64,000 bases of DNA from Eudorina sp. 2006-703-Eu-15. Taxonomy: Eukaryota; Chlorophyta; Chlorophyceae; Chlamydomonadales; Volvocaceae. The stretch lies in NCBI GenBank assembly GCA_003117195.1, contig BDSI01000165.1:160910-224909 (forward strand), in the 5' to 3' direction. The stretch's first letter is position 1. Each line of letters opens with the position of its first letter. The notes under the pieces are model-generated. The model was not told where the DNA came from. It saw nothing but the letters and a program-made list of their open reading frames with translations, and ran no database searches. Shown here one piece after another: positions 1 to 64,000 of this stretch. A program made the translations under genes and the position numbers.

Positions 1-2400
1 TGTCCCCCCGGCATCCCCCACGTCATGTCCACCGTCCCCTACACCGCCCTACCGCCTGCTCTGGCGCCGTTCTGGGACAAAGGCGCCCGCTACCGACCCC
101 ACCAGCCCGTCCCCGCCCGGGCCGCCCTCCTCGCTGACGTACGTGTCCACGCCCACACCTACGCCACTCGCCTGGCCGCCCGCTCCGGGCTGTCCGGCGC
201 CGCCTACCCCGCGTGGGTCGACGCCTTCGTCGCCGCCATCGGCCGCGCCATTGATGCCCACGCCGGCACATACCGCTTCGACTGGCCCGTCCTATCTGCT
301 GCCGACCTCACCGCCCTCCGCCGCGCCGCCCGCGGCTTCATCATCACCGTCACCGACAAAAGCTCCGCTACCTTTCAGCTCGTGTGCGCCAAGCTCTACG
401 CCGAGAAATGTATGCGCGACCTGCACCTTCACGACACCTTCGCCGTCCCGCCCTCGCCCCCCGCCCACGCCCCCGGCGCCGCCCCGCCACCTCCGCCCCC
501 TCCCGTCGTCGCTCCCGCCCCGCCTCCGTTCCCCGCCGTCGCCGCCCGCAGCCGCCCGCCCCCCCACCCCCACCCCCTCCCCCCGTCGCTCCCGCACCAC
601 CTCCGTTGCCCGCCGTCGCCATCTCGCCGCTGCCCGCTCCCCCACCCCCACCTCCACCCCCTCCCCCCGTCGCTCCCGCACCGCCCACCCCCGACGCCGC
701 TCCCGCTGCCCCGACCGCCGCCCCCCCCGCCCCCGACGCCGCCGCCGCCGGGCCCCCAGACACCGCCGACTCCCCCCGATACTACCAGCCCACCACCGCC
801 GCCGCGATGCACGAACACTTCCAACACCACAACGCCCGCCTCGCACCCTGGCAGCTCTCCCTCGACGCCCACCGCCCACCCGCCTACTACGCCGGCACCC
901 TCAAAATGCACAAGTCGCCCCCGACCATGCGCTTCCTTGCGTGCTCCCAAGCCTGCCCCGCCACCGCGCTCAGCGACCTCGTCACCGCCGTCTTGCGCGC
1001 CGCCGTCCCCTCCTTCGATGCCCTCTGGCGCGACCGCCTTCCCGGCACGCAACCCTGGATGTGCTTCTCCTCCCGCGCCGTCACCCGCCTCGTCGACACC
1101 TTCAACGCACGGCAGTACGTCGCCCGGGGCGCCACCGGCGGCCCACCGCCGCTCGCCTTCGACTTCGAACGCCTCTACACCAACCTTCCCCACGCCCTGC
1201 TCCGCACCGCCCTGCGCGACCTCCTCGCCGCTTGCCTTGCCGCCACCCCCTACATCCGCGTCACCACCACCGACCCACCGCCCCACCGCCCTAACGACAA
1301 GCCTCGCCACACCGTCACCTTCCACGCCGCCTCCCCTGGCCCCCGCTGTCGGATCCGGGACCGCACCGCCACCCGCGTCTTTACCCTCACCGACTTCCAG
1401 CTCGTCCTCGACTCCCTTCTCGTCTCCACCTTCATCGCCTTCGGCCCCGCGCTGGTCCGCCAGGTCAAGGGCATCCCCATGGGTATCTCCGCCGCCCCCT
1501 TCATCGCTAACCTGTTCCTCGCCTGGTATGAATACTGCTTCCTGCTGCAACGCCACCAACCCCACGTCACCCCAGCCGAGAAAGCTATCCTGACCCGTTT
1601 CCAGTACTCCCTCCGCTATCTCGATGACCTCCTCTCCCTGCACAACCCCTATATCGGCGCCTACCTCTCCCGCGCCACGGTTACTGGCAACCTCCACGGC
1701 GTCTACCCGCCCGAGCTCTCCGTCACCCCGCAACGCCATGACCACCTCCCCGCCGGCTCCATCCCCTTCCTGGACATCCTCCTCGTTCACAGCCCCCACG
1801 CTGGCCGCCGCCGCTACCTCACCCAACTTTACGACAAACGCGTGCAACCCGCCTTCGCCAGCGTCCGCCTCTCCCGCTTTGTCGCCCGCGACTCCAACGT
1901 CAACGAGGCCTGCAAGCGCAACATCTTCACGGGCCAGTTCCACCGCCTTCGGCGGGTCATCTCCTGCCCCGATAATTTCTGTGCCGAAATCGCCCTCCTC
2001 ATCCGCGCCCTCGTTGCCCAAGGCTACCCGCGCAAGCACCTCCTCGCCCAGTTCGTCAACCTGCTGGCGGCCGTCCCCCAGACCTTCTACTTCGCGCGAC
2101 GCTCCACCCACAAGGATATGCTGGCGGTCGTCCACACCCACCTGCGCAATCCCCCGCCGCCCCGCCCGCCCCCGGCCCCTGACCGCCCGCTCCTTCGCCC
2201 CCGCACCAGCGGGGCGTCGGCGGCTATCCCCTCAATGTTCCAACGGGCGCTGCTGTGTGACGGCGTGGGTCTGTGTGACGGCGCGGGTCGGCTTCGGGCC
2301 CCTGCTGGGTTTCGCTCGCGTATGCCCTCCGGGCCGGCGTCGGGTTTCGTGTGAGAGTGCCCTCCGGCGCGCGGCCTCCGGGCCGGCCCGGCCGTGTCGG
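1..2400 (+). mobile_element. Penelope-like retroelement, partial
   Basis: The element is defined by its reverse transcriptase. Neither terminus can be placed: the left end is cut by the window, and 2355-3285 (C-rich) shows no clear 3' end, poly-A or terminal repeat. Short direct repeats of a GGTCTGTGTGACGGCG type occur at about 2264-2290, inside the 3' end of the ORF. The element lies on the opposite strand to the deacetylase gene on its right and where that gene's missing 3' exons would be expected. Confidence 0.5.
25..2354 (+). CDS. Reverse transcriptase of a Penelope-like retroelement, split between two frames
   Basis: The open frame at 25-~480 carries an N-terminal block with a TDKSSATFQLVC motif, like the conserved 'ADK' block ahead of Penelope-like RT domains. 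The rest is in another frame from about 770 to the stop at 2354: KMHKSPPTMRF, FDFERLYTNLP (RT3-like), KGIPMGISAAPFIANLF (RT4-like) and the catalytic YLDD at about 1617-1628, followed by a thumb-like region ending near 2140. The two parts are joined through a C-rich, proline-coding stretch (480-760) made of imperfect internal repeats, where the frame changes by one base. This could be a real mutation, an intron, or a sequencing slip in C runs. No GIY-YIG endonuclease is seen downstream; one could lie upstream of the window. RT identity is firm; the Penelope-like assignment rests on motif style. The start at 25 is only the first Met inside the window. Confidence 0.72.
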
Positions 2401-3285
2401 CCCCCCCCACCTGTAACCGTTACGACGTCTTCGCCTCCCCGCCCCTCTCTCCCCCCCCCCCCGCGCCACCTCACCCCGCACCTCACGTACCCATCGCAGC
2501 CCGCCCGACCGCCCTAGGCGCGCCACCACGCGGCACCCCACATGCAGGGGCTGCCCCGCTACGACCGGGCACGGTGGGGAGCCATATCCCGAACGTGGCC
2601 CGCCACCCGGTCGTCCGTTCCCGTGTCCCTGCCCCATGCTTACTCCCCCTGTCGTACATGCCGTACATGTCGTACCGCCTCCCGTCCCCGTCCCATATCC
2701 CGCTTCCCCTCGTCCGCCCTGTCCTCTTTCGCGCCGCGCTGCCGCCCCGCCATTCTCGCATACTGCCTTCTTTCTGATGTTTGCTTTTGTCATTCTTCGC
2801 AATCGTTGCCACCCTCGCTCACTCCGTTCCTCGGCTTCCCTCCCTGCATCGCCATGGCCCTGGACATCGCTCGCGGCGCGGCTACTCCGTCTGCCACCAC
2901 AGGTCGGTAACGTATCTGTCCTTTCCGGGTTGGGTTGGGTTCGCAGTTTGCTTGTTGTGGCACTGCGGCAGCGCGGCCGCGCCGCCCCGCGCCCGCGCGC
3001 AGTCTCTATCTTTTCGTTTGCTCTGCAGGTACCGCACCCCGTAAGTATACTGCATTATGCTGGGTGTGCCCGGGTTCGTTCTACGGGTTTATTTATTATT
3101 TTTTCCAATTTTTCCCCCTCCCCTCTCCCCCTTTTCCCCCCTGCCCCCTCAGTCCTGTTTCTCGCCTCCCGGGTGCCCCTCACCCTCGCCCCGCCCACCC
3201 CCCGCTGGGCAACCTTCCCTGGCCCCCCCTCCTGCCCCCACCCTACACCCTCCCTGCCCCCACCCTACACCCTTCCTGGCCCCAC
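2355..3285. other. Non-coding C-rich stretch, no gene recognised
   Basis: Highly C/T-rich sequence with several long C runs. The open frames here are proline/serine-rich by composition and show no family motif. I searched the minus strand for the expected 3' deacetylase exon (an EGGY-type motif) and did not find it. Confidence 0.5.
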
Positions 3286-5318
3286 CCGAAATCCTCGCTG
3301 GACAGTATCATGGCCGCCAGGTTGTCCATGAAGGACGCGTCGTAGCCGGCCGACACCAGCAGCAGCTGCGGTCGGAAGGCCTCCAGCGCGGGCAGCACCA
3401 CCCGGCTGAAGGCGGCCCGGTACGCCCCCGAGCCCGAGCCGGGGGGCAGCGGCACGTTGAGGGTGGTGCCCTCACCCGCACCCACACCCGTCTCCGTCAC
3501 GTACCTGCCCCGGGGAGGCAGGGAGGCGGGGCGGCGGGGGGGCGGGGCGGCACGGGGGTTGGGGGAGGGTGGAGGTCAAATCTTTGTTGCCACATGGTTT
3601 CCAAAGGGGGCCCGGGGCCGCCCTTCCTGTCCGCCCCCCCCAAACCAACCCCACCATCCCACCCGGCCCCATCTCCATCCCGCGCCCTCCAGACCTCTGC
3701 TGAAACCTCTCACACCCTCGGCTCGGGTAAAACCTCCGCACCCGGAGTATCGCACCCGGATCGCAGCGGGTAGTTGGAGTCTTGGTGCAGGCTGATGAAC
3801 AGGACCCGCGGGTCGCTCTCAAACATGTGCTGCGTGCCGTTGCCGTGGTGCACGTCGAAGTCCACGACGGCCACCCGGGTCAGGCCGTGCACCGCCAGCG
3901 CGTGGGCCGCCGCCACCGCAACGTTGTTGAAGATGCAGAAACCCATTCCCTGGTCCCGCTCCGCGTGGTGGCCTGGGCGGGGGAGTGGGGACGGGGGCGG
4001 GGCCGGGTCGGTGGGGAGGAGGGAAGGGGAGGGGGGCGGCGTGGGATGTGTGTGTGTAGGACATGTTCATACTGCGCTGCTGCCACGCACGGCGGGGATG
4101 GGGGATGGGATGGGACTGGGTTGGGGGTGGGGTGGCGTGGGGTTTCGGGTGCGGGGTGTGGTGGGGCGGAGACCTAGCCGCCCCACTCCGATCCCCCCCC
4201 CGCACACACACGCACCCTCTCACACACCCCTTCTCCCACTCTTCCCCTCTCGCACTCACCCCGCGGGGTGGCTATCATAAGATATAAACATATATTCGGC
4301 CGAAAACCTTGCGTTTTGATAGATACTTCCCCTCGGTGGGAAAATGGGGTTTTAGATACTCATGGCCTCTCGCACGGGGAAAAGCCCCCTTTGAGTAGAT
4401 AAAATGCCGGCAAAAGCTCCCTCCGACAGATACTGTCAGTACGATTGGGCAAGGAGTATCTCCGGCCGTAGATACTCTGCAAAATAAGATAGCCACCCGG
4501 CTCACCCGGCGGTCGCACCAGCGCGTAGGCGTTACGCACATCCCCTCGCAGCACCGCCTCCAGGGCCGTGATAGCGCCCCCGGCAGCCAGCGCCGCGATG
4601 CGGTAGCCCCCCGGAGCGAACCTGGGGCCTCGCAGCGCCGGGGGTTGGGTGGGGGGTGGGGGTTGAGGGGTATAAGAAATTGGTAGGGGTTGAGGGGGTT
4701 GAGGGGTGGGGGCCGCTGGGTGGGGGGGGGGTAGGGTGGCCTCAAGAGGGGCCCGGTTGGAACACAGGATCTGCTAGGAGGGAGGGGGACGGCCCGCCGC
4801 CCGCTTTCCCCCTGCTTGACATTGACATCGACATCCCCACTCCCACTCCCACTCCCACTCCCACTCCCACTCCCACTCCCACTCCCACTCCCACTCCCAC
4901 TCCCACTCCCACTCCCACTCCCACTCCCTCCCAATCAGGTTCGTATCCGAACCCAGCACCCACATCCATACGCCATGCCCCCACCCATGTTTCAAATCCC
5001 GCTGCGATGGCCGCACGTACCGTAAGCCGCCGCTGCTGCGACCGCTTCCGTGCGACTGCATGGATGTAACAGCACACACCCCAAAACACCTGTTTGTTTG
5101 TCAGCTGTTTGGCTCCTGTCCCACACCTCTCCCGCCCGAACCGACCTGCATCCCGCCCGCCCAGTCCTATCCCGCCTCCACAACACCCGTGCCGCTCCTC
5201 CCCCCCCTTTGGGAGCTCCGACCGCCCTCACGTGGCCACATCCCCCGCTGTGTGGTAGCCCTTGCTCTCGTCCGCCGACATTTCCCGGACGCGTCGGATG
5301 TAGTCGGGGCAGTGTACC
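3286..5318 (-). CDS. Class II-type histone deacetylase, partial (4 exons)
   Basis: Zinc-dependent deacetylase removing acetyl groups from lysines of histones or other proteins. Exons in coding order are 5318-5232, 4621-4506, 3972-3756 and 3504-3286; lengths 87, 116, 217 and 219 splice in frame. They encode [20 protein letters not shown], then [20 protein letters not shown] with ALVRPPGHHAE (the double His of the active site completed across an intron), [24 protein letters not shown] (metal-binding Asp and His), [16 protein letters not shown] and [10 protein letters not shown] (second metal Asp). The exons fit GT...AG rules throughout. The N-terminal exon and the C-terminal exon with the usual EGGY motif are not found. 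The 3' end would lie under or beyond the retroelement at the left edge, so the gene may be interrupted. The intron 4505-3973 contains an inverted-repeat element. Confidence 0.82.
4266..4498. mobile_element. Small inverted-repeat (MITE-like) element in a deacetylase intron
   Basis: The 233-bp segment starts GGGTGGCTATCATAAGATA and ends in the inverted form TAAGATAGCCACCC. It is much more AT-rich than its surroundings and carries repeated AGATACT/AGTATCT motifs. It belongs to the same family as the 399-bp elements at 56,983 and 58,163. Imperfect flanking direct repeats CTCACCCCGCG (4255-4265) and CTCACCCGGCG (4501-4511) look like an 11-bp target duplication with one mismatch. On the gene strand that repeat contains the GGGTGAG splice donor. 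Confidence 0.8.
4833..4931. repeat. (CCCACT)n hexanucleotide microsatellite
   Basis: About 15 uninterrupted copies of a CCCACT hexamer in the intron between the first two recognised deacetylase exons. It produces artificial Pro-Thr or Gly-Val/Trp-Glu repeat frames. Confidence 0.95.
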
Positions 5319-7154
5319 CTGCGAAGAACGGGCCCCGGGAGAAATATCAGTGTCGATTTTTGTGGGCACATGACATTTAAGATAAATGTCGCCCTGGAGG
5401 TGGTGATGGAAGGGCTGGGGGGGGGGTGGGACAGCTCCTGACTGCTTGAGCGACCCGGGAGCGTGCAGAGGTTGACTGAAAACTTTCTCAGAGCCGGTTG
5501 GTTGTCAGGCGCCGGACAGATCTTTCTCGGTGCTTGGAAGTCGTGACCCCCTCGTCTGATGGGGCTCTACATGGATGGGTGTTGGTCCCGGATAAGGCGA
5601 CGCGCCCGCCCGTGCGCGCGGTGGTGACGTGTACGGGAAGGTCGGCGACATGTACGGGAGGTGTTGCTGACTTGCTGTCCTGTAGACCGTGATCAGTGTT
5701 ACCTGGCGAGCTCTTCTTCCGTAGCCGGGCGGGGTTTTAAGTGCTCGAGCTTATCCAGCAAGCCGCTGATCGCAACCAAGTTGTGCATCCTGGACCGTCG
5801 ATGTCAAGCGCCAACCGTTCACTTGAGAACAGGATCAATTTCGCCGCAGCTCTTCATATTTTATGTTAGTTAAAAGGTCACCGTGCGCACCTGCGCTTCG
5901 TTTCCGGATTCTCCCAGTGTCGCCAGAACTCGATGTGCTTATCGAACGATTGAACGTGACCCGCATTGTGCCAAAAATAAGACTCATGATACAAATATCC
6001 AGTTCGCGCTGGAAGGGCCGCCATGGCAGTCAGTCGGCCAGCTGATCGCGGAGCGGGCTGTCGTGAAGAGCTTACAGTCTTGGGCAGTTGCAGCCCGGTT
6101 GAGCCCAACATCAACGCGTAGAAATTCAACTCACATCTACCGTCACTCCAGCCCAAACTAAAAGCCGACAAAGCGCGCAAGAGACTGATCGAATCCAATG
6201 TCCGAGTACTGCAACGGACAACCGTCTCCCCAGCCGTACGCAATCCTACGGTGGGCCCTATGTTCCTTGTTCCTGATACTAATGGCAGAGCATCTGTAAA
6301 GTTAAGCCCTACAATAAGGGTCAATTACTGCTCCTCTTGCGGATGCCTATGCGGGTGGCGGCCGCCCTCCTGAAGGCCGGACGGAGCGTGAGGGAGGGAG
6401 GGAGGGAACAGGGAGGGAGGAAGGGAGGGAAGCAAGCTGTTCAAGCGGCAACGTATTGCGGTCAGTCACCCAGGGTACAAGTCACCTAACTCCCCTCCCC
6501 ACTCCTCCAACCATCGCATTTTCACCCGCCGCATAGACCAGTAGGGGCCTATCCCTCCCCACACACCTCCCCCCAGTCCGCACCTCCTGCGGTCCCTCCT
6601 GGCCGCCACCACCGCCACCACCGCCACCACCACCGCCACCACCACGGCCGCCGCTGTGCTCCTGCCGTGTCTCCTGACCGTGTCGACCCGTTTCCTGTCG
6701 AACGTAACCCCGCAGTGAACGTCAGTTTGCAAGGCCCTTCTTCAAGGCCATCAGCGTCCCCGCCCCGTAGTGGCGCCACCTCAACACACGCACATACACA
6801 TACGTACAAACATACACACACATACGCGCGCGGCTCGGTTCGTTTCCTTTTAGACACACCCTATGTGTGTTTGCGTTTGGCAAATGCACATGCGGCGGGC
6901 TTCTCGCTAAACGCCCACAGATGCCGAACATTACATCTGGGGTCGGTTTGGGCCGGGCGGGTTTCCTCATCAAGACAAGAACACAAACCCGTGTGTTGCG
7001 CAACACGGGTCGGGTCAGATCGGATCAGATGAGCCTTATGAGGCGGGTCCTGGGCACACACCAATCGTCGTAAATGTCGCCCTGCCGGTGAGCACGCGTA
7101 CGGCACCCGAGCCCGCTGCAGACACCCCACGCAACATCACCCCCTGTGCCCTAC
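5319..7154. other. Intergenic, no gene recognised; simple repeats
   Basis: Contains a GGGA-rich purine tract (about 6390-6432), a CCACCG trinucleotide-type run (about 6600-6650) and a CA/CATA-rich run (about 6783-6832). The AT-richer part around 5,690-6,350 has open frames on both strands without recognisable motifs. The 5' exon(s) of the deacetylase and the 3' exon of the LEA-like gene may lie here but could not be identified. Confidence 0.45.
6390..6650. repeat. Two low-complexity tracts: GGGA-rich and CCACCG-rich
   Basis: The first tract is GAGGGAGGGAGGGAACAGGG-type (about 6390-6432). The second is an imperfect CCGCCACCA run (about 6600-6650). No other content is evident between them. Confidence 0.8.
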
Positions 7155-8871
7155 CTGGTGGTCCTCGTGCCCCAGATGGGCCTTGCGCGCCTCGCCTCCC
7201 TTGTGACCCAGCTCCTGGGGGGGGAGCAACCCAGACAAGGCGTCTTTGGCGACACGTGCCGGGCAGTTCTGGCGCACGCGGGGCGACCCATGGGACGGTT
7301 GGGAGACGGTTCTTGCACGCGGTCTCAGTAATGATCTCGCGCGAGACGAGATGAGATCTCATCAGATGGGCGTTGGGGAGGGCGGCGGGAGGATAGGTGG
7401 GCAGTGGAGAGGAGAGGAAAGGAGATGAGGAGATCGGCACGGCCGCAAGCCTGATACTGTCACCATGCCCCGACAGCTCGGTTGCTCGAGCGCGCGGAAG
7501 CCGGCGATGGAGGTACGGCATGCAGAAAGAGCGCGTCATTGTACGTCGTGACAAGCAGCAGCGCTCCGCGTCCCCCGCCTCGTGCACCGCCCCGCACAAC
7601 ATGATCCGTACCTGGTAGCCCTCGTGCGCCAGCTGGGCCTTACGCGCCTCGCCGCCCTTGTGGCCCAGCTCCTGGGGGGGACCCGAGGGATAAGGAGGCG
7701 ACCCGGGGGTAGGCCCACCCCGCCAAACGCTATCGGGGCCACCGCGAAGCCAGTCGGAGGCCCGGCGTCTCGCAACAATTAGAGCCGCCCGGAGAAAATC
7801 AGTCTGAAAGCAATGCTGTGCAGGAGGATGCAGTTTTCCCACGCTCTTCAGCCCATTTCCGAGGGCGCGCACACCAAACCGTACCGTACTCCTCGCCCCC
7901 CCCCCCCCCCCCCACACACACACACGGCCCCGTGCGCGCGCGGCGATCCCCACCCCACCCCACCTGCAAACTCCTGCAGGCGGCCTCAGCCCAACGCCCA
8001 ACGCCCAACGGTCCGCGCTTCCCTCTGCTCCACTACGGCCGCACAATCACCCGCAGCGTGCTTTGGTTCGCCTCCCGGCCCCTGCCCAGGTCCCACCAAC
8101 GCATCATCCCGCTCCGCCCCGCGCGCCGCCCGGGCAGCAGCAGCCCGCAGACCCCTCCCGGGCCCCCCTCCCGGGCCGTCCCCCCCTTCGACCGCCAGCC
8201 CCACCGACCTGGTAGCCCTCGTGTCCCAGTTGAGCCTGCCTGCGGGGTGAGGGTGAGGGTGGGGGTGAGGGTGAGAGGGCACCATGGGGGCGGTGTGGGG
8301 GCGGGAGGGAGAACCGCGGGATCCGCCCCCGGGGGACTGGGGCCATGCAGGCGTGGGGAGCTTGGGAGGCAGCTGGCAGCCTCTGCCACCTTAACACGCC
8401 TGCGGTGGCGAGGTACCGTGTGCCGCAGCCTTGGCCGCAAAATGGCTTAGGTCGGGCTCCGGGCCCCCGCCCCGGCCCCCCGCCCCGCCCCGCCCCGCCC
8501 CGCCTCTGGAGGCGGCCCCACCTCATGCGCCCGCCAATGACGCCGCCGACCGACTTCTTCTCATCGGTGCTCAGCGTGTCGTACGGCTTACCGAAGCGCT
8601 CCTGCGCCACCGCCTCCAGTTCCTCCCTGGAGTGGGTGCTGAAGGCCGTCTGGAGGTGGCCGCGGCCGTTGACCCGCGGCCATTTCGAAGCACGGCTGGG
8701 GCACGACGGTACCGCAGCTGGGTCCTTCCTAGGAACTACCGGCGGCAGCAGGGAGGCGGCGGCGCCGCGCTGGGCGGTGAACGCGGCCGCGACCCGCGGG
8801 TCAATAGTAGTGGGGCCGCGGAGGCCGCAGCTGCAGCGGTACACGAGCGGCACGCCCTTCAGCGAGATCAT
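7155..8871 (-). CDS. Group 1 LEA (Em/KGG-repeat) stress protein, repeat-per-exon gene
   Basis: Small hydrophilic protein of the LEA group 1 / KGG-repeat type, a family linked to desiccation and stress protection. Four exons are visible. The exon ending at 8522 contains REELEAVAQERFGKPYDTLS and IGGRMR. Then come 8239-8209 (31 nt, QAQLGHEGYQ), 7671-7612 (60 nt, ELGHKGGEARKAQLAHEGYQ) and 7214-7155 (60 nt, ELGHKGGEARKAHLGHEDHQ). All junctions are GT...AG and in frame, and each of the two 60-nt exons is exactly one 20-residue repeat in phase 0. The repeat matches the KGG...RKEQLG.EGY core of plant Em proteins and bacterial KGG-type stress proteins. The 5' end is uncertain: 8871 is the first in-frame ATG of the open frame, but the real first exon may start at an acceptor near 8626. 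The last exon and stop were not identified. Confidence 0.68.
8240..8278. repeat. GGGTGA-type G-rich repeat
   Basis: Several GGGTGA units in a row on the + strand, lying just inside the intron before the 31-nt LEA exon. It is a possible G-quadruplex; on the gene strand it forms the pyrimidine-rich tract before the acceptor. Confidence 0.6.
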
Positions 8872-10397
8872 GATCCTGTTGGTCGTGTAGCAAGGGTGGA
8901 GCTGAGGAGTGAAGGCGAGAATCAGACGTTGAATGATCTTCCGGTCACGAATGAGGTCCGGGTCCGCTCTAGGAGCTGGCCTCTGCGATTTCGGGATGCG
9001 ATTTGCGGTATGAATATTGGCCACATGAATGATGCCACGGGATGAGAACGAGGCCGAGAAGGCGCACACAGACTCGCTGGGGACTCGCTGGGTCGCGACT
9101 GCGGAAGCGGAGGGCGGGACCCTGGTGGTGCAGTGGCGGCGATGCAAAGGCGCGCGCCGCAGTCAGAATGGTGCTGTCTTATGCCGGCCGGGGAGGCGAC
9201 TCAAGACTTACTGACTTGCTTGCTTTCAGTATCTTGGCCGACCTGGCCTGACAGCTACGTCGATAACAGACCCGCGGGGCCGCAGCGGAGCCTGCGTTCC
9301 GAGGAGCCCCAAACGAGTGTGTGACTTATCCTTCGGTGTATGTTGACTTGCTTTTCGCTGTGTTCCTTTTCGCACCTTAACCGGCCTATGATCTGTGGCG
9401 CCAGCCTTCTGTGCCGTTTCGCCATGTAGTGCAGCCGCGCTGGGCCCCGGGGACCCCGTGTGAGGAGTCGTAATCATTGGCCACGTCAGGACGTCACCCA
9501 CCCGGGGTAGCCCTACCTGCTACCTCCCCCGGCTACACATGTGCGATGACGGGCTGCAGTCAGAGGGACGTCCACTCACGCACGCACTCAGAGGGAATCA
9601 GGGTCGCGCACCGTAGTGGGTGGCGCCAGGCAGCTACGGTGGGGCGGCCGGGAGGAGCGCCGGGTGGCGTCCCATGGGTCACTGGTTCACGGGGGCCAGC
9701 CTCCCAGCCACCTGTGCCGCGCCCCCATGGGTCATTGGCGCCTCAAGACTCTGTCGTTCGCGACGGCCGTCCTGCGCTGCAATTCTACAGCGAATGAATG
9801 ACGTCTCTGGTGGGGCGCGACGTGGGTCCCGTCCCTCGAGGGTCGAGGCCCGTGAAGCTGCACAGTTGTGTTGTTAATTCCTGGTCAAGCATCGGGTACG
9901 GACCCACGGGTCACACATATTTCACAGGTCACTGCCGCGCACCGCCTCACGGAACGCCACTCCCGTTGTTACGTTGTTGTTGCTGCTGTTATTGCTGTTG
10001 TTGTTGCTGCTGTTACTGCTTTAAAGGCTGCTGGCCACCGGTGGGCTACAGGGAGGCACCGTCATGCGACGCGAGAACGGTCCCCAGGCCCCGGCTGCCC
10101 CGACAGCCCCAGGAAGCCCGTTGCACTGAGTGCGACCCACGTCGGGGCTCGTCGGCCAAAGCCCCGTGCGTCTTTCCATGCCATCAATGCTATTCATGAC
10201 AACGCGACAGTAAGCTCCGGAACCAAACCCGTCGTCCGCCGTCGACTGGCCGCGCACGGCATCCCTCGATCCGCCACTCACGCCCTTTCCAAACACGCTC
10301 CAGGGCCGCTTCCGAGCACGCTCATGAGGTTCCAACGCACGATCATGACATGACCCATGGGCCCTGCGCCACCTGGTCGGCCGTCACGCACTCCCTC
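8872..10397. other. Intergenic, no gene recognised
   Basis: No family motif found on either strand. It holds a GTT/GCT trinucleotide-type run at about 9966-10020 and two copies of a CCCATGGGTCA.TGG direct repeat near 9671 and 9724. The minus frame that runs into the LEA-like exon stays open up to about 9147 but has no ATG before 8871. Confidence 0.4.
9966..10020. repeat. Imperfect GTT/GCT trinucleotide repeat
   Basis: A run of TTGTTGTTGCTGCTGTTATTGCTG-like trinucleotides, about 55 bp, with no gene assigned. Confidence 0.85.
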
Positions 10398-13020
10398 CTA
10401 CTCCGCCCCCCTTGCTTCCGCCCCCTGCTGGGCCTCCTCCCGGCACCGCGCACACCCGCACACGAACCCGTACGACCACTCCAGGTGCCGCCGCCGGGCA
10501 CTGTACGGCAGCGCAACATCCAGGTACGACACGGTGAGCTCCTCGCCGGGTGCTATGTCGCGCCCGGCCACGAACGCGGCCGAGCCGTCCATGTCAGGGA
10601 ACGCCACGTCCAGGGAGGGTTCACAGGAGTGGTTGAAGAGGGAGGCCAGCAGGTAGGCCGCGCTGCCGCTGCTGCCGCCGCCGGCGGTCCCGGCCACCAG
10701 CGCCGAGGCGGCCGCCGCCAGGTCCGACGGGTCGGCGCCCGCCAGCGGGTTGTGAACCTGGCCGTGTTGCGGCGGTGACGTACAGTGCCGGGCCATGACA
10801 CAAAGGGGCAGGCGGGCAGGGGGGGGGCAGGTAAATGGGCGGGGGCGAGATCAAAAGCTGGGGCGGCGGGTGGGGTCGCTGCGCTTTGGAAGCCGACCCC
10901 GCGCACGAACAGCCTCCCGATCGTGTCCTCGTGCTAGTGCCCCGGATCCCCCGAGGCCCCCTCCCTTCCCTGACTACCCCTGGCCACCAGGCCGGAGCCC
11001 GATGACTCGTCGGCCCGCCCCCCGGACGTCCAGCGCAATTTTAACTGTGCCTACCCACTCCTTATCCCACCCCCCCTCCCTCCCCCCCAGCTCCACCTGG
11101 AACACGTTGAGATGCAGTCGCGCCATCACCCCCACGAACCAGTCCAGGTGCAGCCGCTCCCGGACCGCCGCCGACACCACCTCCCCCACCTCCCGCAGCA
11201 ACACCGCCTCAGCCGCCGCGGCGGCCCTCTCCTCCCCTTCCCCCTCCGATTGCAGCGGCGGCTGCGGGCCCTGGCCCGGTGTCCCCGTGCCCCGGGAGTG
11301 CGGCACCCTCGAGGAGGCTTTGGCGGGAGCAGAACCCCGCCAAGACGGCGACTGCGACGGCGGCTGCGGCTGCGGCGCTGACGGCGGGTCGACTGTCCTG
11401 CTGCCTGTACCGCCGTTGGACTGCGGTACGGCAGTGTCCCCACCGAGTCCCAGGGCCGCTACCAGGTTTCGGAGCGCCGCGGGGTCGGTCGCCAGCGCGC
11501 TCAGCGCCTGCGTGAGCAGCCGGTGTTGCTCCAGCCAGGGCTCGGGGTAGGGGGGAGCCACGTTGGCGAAACACAGCACGTGCAGGCTGCGCAGCGGGTC
11601 GCCCCGAGTAACGTCACCGGCAGTAGCAGCACCGAGGGCAGTAGCAGGCGCAGGGGCAACAGGAGGCGCAGCAGCGTCTAGGCTCGCCTGCTGTGAGGCT
11701 TCAACAGCCGCCCCACTCGCCGAGGCCCCTGCGCGGTCGATCCTGCCGTACAGGTGCAAATGTTGTCGTACTGCCTCTGCCACTTCCATGAACGCCAGGC
11801 GCGCCGCCATCAGCGGGAAGCGCTCCCCATATCCTCGGCATTGCTCGTATAGCTCCGTCAACGGGTCCCGGCTGTTGCTACCGCTGCCGCTGCTGCCGCT
11901 GCTGCTGCTGCTGAAATCGGCCCTGGCGGCTGCGGCGGCGGCGGCTGCCGCCGCCACCGCCGCCGCTTCCTCCGCCGCGAGGTACTGCCCCAGTGCGGCC
12001 TCCACGCAGGCATCGCAGCAGAAGCGGCGGCCGCCGGGTCTGCGCACCGGGCTCGGGCTGAGGGCCAGGGGCGCCAGGCAGTGGTAGCACACCTGGGAGC
12101 GGGGAGGAGGCAGGCGCGAGGGGGCACACATCAACCCCCCTGCCAGCTGCCACCATCACCCCAACGAAGATACGGGTCCCTCTGTCAATAAAGACCGCGA
12201 AACGGGTCCCTCCCTCAGCGCGGGTGGGTGGGCGGCGGGGGCCCTCGCATCCAGCGGCATGAAGGCTCGTGGCTGCCTGGGACCCACCCGCCCACCCCGT
12301 TTGAAGTCGCGGTACCGCTGGAACCTTCCGGGCGGTAGCTAAGCGGTGCACCCTTGGGTGGCGTTAGGGTTGGTCCTCCCTTTCGCCTTGCGGGGGACAA
12401 GGAGTCTGCGTTCTGCGGCTGTTACCGATGGCCCGTTGGGACGATACACGCAAACAACCTGCACACGGTACGGTACGGTACGGTACGGTGCGCACAAGCT
12501 GCGGTTTGCGCCAGGCGGGATTCCTCGCTCACTCGCTCATCAAGGCACGGCCGTCTCAATTACACGGGCGCAGTGCCCTAGTGCCCCTTCCCCATCGCCC
12601 CGCCCCGGGTCCCCTGTCACCGCACCGGGTGTGGCCCGGCCTGCTCCGGGGAGACCAACAGGGGCGCCTCCCGGTGGACCACCTCCCCCACCGGGATGGG
12701 TCGGGAGGCCACCAGGCCGCGACCCCGACCTGCAATCTGCGGTACGGGAAGTGCGCGGGGCCGGAGAGAAGTGGAGGGGGAGAGACAGGGAGAGAGAGAG
12801 AGAGAGACGTACGGGGAACCGCAACAGGAACTGGTTGCAGTACAAGTACGGGACGTACACTGCGGCCCACCGACCTGGGTCACGGTGAAGGGCTTGCCCT
12901 CCAGCAGCGGCGCCAACACCTCAGCGGCGGAGGGTGGCCGCCGCGGCGGCGGGGCCGTTGGCGGGGGGGCCGACAGCTGCCGCGGGTGGTCCGACCCGCA
13001 GCCGCTGACATTGCGCCGCT
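10398..13020 (-). CDS. SMYD-like SET-domain methyltransferase with a split SET domain
   Basis: Probable lysine methyltransferase, histone or non-histone. Exons in coding order: from at least 13020 to 12875 (ends LEGKPFTVTQ), 12736-12626 (GRGLVASRPIPVGEVVH, first part of SET), 12092-11097 (332 codons, opening with a MYND-like zinc finger CYHC...RRFCCDAC and ending LHLNVFQ), and 10757-10398 (LFNHSCEPSLDVAF, APGEELTVSYLDV, then YGFVCGCARC as post-SET cysteines, and the stop). The phases match at every junction. SET-N, zinc finger and SET-C in this order are the SMYD/ASHR-type layout. The long middle exon carries extended Ala-, Ser-, Gln- and Pro-rich stretches between the zinc finger and the SET core. 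The true start codon was not found; the first exon's frame stays open upstream to about 13,200 without a convincing Met. Confidence 0.8.
12466..12490. repeat. (GGTAC)n pentanucleotide repeat
   Basis: Five tandem copies of CGGTA/GGTAC in the intron between the zinc-finger exon and the first SET exon. A short (GA)n run at about 12788-12806 lies in the preceding intron. Confidence 0.85.
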
Positions 13021-13752
13021 GAACCAGCGGCCCACAGATACCCTCGCTGCCACCCTGGGGACATCCCTGGCTGCTGCTGGTGTGGCTGCCCTCGGTACAT
13101 GTTCGGATGCGGTGGACGGTGGCAGGCCCGGGTCGCTGTGGTGCGGAGGGTGCGGATGGTGCTGATGGTGCTGTGGCATATGAGGGCCCCCTGGAGGTTT
13201 GCCAGGGACCAGCGGAAATCTGGGGCCCGCCGGCTTCAGCCTCGGCGGCCGCACCTCCGCATGTCAGGGCGAGTCCTGCAGCCGGTTGGACACGCTAGGG
13301 CAATCACCGCGGGGGGTTGCTCAAAACGGTGCTCGCCTTCGGAACAGGTAAAAGGGATGGGTGCTAAGGGCGCAGCGTTCTTCCACGTGCAATTGAAGCT
13401 TCCAATTTTGCCCGCGCCCACCTGAGGACGAACCCGGTAGGCGCCCCAGTAGGCCCGCACTTGTAAGGCAGCATGGTGCCCTGCGAGCAGCCCTCAAAGC
13501 TGCCTGCGTTAGCGAGGACCCCACCATCTATTTCATTGTTTACTAACATACTAAATCGTGTTTTCTGAGCCTTCAACTCATGTTTGTTTGCAACTGGTAC
13601 GGAAATGGCGTGTGTGCTGTGCACTACCTTCATCTGACATGACACAAGATTGCCCTCTCTTCAGCGTTCCTATGTTACATATTATAACATTACATACTTC
13701 ATCCCGATGTGCTGGTGGCCTTGTCCTGGAGGCATTTTGACCCGCCCATGAG
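13021..13752. other. Probable shared upstream region of divergent genes
   Basis: Lies between the minus-strand SET gene and the plus-strand hnRNP U-like gene, so it may carry both promoters or the unplaced 5' exons. 13,500-13,740 is clearly AT-richer than the flanking genes. No TATA-like or other motif could be assigned with confidence. Confidence 0.4.
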
Positions 13753-14907
13753 ATGGCGCAGGATGGCTCCGCGTCGGGCTTCCTCTACGGTGTCACGCTC
13801 AATCCTCTGGACTGCAATTTGGACATGATTCTCAGCAATGACAGACTGTCTGCACACACTCTTTCGGAGGCGGGCTGCGGCTATTGCTGGTCGGGAGTGC
13901 GAGCGAACCTGGGCATCTTCGCACGGGGTGAGGTTTGACCAAAGGCTTACCGAACTGGGGGCGCCAACCCCGCAATCATCCCCCACAGGCTCTCCATCTG
14001 TGACGTCAAGCTCCGTGGCTGGTCTCTGCATCGTTCACATCACTCGGTACCTGACCTTTGCCGGTCGCCCTACCTCATGAACTCCACACTCCAGACTGTA
14101 CATGCCGCCCTCAACCCCTGTTTACTGGTCACTGCCTTGCAGTTTCGATAATACCCCTCCTTCTGCACGTGATACTGCGATATTTGCAATCCCATGCGGT
14201 TTTCAGTCTGGTTTCCCTTGTTTCGTCCCACAACCCTGGTGCCATGACCTCGGCCCATCCCTGTGTCGCGCCGCACTCCGCACAGGCAAGTTTTACTTCC
14301 GAGTCACGATAGGATCCCCCCGGGTGGTCAACGTGCACAACACCGAGGCGCTGTCCACCGCGTTTGGTGTCCGCGTGGGCGTGTCGCGCTTCCAGACAGC
14401 GGTGGAGCAGCTGGGGGAGGTGGGGACGGGACGGGACACCGAGCCGCGTGGAGGGCGATACAACAAGAGACAAAGCCCTCCATTGTGGCCAAAGACATAC
14501 AGATCTTCTGACGGCGGGCGCCATGAACAAGTGATCTGCATGCTAGTGCCCCGTCCTCCCTTCTCCCCGCACTTGTTTAGTCTCGCCTCCCCAACCGCCT
14601 CCCTAACCGCCTGCGTCGCTCCCCCATGCGCGCCTCCCTGCCTCCCGCCCTCTCCCCCCTCCCGCCAGGTGCCCAGCTCCTGGGCGTTCTGCAGCACCGG
14701 CAGTCGCGCCAGCTTCCCCTGGTCAGCCGCGGGCGGTGGGCCCCATGCGGAGGGCCCTGCGGGCACCGCGCCCTCGGGCTACCCCGTATTCGAGCAGGAC
14801 GTCGGTCCCCAGCTGGCCCCGGGGGACACGGTGGCCATCGCCCTGGACCTGGCGCCCATGCCACCGGCAGCGCCAGCCCAGACAGCAGGGGAAGCCGGTG
14901 GGGCCTC

Positions 14908-14942
<35 letters not shown>

Positions 14943-17900
14943 GCACGTTGTGGATGGCGGTCAATGACGGGGAGATGGTGCGGCTGTTCTCGGTGCCGCT
15001 GCCCAACCACCCAACCCAGGTGGGACGTGATGGGGGGCACGGACGGCATAGACGGCGCTTCTCTTTCAACTGCACTATGGACTGCAATGGAGGGCAAAGC
15101 TTGTCGTACGGTGAACCCTCGTGAGGAGTCTCGCCTGGCGGCACTGAGCCCGTCCGCCTTTCCATGCAACACCCTTTGCACCACTTTGTACATACACACC
15201 ACGACTGTTCGCTGCCCCCGCTGCCCCCGTCTCTCCGCGCCGCCAACCCCCGGCCTCATGCCAGTCGTACTTTCCGCACGTCCTGCTCCGAAACGTGTCC
15301 ATCACTGCCGACTTTGTGGGCAGCCAAGCTCCCGAGCGACAGCCGCAGCAGCCGCAGCCGTCCGACGAGCCGGTGCCCCAGCGGCACCAGCCGCTGCCAC
15401 CGGGGCTGCGGGCTCAGGGCTTCGAGCCCTGGCAGGTGGGTGGCCGCGGAGGCTGGGTTGGGTGGCCGCGGGGCCCACTCGGGGAGCCTGCCGCGGGGAA
15501 AGGGACTGCGAAGAATTCCCTACTTGTTGGCGGTGTTTGTTAGGTGTGTCTGCGACCTGCGGACGATCCCATGGGGCCTCAGCGCTGGTACGACTGGTAG
15601 GGGGCTGCTCGGGGTCGAGGAGGAAAATAATAACCATACCTAGAAACGAACGGGGTAGGGGGCTGCTCGGGGGCCTCGCATACGGGAGGGCTCCCCCTCC
15701 TCCCTCCTCCTCCCCGTCCTACGCCCACGCGCACCCACCCCCCACCCCTCCACGCCGGATGGCCCTCAGGCTGCCACCCTGCTGACGGCGGACTGTGTGA
15801 GTACGATGCCCTCGGGACAGCTGCCGCCCGCCTCCAAGTGCGAGGTGATAGTGATGACAGGTGGGTTGGGGGGAGGGTGAGTTGGAGCGGGGGTGCCGTG
15901 ACTTTCCGCCCCCACCGTGCTCCTCCCTTTCCCTCCCTGCCGCGCCCAGGCTTGCCCGGCAGCGGCAAGACCTCGTGGGCCGTCCGCCACTGCGCCGCCC
16001 ATCCCGCCAGGAGGTACTGCGTGCTGGGGCCGCAGCTTGTGCAGGAGCAGATGAGGGTGAGGGTGAGGGTGGTGGCGGTCAGGGTCTCGAGGGAGGGGCA
16101 GAGCGGGGTACGACACCCTCCCTCCCTCCTGGGTTCGTTTTTCGGAATTTCTTTCTTTTTTCATTTTAACCCTCCCTCCTCCTCCTGCCCCTCGCTGTCC
16201 GCAGCTGTCCTGCCCCCGCACCCGGCGGTTCCACTACGTGGGTAAGCCCGAGGAGGTGTTTGCGCTGGTGAGCGACACGCTGGGGCGGCTGATGGAGAGG
16301 GCACCCGCCACACCGAGGAACTACATCCTGGACCGGACACAGTGAGCGCGACTGAGGGGGCCGCTGTCGGAAGAGGGGCGGAAGAGGGCTGGGCGTAGGG
16401 GCGCGTTGCAGGCGGGGCCCAAGAGGCGAAGCACCGCCTCCCAAAAGCGTGTTGTGTTGGAAGGACCAGCGTGTCTGTCTGGGGACGCGGGGAGTACGAT
16501 GCCTGCACCCTTGACCCCCTTATGTTGCTTCCCCCTTATGTCTGTTCCAGGTCCACGCAACACATATGGAACCGCCCAGACCCCTGGTCCCTGCGGCCCT
16601 CTGCCCTCTCGTGCCTCTTATTGGCCTCCTCCGCAGCGTCACTCCCGAGGCCCGGGCGGCGGCGGTGGGGCCCTTCCGCGAGGCGGGCTTCCGCTGCGTG
16701 AGCGCCGCGGTGGTGGTGACGGAGGGCGCCCTGTTCGCTCAGCAGAAGGAGGCGTTCGAGCGCGAGGGCAAGGTGGTGCCGGACGACGTGATGGCGCGGC
16801 TGAGAGGTGCGGCGCGGCGGAGGGAAGTCGGGGGAGGGAGGCGGCGGCTGGGCGGTGGCAGGGGCTATGAAGGAATGGGGGTGAACGGCGGCTGGGCGGT
16901 GGCAGGCGTGATGAAGGAGTGGGTGGAGTGCTGATGTCACTCAGTAAAGAGCGTTCGACAATCGAGTCCAGGGCTCCAGGCGCTTAAATTGCTTTGAAGG
17001 GAAATGGCTGGGCCGAGATTCGGATTCGCATGTGACTTGGGGCGGCACCGTCGCAGAAGCGCGAGCTGCGCGAAATCCGACGAGTGTAGCAGCACGGGGT
17101 GGCGGCATAGGTTTGGCTGCACGGGGTCAGGCACCGATTCATTCGTCCCCTACCTCGTTCCGCCTCCCTCCCCTCCCCCTGTTCCCCAATCCTTACCCCT
17201 CCCCCTCGTATGTCGGTGGGGCTGTGACGCAGCGGACTTCACTCTCCCCTCGCCCGAGGAGGGCTTCGAGGACGTGATGTACCCGCAGCTGGCGGGGATG
17301 GCGGCGGTGGCGGCGGTCAACAAGCAACGAAAAGAGGCGCGCGCGTGGCTGCAGTGGAAGCTGCAGGTACGGCGCACTCGATTGTGTGTTTAACAAGAAG
17401 CCCATTGTGTGTGTTTGTGCTTGTGGATGGAGATGGGTTTGAGTAGGAGGGCGAGCGGGTAATTCCAGGTGCAAGCCCAGCAACGATGTGTGTGGGGCCG
17501 GGGGAAACACAGCTCGGATTCCTGGGTCGATGAATGCCACCGCCGCAGAACGGAGTGGCGGTGCACCACCCGTTCACCTGGTGTTACGTCCGTTGGGATC
17601 ACGCCGCAGGACGGGTGCCGGCGTGCTCCCAGGTACCCTCCCTGATGGAGGCGCCCGCGAACCTGTGGACGCGATCCATGCGGTGCCGTATCCACCGGGT
17701 GGGCGGCGCTGAGCCCCACCCCGGCTTGGCTCACATCCCCGCCCTCCATCACCCCCCAGTGCGCCCAAGTTCAGGACGAGTACGGCCACATGGACGGCGA
17801 CGTGCAGCAAGGCCGTCGCCAGCCTGAGGCCGAGGCCGAGGGCGCGGAGCATCTCGCCGCTGCCGCCGCCGACGCCGCACGCCCGGCGGCGGCGGAGGCG

Positions 17901-19589
17901 CCGCCGCGGCAGCCGTCTTCGGGGTCAGCGGCGGCGGCACAGTGGATGAACGGATCCGGATCTGGGTCCGCGGTGGGTGCGGCGGAGAAGGGCGCTGCCG
18001 CCGCGGATGGCCACGGCGGCGATGGCGGCGGCGGCGGCAGCCGGGAGGGCTCCCTGCCGCCGCTGCCGCCGGACTCGCCACCGCTTCCGACGAGTGCCGT
18101 TGGGCCGCCGCCGCTGCCCGACACTGCGATGTCGGGGCATGAGCTGTCACCGCCACTGCCGCAGCCGGAGGCGCAAGGACCCGTGGGTCAGCAACCTCCT
18201 CAGCGGCCGCCGCCCCTGCACCCATCACACATGCAGCACCAGCAGCAGCACTCCCAGCAGCACCCTCAGCAGCAGCTGGCTGCCGGCCCGGATCAGCTTC
18301 CGCCGCAGCCCGACTTCCCGCCGCTGGTCCCGCCCGACGGCGAGTTACCTCCGCCGCGGGTTCGGCAATCGGGTGCCCAACACCCGCAGCCGTACATGCC
18401 GCAGGTCCAGCAGCCTTTCCATCCGCAGCAGCAGCAGCAGCCGCAAGCGATAGAGATGCCGTCACTGTTCGCGCCCAACGCGCAGCAGCTGCCGCAGCCG
18501 CAGGCGTTGCTGCCACTGCAGTCGCACCTGCTGCCGCCGCCGCCGCCACAGCCGGCGCTGGGCCCCGCCCAGCCCCCTCAGCGCCGGATCAGCAGCGGAG
18601 GCAGCGGCGCCCTAGGTGGCGGCGGACCCTTCCCCAACTTCGTGCAGCTGCCCCAGCAGCAGCAACAGCAGCGGCAGCAGCTGCTGCAGCAACAGCCTAT
18701 GCTGCAGCCACAACAAGCGCCGGGCTCGGGCCAACAGATGATGTTAGGTTCCGGAGCAATGGGTGCCGGGGGGTTCGTACCAGGAGGCATGCAGGGCCCT
18801 ATGTCGGGCCCTATGCTACCCGGCCGTATGTCGGGGAGTGGCGCCATGGACATGTCGGGCCAGGGAGGGAGCAGCGGGGGAGGTGGAGGGATGGGAATGG
18901 GGGTCCCGGGTGGGGTACAGTTCGGGAGGGGCGGCGGAGGCATGGCGATGGGCGGGGGGGTTCCGGCCGGGCAGAGGCTGGGCGGCGGGGGCGGCTTCGG
19001 GCCGCATCCGGGAGGCGGCGACGGCATGGGCATGGGCATGGGGATGGGCTCGAGCATGGCAGGCCCTGGCAGCATGGGCATGGGGATAGGCCCGGGCCCG
19101 GGGATGGCCATGCAGGGCTTTGGGGCCATGGCAGGCTCAGGCGGCATGGGCATGGGGATGGGGTTGCCGGGCGGCGGCGGTGCCATGGGTGGTGGGGGCC
19201 CGCCGGGTGGCATGATGGGAATGGGGGCGGCGCAGGGAGTGGGTCCGGGCTTTGGAGTGCCGGGCGGAGGAGGGATGGGGCCGGCCTTGCAGGGCGGCAT
19301 GGGCTCGAGGATGGGCACGGGAGGCGGCGGCGACGGCATGGGCATGGGCATGGGGATGGGTGCGCAGGGAGGCGGCATGGGGCCCGTGGGTATGCAGGGC
19401 CCTGGGGGCATGGGACTGGGGATGGGAATGCAGGGGCCGGGGGGTGTGGCCATAGGCGGCGCAGGCGCGATGGGGATGGGGATGGGGATGCAGGGGCCGG
19501 GGCCAGGGGGATTGCCGCCGGTGATGCAGCACATGCAGCAGATGCAGATGATGCAGCAGGGCTTCAGGCCGCCGGGTGCGGGGCGGTGA
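13753..19589 (+). CDS. hnRNP U-like protein A (SPRY + P-loop kinase-like domain, long Met/Gly-rich tail)
   Basis: Likely nuclear RNA-binding/scaffold protein of the hnRNP U-like family. Ten exons splice in frame to 1,099 codons plus stop: 13753-13927, 14286-14419, 14669-15019, 15265-15435, 15770-15860, 15950-16056, 16205-16341, 16637-16806, 17233-17366, 17760-19589. Exons 1-4 form the SPRY domain (DCNLDMILSNDRLSA, YCWSGVRANLGIF, SSWAFCSTGSRASFPWS), with a 10-Gln tract before GTLWMAVNDGEMVRLFSVPL. Exons 5-9 form the P-loop kinase-like domain: KCEVIVMTGLPGSGKTSW (Walker A), NYILDRT, FREAGFRCVSAAVV. The last exon encodes a Gln/His/Pro-rich part and then more than 200 residues of Met/Gly repeats where animal hnRNP U has RGG repeats. 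No SAP domain is seen, so an upstream exon could be missing. A damaged-tail paralogue follows directly downstream. Confidence 0.85.
14912..14942 (+). repeat. CAG trinucleotide repeat (poly-Gln) in hnRNP U-like gene A
   Basis: A (CAG)n tract coding for 10 Gln inside the SPRY-coding exon 3. The same tract with the same length is kept in copy B (about 22028-22058). Confidence 0.9.
18880..19520 (+). repeat. Met/Gly-coding low-complexity repeats (GGCATGGGCATGGGGATG type)
   Basis: Imperfect GGNATG repeats encode long MGMGMG stretches with MQGPG interruptions in the last exon of hnRNP U-like gene A. The reading frame is intact through the whole repeat. Confidence 0.85.
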
Positions 19590-20487
19590 CGGCCCTGCAA
19601 GGGGAAGCGATCCCTATTTACCCCCCACAGGGCTGGGAGGGGGGTCCTGGAGGTGCGGCTCTCTGTCTTCCGGTCGTTTTGCGAGGTTCCTAGACGTGTG
19701 CACTGTGCAGAGCATGGCAATTGGTATACCGTATTTGTGGTGGCGACCAACACCAGGACCGCAACAGGAGCCGGGTGTAGTACGTGGGTGTGCGGGACGC
19801 ACACTGCCCCGACCTGGGTGATGGTGGAGGGCATGCGCATGTGGAAGTGGCGGCAGTGATGGCATCCGCTGATGGGGTCGGTGGTATCAGGAATCAGGTG
19901 GTGTCCCAGGATCGCTCTGGTTGGTCCCCCTGGAGGTTTGCCAGGGCCCTGTAGTAGCTGTAGGACACAGTGGACAGTGGAGAGCCCGGTCCAGCCTCGG
20001 CGGTAACTCCTCAACATGGCGATGCGAGGTCCTGCTGACGGCGGGAAATCAACGTTGTTTGTACGGCGTTTAACGATATGCAACAGTGACTCAGAACCGT
20101 AGACGCTCACCATAAGAATTTGCTTCAATAGCTGAGGGGCTGCCTTCGGTATGGCCTTTGCCCACCTGAACTGCAGGCGGCTCAACTGACTTTTAACTTT
20201 ACACGGTCGGCTGTTAAGCCCTCAGACCCATTTTTTATTTCCTTATGATAAAGCTGTTTGACATCATCCAGGGTTGTTTAATTACAGGTCAATCCATTCA
20301 TCTTACGGAAATAGCGTGCGTGGCTCCTATACAAGACCGGCATGGCATGCTATTATAATATGTACCTAACGTGGCAAGGCGGTGCTCTCAACCTTTTCGT
20401 AACCGCTTCATGGTGTAACCTGCTATAGGTATTTATTTTGTAAGCCTCTGATCTGCAGAAAGCGCTGTGCAGCGAACCGGCCATGAA
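19590..20487. other. Intergenic between the two hnRNP U-like genes
   Basis: 3' flank of copy A and 5' flank of copy B. The second half (about 20,080-20,460) is AT-richer, as is the corresponding region ahead of copy A. No gene, RNA or clear regulatory motif recognised. Confidence 0.4.
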
Positions 20488-22025
20488 ATGGTCCCGGATG
20501 TCTCCGCATCGGCCTTCCTCTACGGCGTTACGCTCAATCCTCTGGACTGCAATTTGGACATGATTCTCAGCAATGACAGACTGTCCGCACACACTCTTTC
20601 GGAGGCGGGCTGCGGCTATTGCTGGTCGGGAGTGCGAGCGAACCTGGGCATCTTCGGACGGGGTGAGGTTTGACCAAAGGCTTGCAATCTTGCCGTTTCC
20701 TACTCGCCAAGACATGGTATCGCGACTGCTCTTCATGACACGTGGGCTTCCCGACCCGGGCCTTTCCCCCATGGCTCCCGCTTCCCCATCAGGCGAAACT
20801 CTTTGATCGCGATATCATTTGCTGGCTTCGTTGCTGCCTGCCTCACACCCCTTTCGACGGTTTCAACACTCAGCCGTCGCCCAACCAGTGACCCCTGTTG
20901 CTCTACCCCTCCCTAGCCAGTTGTGTGACCTCGCAACCGTTCGGAACCCCTCAAATCCTTGCCCCTACCTACGTTGACCCCTGACCCGATCTGGGTCGCC
21001 TCTCTGACCCGATCTGGGTCGCCTCTCTGACCCGATCTGGGTCGCCTCTCTGACCCGATCTGGGTCGCCTCTCTGACCCGATCTGGGTCGCCTCTCTGAC
21101 CCGATGGTCGCCGGCCAGGCAAATTCTTCTTCCGGGTCACCCTGGGACCTGCCCGGCCCGTCAACGTGAAAAGCCACAAGTCGCTGTCCACCGCGTTCGG
21201 TGTCCGCGTGGGCGTGTCGCGCTTCCTGGCAGCGGTGGAGCAGCTGGGGGAGGTGGGATGGGGCCAACAAGTGCTGGGTTGGGGAGGAGGGGGACCGGAG
21301 ACACGTGGGTCAGTGGCGCAAGGTGCAGGCGCTGCGTAGACGGCACTCAGAGCATCGAGGCGTGCTCGGGAGGGGTCAGTGGACAGAGACGGGTAACACG
21401 CCCACGTGGAGGATCGCGCACATTGACAGAGAGGTGGGTAATGTGGCAAAGGACCCTGGACAAGGCCCAGACCCGATGCATGCGAGCGTGTGGAAGGCCT
21501 CGGCTATTGATCAGCTGATTGTGCGGGGAGCAGATGCATTGGCGTGGACTGTGGAAGGACGAACACCCGCACTGGGTTTCCCTTAATGACCCCTAAGATG
21601 GGTTTTTCCTTGATGTCTGGGTCGTGCGAGTCGCCATCGCCGGTGACCCCGGGCCCAAAGGCCTGAAGCACCCAGGGCGCGTCCCCTCACTTGTTCGACC
21701 TCGCCTCCCCAACCGCCTCCCTAACCGCCTGCGTCGCTCCCCCATGCGCGCCTCCCTGCCTCCCGCCCTCTCCCCCCTCCCGCCAGGTGCCCAGCTCCTG
21801 GGCGTTCTGCAGCACCGGCAGTCGCGCCAGCTTCCCCTGGTCAGCCGCGGGCGGTGGGGCCCATGCGGAGGGCCCTGCGGGCACCGCCCCCTCGGGCTAC
21901 CCCGTATTCGAGCAGGACGTCGGTCCCCAGCTGGCCCCGGGGGACACGGTGACCCTCGCCCTGGACCTGGCGCCCATGCCACCGGCAGCGCCAGCCCAGA
22001 CAGCAGGGGAAGCCGGTGGGGCCTC

Positions 22026-22060
<35 letters not shown>

Positions 22061-24900
22061 GCACGTTGTGGATGGCGGTCAATGACGGGGAGATGGTGCG
22101 GCTGTTCTCGGTGCCGCTGCCCAACCACCCAACCCAGGTGGGACGTGATGGGGGGCACGGACGGCATGGAGTTGAATGTTTTGTGTGGGGCCTCATGAAG
22201 TGGAAAGATGCTCTGGAGAGATCCCCCGTCCCCAGAAACTCCCCTATCCTTTTTCTCCGACTACTCCTACATTTCCTCAGGACAATTTTTCCTGTACGGT
22301 ACATGATAGTGTCGCGGGTCACCCAGTGTGGATCCCTCCGCCGCACCGGCCACCGGCCGTTTTGATGTGTGCAGTCGTACTTTCCGCACGTCCTGCTCCG
22401 CAACATGTCCATCACTGCCGACTTTGTGGGCAGCCAAGCTCCCGAGCGACAGCCGCAGCAGCAGCCGTCCGACGAGCCGGTGCCCCAGCGGCACCAGCCG
22501 CTGCCACCGGGGCTGCGGGCTCAGGGCTTCGAGCCCTGGCAGGTGGGTGGCCGCGGGGCCCACTCGGGGAGCCTGCCGTGGACTGGGGAGGATTCCCTAC
22601 TTGTTGGCGGTGTTTGTTAGGTGTGTCTGCAACCTGCGGACGATCCCATGGGGCCTCAGCGCTCTGGTACGACTGGTAGGGGGCTGCTCGGGGTTAAGAA
22701 GGGGGGTTAAGAAGGAAAATAATAACCATACCTAGAAACGAACGGGGTAGGGGGCTGCTCGGGGGCCTCGCATACGGGAGGGCTCCCCCTCCTCCCTCCT
22801 CCTCCCCGTCCTACGCCCGCGCGCACCCACCCCCCACCCCTCCACGCCGGATGGCCCTCAGGCTGCCACCCTGCTGACGGCAGACTGTGTGAGTACGATG
22901 CCCTCGGGACAGCTGCCGCCCGCCTCCAAGTGCGAGGTGATAGTGATGACAGGTGGGTTGGGGGGAGGGTGAGTTGGAGCGGGGGTGCCGTGACGTTCCG
23001 CCCCACCGTGCTCCTCCCTTTCCCTCCCTGCCGCGCCCAGGCTTGCCCGGCAGCGGCAAGACCTCGTGGGCCGTCCGCCACTGCGCCGCCCATCCCGCCA
23101 GGAGGTACTGCGTGCTGGGGCCGCAGCTGGTGCAGGAGCAGATGAGGGTGAGGTTGGAGGTGGGGGTCAGGGTCTCGAGGTTTGGCAACGCGGGGTACGA
23201 CGCCCTCCCTCCTCCTCTGTCCCTCGCTGTCCACAGCTGTCCTGCCCCCGCACCCGGCGGTTCCACTACGTGGGTAAGCCCGAGGAGGTGTTTGCGCTGG
23301 TGAGCGACACGCTGGGGCGGCTGATGGAGAGGGCACCCGCCACACCGAGGAACTACATCCTGGACCGGACACAGTGAGCGCGACTGAGGGGGCCGCTGTC
23401 GGAAGAGGGGCGGAAGAGGGCTGGGCGTAGGGGGGCGTTGCAGGCGGGGCCCAAGAGGCGAAGCCCCGCCTCCCAAAAGCGTGTTGTGTTGGAAGGACCA
23501 GCGTGTCTGTCTGGGGTCGCGGGGAGTACGATGCCTGCACCCTTGACCCCCTTATGTTGCTTCCCCCTTATGTCTGTTCCAGGTCCACCTAACACATATG
23601 GAACCGCCCCTGCGCCCATCCGGCCCTGCGGCCCTCTGCCCTCTCGTGCCTCTTACTGGCCTCCTCCGCAGCGTCACTCCCGAGGCCCGGGCGGCGGCGG
23701 TGGGGCCCTTCCGCGAGGCGGGCTTCCGCTGCGTGAGCGCCGCGGTGGTGGTGACGGAGGGCACCCTGTTCGCTCAGCAGAAGGAGGCGTTCGAGCGCGA
23801 GGGCAAGGTGGTGCCGGACGACGTGATGGCGCGGCTGAGAGGTGCGGCGCGGGGGAGGGAAGTCGGGGGAGGGAAGTCTGCGGGGGAGGCGGCGGCTGGG
23901 CTGCGGCAGGGGCTATGAAGGAGTGGGTGATGTCAAATAATGTGTGCGAGTATCTTGTAGACAGAGCATCTGTCACAACCTCCGGCCCCGCCGCCCTGCT
24001 CCCACGCATCCTCTGCCGCCTTTGTACGAGATGCGAGACGACGTGAGTGCCTCGGAGGGCCACATGATTCGGTTTATTTACCACATGACACGCGGCGGGG
24101 CCGTCCCGTTAGGTCGCGGCACGTGTGGGTTGGGCATCACGACTTTGGCGGCACAGGGGATGGCGGCAAAGGTTTAGATGCATGGGAGGTGATTCTGTAT
24201 CTGGCCCCTTCTCCGTGTCGGTGGTCCTGGGTCGCAGCGGATTTCACCCTCCCCTTGCCGGCTGAGGGCTTCGACTGCGTATTATACCCCCAGCTAGTGG
24301 GGATTGCGGCTGTAACCACGGTGGACAAACAACGGAGGGAGGCGCACACGTGGCTGCAGTGGAAACTGAAGGTACGGCAGGGTACGGCACGCGAGTGTAA
24401 GCGTGTGGGATTGAGGGTGCAGGTGGAGGGAGAAGTGTTTGGCTCAGGTGAAAGCATGGTGCGCAAGTACCGGTGTGTGGGCGCACATCAGCGCATATGG
24501 GGTTGTGTGGTATGAACGTGATGCTCGCCGCCGTTGCCCACCAGCCGTTGTGCCGCATGCGGCTTTGCGCGTGTCCTGCTGCAATAGCCTTGGCGATGCC
24601 ATTGCCACTCACCGCCGTACCACCCGTTCACCTGGTGTTACGTCAGTTGGGATCACGCCGCAGGACGGGTGCCGGCGTGCTCCCAGGTACCCTCCCTGAT
24701 GGAGGCGCCCGCGAACCTGTGGACGCGATCCATGCGGTGCCGTATCCACCGGGTGGGCGGCGCTGAGCCCCACCCCGGCTTGGCTCACATCCCCGCCCTC
24801 CATCACCCCCCAGTGCGCCCAAGTTCAGGACGAGTACGGCCACATGGACGGCGACGTGCAGCAAGGCCGTCGCCAGCCTGAGGGCGCGGGCACGCAGTGA
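20488..24900 (+). CDS. hnRNP U-like protein B, tandem paralogue lacking the C-terminal tail
   Basis: Tandem duplicate of the preceding gene. Ten exons with near-identical lengths and phases splice in frame to 517 codons plus stop: 20488-20662, 21119-21252, 21787-22137, 22375-22542, 22862-22952, 23041-23147, 23237-23373, 23672-23841, 24238-24371, 24814-24900. SPRY and P-loop domains are intact, including GLPGSGKTSW and NYILDRT, so it looks translatable rather than decayed. Exons 3-8 are almost identical to copy A, while exons 2 and 9 have diverged more. The last exon matches copy A for about 70 bases (CAQVQDEYGHMDGDVQQ) and then runs into unrelated sequence with an early stop, so the Gln/Pro- and Met/Gly-rich tail is absent. 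It probably keeps the kinase-like and SPRY functions without the low-complexity tail (inference). Confidence 0.8.
20982..21105. repeat. 23-bp tandem repeat in intron 1 of copy B
   Basis: Five full copies and one partial copy of a TGACCCGATCTGGGTCGCC-type unit (23 bp), almost perfect. It ends just before the acceptor of exon 2 and is absent from the matching intron of copy A. The unit contains the imperfect palindrome GACCCGATCTGGGTC. Confidence 0.93.
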
Positions 24901-26383
24901 GGGCCAGGGCATGAAGCGGAAGTGAATACGGTCGATGGATTCCCAGATGTTGGACTGGTACCCAGTCCCAAGATCCGTATCAGTCTGGTGTGTAAACGAA
25001 TGGCAATCGAGCCGTAAGCCCGCGACTGTCATGCGTTGAGCGTCTGCCGAGCGCACTTCAGTTGTAGGGACCCAGCTGACCTGCCAGGCCTTTCGGACCT
25101 ATGGCGCATCCGCCTTGCTAGGGGGAGCTGTAGGCCTCAGCAAAGCACCCAACCCAAGCAGGCGACCCATAAACATCACGAGAATGGTCAGTTGCGTGCG
25201 TCATTGAGGGCGAGCTCCAGGTATTATATATGCTGACCTAGTCACGTTTGGATGTCTTATCTATGAGAACGGATCTCATCGCAGCTGTCAGTCACCGGAC
25301 GTCCAGTGCATGCTTAGTCCGCCAAACACGCCGCGTGTGGTGCAATATTACGTGTCCAGGGGCAAGCACGGGCTCGCGTTGCCGTGCTTAATTTTGCTTT
25401 TTTTAGCGCCTCGCATACCCGCGTGTGCAAGAGCAATCAAAAGGTTGATGCCTACCTTGCTGTTGCGAAAATTCTTAGTGGACTCCCGAGTGGTATGGTG
25501 GTTGTTTGCATGTTATGCAACCAACCTTTACAAGACACCTGGGTAACGGTCGAACGTGTGTGCTGCAGCCTGCGTGCCACCGCAGCCCTCCACATTGTCA
25601 GTACCCGGCAGCGCCTGACCCTAGGGGGCGCAGAATCAAGACCTCCCCCATCTTCGTAACGCCCAATCGCTCCTTGGATGCCGTTTCACGTAATAACGGC
25701 TCCCTAAAAATATGGCCGGCCGAACCGCCTCTCAGGGTCAAGTTGTCAAGCCGAATTCCGCCCAGGCGCGCTCCAAGCTACACGCTAAGCCGACCGCTTG
25801 CACACACATTCACTTTCCTGATGTGCGCACTACGCGGTTGTCCAACTTGCTACGGTAACACGCCGCACGCCCCCATCCTAAGAAGAGCCGATGTAATGCG
25901 GCTACGGCTACCACATGGGAAGACACCGTCGTCAAGCCGTGCAAGACGCGACCAAGCGCACGCGCGCAATCCACGCTCCCGTAGCCCGCCTACTCACATG
26001 CTCCCAACTCTCGGTGGACCAGCTCTCGTCCCTCCGTCCAAAGGCAAACGCCGGTCACGGCCAGGAAGGGCGGTCCCACCAGCGGGCGGGGAGACCGGAG
26101 GGCGTCCGAACGCTATTCAGCAGTGCACATGTTCCACGAACCTGAACAACTCCAATGCAGCTCTCGCGCCCCGTAACCGCTTTTTTAGGGCTACCCTCGG
26201 CGGACAAAGCCGACGGGAAACCACCCGCGGAGTTCCTGCCATCAGCATTGAAAGCGCCGCGGCCCATGGGCACCCATCGGCTGATTGCCTCCTCAAACCG
26301 CCTGCGATGCGTGCCGCTAGACTGCTGGAGCGCCCATCGCCACCACAGCAGGACCAATAGCCGCTATCGGCTGAAATTGTCGT
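24901..26383. other. Intergenic, no gene recognised
   Basis: Lies between the 3' end of hnRNP U-like copy B and the 3' end of ATP1, which converge. GC content is lower than in the genes. The open frames present are short and lack motifs. Confidence 0.45.
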
Positions 26384-29300
26384 TTACAGCGGCAGGTTCG
26401 ACATCTGCTGGGCCAGGTGGGCGTTGATCTCCGGCGTGATCTTGCCCTTGGCCTTCAGGACCTTGAAGATCCGCGGGTCCACGTGCTTCAGGATGACATC
26501 CTCGGTGGACGTGATCTTGTTGACCGGCACCTTGTCCAGGTAGCCCTTGGTGGCAGCGTAGACCACCACGGTCTGAAGGATTAAACAGGACGAGCGGACC
26601 AGGAGATATGTCACTGCTATGCTGAGGGAAACGTGCGTGGGTGGTGGCTGAAAACCGGATTGTTGCGCCAGGATGTGTGCCGTCGTGTGTGTAACAAGGA
26701 TCGGCTCTGAACCCATCGCATCAGTTCAGTGACGTATCCCCTTAAACCGCTGCTTGGCCGCAAATACATCTTCCCGCCACGCGCGGCATCGGCGCAGGTA
26801 ATAAAAGCCGATATCACAATGCAATGCCCATGCAAACCCACTACTGCTGCCCTGCTTCCCCGTGAACAGTCGAACTCGTACGTACAGGCCACGGCTGCGG
26901 CCACGCGCGAACAGCCCCCACGGACCTGCTGCTCAATCGGCATCGGGTTGAACTGGCGCTGCTTCAGCACCTCCGTCAGGCGGGCACCGCGCTCCAGCAC
27001 GTACTGCGTGGCGGCATCCAGGTCCGAGCCGAACTGGGCGAAGGCGGCCACCTCACGGTACTGTGCCAGCTCCAGCTTCAGGGTACCAGCGACCTGGCGG
27101 AAGCGAAGGACGCAACGGATTTAGGTGTAGGTTCAGTATGTAATGATTCATGCGGCAAAACCCCTGAAGCGCGGTGATCTTCATGAATGCAATCCATCCC
27201 TTTACTCCGATGCAGGTCGTGCGCGAGCACGTACGGTTGTGACTGCGTCAAGACGTACCCGACATAACCTATGACAACATTGTTAAGAACTCCAGAAGAA
27301 CCCCCAATGCAGAAAATTGCAACGTCTTCAATGGATGCTCCCATTCAAGCTTCGTTGCGAGAGACCGCATGCTACAGCGGCTGGTGAACTGTCAGCTGTA
27401 CACGGCTGCTGCCGGTAATTTTTAATTTCTCCTCGGTTCAATCCCTTCCATTTGCCGAAGATGTATCCAACAGCCGCACTGCATACTGTTCACATACCTG
27501 CTTCATGCCCGGGAACTGAGCGGCGGAGCCGACGCGGGACACCGACAGACCGACGTTCAGGGCCGGGCGGATACCCTTGTAGAACAGCTCAGTCTCCAGG
27601 AAGATCTGGCCGTCAGTGATGGAAATCACGTTGGTGGCGATGTAGGCCGACACGTCACCTGCAGTTGAACACGCCCGAACAATCAGTCCGCATTCCCGCC
27701 AAAATCCTGGCTCCCAATGCCGCAGACATGATGTTTCACGAGTGACCCAGAAAATAAGCCTGTTTTACCCACGTCCCTATTCCCCGTCTCTCGCCTTCAC
27801 ACGCCTTATAATGCAACAGTCCAAGAGGATGTGCACTGGTGGATGCCTTCATTGCGGTTTCTCAACCATGCCTTATAAAAGCCTAGCATATCAGCACTTC
27901 CCCAGTCAACGAAGTCCTGGTTGGCAGCCTGGGCACGCTAGTCTTCTCACCGGCCTGGGTCTCAATGACCGGGAAGGCCGTCAGCGAGCCGCCGCCCATG
28001 GCCGCCGACATCTTGGCGGCGCGCTCCAGCAGACGCGAATGCAGGTAGAACACATCACCCGGGAAGGCCTCACGACCGGGCGGGCGGCGCAGCAGCAGCG
28101 ACATCTGACGGTAAGCAACGGACTGCTTCGACAGATCGTCGTAAATGATGACCGCGTGCTTGCCGTTGTCGCGGAAGTACTCCGCCATAGCGCAGCCCGA
28201 ATACGGCGCCAAGAACTGCAGCGGGGCGGCGTCCGAGGCCGTAGCTGACACGATGATCGTGTACTTCAGGGCGCCGGTCTGACCGAACAGCTTGACGAGC
28301 TGCGCCACGGTCGAGCGCTTCTGGCCAATGGCCACGTAGATGCAATACACGCGGTTCTTGCGGCCGGTGATGCCGTTCAAGTAGTTCTGGTGCAGAATGC
28401 AATCCACCGCAATGGCGGTCTTGCCGGTCTGGCGATCGCCAATGATCAGCTCACGCTGGCCGCGGCCAATCGGCACCAGGGCATCGACCGCCTTGACGCC
28501 CGTGTACAGCGGCTCGCGCACCGACTGACGCGCAATGATACCTGTGCGTGAAGAGGTCGCATCAGGTGTTATATGATCCTGATCGTGGTGGTGTCGTTAT
28601 GTCTAATTCATGAGCGTTCAGGATTTCCGTTGTGCCCAGCGCAGAGCTCATTCTTGGAAAGGTGAGGCCCCCCAAACCATGGGCCCTTCCAAACATCAGG
28701 ATAATCGACTCGTGTGTTCACATCTGATCACCGTAGTCATCCGCTTCCTTCCTATCCCGCCCAGCAAAGCTCACCCGGCGCCTTAATCTCCACCAGGGAA
28801 GACTTCACGTTAGTGAGGGGACCCTTGCCGTCGATGGGCTGGCCCAGCGCGTCCACCACGCGGCCCAAGGTACCCGGGCCGACCGGGACGTTTACGATCT
28901 GGCCCGTGCGATACACCAGATCGCCCTGGTGAATCAGCGAATCATTACCGAACACGACAACACCAACGTGGTCTGCCTGAAGGTTCAGGGCCATGCCCTT
29001 CACGCCACTGTCGAAGCACACCAGCTCACCGGCCTGCAAATCAGCGAGTAGTCATTTGTTATTATCCATAAGCGTCAAATGAAAAAGTGCGAATCCCTAA
29101 ACGCCGCTTCCTGCGCGTGATTGAAAGCGACCGCTAGGCAAACCGATCTCACCTGCACGCTCTTCAGGCCGTAAATGCGGGCAATACCGTCCCCAACGGA
29201 CAGCACACGGCCCAGGTGAATGACCGGCGGCTGGTACTGCTTCTCCCATTCCTTGACGGCAGGGATGAGCTTCTCAGACACATGGTTAATCAGGTACTTG

Positions 29301-29738
29301 CTGGTGAACTTCGGCTTGCGCAACTCATCCAGCGCCTTGGCATCAGCAGCAAACGCGCGGCTGATGCGAAGGATGGCCTGCGACACCCATTAGGTCGATT
29401 GCTTCCGGCACTGTTTTGCAACTTTCATGTGCGTCAAACCAGCCCGCTTTACGATGTTTATACCTGCTCAGCACGCTTGGAAAGCGTAAAGGCGCCCTCC
29501 TGAGCCAGCAGGCTGCGAACAACACATAGCCGGCACGTGAAATGATTGAAGGCAACCACGTCGCAGACCAGCCCTAACCTTTCCAGTCGACCTACCTGGC
29601 AGCCGGCGCTGAGCCCAGCTGCAGCACGCCTGCAAGGCGGGAACGATGGTCGCCCGAGTCACGACACTAGGCGGCCAAAAACTCCATGACGGTGCGAGAC
29701 TTACCCGCGCGCACGAACGACAGCGCGGAGTTCCTCAT
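26384..29738 (-). CDS. ATP1: Mitochondrial ATP synthase F1 subunit alpha
   Basis: Nuclear-encoded alpha subunit of the F1 catalytic head; binds non-catalytic nucleotide and forms the alpha3beta3 ring in the mitochondrial matrix. Nine exons in coding order: 29738-29705, 29629-29596, 29512-29464, 29377-29153, 29033-28775, 28541-27951, 27658-27498, 27093-26926, 26572-26384. Lengths sum to 1,710 nt, giving 569 residues in one frame. The first two exons are tiny (34 nt each) and encode a presequence starting [12 protein letters not shown]. Motifs: [10 protein letters not shown], Walker [19 protein letters not shown] (Walker B), [15 protein letters not shown], and the alpha/beta signature [17 protein letters not shown] in the seventh exon. 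Length and end (SNLPL) match algal alpha subunits. All nine exons were derived by hand, and the joint frame supports them. Nuclear location fits chlorophycean algae, which lack mitochondrial atp1. Confidence 0.97.
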
Positions 29739-32700
29739 GGTTCCGCTTTGAAGACCAAGTATGGATTCAGCCTCTCCTGAAGAAAGAACATTGCAGAGGT
29801 TGGCGCTTCCATCAAAGCTCTCGGCGATACGCGAGACCTCTAGCAGCCGGCAGCCGAATCTTCACAGTCAATTAGTTCTGATCGTATCTTTATGCACTGA
29901 TCTATCATGCATAACATGCGGTGCTCCTTTCCGATTGTACCTGCTGAATAGGGAGTCCGCCCAGGCCGATCACACTCGACCTAACACAAGTAGGCCCGTT
30001 GCCCTAGGCGGAACCTTGATGCAACTGCACTGTCCCCCTGCGCAAGACCGACAAAACAGATGTGCCGTGAGTTGTGCCAATGTCGGAGTCCCAGGTCCGC
30101 CGTACAGCTCCAGGGCGGCCTTCATTGCTTTGCTTTAATCAACGCAACACTTACCCGGAAAACCGCAGGAATAGCATCGTCATCATGAATGCATTGAGTG
30201 GATGCGGATGCCAGTTACCCTTTCTACCGGACGGTTGCTCCTGAGTTCATCCATTTCCATTTATCCACATGCAGGGGATGTTGGCACATTTGCCATGCTT
30301 AGGATCAATAACCTGATGATACCTTGCTGAACCCGAAACGCCGCGTGCGGTGACACCCTGCTGAACTGGTAATTAAGTGATCGTGATGTCATTGATTTAC
30401 TATAGTAAGTGCCCTCTTGATTACCAAAGCACCTAGTAACTACAACAGGGACCCGCGGGTCTAGCGCATGTCCGGCAGGGGGCTGGATGACGTCGCTACC
30501 GTCTGCCCTAGCGTTCGAGGCGAAATGCCGACGTTGCACATCACCAGGCGAGGCACGGCGAGCCCTGACGACACGCGGTCTTGCACATGGGATTTCCTTG
30601 GGCCTCAAAATGAGACAGCTGCAGCGGAGCCCCCGGCCGTGACACACCAGGAAGGTCCACGAGCGAATAAGGGGTCGCGGTTATGCAGTGTGTGGTGAGG
30701 AGGCTGAGGCTGTCACCGATTACCCGCGGGATCTATTGCATCATAATTTTTACAACAAAAACGTAGGAGTGCGGGGGATGCAGAAAAAGTTCGACGCATC
30801 CTCGACCGTCCAGCACGTCCAATGATTGCCAGTGTATAAGGTCGAATATTCCAGCGTTCCAGCGGTTCAGTGTCGTGAGTGTAGGTGAGTCATCTGGTCT
30901 GTAGTGAGCGAGGTACGGCGAGCTACCGTACACGGCCCCCATCCTCCCATATGCCCGCAGCGGCAATATCCTGCGGCAATGGCGTTGAGGCTCCGTGGCG
31001 CGCGATGGTATGCACAACTACTGATGGCATGCACAACGACTCAATAGAAACAGCTGCAGCGGCGGCTGCAGACTGTGAGTCGTTATGCCACCTAAACCCT
31101 TCCGCGCCAGAGTCGAACGTAATTGTACATTTCATCGCGCGCCACGAAGCCTCAACGCTGTAGCCATGTAGCCATGTAGCCATGTACTGCATTTCCTTTG
31201 CAAGCAGGCCGATTCCCGGTCCCCTCCGCGCCACGTGATTCGGCGGGTCTGGTGCGGTTTCCAGGAGAGGCGATCCTGGCGCACTAGCAACCTGGTGTGT
31301 TGGCCGGTATGGCTGCACGACCCCCGCACCGGATGGTGGTCAGGTGGTGGATGGGTGCGCAGTCCTTGGTAGAGGTTGGTGAGCTGAGGCGCCTACGCGC
31401 TATCTGGGCCCGGTGGAACGCCCGGTCGGGACTAGGGGTGCACCGTGTATCGGTTGCGTGAAACAGGCAGACACATGGGTTATCAAACTCCCGAACAGCT
31501 GCCGCCCCTGCATGATGTACATCCCTGTTCTGTCCATCCGTCCGCGCAAGTGACGGAGGACTTCGGGCTCTTCGGCGATTGTGCCGTACTTCCTATCATT
31601 TCCCGACGCCTCTATCTGTGTGTGTGGGGGGGGAGGGATGGGGACGACGCGCCTGTGAAGTGAGCTCGTTTGCTTCTGAACCAGCCAATTCCTGAGAGTA
31701 ACCGGCTCAGTTTTTTCATAGGAACGCGGTCACAAGCATAATTGCGACCGTGCTCGGCTTTATCCACCTATCCCTTTGGTAGTGTTGCCCCGCCGTGCGC
31801 CTCTGCTTGCAAAGGTGACTGCCTTTGTGGGGTTATGTAATGTAACCGGTACAAGGTGGACCCGTATCCCGACCGGGTGTCCCAACGGGCCGGGGGTTAT
31901 GGCCCTCTGTTTTTTGTTCGCAGCGTTGAGGTGTGGGGATTCGTTGCCGCCTTGTCGGTGGGGCCTGCTGGGGCTTGCCCTGGTATGCACCGTTGATTCC
32001 TTTTCGCGGTCCGCTGTAATGTTCATTCATTTATTCAAGCTTGTTCTACTGCTCCGGGGTACCTGCTGTTGCACTATACTGGTGTTTGCCGTACTGGTCT
32101 GTACCGTGGTAATTTAACATTCTTCGACACACCACGCTGGCTGTTCTTTCGGTTACTTGGACCGGCTGGAGTTACGCAACGTCGCGCTGGCGCTCGGCGT
32201 TCGAACGGACGTCGTCTTGATACTGACTATGGGGGACCTGTCATCATCGCCATCGGTTTCTCATCTCGCGGCTCAGTTTTCTCATGCACTCACACGCACA
32301 CGCATGCGTTCGGGCGGGTTCCTCGCTTCACACACGCATGCACGAGGACGGCGAGCACGGCAAGGCTTAGTCAGGGGGCCATTTCATCAGGAAGGACGAC
32401 TCTCCTGTTATGCGAAAGTAACCATCTTCCCCCAGCCCTGCGCTGCGGGACGGACCCAGGGCAGATGGACCGCTGGACGCCCTCGTCACTAGCCCGTGCC
32501 GAGCTCCGGAACCGTCGTCAATGCCAGTCTCGCCTCGCGGTGTATCTCCCTGACGCATGTTGGCCCTCCTGGACCTCGGACGCTCGGAGCTTGTGGTTGG
32601 GCTCTGGCGTGGCCAAACTAGCCCGGTGGAGGTAATATCGTAAAACACTGCTGTGAGTTGCGGCCTCATCCGGTTGGGCAGTTAAGGCCGCACCCCGGGT

Positions 32701-34429
32701 CCTAATCGTGTCGGCCTCCCCGGCCTCCCCACACATCAACCGCATCAACCGTGCGTCCCCTATCACGTCCGCGACCCGCTGCACTGCTTCACGCTACCAC
32801 GGGCTTCGCGCCCTCACTGGTAGCTGCTTGCGTGGAAGGGATCGCGGGCGCGTCGCAATCCACCAGCCTTTAAGCAGGCATCACGACCGCTGTTCGGTAC
32901 CATTCATCCACACTCCGTCAGATCGTCACCTTACAACTGTTTAGATAACTTGTTTTTACAGCCTCAAGTAATTTTATCCACAACCAAATTACTCAAAAGG
33001 GACGACGTCGATATTTGGTGTGGCTCACATTGCCTGCAGTATGGGGGGCCTGCTTGTCAAGAAGTCGGACCCTAACGGACCGATGGTATGTCGGAATACT
33101 AGAAGGCTAGACACTTTCCAGCCGCATATGACATGACGGTCCTCGAAATTCGCGGCAAGTATGTGACCTTGGATCTTGCATTCTTTACATTAGATAAATG
33201 CCTATTGTTATATTTTTTCTCTTCCTTAGCCGCCGGCTGGTGACATGGGGCTGGTCAGGTTGGTGAGGTGACAAGCCAGTGTAGTAAAAGGGACAAAATG
33301 AACTTTGAACCGACAAGCGGTATGACTTCGGCATACAAGCCCTTACAAGCTCGTTTGTACGAGCGTGCAGTAGTAACATGGTTTTAAATTACCTTAACAA
33401 ACACCTATCCCCTTGGATAGCATAATTACATATATTATACGTAACCACCGTCATCACTGCACTTGCATTCGGGCCAGGTCCTGTCTTCTGAATCCTTCTG
33501 AATGCCCTCGAAACCAAACCAAAGTTTCTGGGATAGTCCCAACCAGTTGGCGTCACCTCGGCCGCTGCAGAACGAAGTTTTCGTCAAGAGTAGCTGCCTG
33601 CGCACATCAGCGTGAGAACTTAACCTGCCGTTGATCGCTTGCAGCCAAGTCATATCTATCCGTTTCGTACTGTATACTATACTCAAGACTCGCTGCAGGG
33701 GTTCATGACTCCTCCTTGACTGACATGGCGCAAGCACTCAAAGGTGAGGGCTGGTGGGGCTGGTTTATGGATTGGGCGCACGTAACATGCAAGGTCGAGT
33801 ACCATGGTCTGCTCTACATAGGCCAGATATGACGGGCGTGATAATCATGGCAAAGTCCGAAGCCCTGGCCGACAGGAGGTTCGCTGTTTGTGAGTGGCAT
33901 TCGCAAAGGTGCTGGTTGATGATTGCGCTTTGCTCTTGGTCTGTCCGGAGCTGCAGTCTTGGTTAGTCTGACGTGATACCTTGAAATGTATGCCTATGGC
34001 CGCTTGTTCCACAACACGTGGCATGGCGGGGATAGCGCGATGCTGTGCTCCGCTGTGTCTTCGCGTTTCCACCCGGTGAAAGTCCCTGCCATAATACGAT
34101 CCTATACGATTTATCCCGCTCACTCAGGTGTATGCGGCGCCTCCAAAGGTATCTCCAACGTCATCCAAGCAAAGGGATGCATCTCCAAGGCCATTTCCAA
34201 GAACAACTCATCCGGCAACATCGATCAAGGACATCTCACGGCAATGTCAATCAAAGACTGCATCATCGATCGGATACATTTCAATGGCTTCTCTACATGG
34301 ATCTTACCGGAATACATGCAAGCCACCTGGGGAAGCGACAGCTGCACGCAATTGCGAACAAAACTCCTGGAAAGCTGTGACGGGGGCCACTGCCCCGCAG
34401 GCCCCGCTGGAGCACTGAGGCGCTGACTG
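29739..34429. other. Long gene-poor stretch, no gene recognised
   Basis: About 4.7 kb of mixed composition upstream of ATP1. The ATP1 promoter should lie just above 29,738 but no clear motif was found. Short items only: three tandem copies of an 8-bp GTAGCCAT unit near 31161-31190, and a GT/TT-rich stretch with a hydrophobic open frame at 31776-32117 that matches no family I know. Other frames are short and scattered. Confidence 0.4.
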
Positions 34430-34760
34430 CGTCGAAGCTGTACCGCTGGAGGGCTCGCTGGTATCGGAGGTGGACCGCTGGACGGTTGGCTGGCGTCGGA
34501 GCTGAACCGCTGGAGGGGGGCTGGCTGGCGTCGGAGCTGGACCGCCGGCTGGACGGCGGCGTTTGAAGACGAGTGTCGCGAAGACTTGCTGGCGTCGGAG
34601 CTGGACCGGTGGAGGGCCAGCTTGCGTCGGGGCGGGACCGCTGTAGGGCGGCTGGCTGGCTTCAGAGATGGACCGCTGGACGGCTTCGTTCGAAGAGGGG
34701 CATCGTAAAGACTTGCTGGCGTCGGAGCCGGACCGCTGGAGGGCTATGGTCGGGTTAAAG
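34430..34760. repeat. Degenerate minisatellite with GGACCGCTGGAGGG core
   Basis: About eight diverged copies of a CGGAGCTGGACCGCTGGAGGG-like core at irregular 30-60 bp spacing, including two longer related blocks with GAAGACTTGCTGGCGTC / TAAAGACTTGCTGGCGTC. A frame encoding repeated LLASE.DRWRA motifs crosses part of it. No gene context. Confidence 0.7.
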
Positions 34761-35036
34761 GACCCATTCAAGGCCTTGAGGTCTGACTACGGCGCAGCCA
34801 CGCGTCGCGGCAACGCATGCATCGCGGCCGGGCGGTGCTTACCAGCGGTTGGGGCCACGTGCGCCCCTACCGTACTTGTCTCTGCATGATGATGTTCCGT
34901 ACGTAGGCCACCTAGCTTGGCTGCAAGGCCCCCTTCCGCGTTTCTGAACTTGGCCCACCTTGTTCCGGTCGTTGATTATGTTTCGCTGACACCCTCGTTT
35001 GCCCCCTCGACTTCCCTTTACTTGGCTCGGTCGAAT

Positions 35037-35107
35037 CGGTCGGGGCGGGGCGGGTCGGGCGGGTCAGGGTGGGCTGGGCTGGGCGGGCGGGTCGGGGCGG
35101 GCTGGGG
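35037..35107 (+). repeat. G-rich GGGCGGGT/GGGCTGGG repeat block
   Basis: More than ten G runs of three or more on the + strand within about 70 bp, an obvious G-quadruplex candidate. No gene is attached to it. Confidence 0.75.
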
Positions 35108-35470
35108 ATAATACCTAGGGGTGGCTTGGTTGGGGCGGGCTGGGCCTATGCGCGGCCGAGATGGGGCGGGCTGAGGACAGGGGTCGATCTGTTGCCTGTG
35201 TCCTAGATGGCCGCCCCCACGTGTTTGTGGACGGCTGGTTGAACCCCTTCGCGGGGTCTGCGGCCTCCGCCCTGCCCTGCCCCTGCCTCCCCCGCCTCCC
35301 TCTCCTCCTGCACCTGCCCCTCCCCCCGGTGCAGGGCAGGGCGACGTCATGGCAGCAGCCGGGTCCATCTCCCGCGCCGCTGCTGAGTGTTACTGGAAGG
35401 ATTGCCCTCCTCGCTGAGGGAGACCCTGGACAAGGTGGTGCCGATCGGAAATCAAGGTGGTGAGGCGGCA

Positions 35471-35496
35471 CCTCGCCAGCTCGCTAGCTGGCGAGG
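35471..35496. repeat. Perfect 11-bp inverted repeat (hairpin)
   Basis: CCTCGCCAGCT and AGCTGGCGAGG flank a 4-base loop. It is not followed by a T run, and eukaryotic context makes a bacterial-type terminator unlikely. Confidence 0.8.
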
Positions 35497-38400
35497 CCAC
35501 GCGCCGGAGCTGGGGCCGGGTGGGGCGCATGGGCTTGGGTGCCGCAACCGGGTGGTTGTCACCACCCCCAAACGGGTGGACTGTAGGGGGACCCCATGCG
35601 GCAGCGCTAGGATGGCCGGGATGGCCGGGAGGGGCAACCGGTGGGATACCGGGGGCGGGTCGGGGGTGCTGGGGGAGTTGGGTGGGCGGGGCTGCACCGC
35701 AGTGGGCAAGGTGGGGTGGACGGGAGGAGGTGGGACGTGGAGTGAATGTAGAAGGAGGGGGAGGGGGAGGAGGAGGAGTCGTAACAGGTTCATGGCGGAT
35801 GGCGCATGCCGCGTCACGACACTCGTGTTTTGCTCGTCCTGCACATGTACGGAGGAGTCGGCGCTACAGTTGCTGTTGCTGCCGCGTCTAGCAACATTGT
35901 GGCTTTTAATCCTCAATGCTCTCACTGGGTGGGTGGGGCGTCACCGCGGGTTCCCCATTCGTCGGCGCGGTGGAAAGGAGGCGGGGAAGGGTGCGGGGAG
36001 GGGTGCCCTGCAGCAACCTACCTGCCTGACTCAACCTGACCCAACCTGACCCAACCCGACCCAACCTGTAGGGCGGGCCGTCCGGACGGAGGCTCGGTCG
36101 CCTCTCCCGGTGGGGGCCAGGGCGGTGTATTAGCAGGTAGGGTAGGTGCACGGTTTCGGTAATCGGTATGCATAGGCAAGCGCTTTCGGTGTGCTTTCAG
36201 ACGAGAGCGCTTGGAGCGGCGGGGTGGGTGAATGGGGTCGCTGGGTCCCGAGTGGAAGGTCAACGGACGCTATGGGCAATTGTGCCGCGAAATCCTAGGG
36301 CTGAGCCGGATCGAGCCGGATCTACGCGGATGGCTGCGCGCCCGATTTGTACGGTATGTGCGACCATGGTTGGTTGCCGACGGGGGAGCTCGCACACGGC
36401 GCCGCGGCGGCGGCGGTCGAAGTGTGAGCGGTTGCCGATAACCCGGCAGCGATATGGCTGGCCGTCGCGCGGGGAATGACACCAGGTGTGGCTCGCCGGG
36501 GCGCCGAGGCCCCCTTGCGCCACGCAGCTGCACCTGCCTCGCACCGGCAGCCCAGGACCCGGGGGGGCCCTGCCAAGGAGTTGCACAGATCGACTTGCAC
36601 AACACCGCCCGGTCTGTAACCCTGGGCTGATGAATCGGCTGGTGTGCGTGCCGAAACCCGAAAGCAGGTGACGTGCGTCGCTGCGGCCGGCCGCCTTCTG
36701 TTACCACAGCGCCCTTCCAAAGTCTTGTTCAGCGCACATCGCCATGTTATAAAGCCTGCCTTGCCTCAGTCCCAGAAGCATGCGCTAACGAGCATGTCGC
36801 TCGCCGGCAGCGTCCCAACCGACATAGACATCGACACAGCTTTTGTAACTACGGTAGATGCGCAAGCCCCGCTCAGCCTCGCAATAATTGATGTATGTCT
36901 GCTTGGTTATGCGCATTTGCTTGATCATGTTGTGGGCAGCGTCCTCTTGAACTTGTAGGCCATCCCAAACGCAGCATGTGACAGCGCGACACAACTAATT
37001 CAGCCGAAATGAACTCCAGATTGCATAGTAAGCACCTCTTACAACCATGTATGAGCATTCGCAGTCCTTGAATTACCATTCACCTGACGACGTTCTGCAT
37101 GCCTGACGCCATCGTCGATCCCACCGCGGAAGTGCGCCATGAAGGGCGCGCATCACATGTTGAACGTATATAATGATAAGAATTGAAATGAACGAGCACA
37201 GCTACGGTAGGCAACAGAGCTGGTAGAGCGCTTTGCAGTAATTGCAGCGAATTCCGCAAACTTCTCCAGCAATGCGACTCAACGCCATCATAATACGAGG
37301 CAAAACTGGCTGGCTACGGCCGAGGCGTCGCCCACAGACTGCGCCATCCCTATAAAGTCTTTTGTTCGGTTTTAGCGTAAATGGGAAATCACCAAGCCAG
37401 CCGGTCCTTGTCACGGTACCTTTCCCAATCCGGTTAAAATGACCTCAAGTTTATGCACCAAAAGCCAATCCCTGAAGCATGTACGAAGCAGCAGTAGTGA
37501 CATTGTCATCTTGTACCACGTTAAGGCCTATATAAACTTGCGACTCACCTTCCTTTCAATAACCAGCAGCTGTATCACAGCAGAAAACAGTTCAATTAAA
37601 GTTTTCTTACTGCACTCTCGCTTACCGTAAGCTTAGGAGTCCATTCCTGTCCTTTCCAGAGCGTTGTGCTCAACTTGGTCGCAGCCAAGCAGCTTCAACG
37701 TCCAAGGTGAGCTCATGATGTTGGATCGCCTGCAAAAGGCATTTGCTGGTCACCAGGGCTTACGCTCCAAAGTTGATGCGAGCTTCCTTCCCAACAATCC
37801 ACAGGGTGATTCGAAAATTAATTTTAATTTTCCTAATTATATTGCTGCAGGGATATCACAAACAATTGTCAAGGTCATGTTCCTGTCGACAGCAAAGTTG
37901 CCAGCGCCGCTGCAAACTCTTACGTGACTGCTGGTTTGTGGATATTATGCTATCAGACTGCAACTTGAAGCTCGTTTCGTGTCGTGACCATGTTAGTTGC
38001 GGACGCACGTTGACGCAATGCTTGGCATGCCTGCTGGCCGCGAGTGGCCGACATTGGTATACATGATTCTGGGAGTGAAAATACAGTTCGCCGGTTTGCG
38101 CACTGATCTGGGATCACATTGTGCTTCGTCGGCACGAAGTGGTGCCTTTGGTACTCGTCAACCTCGTATTGATCCGTCCCGCGCGCCGCGCCTCTGCTTC
38201 CCTCGCACAGACCCGAGTGACCCGCGGAGCTTGCTGACCAAGGACGAAGGAGCGCGACATTGTGCAGCTGACCGACGCGCACAAGACAACTCTCAGTCCC
38301 ACATGCAGTGGGCGTACGTCGGTCAAGGTCACCATACAGCCATCCGCTGCACGGAGGCTGCCCTTCATGGTTCCTCGAGAGGTGGCCGTTTGCAACACCG

Positions 38401-41400
38401 CCGCCGCTGCAATTGCTCACCGTCAACGCGTCAAGACAAGAATGCGTTTTGGATCCATGGGATGGGCGGGCTGGGGAGGAGGGACTTTACGTGGGTTGGA
38501 ATGAATGTCCTTGCTGGGGAGGAGGGACTTCGCGTGGGTTGGGATGTCTGGGCTGGGGAGGTCCGCCAGGGGTGTGGGTAGGTTTCCGACTCGATGGCAC
38601 GTCCGTACCCGCGTGTGTTCGCAGCTGCCTTCAGGGTATGAGCTGACTCGTTGCGTCTTTGCTTGCAGGCGGGCTCATCGGAAGAGGAGGTCCGCCAGGG
38701 GTGTGGGTAAGTCACCGACTCGATGGCACGTCCGTACCCGCGTGTGTTCGCAGCTGCCTTCAGGGTATGAGCTGACTCGTTGCGTATTTGCTTGCAGGCG
38801 GGCGCATCGAAAGGGGAGGTCCGCCAGGCGTGTGGGTAAGTCTCCGACTCGATGGCACGTCCGTACCCGCGGAAGTCCGCAGCTGCCTTCAGGGTATGAG
38901 CTGACTCGTTGCGTCTTTGCTTGCAGGCGGGCGCATCGAAAGGGGAGGTCCGCCAGGTAGGCGTGTGGGTAAGTCACCGACTCGATGGCACGTCGATACC
39001 CGCGGATGTGCGCAGCTGCCTTCAGGATATGAGCTGACTCATTGCGTCTTTGCTTGCAGGCGGGCTCATCGGAAGAAGAGGTCCGCCAGGGGTGTGGGTA
39101 CGTCTCCGACTCGATGGCACGTCTGTAACCGCGGAAGTCCGCAGCTGCCTTCAGGGTATGAGCTGACTCGTTGCGTCTTTGCTTGCAGGCGGGCGCATCG
39201 GAAGGGGAGGTCCGCCAGGTAGGCGTGTGCGTAAGTCACCGACTCGATAGCACATCCATACCCGCGTGTGTTCGCAGCTGCCTTCAGGGTATGAGCTGAC
39301 TCGTTGCGTCTGCTTGCAGGCGGGCTCATCGGAAGGGGAGGTCCGCCAGGGGTGTGGGTAAGTCTCCGACTCGATGGCACGTCCGTACCCGCGTGTGTTC
39401 GCAGCTGCCTTGAGGGTATGAGCTGACTCGTTGCGTATTTGCTTGCAGGCGGGCTCATCGGAAGGGGAGGTCCGCCAGGGGTGTGGGTAAGTCTCCGACT
39501 CGATGGCACGTCCGTACCCGCGTGTGTTCGCAGCTGCCTTGAGGGTATGAGCTGACTCGTTGCGTCTGCTTGCAGGCGGGCTCATTGAAAGGGGAGGTCC
39601 GCCAGGGGTGTGGGTAGGTTTCCGACTCGATGGCACGTCCGTACCCGCGTGTGTTCGCAGCTGCCTTGAGGGTATGAGCTGACTCGTTGCGTCTGCTTGC
39701 AGGCGGGCTCATCGGAAGGGGAGGTCCGCCAGGGGTGTGGGTAAGTCTCCGACTCGATGGCACGTCCGTACCCGCGTGTGTTCGCAGCTGCCTTGAGGGT
39801 ATGAGCTGACTCGTTGCGTATTTGCTTGCAGGCGGGCTCATCGGAAGGGGAGGTCCGCCAGGGGTGTGGGTAAGTCTCCGACTCGATGGCACGTCCGTAC
39901 CCGCGTGTGTTCGCAGCTGCCTTGAGGGTATGAGCTGACTCGTTGCGTCTGCTTGCAGGCGGGCTCATTGAAAGGGGAGGTCCGCCAGGGGTGTGGGTAA
40001 GTCTCCGACTCGATGGCACGTCCGTACCCGCGGAAGTCCGCAGCTGCCTTCAGGGTATGAGCTGACTCATTGCGTCTTTGCTTGCAGGCGGGCTCATCGG
40101 AAGAGGAGGTCCACCAGGGGTGTGGGTAAGTCTCCGACTCGATGGCACGTCCGTACCCGCGGAAGTCCGCAGCTGCCTTCAGGGTATGAGCTGACTCATT
40201 GCGTCTTTGCTTGCAGGCGGGCTCATCGGAAGAGGAGGTCCGCCAGGCGTGTGGGTAAGTCTCCGACTCGATGGCACGTCCGTACCCGCGGAAGTCCGCA
40301 GCTGCCTTCAGGGTATGAGCTGACTCATTGCGTCTTTGCTTGCAGGCGGGCTCATCGGAAGAGGAGGTCCGCCAGGCGTGTGGGTAAGTCTCCGACTCGA
40401 TGGCACGTCCGTACCCGCGGAAGTCCGCAGCTGCCTTCAGGGTATAAGCTGACTCGTTGCGTCTTTGCTTGCAGGCGGGCTCATCGGAAGAGGAGGTCCG
40501 CCAGGCGTGTGGATAAGTCTCCGACTCGATGGCACGTCCGTACCCGCGGAAGTCCGCAGCTGCCTTCAGGGTATGAGCTGACTCGTTGCGTCTGCTTGCA
40601 GGCGGGCTCATCGGAAGGGGAGGTCCGCCAGGGGTGTGGGTAAGTCTCCGACTCGATGGCACGTCCGTACCCGCGTGTGTTCGCAGCTGCCTTCAGGGTA
40701 TGAGCTGACTCGTTGCGTCTTTGCTTGCAGGCGGGCTCATCGGAAGAGGAGGTCCGCCAGGGGTGTGGGTAAGTCTCCGACTCGATGGCACGTCCGTACC
40801 CGCGTGTGTTCGCAGCTGCCTTCAGGGTATGAGCTGACTCATTGCGTCTTTGCTTGCAGGCGGGCTCATCGAAAGGGGAGGTCCGCCAGGCGTGTGGGTA
40901 AGTCTCCGACTCGATGGCACGTCCGTACCCGCGGAAGTCCGCAGCTGCCTTGAGGGTATGAGCTGACTCGTTGCGTCTTTGCTTGCAGGCGGGCTCATCG
41001 AAAGGGGAGGTCCGCCAGGCGTGTGGGTAAGTCTCCGACTCGATGGCACGTCCGTACCCGCGGAAGTCCGCAGCTGCCTTGAGGGTATGAGCTGACTCGT
41101 TGCGTCTTTGCTTGCAGGCGGGCGCATCGAAAGGGGAGGTCCGCCAGGTAGGCGTGTGGGTAAGTCACCGACTCGATGGCACGTCGATACCCGCGGATGT
41201 CCGCAGCTGCCTTCAGGGCATGAGCTGACTCATTGCGTCTTTGCTTGCAGGCGGGCTCATCGAAAGGGGAGGTCCGCCAGGGGTGTGGGTAGGTTTCCGA
41301 CTCGATGGCACGTCCGTACCCGCGGAAGTCCGCAGCTGCCTTCAGGGTATGAGCTGACTCGTTGCGTCTTTGCTTGCAGGCGGGCGCATCGAAAGGGGAG

Positions 41401-44400
41401 GTCCGCCAGGGGTGTGGGTAGGTCTACGACTCGATGGCACGTCCGTACCCGCGTGTGTTCGCAGCTGCCTTGAGGGTATGAGCTGACTCGTTGCGTCTTT
41501 GCTTGCAGGCGGGCGCATCGAAAGGGGAGGTCCGCCAGGTAGGCGTGTGGGTAAGTCACCGACTCGATGGCACGTCGATACCCGCGGATGTGCGCAGCTG
41601 CCTTCAGGGTATGAGCTGACTCGTTGCGTCTTTGCTTGCAGGCGGGCTCATCGGAAGAGGAGGTCCGCCAGGGGTGTGGGTAAGTCACCGACTCGATGGC
41701 ACGTCGATACCCGCGGATGTCCGCAGCTGCCTTGAGGGTATGAGCTGACTCGTTGCGTCTTTGCTTGCAGGCGGGCGCATCGAAAGGGGAGGTCCGCCAG
41801 GTAGGCGTGTGGGTAAGTCACCGACTCGATGGCACGTCGATACCCGCGGATGTGCGCAGCTGCCTTCAGGGTATGAGCTGACTCGTTGCGTCTTTGCTTG
41901 CAGGCGGGCTCATCGGAAGAGGAGGTCCGCCAGGGGTGTGGGTAAGTCACCGACTCGATGGCACGTCGATACCCGCGGATGTCCGCAGCTGCCTTCAGGG
42001 TATGAGCTGATTCGTTGCGTCTTTGCTTGCAGGCGGGCTCATCGGAAGAGGAGGTCCGCCAGGCGTGTGGGTAAGTCACCGACTCGATGGCACGTCGATA
42101 CCCGCGGATGTCCGCAGCTGCCTTCAGGGTATGAGCTGACTCGTTGCGTCTTTGCTTGCAGGCGGGCTCATCGGAAGATGAGGTCCGCCAGGTAGGCGTG
42201 TGGGTAAGTCACCGACTCGATGGCACGTCGATACCCGCGGATGTGCGCAGCTGCCTTCAGGGTATGAGCTGACTCGTTGCGTCTTTGCTTGCAGGCGGGC
42301 TCATCGGAAGAGGAGGTCCGCCAGGGGTGTGGGTAAGTCACCGACTCGATGGCACGTCGATACCCGCGGATGTCCGCAGCTGCCTTGAGGGTATGAGCTG
42401 ACTCGTTGCGTCTTTGCTTGCAGGCGGGCGCATCGAAAGGGGAGGTCCGCCAGGTAGGCGTGTGGGTAAGTCACCGACTCGATGGCACGTCCGTACCCGC
42501 GTGTGTTCGCAGCTGCCTTCAGGGTATGAGCTGACTCATTGCCTCTTAGTATGCAGGCGGGCTCATCGGAAGAGGAGGTCCGCCAGGGGTGTGGGTAAGT
42601 CACCGACTCGATGGCACGTCGATACCCGCGGATGTCCGCAGCTGCCTTCAGGGTATGAGCTGACTCGTTGCGTCTTTGCTTGCAGGCGGGCGCATCGGAA
42701 GATGAGGTCCGCCAGGCGTGTGGGTAAGTCTCCGACTCGATGGCACGTCCGTACCCGCGTGTGTTCGCAGCTGCATTGAGGGTATGAGCTGACTCGTTGC
42801 GTCTGCTTGCAGGCGGGCTCATCGAAAGGGGAGGTCCGCCAGGGGTGTGGGTAGGTCTCCGACTCGATGGCACGTCCGTACCCGCGTGTGTTCGCAGCTG
42901 CCTTGAGGGTATGAGCTGACTCGTTGCGTCTTTGCTTGCAGGCGGGCTCATCGAAAGGGGAGGTCCGCCAGGGGTGTGGGTAGGTCTCCGACTCGATGGC
43001 ACGTCCGTACCCGCGTGTGTTCGCAGCTGCCTTGAGGGTATGAGCTGACTCGTTGCGTCTTTGCTTGCAGGCGGGCTCATCGAAAGGGGAGGTCCGCCAG
43101 GGGTGTGGGAAAGTCACCGACTCGATGGCACGTCCGTACCCGCGGAAGTCCGCAGCTGCCTTCAGGGTATGAGCTGACTCATTGCCTCTTAGTATGCAGG
43201 CGGGCTCATCGGAAGAAGAGGTCCGCCAGGGGTGTGGGTAGGTCTCCGACTCGATGGCACGTCCGTACCCGCGGAAGTCCGCAGCTGCCTTCAGGGTATG
43301 AGCTGACTCATTGCCTCTTAGTATGCAGGCGGGCGCATCGAAAGGGGAGGTCCGCCAGGCGTGTAGGTAAGTCACCGACTCGATGGCACGTCCGTACCCG
43401 CGGAAGTCCGCAGCTGCCTTGAGGGTATGAGCTGACTCGTTGCGTCTTTGCTTGCAGGCGGGCTCATCGGAAGAGGAGGTCCGCCAGGGGTGTGGGTAAG
43501 TCACCGACTCGATGGCACGTCGATACCCGCGTGTGTTCGCAGCTGCCTTCAGGGTATGCGCTGACTCGTTGCGTCTTTGCTTGCAGGCGGGCTCATCGAA
43601 AGGGGAGGTCCGCCAGGCGTGTGGGTAGGTTCCCGACTCGATGGCACGTCCGTACCCGCGTGTGTTCGCAGCGGCCTTCAGGGTATGAGCTGACTCATTG
43701 CCTCTTAGTATGCAGGCGGGCTCATCGAAAGGGGAGGTCCGCCAGGCGTGTGGGTAAGTCTCCGACTCGATGGCACGTCCGTACCCGCGGAAGTCCGCAG
43801 CTGCCTTGAGGGTATGAGCTGACTCGTTGCGTCTTTGCTTGCAGGCGGGCGCATCGAAAGGGGAGGTCCGCCAGGTAGGCGTGTGGGTAAGTCACCGACT
43901 CGATGGCACGTCGATACCCGCGGATGTCCGCAGCTGCCTTCAGGGCATGAGCTGACTCATTGCGTCTTTGCTTGCAGGCGGGCTCATCGAAAGGGGAGGT
44001 CCGCCAGGGGTGTGGGTAGGTTTCCGACTCGATGGCACGTCCGTACCCGCGGAAGTCCGCAGCTGCCTTCAGGGTATGAGCTGACTCGTTGCGTCTTTGC
44101 TTGCAGGCGGGCGCATCGAAAGGGGAGGTCCGCCAGGGGTGTGGGTAGGTCTACGACTCGATGGCACGTCCGTACCCGCGGAAGTCCGCAGCTGCCTTCA
44201 GGGTATGAGCTGACTCATTGCGTCTTTGCTTGCAGGCGGGCTCATCGAAAGGGGAGGTCCGCCAGGCGTGTGGGTAAGTCTCCGACTCGATGGCACGTCC
44301 GTACCCGCGGAAGGCCGCAGCTGCCTTCAGGGTATGAGCTGACTCGTTGCGTCTTTGCTTGCAGGCGGGCGCATCGAAAGGGGAGGTCCGCCAGGTAGGC

Positions 44401-47400
44401 GTGTGGGTAAGTCACCGACTCGATGGCACGTCGATACCCGCGGATGTGCGCAGCTGCCTTCAGGGTATGAGCTGACTCGTTGCGTCTTTGCTTGCAGGCG
44501 GGCTCATCGGAAGAGGAGGTCCGCCAGGGGTGTGGGTAAGTCACCGACTCGATGGCACGTCGATACCCGCGGATGTCCGCAGCTGCCTTCAGGGTATGAG
44601 CTGACTCGTTGCGTCTTTGCTTGCAGGCGGGCTCATCGGAAGATGAGGTCCGCCAGGTAGGCGTGTGGGTAAGTCACCGACTCGATGGCACGTCGATACC
44701 CGCGGATGTGCGCAGCTGCCTTCAGGGTATGAGCTGACTCGTTGCGTCTTTGCTTGCAGGCGGGCTCATCGGAAGAGGAGGTCCGCCAGGGGTGTGGGTA
44801 AGTCACCGACTCGATGGCACGTCGATACCCGCGGATGTCCGCAGCTGCCTTCAGGGTATGAGCTGACTCGTTGCGTCTTTGCTTGCAGGCGGGCGCATCG
44901 GAAGATGAGGTCCGCCAGGCGTGTGGGTAAGTCTCCGACTCGATGGCACGTCCGTACCCGCGTGTGTTCGCAGCTGCATTGAGGGTATGAGCTGACTCGT
45001 TGCGTCTGCTTGCAGGCGGGCTCATCGAAAGGGGAGGTCCGCCAGGGGTGTGGGTAGGTCTCCGACTCGATGGCACGTCCGTACCCGCGTGTGTTCGCAG
45101 CTGCCTTGAGGGTATGAGCTGACTCGTTGCGTCTTTGCTTGCAGGCGGGCTCATCGAAAGGGGAGGTCCGCCAGGGGTGTGGGTAGGTCTCCGACTCGAT
45201 GGCACGTCCGTACCCGCGTGTGTTCGCAGCTGCCTTGAGGGTATGAGCTGACTCGTTGCGTCTTTGCTTGCAGGCGGGCTCATCGAAAGGGGAGGTCCGC
45301 CAGGGGTGTGGGTAAGTCACCGACTCGATGGCACGTCCGTACCCGCGGAAGTCCGCAGCTGCCTTCAGGGTATGAGCTGACTCATTGCCTCTTAGTATGC
45401 AGGCGGGCTCATCGGAAGAAGAGGTCCGCCAGGGGTGTGGGTAGGTCTCCGACTCGATGGCACGTCCGTACCCGCGGAAGTCCGCAGCTGCCTTCAGGGT
45501 ATGAGCTGACTCATTGCCTCTTAGTATGCAGGCGGGCGCATCGAAAGGGGAGGTCCGCCAGGCGTGTAGGTAAGTCACCGACTCGATGGCACGTCCGTAC
45601 CCGCGGAAGTCCGCAGCTGCCTTGAGGGTATGAGCTGACTCGTTGCGTCTTTGCTTGCAGGCGGGCTCATCGGAAGAGGAGGTCCGCCAGGCGTGTGGGT
45701 AAGTCACCGACTCGATGGCACGTCCGTACCCGCGGAAGTCCGCAGCTGCCTCCAGGGTATGAGCTGACTCGTTGCGTCTTTGCTTGCAGGCGGGCTCATC
45801 GGAAGAGGAGGTCCGCCAGGGGTGTGGGTAAGTCACCGACTCGATGGCACGTCGATACCCGCGTGTGTTCGCAGCTGCCTTCAGGGTATGCGCTGACTCG
45901 TTGCGTCTTTGCTTGCAGGCGGGCTCATCGAAAGGGGAGGTCCGCCAGGCGTGTGGGTAGGTTCCCGACTCGATGGCACGTCCGTACCCGCGTGTGTTCG
46001 CAGCGGCCTTCAGGGTATGAGCTGACTCATTGCCTCTTAGTATGCAGGCGGGCTCATCGGAAGAAGAGGTCCGCCAGGGGTGTGGGTAGGTCTCCGACTC
46101 GATGGCACGTCCGTACCCGCGTGTGTTCGCAGCTGCCTTCAGGGTATGAGCTGACTCATTGCGTCTTTTCCTGCAGGCGGGCTCATCGAAAGGGGAGGTC
46201 CGCCAGGGGTGTGGGTAGGTCTCCGACTCGATGGTACGTCGATACCCGCGGAAGTCCGCAGCTGCCTTCAGGGTATGCGCTGACTCGTTGCGTCTTTGCT
46301 TGCAGGCGGGCGCATCAAAAGAGGACGTCCGCCAGGGGTGTGGGTAGGTCTCCGACTCGATGGCACGTCCGTACCCGCGTGTGTTCGCAGCTGCCTTCAG
46401 GGTATGAGCTGACTCATTGCCTCTTAGTATGCAGGCGGGCTCATCGGAAGAGGAGGTCCGCCAGGGGTGTGGGTAGGTCTCCGACTCGATGGCACGTCTG
46501 TAACCGCGGAAGTCCGCAGCTGCCTTCAGGGCATGAGCTGACTCATTGCGTCTTTGCTTGCAGGCGGGCTCATCGAAAGGGGAGGTCCGCCAGGGGTGTG
46601 GGTAAGTCTCCGACTCGATGTTCGCAGCTGCCTTCAGGGTATGAGCTGACTCATTGCGTCTTTGCTTGCAGGCGGGCTCATCGAAAGGGGAGGTCCGCCA
46701 GGCGTGTGGGTAGGTCTCCGACTCGATGGTACGTCGATACCCGCGGAAGTCCGCAGCTGCCTTCAGGGTATGAGCTGACTCGTTGCGTCTTTGCTTGCAG
46801 GCGGGCGCATCGAAAGGGGAGGTCCGCCAGGTAGGCGTGTGGGTAAGTCACCGACTCGATGGCACGTCGATACCCGCGGATGTGCGCAGCTGCCTTCAGG
46901 GTATGAGCTGACTCATTGCGTCTTTGCTTGCAGGCGGGCTCATCGGAAGAGGAGGTCCGCCAGGGGTGTGGGTAAGTCTCCGACTCGATGGCACGTCCGT
47001 ACCCGCGTGTGTTCGCAGCTGCCTTCAGGGTATGAGCTGACTCATTGCGTCTTTGCTTGCAGGCGGGCTCATCGAAAGGGGAGGTCCGCCAGGCGTGTGG
47101 GTAAGTCTCCGACTCGATGGCACGTCCGTACCCGCGGAAGTCCGCAGCTGCCTTGAGGGTATGAGCTGACTCGTTGCGTCTTTGCTTGCAGGCGGGCGCA
47201 TCGAAAGGGGAGGTCCGCCAGGTAGGCGTGTGGGTAAGTCACCGACTCGATGGCACGTCGATACCCGCGGATGTCCGCAGCTGCCTTCAGGGCATGAGCT
47301 GACTCATTGCGTCTTTTCTTGCAGGCGGGCGCATCGAAAGGGGAGGTCCGCCAGGGGTGTGGGTAGGTTTCCGACTCGATGGCACGTCCGTACCCGCGGA

Positions 47401-47978
47401 AGTCCGCAGCTGCCTTCAGGGTATGAGCTGACTCGTTGCGTCTTTGCTTGCAGGCGGGCGCATCGAAAGGGGAGGTCCGCCAGGGGTGTGGGTAAGTCTA
47501 CGACTCGATGGCACGTCCGTACCCGCGGAAGTCCGCAGCTGCCTTCAGGGTATGAGCTGACTCATTGCCTCTTAGTATGCAGGCGGGCTCATCGAAAGGG
47601 GAGGTCCGCCAGGCGTGTGGGTAAGTCTCCGACTCGATGGCACGTCGATACCCGCGGATGTGCGCAGCTGCCTTCAGGGTATGAGCTGACTCGTTGCGTC
47701 TTTGCTTGCAGGCGGGCGCATCGAAAGGGGAGGTCCGCCAGGTAGGCGTGTGGGTAAGTCACCGACTCGATGGCACGTCGATACCCGCGGATGTGCGCAG
47801 CTGCCTTCAGGGTATGAGCTGACTCGTTGCGTCTTTGCTTGCAGGCGGGCTCATCGGAAGAGGAGGTCCGCCAGGGGTGTGGGTAAGTCACCGACTCGAT
47901 GGCACGTCGATACCGCGGATGTCCGCAGCTGCCTTCAGGGTATGAGCTGACTCGTTGCGTCTTTGCTTGCAGGCGGGC

Positions 47979-50900
47979 TCATCGGAAGATGAGGTCCGCC
48001 AGGCGTGTGGGTAAGTCTCCGACTCGATGGCACGTCCGTACCCGCGTGTGTTCGCAGCTGCCTTCAGGGTATGAGCTGACTCGTTGCGTCTTTGCTTGCA
48101 GGCGGGCGCATCGAAAGGGGAGGTCCGCCAGGTAGGCGTGTGGGTAAGTCACCGACTCGATGGCACGTCGATACCCGCGGATGTGCGCAGCTGCCTTCAG
48201 GGTATGAGCTGACTCGTTGCGTCTTTGCTTGCAGGCGGGCTCATCGGAAGAGGAGGTCCGCCAGGGGTGTGGGTAAGTCACCGACTCGATGGCACGTCGA
48301 TACCCGCGGATGTCCGCAGCTGCCTTCAGGGTATGAGCTGACTCGTTGCGTCTTTGCTTGCAGGCGGGCTCATCGGAAGATGAGGTCCGCCAGGCGTGTG
48401 GGTAAGTCTCCGACTCGATGGCACGTCCGTACCCGCGTGTGTTCGCAGCTGCATTGAGGGTATGAGCTGACTCGTTGCGTCTGCTTGCAGGCGGGCTCAT
48501 CGAAAGGGGAGGTCCGCCAGGGGTGTGGGTAGGTCTCCGACTCGATGGCACGTCCGTACCCGCGTGTGTTCGCAGCTGCCTTGAGGGTATGAGCTGACTC
48601 GTTGCGTCTTTGCTTGCAGGCGGGCTCATCGAAAGGGGAGGTCCGCCAGGGGTGTGGGTAAGTCACCGACTCGATGGCACGTCCGTACCCGCGGAAGTCC
48701 GCAGCTGCCTTCAGGGTATGAGCTGACTCATTGCCTCTTAGTATGCAGGCGGGCTCATCGGAAGAAGAGGTCCGCCAGGGGTGTGGGTAGGTCTCCGACT
48801 CGATGGCACGTCCGTACCCGCGGAAGTCCGCAGCTGCCTTCAGGGTATGAGCTGACTCATTGCCTCTTAGTATGCAGGCGGGCGCATCGAAAGGGGAGGT
48901 CCGCCAGGCGTGTAGGTAAGTCACCGACTCGATGGCACGTCCGTACCCGCGGAAGTCCGCAGCTGCCTTGAGGGTATGAGCTGACTCGTTGCGTCTTTGC
49001 TTGCAGGCGGGCTCATCGGAAGAGGAGGTCCGCCAGGCGTGTGGGTAAGTCACCGACTCGATGGCACGTCGATACCCGCGGATGTCCGCAGCTGCCTTCA
49101 GGGTATGAGCTGACTCGTTGCGTCTTTGCTTGCAGGCGGGCTCATCGGAAGATGAGGTCCGCCAGGTAGGCGTGTGGGTAAGTCACCGACTCGATGGCAC
49201 GTCGATACCCGCGGATGTGCGCAGCTGCCTTCAGGGTATGAGCTGACTCGTTGCGTCTTTGCTTGCAGGCGGGCTCATCGGAAGAGGAGGTCCGCCAGGG
49301 GTGTGGGTAAGTCACCGACTCGATGGCACGTCGATACCCGCGGATGTCCGCAGCTGCCTTCAGGGTATGAGCTGACTCGTTGCGTCTTTGCTTGCAGGCG
49401 GGCTCATCGGAAGATGAGGTCCGCCAGGCGTGTGGGTAAGTCTCCGACTCGATGGCACGTCCGTACCCGCGTGTGTTCGCAGCTGCATTGAGGGTATGAG
49501 CTGACTCGTTGCGTCTTTGCTTGCAGGCGGGCTCATCGAAAGGGGAGGTCCGCCAGGGGTGTGGGTAGGTCTCCGACTCGATGGCACGTCCGTACCCGCG
49601 TGTGTTCGCAGCTGCCTTGAGGGTATGAGCTGACTCGTTGCGTCTTTGCTTGCAGGCGGGCTCATCGAAAGGGGAGGTCCGCCAGGGGTGTGGGTAAGTC
49701 ACCGACTCGATGGCACGTCCGTACCCGCGGAAGTCCGCAGCTGCCTTCAGGGTATGAGCTGACTCATTGCCTCTTAGTATGCAGGCGGGCTCATCGGAAG
49801 AAGAGGTCCGCCAGGGGTGTGGGTAGGTCTCCGACTCGATGGCACGTCCGTACCCGCGGAAGTCCGCAGCTGCCTTCAGGGTATGAGCTGACTCATTGCC
49901 TCTTAGTATGCAGGCGGGCGCATCGAAAGGGGAGGTCCGCCAGGCGTGTAGGTAAGTCACCGACTCGATGGCACGTCCGTACCCGCGGAAGTCCGCAGCT
50001 GCCTTGAGGGTATGAGCTGACTCGTTGCGTCTTTGCTTGCAGGCGGGCTCATCGGAAGAGGAGGTCCGCCAGGCGTGTGGGTAAGTCACCGACTCGATGG
50101 CACGTCGATACCCGCGGATGTCCGCAGCTGCCTTCAGGGTATGAGCTGACTCGTTGCGTCTTTGCTTGCAGGCGGGCTCATCGGAAGATGAGGTCCGCCA
50201 GGTAGGCGTGTGGGTAAGTCACCGACTCGATGGCACGTCGATACCCGCGGATGTGCGCAGCTGCCTTCAGGGTATGAGCTGACTCGTTGCGTCTTTGCTT
50301 GCAGGCGGGCTCATCGGAAGAGGAGGTCCGCCAGGGGTGTGGGTAAGTCACCGACTCGATGGCACGTCGATACCCGCGGATGTCCGCAGCTGCCTTCAGG
50401 GTATGAGCTGACTCGTTGCGTCTTTGCTTGCAGGCGGGCTCATCGGAAGATGAGGTCCGCCAGGCGTGTGGGTAAGTCTCCGACTCGATGGCACGTCCGT
50501 ACCCGCGTGTGTTCGCAGCTGCATTGAGGGTATGAGCTGACTCGTTGCGTCTGCTTGCAGGCGGGCTCATCGAAAGGGGAGGTCCGCCAGGGGTGTGGGT
50601 AGGTCTCCGACTCGATGGCACGTCCGTACCCGCGTGTGTTCGCAGCTGCCTTGAGGGTATGAGCTGACTCGTTGCGTCTTTGCTTGCAGGCGGGCTCATC
50701 GAAAGGGGAGGTCCGCCAGGGGTGTGGGTAAGTCACCGACTCGATGGCACGTCCGTACCCGCGGAAGTCCGCAGCTGCCTTCAGGGTATGAGCTGACTCA
50801 TTGCCTCTTAGTATGCAGGCGGGCTCATCGGAAGAAGAGGTCCGCCAGGGGTGTGGGTAGGTCTCCGACTCGATGGCACGTCCGTACCCGCGGAAGTCCG

Positions 50901-52080
50901 CAGCTGCCTTCAGGGTATGAGCTGACTCATTGCCTCTTAGTATGCAGGCGGGCGCATCGAAAGGGGAGGTCCGCCAGGCGTGTAGGTAAGTCACCGACTC
51001 GATGGCACGTCCGTACCCGCGGAAGTCCGCAGCTGCCTTGAGGGTATGAGCTGACTCGTTGCGTCTTTGCTTGCAGGCGGGCTCATCGGAAGAGGAGGTC
51101 CGCCAGGCGTGTGGGTAAGTCACCGACTCGATGGCACGTCGATACCCGCGGATGTCCGCAGCTGCCTTCAGGGTATGAGCTGACTCGTTGCGTCTTTGCT
51201 TGCAGGCGGGCTCATCGGAAGATGAGGTCCGCCAGGTAGGCGTGTGGGTAAGTCACCGACTCGATGGCACGTCGATACCCGCGGATGTGCGCAGCTGCCT
51301 TCAGGGTATGAGCTGACTCGTTGCGTCTTTGCTTGCAGGCGGGCTCATCGGAAGAGGAGGTCCGCCAGGGGTGTGGGTAAGTCACCGACTCGATGGCACG
51401 TCGATACCCGCGGATGTCCGCAGCTGCCTTCAGGGTATGAGCTGACTCGTTGCGTCTTTGCTTGCAGGCGGGCTCATCGGAAGATGAGGTCCGCCAGGCG
51501 TGTGGGTAAGTCTCCGACTCGATGGCACGTCCGTACCCGCGTGTGTTCGCAGCTGCATTGAGGGTATGAGCTGACTCGTTGCGTCTTTGCTTGCAGGCGG
51601 GCTCATCGAAAGGGGAGGTCCGCCAGGGGTGTGGGTAGGTCTCCGACTCGATGGCACGTCCGTACCCGCGTGTGTTCGCAGCTGCCTTGAGGGTATGAGC
51701 TGACTCGTTGCGTCTTTGCTTGCAGGCGGGCTCATCGAAAGGGGAGGTCCGCCAGGGGTGTGGGTAAGTCACCGACTCGATGGCACGTCCGTACCCGCGG
51801 AAGTCCGCAGCTGCCTTCAGGGTATGAGCTGACTCGTTGCGTCTTTGCTTGCAGGCGGGCTCATCGAAAGGGGAGGTCCGCCAGGCGTGTGGGTAAGTCA
51901 CCGACTCGATGGCACGTCCGTACCCGCGTGTGTTCGCAGCTGCATTGAGGGTATGAGCTGACTCATTGCCTCTTAGTATGCAGGCGGGCTCATCGGAAGA
52001 AGAGGTCCGCCATGGGTGTGGGTAGGTCTCCGACTCGATGGCACGTCCGTACCCGCGGAAGTCCGCAGCTGCCTTCAGGG
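47979..52080 (+). repeat. Higher-order repeat: 8-unit blocks of 1,034-1,036 bp
   Basis: Characteristic variant monomers recur at a fixed spacing. One pair of marker monomers occurs at 48654, 49690 and 50724 (1,036 and 1,034 bp apart). Another set occurs at 49174, 50210 and 51244. The 2-bp difference is explained by a 127-bp monomer in one block, and the excess over 8 x 129 by one 133-bp monomer per block. Blocks of the same type reappear, with more small deletions, at about 53.6-56.6 kb (54173 and 55207; 54691 and 55725). Confidence 0.9.
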
Positions 52081-52536
52081 TATGAGCTGACTCATTGCCT
52101 CTTAGTATGCAGGCGGCGCATCGAAAGGGAGGTCCGCCAGGCGTGTAGGTAAGTCACCGACTCGATGGCACGTCCGTACCGCGGAAGTCCGCAGCTGCCT
52201 TGAGGGTATGAGCTGACTCGTTGCGTCTTTGCTTGCAGGCGGCTCATCGGAAGAGGAGGTCCGCCAGGCGTGTGGGTAAGTCACCGACTCGATGGCACGT
52301 CCGTACCCGCGGAAGTCCGCAGCTGCCTTCAGGGTATGAGCTGACTCGTTGCGTCTTTGCTTGCAGGCGGGCTCATCGGAAGAGGAGGTCCGCCAGGGGT
52401 GTGGGTAGGTCCCGACTCGATGGACGTCGATACCGCGGAAGTCCGCAGCTGCCTTCAGGGTATGCGCTGACTCGTTGCGTCTTTGCTTGCAGGCGGGCGC
52501 ATCGGAAGAGGAGGTCCGCCAGGGGTGTGGGTAGGT

Positions 52537-52639
<103 letters not shown>

Positions 52640-55600
52640 AGTCACCGACTCGATGGCACGTCGATACCCGCGTGTGCGCAGCTGCCTTCAGGGTATGCGC
52701 TGACTCGTTGCGTCTTTGCTTGCAGGCGGGCTCATCGAAAGGGAGGTCCGCCAGGCGTGTGGGTAGGTTCCCGACTCGATGGCACGTCCGTACCCGCGTG
52801 TGTTCGCAGCGGCCTTCAGGGTATGAGCTGACTCGTTGCCTCTTAGTATGCAGGCGGGCTCATCGGAAGAAGAGGTCCGCCAGGGGTGTGGGTAGGTCTC
52901 CGACTCGATGGCACGTCCGTACCCGCGTGTGTTCGCAGCTGCCTTCAGGGTATGAGCTGACTCGTTGCGTCTTTGCTTGCAGGCGGGCTCATCGAAAGGG
53001 GAGGTCCGCCAGGCGTGTGGGTAAGTCTCCGACTCGATGGCACGTCCGTACCCGCGGAAGTCCGCAGCTGCCTTGAGGGTATGAGCTGACTCGTTGCGTC
53101 TTTGCTTGCAGGCGGCGCATCGAAAGGGGAGGTCCGCCAGGGGTGTGGGTAAGTCACCGACTCGATGGCACGTCGTACCCGCGGATGTCCGCAGCTGCCT
53201 TCAGGGTATGAGCTGACTCATTGCGTCTTTGCTTGCAGGCGGGCGCATCGAAAGGGGAGGTCCGCCAGGGGTGTGGGTAGGTCTCCGACTCGATGGCACG
53301 TCCGTACCCGCGGAAGTCCGCAGCTGCCTTCAGGGTATGAGCTGACTCGTTGCGTCTTTGCTTGCAGGCGGGCGCATCGAAAGGGGAGGTCCGCCAGGGG
53401 TGTGGGTAGGTCTACGACTCGATGGCACGTCCGTACCCGCGGAAGTCCGCAGCTGCCTTCAGGGTATGAGCTGACTCATTGCGTCTTTGCTTGCAGGCGG
53501 GCTCATCGAAAGGGAGGTCCGCCAGGCGTGTGGGTAAGTCTCCGACTCGATGGCACGTCGTACCCGCGATGTGCGCAGCTGCCTTCAGGGTATGAGCTGA
53601 CTCGTTGCGTCTTTGCTTGCAGGCGGGCTCATCGAAAGGGAGGTCCGCCAGTAGGCGTGTGGGTAAGTCACCGACTCGATGGCACGTCGATACCCGCGGA
53701 TGTGCGCAGCTGCCTTCAGGGTATGAGCTGACTCGTTGCGTCTTTGCTTGCAGGCGGGCTCATCGGAAGAGGAGGTCCGCCAGGGGTGTGGGTAAGTCAC
53801 CGACTCGATGGCACGTCGATACCCGCGGATGTCCGCAGCTGCCTTCAGGGTATGAGCTGACTCGTTGCGTCTTTGCTTGCAGGCGGGCTCATCGGAAGAT
53901 GAGGTCCGCCAGGCGTGTGGGTAAGTCTCCGACTCGATGGCACGTCCGTACCCGCGTGTGTTCGCAGCTGCCTTCAGGGTATGAGCTGACTCGTTGCGTC
54001 TGCTTGCAGGCGGGCTCATCGAAAGGGGAGGTCCGCCAGGGGTGTGGGTAGGTCTCCGACTCGATGGCACGTCCGTACCCGCGTGTGTTCGCAGCTGCCT
54101 TGAGGGTATGAGCTGACTCGTTGCGTCTTTGCTTGCAGGCGGGCTCATCGAAAGGGGAGGTCCGCCAGGGGTGTGGGTAAGTCACCGACTCGATGGCACG
54201 TCCGTACCCGCGGAAGTCCGCAGCTGCCTTCAGGGTATGAGCTGACTCATTGCCTCTTAGTATGCAGGCGGGCTCATCGAAGAAGAGGTCCGCCAGGGGT
54301 GTGGGTAGGTCTCCGACTCGATGGCACGTCCGTACCCGCGGAAGTCCGCAGCTGCCTTCAGGGTATGAGCTGACTCATTGCCTCTTAGTATGCAGGCGGG
54401 CGCATCGAAAGGGGAGGTCCGCCAGGCGTGTAGGTAAGTCACCGACTCGATGGCACGTCCGTACCGCGGAAGTCCGCAGCTGCCTTGAGGGTATGAGCTG
54501 ACTCGTTGCGTCTTTGCTTGCAGGCGGGCTCATCGGAAGAGGAGGTCCGCCAGGCGTGTGGGTAAGTCACCGACTCGATGGCACGTCGATACCCGCGGAT
54601 GTCCGCAGCTGCCTTCAGGGTATGAGCTGACTCGTTGCGTCTTTGCTTGCAGGCGGGCTCATCGGAAGATGAGGTCCGCCAGGTAGGCGTGTGGGTAAGT
54701 CACCGACTCGATGGCACGTCGATACCCGCGGATGTGCGCAGCTGCCTTCAGGGTATGAGCTGACTCGTTGCGTCTTTGCTTGCAGGCGGGCTCATCGGAA
54801 GAGGAGGTCCGCCAGGGGTGTGGGTAAGTCACCGACTCGATGGCACGTCGATACCCGCGGATGTCCGCAGCTGCCTTCAGGGTATGAGCTGACTCGTTGC
54901 GTCTTTGCTTGCAGGCGGGCTCATCGGAAGATGAGGTCCGCCAGGCGTGTGGGTAAGTCTCCGACTCGATGGCACGTCCGTACCCGCGTGTGTTCGCAGC
55001 TGCATTGAGGGTATGAGCTGACTCGTTGCGTCTTTGCTTGCAGGCGGGCTCATCGAAAGGGGAGGTCCGCCAGGGGTGTGGGTAGGTCTCCGACTCGATG
55101 GCACGTCCGTACCCGCGTGTGTTCGCAGCTGCCTTGAGGGTATGAGCTGACTCGTTGCGTCTTTGCTTGCAGGCGGGCTCATCGAAAGGGGAGGTCCGCC
55201 AGGGGTGTGGGTAAGTCACCGACTCGATGGCACGTCCGTACCCGCGGAAGTCCGCAGCTGCCTTCAGGGTATGAGCTGACTCATTGCCTCTTAGTATGCA
55301 GGCGGCTCATCGGAAGAAGAGGTCCGCCAGGGGTGTGGGTAGGTCTCCGACTCGATGGCACGTCCGTACCGCGGAAGTCCGCAGCTGCCTTCAGGGTATG
55401 AGCTGACTCATTGCCTCTTAGTATGCAGGCGGGCGCATCGAAAGGGGAGGTCCGCCAGGCGTGTAGGTAAGTCACCGACTCGATGGCACGTCCGTACCCG
55501 CGGAAGTCCGCAGCTGCCTTGAGGGTATGAGCTGACTCGTTGCGTCTTTGCTTGCAGGCGGGCTCATCGGAAGAGGAGGTCCGCCAGGCGTGTGGGTAAG

Positions 55601-56982
55601 TCACCGACTCGATGGCACGTCGATACCCGCGGATGTCCGCAGCTGCCTTCAGGGTATGAGCTGACTCGTTGCGTCTTTGCTTGCAGGCGGGCTCATCGGA
55701 AGATGAGGTCCGCCAGGTAGGCGTGTGGGTAAGTCACCGACTCGATGGCACGTCGATACCCGCGGATGTGCGCAGCTGCCTTCAGGGTATGAGCTGACTC
55801 GTTGCGTCTTTGCTTGCAGGCGGGCTCATCGGAAGAGGAGGTCCGCCAGGGGTGTGGGTAAGTCACCGACTCGATGGCACGTCGATACCGCGGATGTCCG
55901 CAGCTGCCTTCAGGGTATGAGCTGACTCGTTGCGTCTTTGCTTGCAGGCGGGCTCATCGGAAGATGAGGTCCGCCAGGCGTGTGGGTAAGTCTCCGACTC
56001 GATGGCACGTCCGTACCCGCGTGTGTTCGCAGCTGCATTGAGGGTATGAGCTGACTCGTTGCGTCTTTGCTTGCAGGCGGGCTCATCGAAAGGGGAGGTC
56101 CGCCAGGGGTGTGGGTAGGTCTCCGACTCGATGGCACGTCCGTACCCGCGTGTGTTCGCAGCTGCCTTGAGGGTATGAGCTGACTCGTTGCGTCTTTGCT
56201 TGCAGGCGGGCTCATCGAAAGGGAGGTCCGCCAGGGGTGTGGGTAAGTCACCGACTCGATGGCACGTCCGTACCCGCGGAAGTCCGCAGCTGCCTTCAGG
56301 GTATGAGCTGACTCATTGCCTCTTAGTATGCAGGCGGCCGCATCGAAAGGGAGGTCCGCCAGGCGTGTAGGTAAGTCACCGACTCGATGGCACGTCCGTA
56401 CCCGCGGAAGTCCGCAGCTGCCTTGAGGGTATGAGCTGACTCGTTGCGTCTTTGCTTGCAGGCGGGCTCATCGGAAGAGGAGGTCCGCCAGGCGTGTGGG
56501 TAAGTCACCGACTCGATGGCACGTCGATACCGCGGATGTCCGCAGCTGCCTTCAGGGTATGAGCTGACTCGTTGCGTCTTTGCTTGCAGGCGGGCTCATC
56601 GGAAGATGAGGTCCGCCAGGTAGGCGTGTGGGTAAGTCACCGACTCGATGGCACGTCGATACCCGCGGATGTGCGCAGCTGCCTTCAGGGTATGAGCTGA
56701 CTCGTTGCGTCTTTGCTTGCAGGCGGGCGCATCAAAAGAGGACGTCCGCCAGGGGTGTGGGTAGGTCTCCGACTCGATGGCACGTCCGTACCCGCGTGTG
56801 TTCGCAGCTGCCTTCAGGGTATGAGCTGACTCATTGCCTCTTAGTATGCAGGCGGGCTCATCGGAAGAGGAGGTCCGCCAGGGGTGTGGGTAGGTCTCCG
56901 ACTCGATGGCACGTCTGTAACCGCGGAAGTCCGCAGCTGCCTTCAGGGCATGAGCTGACTCATTGCGTCTTTGCTTGCAGGC

Positions 56983-57381
56983 AGGGTGGCTATCTTAAGA
57001 TATAAATATCTATTCGGCCGAAAAACTTCTGAAATTTTAGATACTTTTGGCCTGCCAAAACATGGAGTTTAAGGTACTTTGACCCCTCGAGTGGGACATG
57101 ATATCTTCCCGTTGACATATACTCGGACGAGTGATGGGGTCCCCGATATCTCCCACCCGGGGTCGGTTCTCGTCGTCTGCAGTCATCTATGGCTAGGTGA
57201 TGTACTTATGGGTTCGGATCGTGGAAGTTCTCCATCAATGTTGCGCCCTGTCCGCTGCCCTCTGTAGATACTTCGGGCCGTTTCCAGTTAGAAATATCTC
57301 CCCATAGACAGATACTTTCAGCGTTTCGAAGCCAGGTGTATCTCTGGCCGTAGATACTCCCAAAAATAAGATAGCCACCCT
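56983..57381. mobile_element. 399-bp inverted-repeat element, array copy 1
   Basis: Perfect 15-bp terminal inverted repeats AGGGTGGCTATCTTA / TAAGATAGCCACCCT, flanked by a perfect 10-bp direct repeat GCTTGCAGGC (56973-56982 and 57382-57391). AT-rich interior with several AGATACT/AGTATC motifs. No transposase frame, so non-autonomous. A 10-bp target duplication suits Mutator-like elements (9-11 bp) better than hAT (8 bp); the superfamily is inference. The matching empty site is at 46556-46565 in the same array. Confidence 0.93.
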
Positions 57382-58162
57382 GCTTGCAGGCGGGCTCATC
57401 GGAAGAGGAGGTCCGCCAGGGGTGTGGGTAGGTCTCCGACTCGATGGTACGTCGATACCGCGGATGTCCGCAGCTGCCTTCAGGGTATGAGCTGACTCGT
57501 TGCGTCTTTGCTTGCAGGCGGGCTCATCGGAAGAGGAGGTCCGCCAGGGGTGTGGGTAGGTCTCCGACTCGATGGTACGTCGATACCCGCGGATGTCCGC
57601 AGCTGCCTTCAGGGTATGAGCTGACTCGTTGCGTCTTTGCTTGCAGGCGGCTCATCGGAAGAGGAGGTCCGCCAGGGGTGTGGGTAGGTCTCCGACTCGA
57701 TGGTACGTCGATACCGCGGATGTCCGCAGCTGCCTTCAGGGTATGAGCTGACTCGTTGCGTCTTTGCTTGCAGGCGGGCTCATCGGAAGAGGAGGTCCGC
57801 CAGGGGTGTGGGTAGATCTCCGACTCGATGGCACGTCCGTACCCGCGTGTGTTCGCAGCTGCCTTGAGGGTATGAGCTGACTCGTTGCGTCTTTGCTTGC
57901 AGGCGGGCTCATCGGAAGAGGAGGTCCGCCAGGGGTGTGGGTAAGTCACCGACTCGATGGCACGTCGATACCCGCGTGTGTTCGCAGCTGCCTTCAGGGT
58001 ATGCGCTGACTCGTTGCGTCTTTGCTTGCAGGCGGGCTCATCGAAAGGGGAGGTCCGCCAGGGGTGTGGGTAGGTCTCCGACTCGATGGCACGTCTGTAA
58101 CCGCGGAAGTCCGCAGCTGCCTTCAGGGCATGAGCTGACTCATTGCGTCTTTGCTTGCAGGC

Positions 58163-58561
58163 AGGGTGGCTATCTTAAGATATAAATATCTATTCGGCCG
58201 AAAAACTTCTGAAATTTTAGATACTTTTGGCCTGCCAAAACATGGAGTTTAAGGTACTTTGACCCCTCGAGTGGGACATGATATCTTCCCGTTGACATAT
58301 ACTCGGACGAGTGATGGGGTCCCCGATATCTCCCACCCGGGGTCGGTTCTCGTCGTCTGCAGTCATCTATGGCTAGGTGATGTACTTATGGGTTCGGATC
58401 GTGGAAGTTCTCCATCAATGTTGCGCCCTGTCCGCTGCCCTCTGTAGATACTTCGGGCCGTTTCCAGTTAGAAATATCTCCCCATAGACAGATACTTTCA
58501 GCGTTTCGAAGCCAGGTGTATCTCTGGCCGTAGATACTCCCAAAAATAAGATAGCCACCCT
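58163..58561. mobile_element. 399-bp inverted-repeat element, array copy 2
   Basis: Reads as identical in length, ends and interior to copy 1, exactly 1,180 bp downstream, with the same target duplication GCTTGCAGGC (58153-58162 and 58562-58571) and the same rare flanking monomer (CACGTCTGTAACCGCGG). It therefore arose by duplication of a roughly 1.2-kb array segment rather than by a second insertion. Confidence 0.93.
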
Positions 58562-58739
58562 GCTTGCAGGCGGGCTCATCGGAAGAGGAGGTCCGCCAGG
58601 GGTGTGGGTAGGTCTCCGACTCGATGGTACGTCGATACCCGCGGATGTCCGCAGCTGCCTTCAGGGTATGAGCTGACTCGTTGCGTCTTTGCTTGCAGGC
58701 GGGCTCATCGGAAGAGGAGGTCCGCCAGGGGTGTGGGTA

Positions 58740-59130
58740 CACTCGGGGAACGCACGGTACTTTGGAAGTCTCTTATCCTCTTCGGGAGGTCTTTGGCAGG
58801 TCTTTGGAGGCTATTTGGGCGCAACCAAAGCGCTTCAGCCGCACCCAAAGAGAAGCCAAAGAGCCCTCTTTGGAAAGCGCCCCAAAGCCGCAAGCAAAGA
58901 AGGTCGCAAAGAGCCGTCTTCGGTTTCGTCTTTGGTATGTAACAAAGATACGTTTCTGTGGGAAAATCAGATATCTTCCTGTATGTAATGCAATATATAT
59001 AGACCTTTACGGACTGAATTATAAGCAGTGAAACGGAAGGGCTCAGGGAGCGTACAACAGGATCCGGTCAACATCTTTGGCGCCACCCAAAGACATCCCA
59101 AAGGGAACCAATTCACTCAGGCCCGGCCGA
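58740..59130. repeat. Subterminal CTTTGG/CCAAAG motif cluster of the CACTA element
   Basis: CTTTGG and its complement CCAAAG or CAAAG recur more than a dozen times, in both orientations, from the CACTC terminus to about 59,100. CACTA elements carry arrays of short subterminal motifs bound by an element-encoded protein; the binding role here is inferred. Confidence 0.75.
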
Positions 59131-59229
59131 CCGTTCGACATGTGAATGTAAACCAGCCTTGCCCTCTACAACACCATTATACATATGAAAGCGTGGAGCG
59201 GGTCTGCCCTCAGATAATGTCTACAGACA

Positions 59230-62200
59230 ATGTCTAAATTTCAATTATGCGACAACGATATAGACTATTACTGGAAATGGCCACGACTCTTAGAGTGCGG
59301 TCTAGCGGTGCAGCACTTCGACGGGCGGTTCTCGTGTCTTCGTTGCTATCGGCGCGACATTACTAGCAAGTTCATATACCAACATGTCAAAGACTGCCGG
59401 GAGAATCACCCGAATCAGCCGCTTGCACGGGTTAATACTCTTGCACTTGAGGGTGACAATGACCGGAACCGCCGTCTGGCAGCGGTCGTTGACAGAAGGG
59501 AACGTCACGGGCTCTTCAAGAAGCAACGCGAAGAGACTACAAAGGCAGGCAGAGACGACGACGGGTCCCCTTCATTCCGTCAACGGCACGGTAGTTATAT
59601 GGTGCAAGCGCCCGAAGTCGACATGATGGCGTACACTACTCCAAAGCTGCGCAGTATCTTGGCACGGTTTGCACCCTCAGGGCGGGGGCAACCCGCCATG
59701 CGTGCGTCACCGTACATGTCACCAGGGGCCCATCGGGACAACAGCCCCCCACAACAGCAGAGTCCCTCAGGTTGCAGCACATCATCGACGGAATCATCTG
59801 GGGACTCAACTGGGGAATCATCTGTGGAATCATCTGGGGAATCATCTGGGGAGTCATCTGGGGATTCATCTGGGGAGTCATCTGGGGAATCATCTGGCAA
59901 CCTAGACGATAGCTCAACCCCAAGCTCAAGGGGTACTCGCGGGAGGGGCAATGTGTCAGATCCAGCCTCGACACCCACAGGCACCACGACAGATTCACAG
60001 TCTGGTGGGAGCAGTACCCCTCTCTCAGGTTCTCGTACTAGCAGCTGCCCGAGTGCCACTTCGGGTTCGGTCTCTGGCTCCCAATCTGTATCGCCGAGTC
60101 CGTCGTGTAGCCCGTCTCCCATGTCCACCGGAGGTTACAGTGATGCTGGGGGCAGCCCGTTGGAACCTCAGCAGCCATGTAATTATGCCGATGCCATGAT
60201 GCTAGGCACTCCGCGACTGGTGTCGCCCAGTCTACCCCAGGGTGAGTGTCTTGCAGTCGGCATGCGTGTGTGAAATTGCAGTTGGCATGCATATGTTATC
60301 AAGGTGGTGGGTTCGATTGGCCATTCCCTCAACCTCGCAGATCCCGGGGGCCCCTCGCGCGGCCCATTGGAACTTCAGCAGCCAGGTGATAACGCCGATG
60401 CCACGATGCTAGGTACTCCACAACTGGCGTCGCCCAGATTACCCAGGGTGAGTGACTGGCAGTCGGCGCGCGTGTGTTAACAAGGGTTGTTAAGGTGTTG
60501 GTTCGATTGGCCATTCCCTCAACCTTGCAGATCCCGGGGGCCCCTCGCGCGGCCCATTGGAGCTTCAGCAGCCAGGTGATAACGCCGATGCCACGATGCT
60601 AGGTACTCCACAACTGGCGTCGCCCAGATTACCCCAGGGTGAGTGACTGGCAGTCGGCGCGCGTGTGTTAACAAGGGTTGTTAAGGTGTTGGTTCGATTG
60701 GCCATTCCCTCAACCTTGCAGATCCCGGGGGCCCCTCGCGCGGCCATTGGAGCTTCAGCAGCCAGGTACCACGATGCTAGGTACTCCACAACTGGCGTCG
60801 CCCAGTTTACCCCAGGGTGAGTGACTGGCAGTCGGCGCGTGTGTTATTAAGGTGGTGTGTTCGATTGGCCATTCCCTCAATCTTGCAGATATGGACGTTG
60901 GCACAGTGGATATGGATGTAGGCACAGCGGACCAGCCCGAGTTGACCGACACAGTCCGGGGTGAGTCGCATAGGGAAGTTGCAGGTTCAGGCCAAACCAA
61001 ACCACGCCCTGTTCGTCTTGCTGACAGGGTTTCGGGACGTAACAGAAGAGGAATGGGCTCGCATTGAGATTGGCCCGCCAGAGCATACAGGTTACGACGA
61101 GGGGATACCCAGCGATGGCGGGATACCCAGTGAAGATGAATGGGAGGGTTTCGAAGGTGAGTGGTAACGAGTGACCTCCGGTATACACTCCCACAATGTC
61201 GGCGTCCACGCAACGGACATCTAGTCGTGATGTCGTAAATGCATGATGTGTATAGAGTCACACTGCTTGGGACGCTGTGTGGAGTGTTGTTTCTGGGGCA
61301 TTGGTGATCCCGCGCTGACATAACGGTCGTTCGTGTCCAACCTGACGCAGATGGGTCGATACCAGACGATGATACGTTCGACCTGCCGGATGGGTTGGTA
61401 TCACCAGGCAATGGCAGCAATCGAAATAGACGCCGTAACAATGCATGTGATTGCGGATGCGGACAGCCTTATGTAGGGCGGGGCTCTGTTGATTGGTTTA
61501 AAGCGCACATGGATAAACCGCTGGCCAAAGGTGTGGATGCAGCAGGTCGGACAGTGCACAGCGAGGTGACGACCCGGGAGATGGTGCTGGCCATGCTGGA
61601 GCTCCACGTTCAGCACAACATCGGGAAAGGCCTGATGGACACAATATTGGCGTTATTCAGCAAGGCCATTCCCGGGATTCACTTTCTTCCACCGTCTATT
61701 CACTTGCTTCGGAGGGTTACTGACACGCCTGAACACACGAAGTTCCATGTGCATGTGTGCTCCACTGATGGATGCCCCGGGCACGACTATGGGGCAGTGC
61801 CGCCAAAGGGCGAGTGGGCCAAAATAGCAGATCAGAAGTGCCCCCACTGCGGGGCCAGTCGGTTCAAGACCTCCATTGTTGCCGGTGCGTAGCCACAGAG
61901 CACATGCAGACACGCGTGCCTTGCACAGGGGGGTGGGGATGTGGACGACGCATACAGGACGGTGGTGTGATGCTAGAGGGTTGCTATTCGTTCATCGGGT
62001 CCGTCGGCTTGTCCGCCGACGATTGGTTTGTTTGTGATCCTGTGCGTGCACCCTGTCGTGGTCGATTTCCCAACACGCAGGCAAACCAGTTCTGCAGCCT
62101 TCATCGCAGTACTTTTATTACGGATTGGACAATGTCGTGACGGAGCTCCTAGCGAAAGACCAGCTGTGGGCACAGAGGGCAAGCATCGCATGCCGGGGTG

Positions 62201-63913
62201 CTTCACTGAAGGAGGCTCTAGCATGTACAATGGTGAGTAATGTGCGGCAAGGATAAGGATTCTGTGGGCGACTGTCCTTGGTGTGGTTGAAGCTAACCAG
62301 TTCCTGCCCGAAGTCTGTTGCATGACGAGATGTGCCCTCCTTGCCTTGCTTTGCAATGCAGGCTCAGCAATGGCCGAGATGTCCCAGCGGACTAACGGGC
62401 TGGCTGAGTCGCTGAGGGGGATGCATTGCAATTTGCTGTTTGATGATGTCCAGCCCTTTGACAAGGGTATTCATAGCACGGGGATCCTCGCGCTACAAAT
62501 ATGTGACGTGGAGGCAAGGAACAGGGGCAAGTCGTACACGGTTGGCATTCTTGCTGTGATCCCTGGCCCACGGAAACCAGCTGTCCTCGCACCGTACCTG
62601 TCTCGTGCCATCGACGACATGATGTTGTACTTCCACAACGGTCTGGTCATCGAGCATACGTGGGTGGAGGTCAACGCTAGCGGGACTACTGAAGTGCGGT
62701 GCTCTTTCAAATTGCATCCCTTGCTATGGGGCGTGCTGGCGGATACACCGGCGCGTGTCTCACTGTGCGGTCACAGGGGCACAACTCGTATATCGGGTCG
62801 TGTCCTTACTGCATTTTCCAGGGCGTGTACCTCAACGGCGCCATGCGTTACTTCGGCTTTTGGGAACCTGTGATCCAGAGCCTAAGGTGCGTACAGGGCG
62901 GGGGGGGGGTCATTAGACAAGCACAAGGCGGTGATCATTTCTTGAATGTGGGATGGGTTCACGCGAGTGCACTGCAGAGGGTGGGGAGCAAGGAGCATCT
63001 GCATGCGTTTTTGTTCAGTGCCCTGCTCGTTTATTCTGGGTGCCCGACCCCAGGCTCAAAAATACATCGATGCGTGTCGGGGACGCGAGGCTCCGTCTGA
63101 CCGACCAAGAGCACAGGGCACGCGGGATCCGGGTCGAGACTGCCAATCTGGCGGTCTTCAAAGCGGGCAGTGACGCCGAGCGGAGGAAGGCGCAGCTCAC
63201 AGCCAAGCGGACCCAGGAATTCGAGGGCTGCCGGACCAAAAACCCGTTTGAGAGGGTGACATACCTTAACTTACAGGACATGTCCCTGTCCCGGTCGGCC
63301 ATTCCATCCTATATGGGTTGGTGCACAATTTCTTTGATCACATTGCGAGCAACCCACCAGCTGATGCTGGTGTTGACGTGTTGAGGTATTACCTGACAGC
63401 CGAACAGAAGCGTCTGATCAAGAGTCGGGCCAGGGACATAACAGTGACGGCGGACTTTGGGCGTGGCTACAGATGCGTCTTGGACTACAGGTGCGGCGGT
63501 GGTCATCATCATAGGGACGGGACGGAAATGATAGGTGGCGCCGCTGGCGGTTGGGGTTGTGTTTTTGCAAACCTGGCCACAGAGACATGGCACGGATGGC
63601 AACCCTTTCACCAAGCCCTGCCCTGGGTGTCCCCCAGGAACTCGTACCTTCTGGAGGACTGGCTGCATTTCAGTGAAACCTTTTCGGCCTACATCCTCAA
63701 GGGTGCACTGTCGCCGGAGCTGGAGGAGATGTGGGACTTGCTGTGCGTAGCCATCCACCATTACTTTCGTCCCGTCCACTTCACAAGTCGTGACAGCTTC
63801 CTAGCCGCCTCTAAGAGGGCGTCGGATGCACTCCGGAAGTATGCACGTCTTGCAGAACAGAGGGACTTCCCCGCCCGCATGTTCACAATCAACCTACACA
63901 TCTGTGTTTGTCG
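59230..63913 (+). CDS. Tnp2-type CACTA transposase, multi-exon, incomplete at right edge
   Basis: Exon 1 (59230-60241) begins MSKFQLCDND and has a zinc-finger-like CLRC...H..DC block and a Ser/Glu-rich repeat. Clear further exons are 60889-60960, 61028-61156 and 61351-61884 (all multiples of 3, phase-1 introns). The last of these holds CDCGCGQPY, LPPSIHLLRRV and KCPHCGASRFK, the typical Tnp2 N-terminal zinc region. Later exons: about 62081-62232, 62362-62886 (FDDVQPFDKG, AVIPGPRKPAVLAPYLSRAI, then SCPYCIFQGVYLNG) and 63054-63913 (ARGIRVETANLAVF, MFTINLHI). One-base frame breaks occur near 62778 and 63316, and the junction 62232/62362 does not keep phase. So this is either a decayed copy or a sequence with indel errors. 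The C-terminal part continues past the window. Confidence 0.8.
59790..59910 (+). repeat. 15-bp tandem repeat coding Ser-Ser-Gly-Glu
   Basis: Imperfect TCATCTGGGGAATCA units, about eight copies, within exon 1 of the transposase. They encode an acidic SSGES/SSGDS linker between the N-terminal zinc finger and the Tnp2 core. Confidence 0.88.
60149..60888 (+). repeat. Tandemly amplified exon-intron cassette, about 190 bp, 3-4 copies
   Basis: Copies of an exon (PLELQQPG.NADATMLGTPQL) plus its downstream intron follow one another. Exons are at 60341-60447, 60531-60638 and 60722-60816 (starts 190 and 191 bp apart), and the end of exon 1 (from about 60149) is the diverged fourth member. Each is bounded by CTTGCAG|AT and AGG|GTGAGT. 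Only the 108-nt middle copy keeps frame; the first lacks one base (107 nt) and the third lacks about 13 (95 nt). Confidence 0.85.
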
Positions 63914-64000
63914 GTAGGTGCCATGTGGGTGTGGGGGTGTGTGGGGGGGGTGGGGGTAGAGGATTGCCGGAATGTGATTGACCTCCGCGTGTAGGGCAAC

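Follow-up and report, generated by a model that had tools for sequence, protein, structure and literature searches.

A satellite DNA family in Eudorina with a putative exon-intron cassette in every monomer

The window studied here is a stretch of 64,000 nucleotides of Eudorina sp. 2006-703-Eu-15 (C165:160910-224909, where C followed by a number denotes a contig), and the genome searched is the 181.2-Mb assembly of 3033 contigs. Near the left end of the window lies a 699-codon open frame (255-2354), which by eye resembles the reverse transcriptase of a Penelope-like element; the frame has no Pfam match, and the name is tentative. A piece of the ATP synthase alpha gene is found on the minus strand at 27883-28596 (PF00006, E 1.2e-60; best solved relative 6rd4_T). 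The right part of the window is occupied by a dispersed repeat, a long array of tandem units and several inserts, whose coordinates are listed in Table 1.

Table 1. Features of the satellite locus in the window.
Feature	Position	Strand	Remarks
Flank family 1, dispersed repeat immediately upstream of the array	36882..38298	+	Relatives before the cassette on C32 and C80 (two places)
43-bp minisatellite, 2.3 copies, left array edge	38467..38561	+	Meets the first unit at GGGGAGG
Satellite array, 129-bp units (variants 126-133 bp)	38557..58739	+	Broken by a G run and two insert copies
Example exon, 38 nt, of one unit	38669..38706	+	Read from the sequence
Example intron, 91 nt	38707..38797	+	GTAAGT donor, CTGAC, TTGCAG acceptor; read from the sequence
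101-G run inside one unit	52538..52638	+	Tandem Repeats Finder
MITE-like insert	56982..57382		Terminal inverted repeats CAGGGTGGCTATCTTA; 8-bp target duplication CTTGCAGG on the acceptor
Second copy of the MITE-like insert	58162..58562		Identical place within its unit; 397 compared bases identical
CACTA-like insert, left part	58740..64000	+	Ends CACTC...; target duplication GTA in a donor; extends beyond the window

Tandem Repeats Finder gives a period of 129 over 38555-56982 (142.9 copies) and multiples of this period over 38555-58162. Unit matches by BLAST cover 38557-52537, 52629-56985, 57381-58165 and 58561-58739, and the gaps in this coverage are the G run and the two copies of a transposon-like insert. 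Each typical unit is laid out as a 38-nt exon, a GTAAGT or GTAGGT donor, a CTGAC branch-like motif, with 22 nt from its A to the final base of the intron, and a TGCAG acceptor, with an intron of 91 nt. Among the 147 aligned window units, the donor is GTAAGT in 99 and GTAGGT in 44, while GT is intact in 145 units, CTGAC in 146 and AG in all 147, the CTTAGTATGCAG acceptor variant being present in 24 of them. The most frequent unit lengths are 129 bp (100 units), 133 bp (19 units) and 127 bp (12 units), and the 133-bp units contain a 4-bp insert supplying a second donor-like CAG|GTAGGC. The 144 exons extracted from the window measure 38 nt (114 exons), 42 nt (19), 37 nt (9), 36 nt (1) and 40 nt (1). 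The donor, the branch-like motif and the acceptor, at fitting distances, agree with those of a spliceosomal intron, as judged against the general volvocine consensus. The original prediction had described a 129-bp satellite with a donor, CTGAC and an acceptor in each unit, a 38-nt exon plus a 91-nt intron, and acceptor variants that keep the AG. It holds on all these points, the exon and intron lengths being those of the typical unit.

On the aligned columns, 76 of the 147 window units are distinct, and the longest repeated run comprises 11 units at a distance of 2070 bp, which fits unequal exchange as a possible mode of growth; in its homogenised monomers and copied segments the array is like satellite DNA. 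The MITE-like insert, putatively of a hAT-like superfamily, was duplicated together with the array. The right edge of the array is the edge of the CACTA-like insert and not a natural array end. A fitting other end of this insert was found on C74, followed by more satellite units, and C1452 represents the empty site. C1452 and C74 carry two versions of one locus, without and with the CACTA-like insert, in a single assembly; these could be haplotypes, products of a duplication or members of a mixed culture, and C1452 is either another haplotype or a duplicate of the window locus. Inside the insert, at 60301-60890, there is a 190-bp tandem repeat (3.2 copies) that is itself an exon-intron repeat, with GTGAGT donors, TTGCAG acceptors, introns of 83, 83 and 72 nt and exons of 107, 108, 95 and 72 nt, where 108 is a multiple of three, unlike the length of the satellite exon. 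It should be noted that the 101-G run is perhaps an assembly fault. From about 52.1 kb on, units are also missing single bases of GGG or CCC runs, and the stretch with the G run and these shortened runs has perhaps been differently polished or gap-filled.

Could the array encode a repeated protein, each unit contributing one exon? None of the three frames of the consensus exon contains a stop. However, an exon length of 38 or 42 nt causes a frame shift, and the 144 joined window exons contain 18, 11 and 20 stops in the three frames (about 1846 codons per frame); the joined-exon peptide also found no protein match among 698 scored candidates. Therefore, a repeated protein, already considered unlikely in the original prediction, is rejected as almost certainly wrong. 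Long open frames of up to 693 residues, overlapping one another, do occur on the minus strand of the array, which is due to a period of 43 codons without stops, and a 358-residue frame among them had no homologue among 7999 scored candidates. Rfam at gathering thresholds detected no known RNA family in 34000-64000, and a processed exon-exon copy, sought in the genome at no more than three mismatches as a proxy for splicing, was not found. With long head-to-tail arrays at several loci and a monomer that is non-coding, given the stops in the joined exons, the repeats qualify as satellite DNA.

The family is spread over the genome. The pattern of the exon end plus donor occurs at 1512 + 836 = 2348 sites with no more than two mismatches, and the reversed control pattern at none. 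Matches were listed on at least 23 contigs, namely C8, C12, C32, C37 (three loci), C44, C72, C74, C80 (two loci), C108, C164, C165, C249, C290, C578, C673, C1050, C1263, C1452, C1538, C1887, C1932, C2485 and C2875, where the matches on C290 and C1050 rest on one 23-base pattern. On C37, pattern matches span 774292 to 819947, of which two parts were read, and in the parts read of another array on this contig (C37:8790-23417) the mid-intron has lost 8 bp in length and part of its sequence is replaced, with all three signals kept. The array runs into the contig end on C12, C578 and C1452, where the assembly probably broke at the array. An exact 26-base unit pattern had no match in viral or prokaryotic contig collections.

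Such a distribution brings to mind an introner-like family, that is, a mobile intron that inserts into genes and was by chance amplified in tandem. One intron in many copies with good signals, as well as single and short copies at C8, C37, C44 and C80, would agree with it. However, the same exon accompanies the copies, and the array ends land at differing unit positions. A different base at donor -3 occurs at 157 sites; the 100 of these that were listed appear to be shortened or point-changed forms of the unit's GTGTGG, lie mostly on contigs with known arrays, and provide no clear case of the intron alone inserted in different genes. We consider this origin very improbable.

Another question is whether an ordinary satellite merely resembles an intron by chance. 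In 4000 dinucleotide shuffles of the unit, the full signature appeared 101 times in its loose form, which leaves some room for chance, but only 19 times in its moderate form and never in its strict form. None of the three patterns was matched on the minus strand, and the moderate and strict patterns had no match on either strand of window positions 1-34000. As the arrays are of common ancestry, few columns have been free to differ, which would also favour chance; against it, conservation coincides with the splice signals, as described below. Chance likeness is therefore improbable, if somewhat less so than the introner-like origin.

For the conservation analysis, the five first arrays (147, 136, 45, 94 and 47 units) were cut at the acceptor with no more than two mismatches, a procedure biased to intact acceptors, and only segments of 100-140 bases with at least 95 identities were kept; window segments outside the length range measured 233 bases, 405 bases (twice) and 4 bases (twice). 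The 121 units of seven further loci were cut at the exon anchor, which gave intact acceptors no advantage, and 4 of 125 candidates were dropped. Over the 12 loci, GT, CTGAC and AG are all kept in 573 of 590 units (97%), the average for random blocks of the same size being 55% (p 0.002; because of the common ancestry of the arrays, P values here and below are guides and not exact probabilities). Between ten array consensuses, four of them from small loci (C80a with 1 unit, C72 with 4, C80b with 4 and C108 with 5), 40 of 129 columns differ. C1452 and C578 were left out here, since their consensuses are almost the same as those of C165 and C12. The differing columns comprise 15 of 37 in the exon, 0 of 15 in the donor block, 23 of 48 in the mid-intron and 2 of 29 from branch to acceptor. 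As for the splice columns themselves, 0 of 15 or 0 of 16 differ (P 0.0026 and 0.0017; without CpG columns, P 0.015 and 0.011). The expectation that splice positions would vary less than their neighbours once the units were aligned is thus borne out across arrays, and by a wide margin.

For the five arrays (469 units), the 15 splice columns without donor +4 have the lowest minor-allele sum of 129 rotations (p 0.008), and with donor +4 counted p is 0.03-0.10; the exclusion of donor +4 was chosen with the data in view, and both versions are given. For the 12-locus set, the splice columns rank first of 129 rotations with or without donor +4, and the mean minor-allele frequency is 0.0018 in the 15 splice columns versus 0.066 elsewhere. 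The six arrays of at least 20 units taken alone give P 0.025, and no significant splice-column effect is seen in C12 alone or C578 alone. A varied exon and mid-intron, together with near-constant donor and branch-acceptor blocks, is, at the level of these alignments, the profile of a functional intron. The conserved splicing signals suggest that the splicing machinery acts on the repeats, or did so in the past.

The chief alternative is a fossil that shares this origin but is no longer transcribed. Here, the monomer would come from a real exon-intron piece and have been selected only while it was genic, and the arrays would now be silent, their signals being kept by youth and homogenisation. 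We regard it as a distinctly possible explanation. Broken donors have been copied, since 4 of 43 units in the array at 774 kb of C37 lack GT through an identical, repeated change. Inserts have been tolerated, one in a donor and others at an acceptor, and these transposon-like inserts of two kinds, with the copied broken donors, indicate that not every unit was kept working. The stops in the joined exons, the lack of processed copies at up to three mismatches and the absence of significant constraint in C12 and C578 taken alone are also in its favour. However, divergence between arrays is seen in the exon and mid-intron, but not in the donor, branch and acceptor blocks. If youth alone were at work, every block should have been spared to the same extent, and consequently this contrast speaks against the fossil.

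On their 5' side, arrays are flanked by two families of dispersed repeats. Family 1, for which 76 matching pieces were listed and 39 of the 76 candidates scored, also lies upstream of an array on C249, as placed by matches. At two further family 1 places that were read, the position of the array is taken by other minisatellites, namely a 32-bp repeat in 16 copies on C31 and, where C80 begins, a GC-rich one. Members of family 2 stand before the cassette at C37 (two arrays), C164, C72 and C44, with a weaker match on C88. The orientation of the cassette to the flank is constant within each family at the nine loci where both were read (the window, C32, two on C80, two on C37, C164, C72 and C44). 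For a flank frame in which stops were read as X, Pfam gave no more than a match at chance level (E 0.074, below the cut-off). We also found a second flank-repeat block with 32-bp repeats at 34429-36625, which recurs in circular permutation on C31 and directly after the array on C1452 and C74. The larger element to which it belongs repeats head to tail.

On C44, the cassette is present as a single unit, and in C44, C72 and C164 the first exon has an ATG directly before it, which makes a genic source of the array plausible. The C44 exon carries an in-frame stop. Among the genome matches listed for the sequence after the C44 acceptor, none extends past the unit, and the open frame that follows (126 residues read) lacks both a Pfam match and a third-position GC excess (0.738, 0.587, 0.643). 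On these three grounds, C44 was not accepted as a proven parental gene. Derivation of the array from a gene had been anticipated, and a search for a single-copy gene containing the unit proposed as a check; a regulatory or decoy role had been raised as conjecture. The single unit with its upstream ATG was found, and the genic nature of what follows it is unsupported by the Pfam and GC results.

Several known systems are comparable. In internal repeat 1 (IR1) of Epstein-Barr virus (EBV), every tandem unit contains introns as well as exons, the latter being W1 and W2 of EBNA-LP; the exons encode a 66-residue repeat and there is a promoter in each unit (PMC5834210). Both systems are tandem arrays with an exon and an intron in every unit, and IR1 is the nearest analogue in its working among the systems found, with no sequence relation claimed. 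It differs in its coding exons, whereas the present family has a frame-breaking exon, and so no in-frame exon per unit, 129-bp units and many loci. The Drosophila Y-loop genes kl-3 and kl-5 have giant introns filled with satellite (PMC6508621), which is transcribed and intronic, as is putatively the case here; however, simple repeats lie inside one intron there, and splice signals occur in every monomer here. Introners are many near-identical introns in one genome, as are the putative introns of these arrays, but they spread singly into genes (PMC9860276), while here intron and exon were amplified together in tandem. Satellite DNA can also arise from tandem repeats inside retrotransposons (PMC7004042), which recalls the position of the present arrays at one place in dispersed repeat families, although here each monomer consists of an exon-intron cassette whose splice signals are constrained. 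Both the origin of satellites from transposons and their presence inside introns are already known from these sources. A satellite with a full exon and intron per monomer was not found in the literature searched, mostly without subscription papers, within which a whole exon-intron cassette monomer under splice-site constraint appears to be an unusual variant.

The reading we prefer, if tentatively and at a little under even chances, is that of a satellite family with a splice-competent cassette monomer (38-nt exon plus 83-91-nt intron) tolerated in transcribed DNA. It builds on the anatomy, genome-wide spread and intron-like constraint observed above. The source was probably the last part of a first exon together with the first intron next to it in some transcription unit, and C44 would retain one unit of it. 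Tandem and segment duplication would then have produced long arrays, and composites of flank and cassette would have spread to many loci. A transcript through an array may be spliced as a chain of 38-nt exons, or the array may be skipped from the first donor to the last acceptor; with a donor, a branch site and an acceptor in every unit, an array transcript could be spliced at any length. Arrays retaining splice competence would be tolerated in transcribed DNA, and we propose that the passage of transcripts through the arrays, now or in the past, preserved this competence. From the sequence we infer here that the arrays are transcribed and spliced, which way descent ran, and that tolerance explains the constraint. 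A stronger version, a spliceosome-dependent satellite, in which hundreds of tandem units at many loci are under parallel purifying selection for splicing and only arrays that are spliceable or skippable at any length are tolerated, is possible, at odds a shade lower than those of the fossil. If true, it would provide a way for satellite DNA to grow within transcription units and leave them intact.

If the arrays are spliced, they would offer hundreds of slightly different natural copies of one intron, side by side, and with them a ready test of which bases the algal spliceosome needs and of how it picks a donor and an acceptor when many equal ones are on offer. Satellite DNA may, in that case, expand in transcribed regions at low cost.
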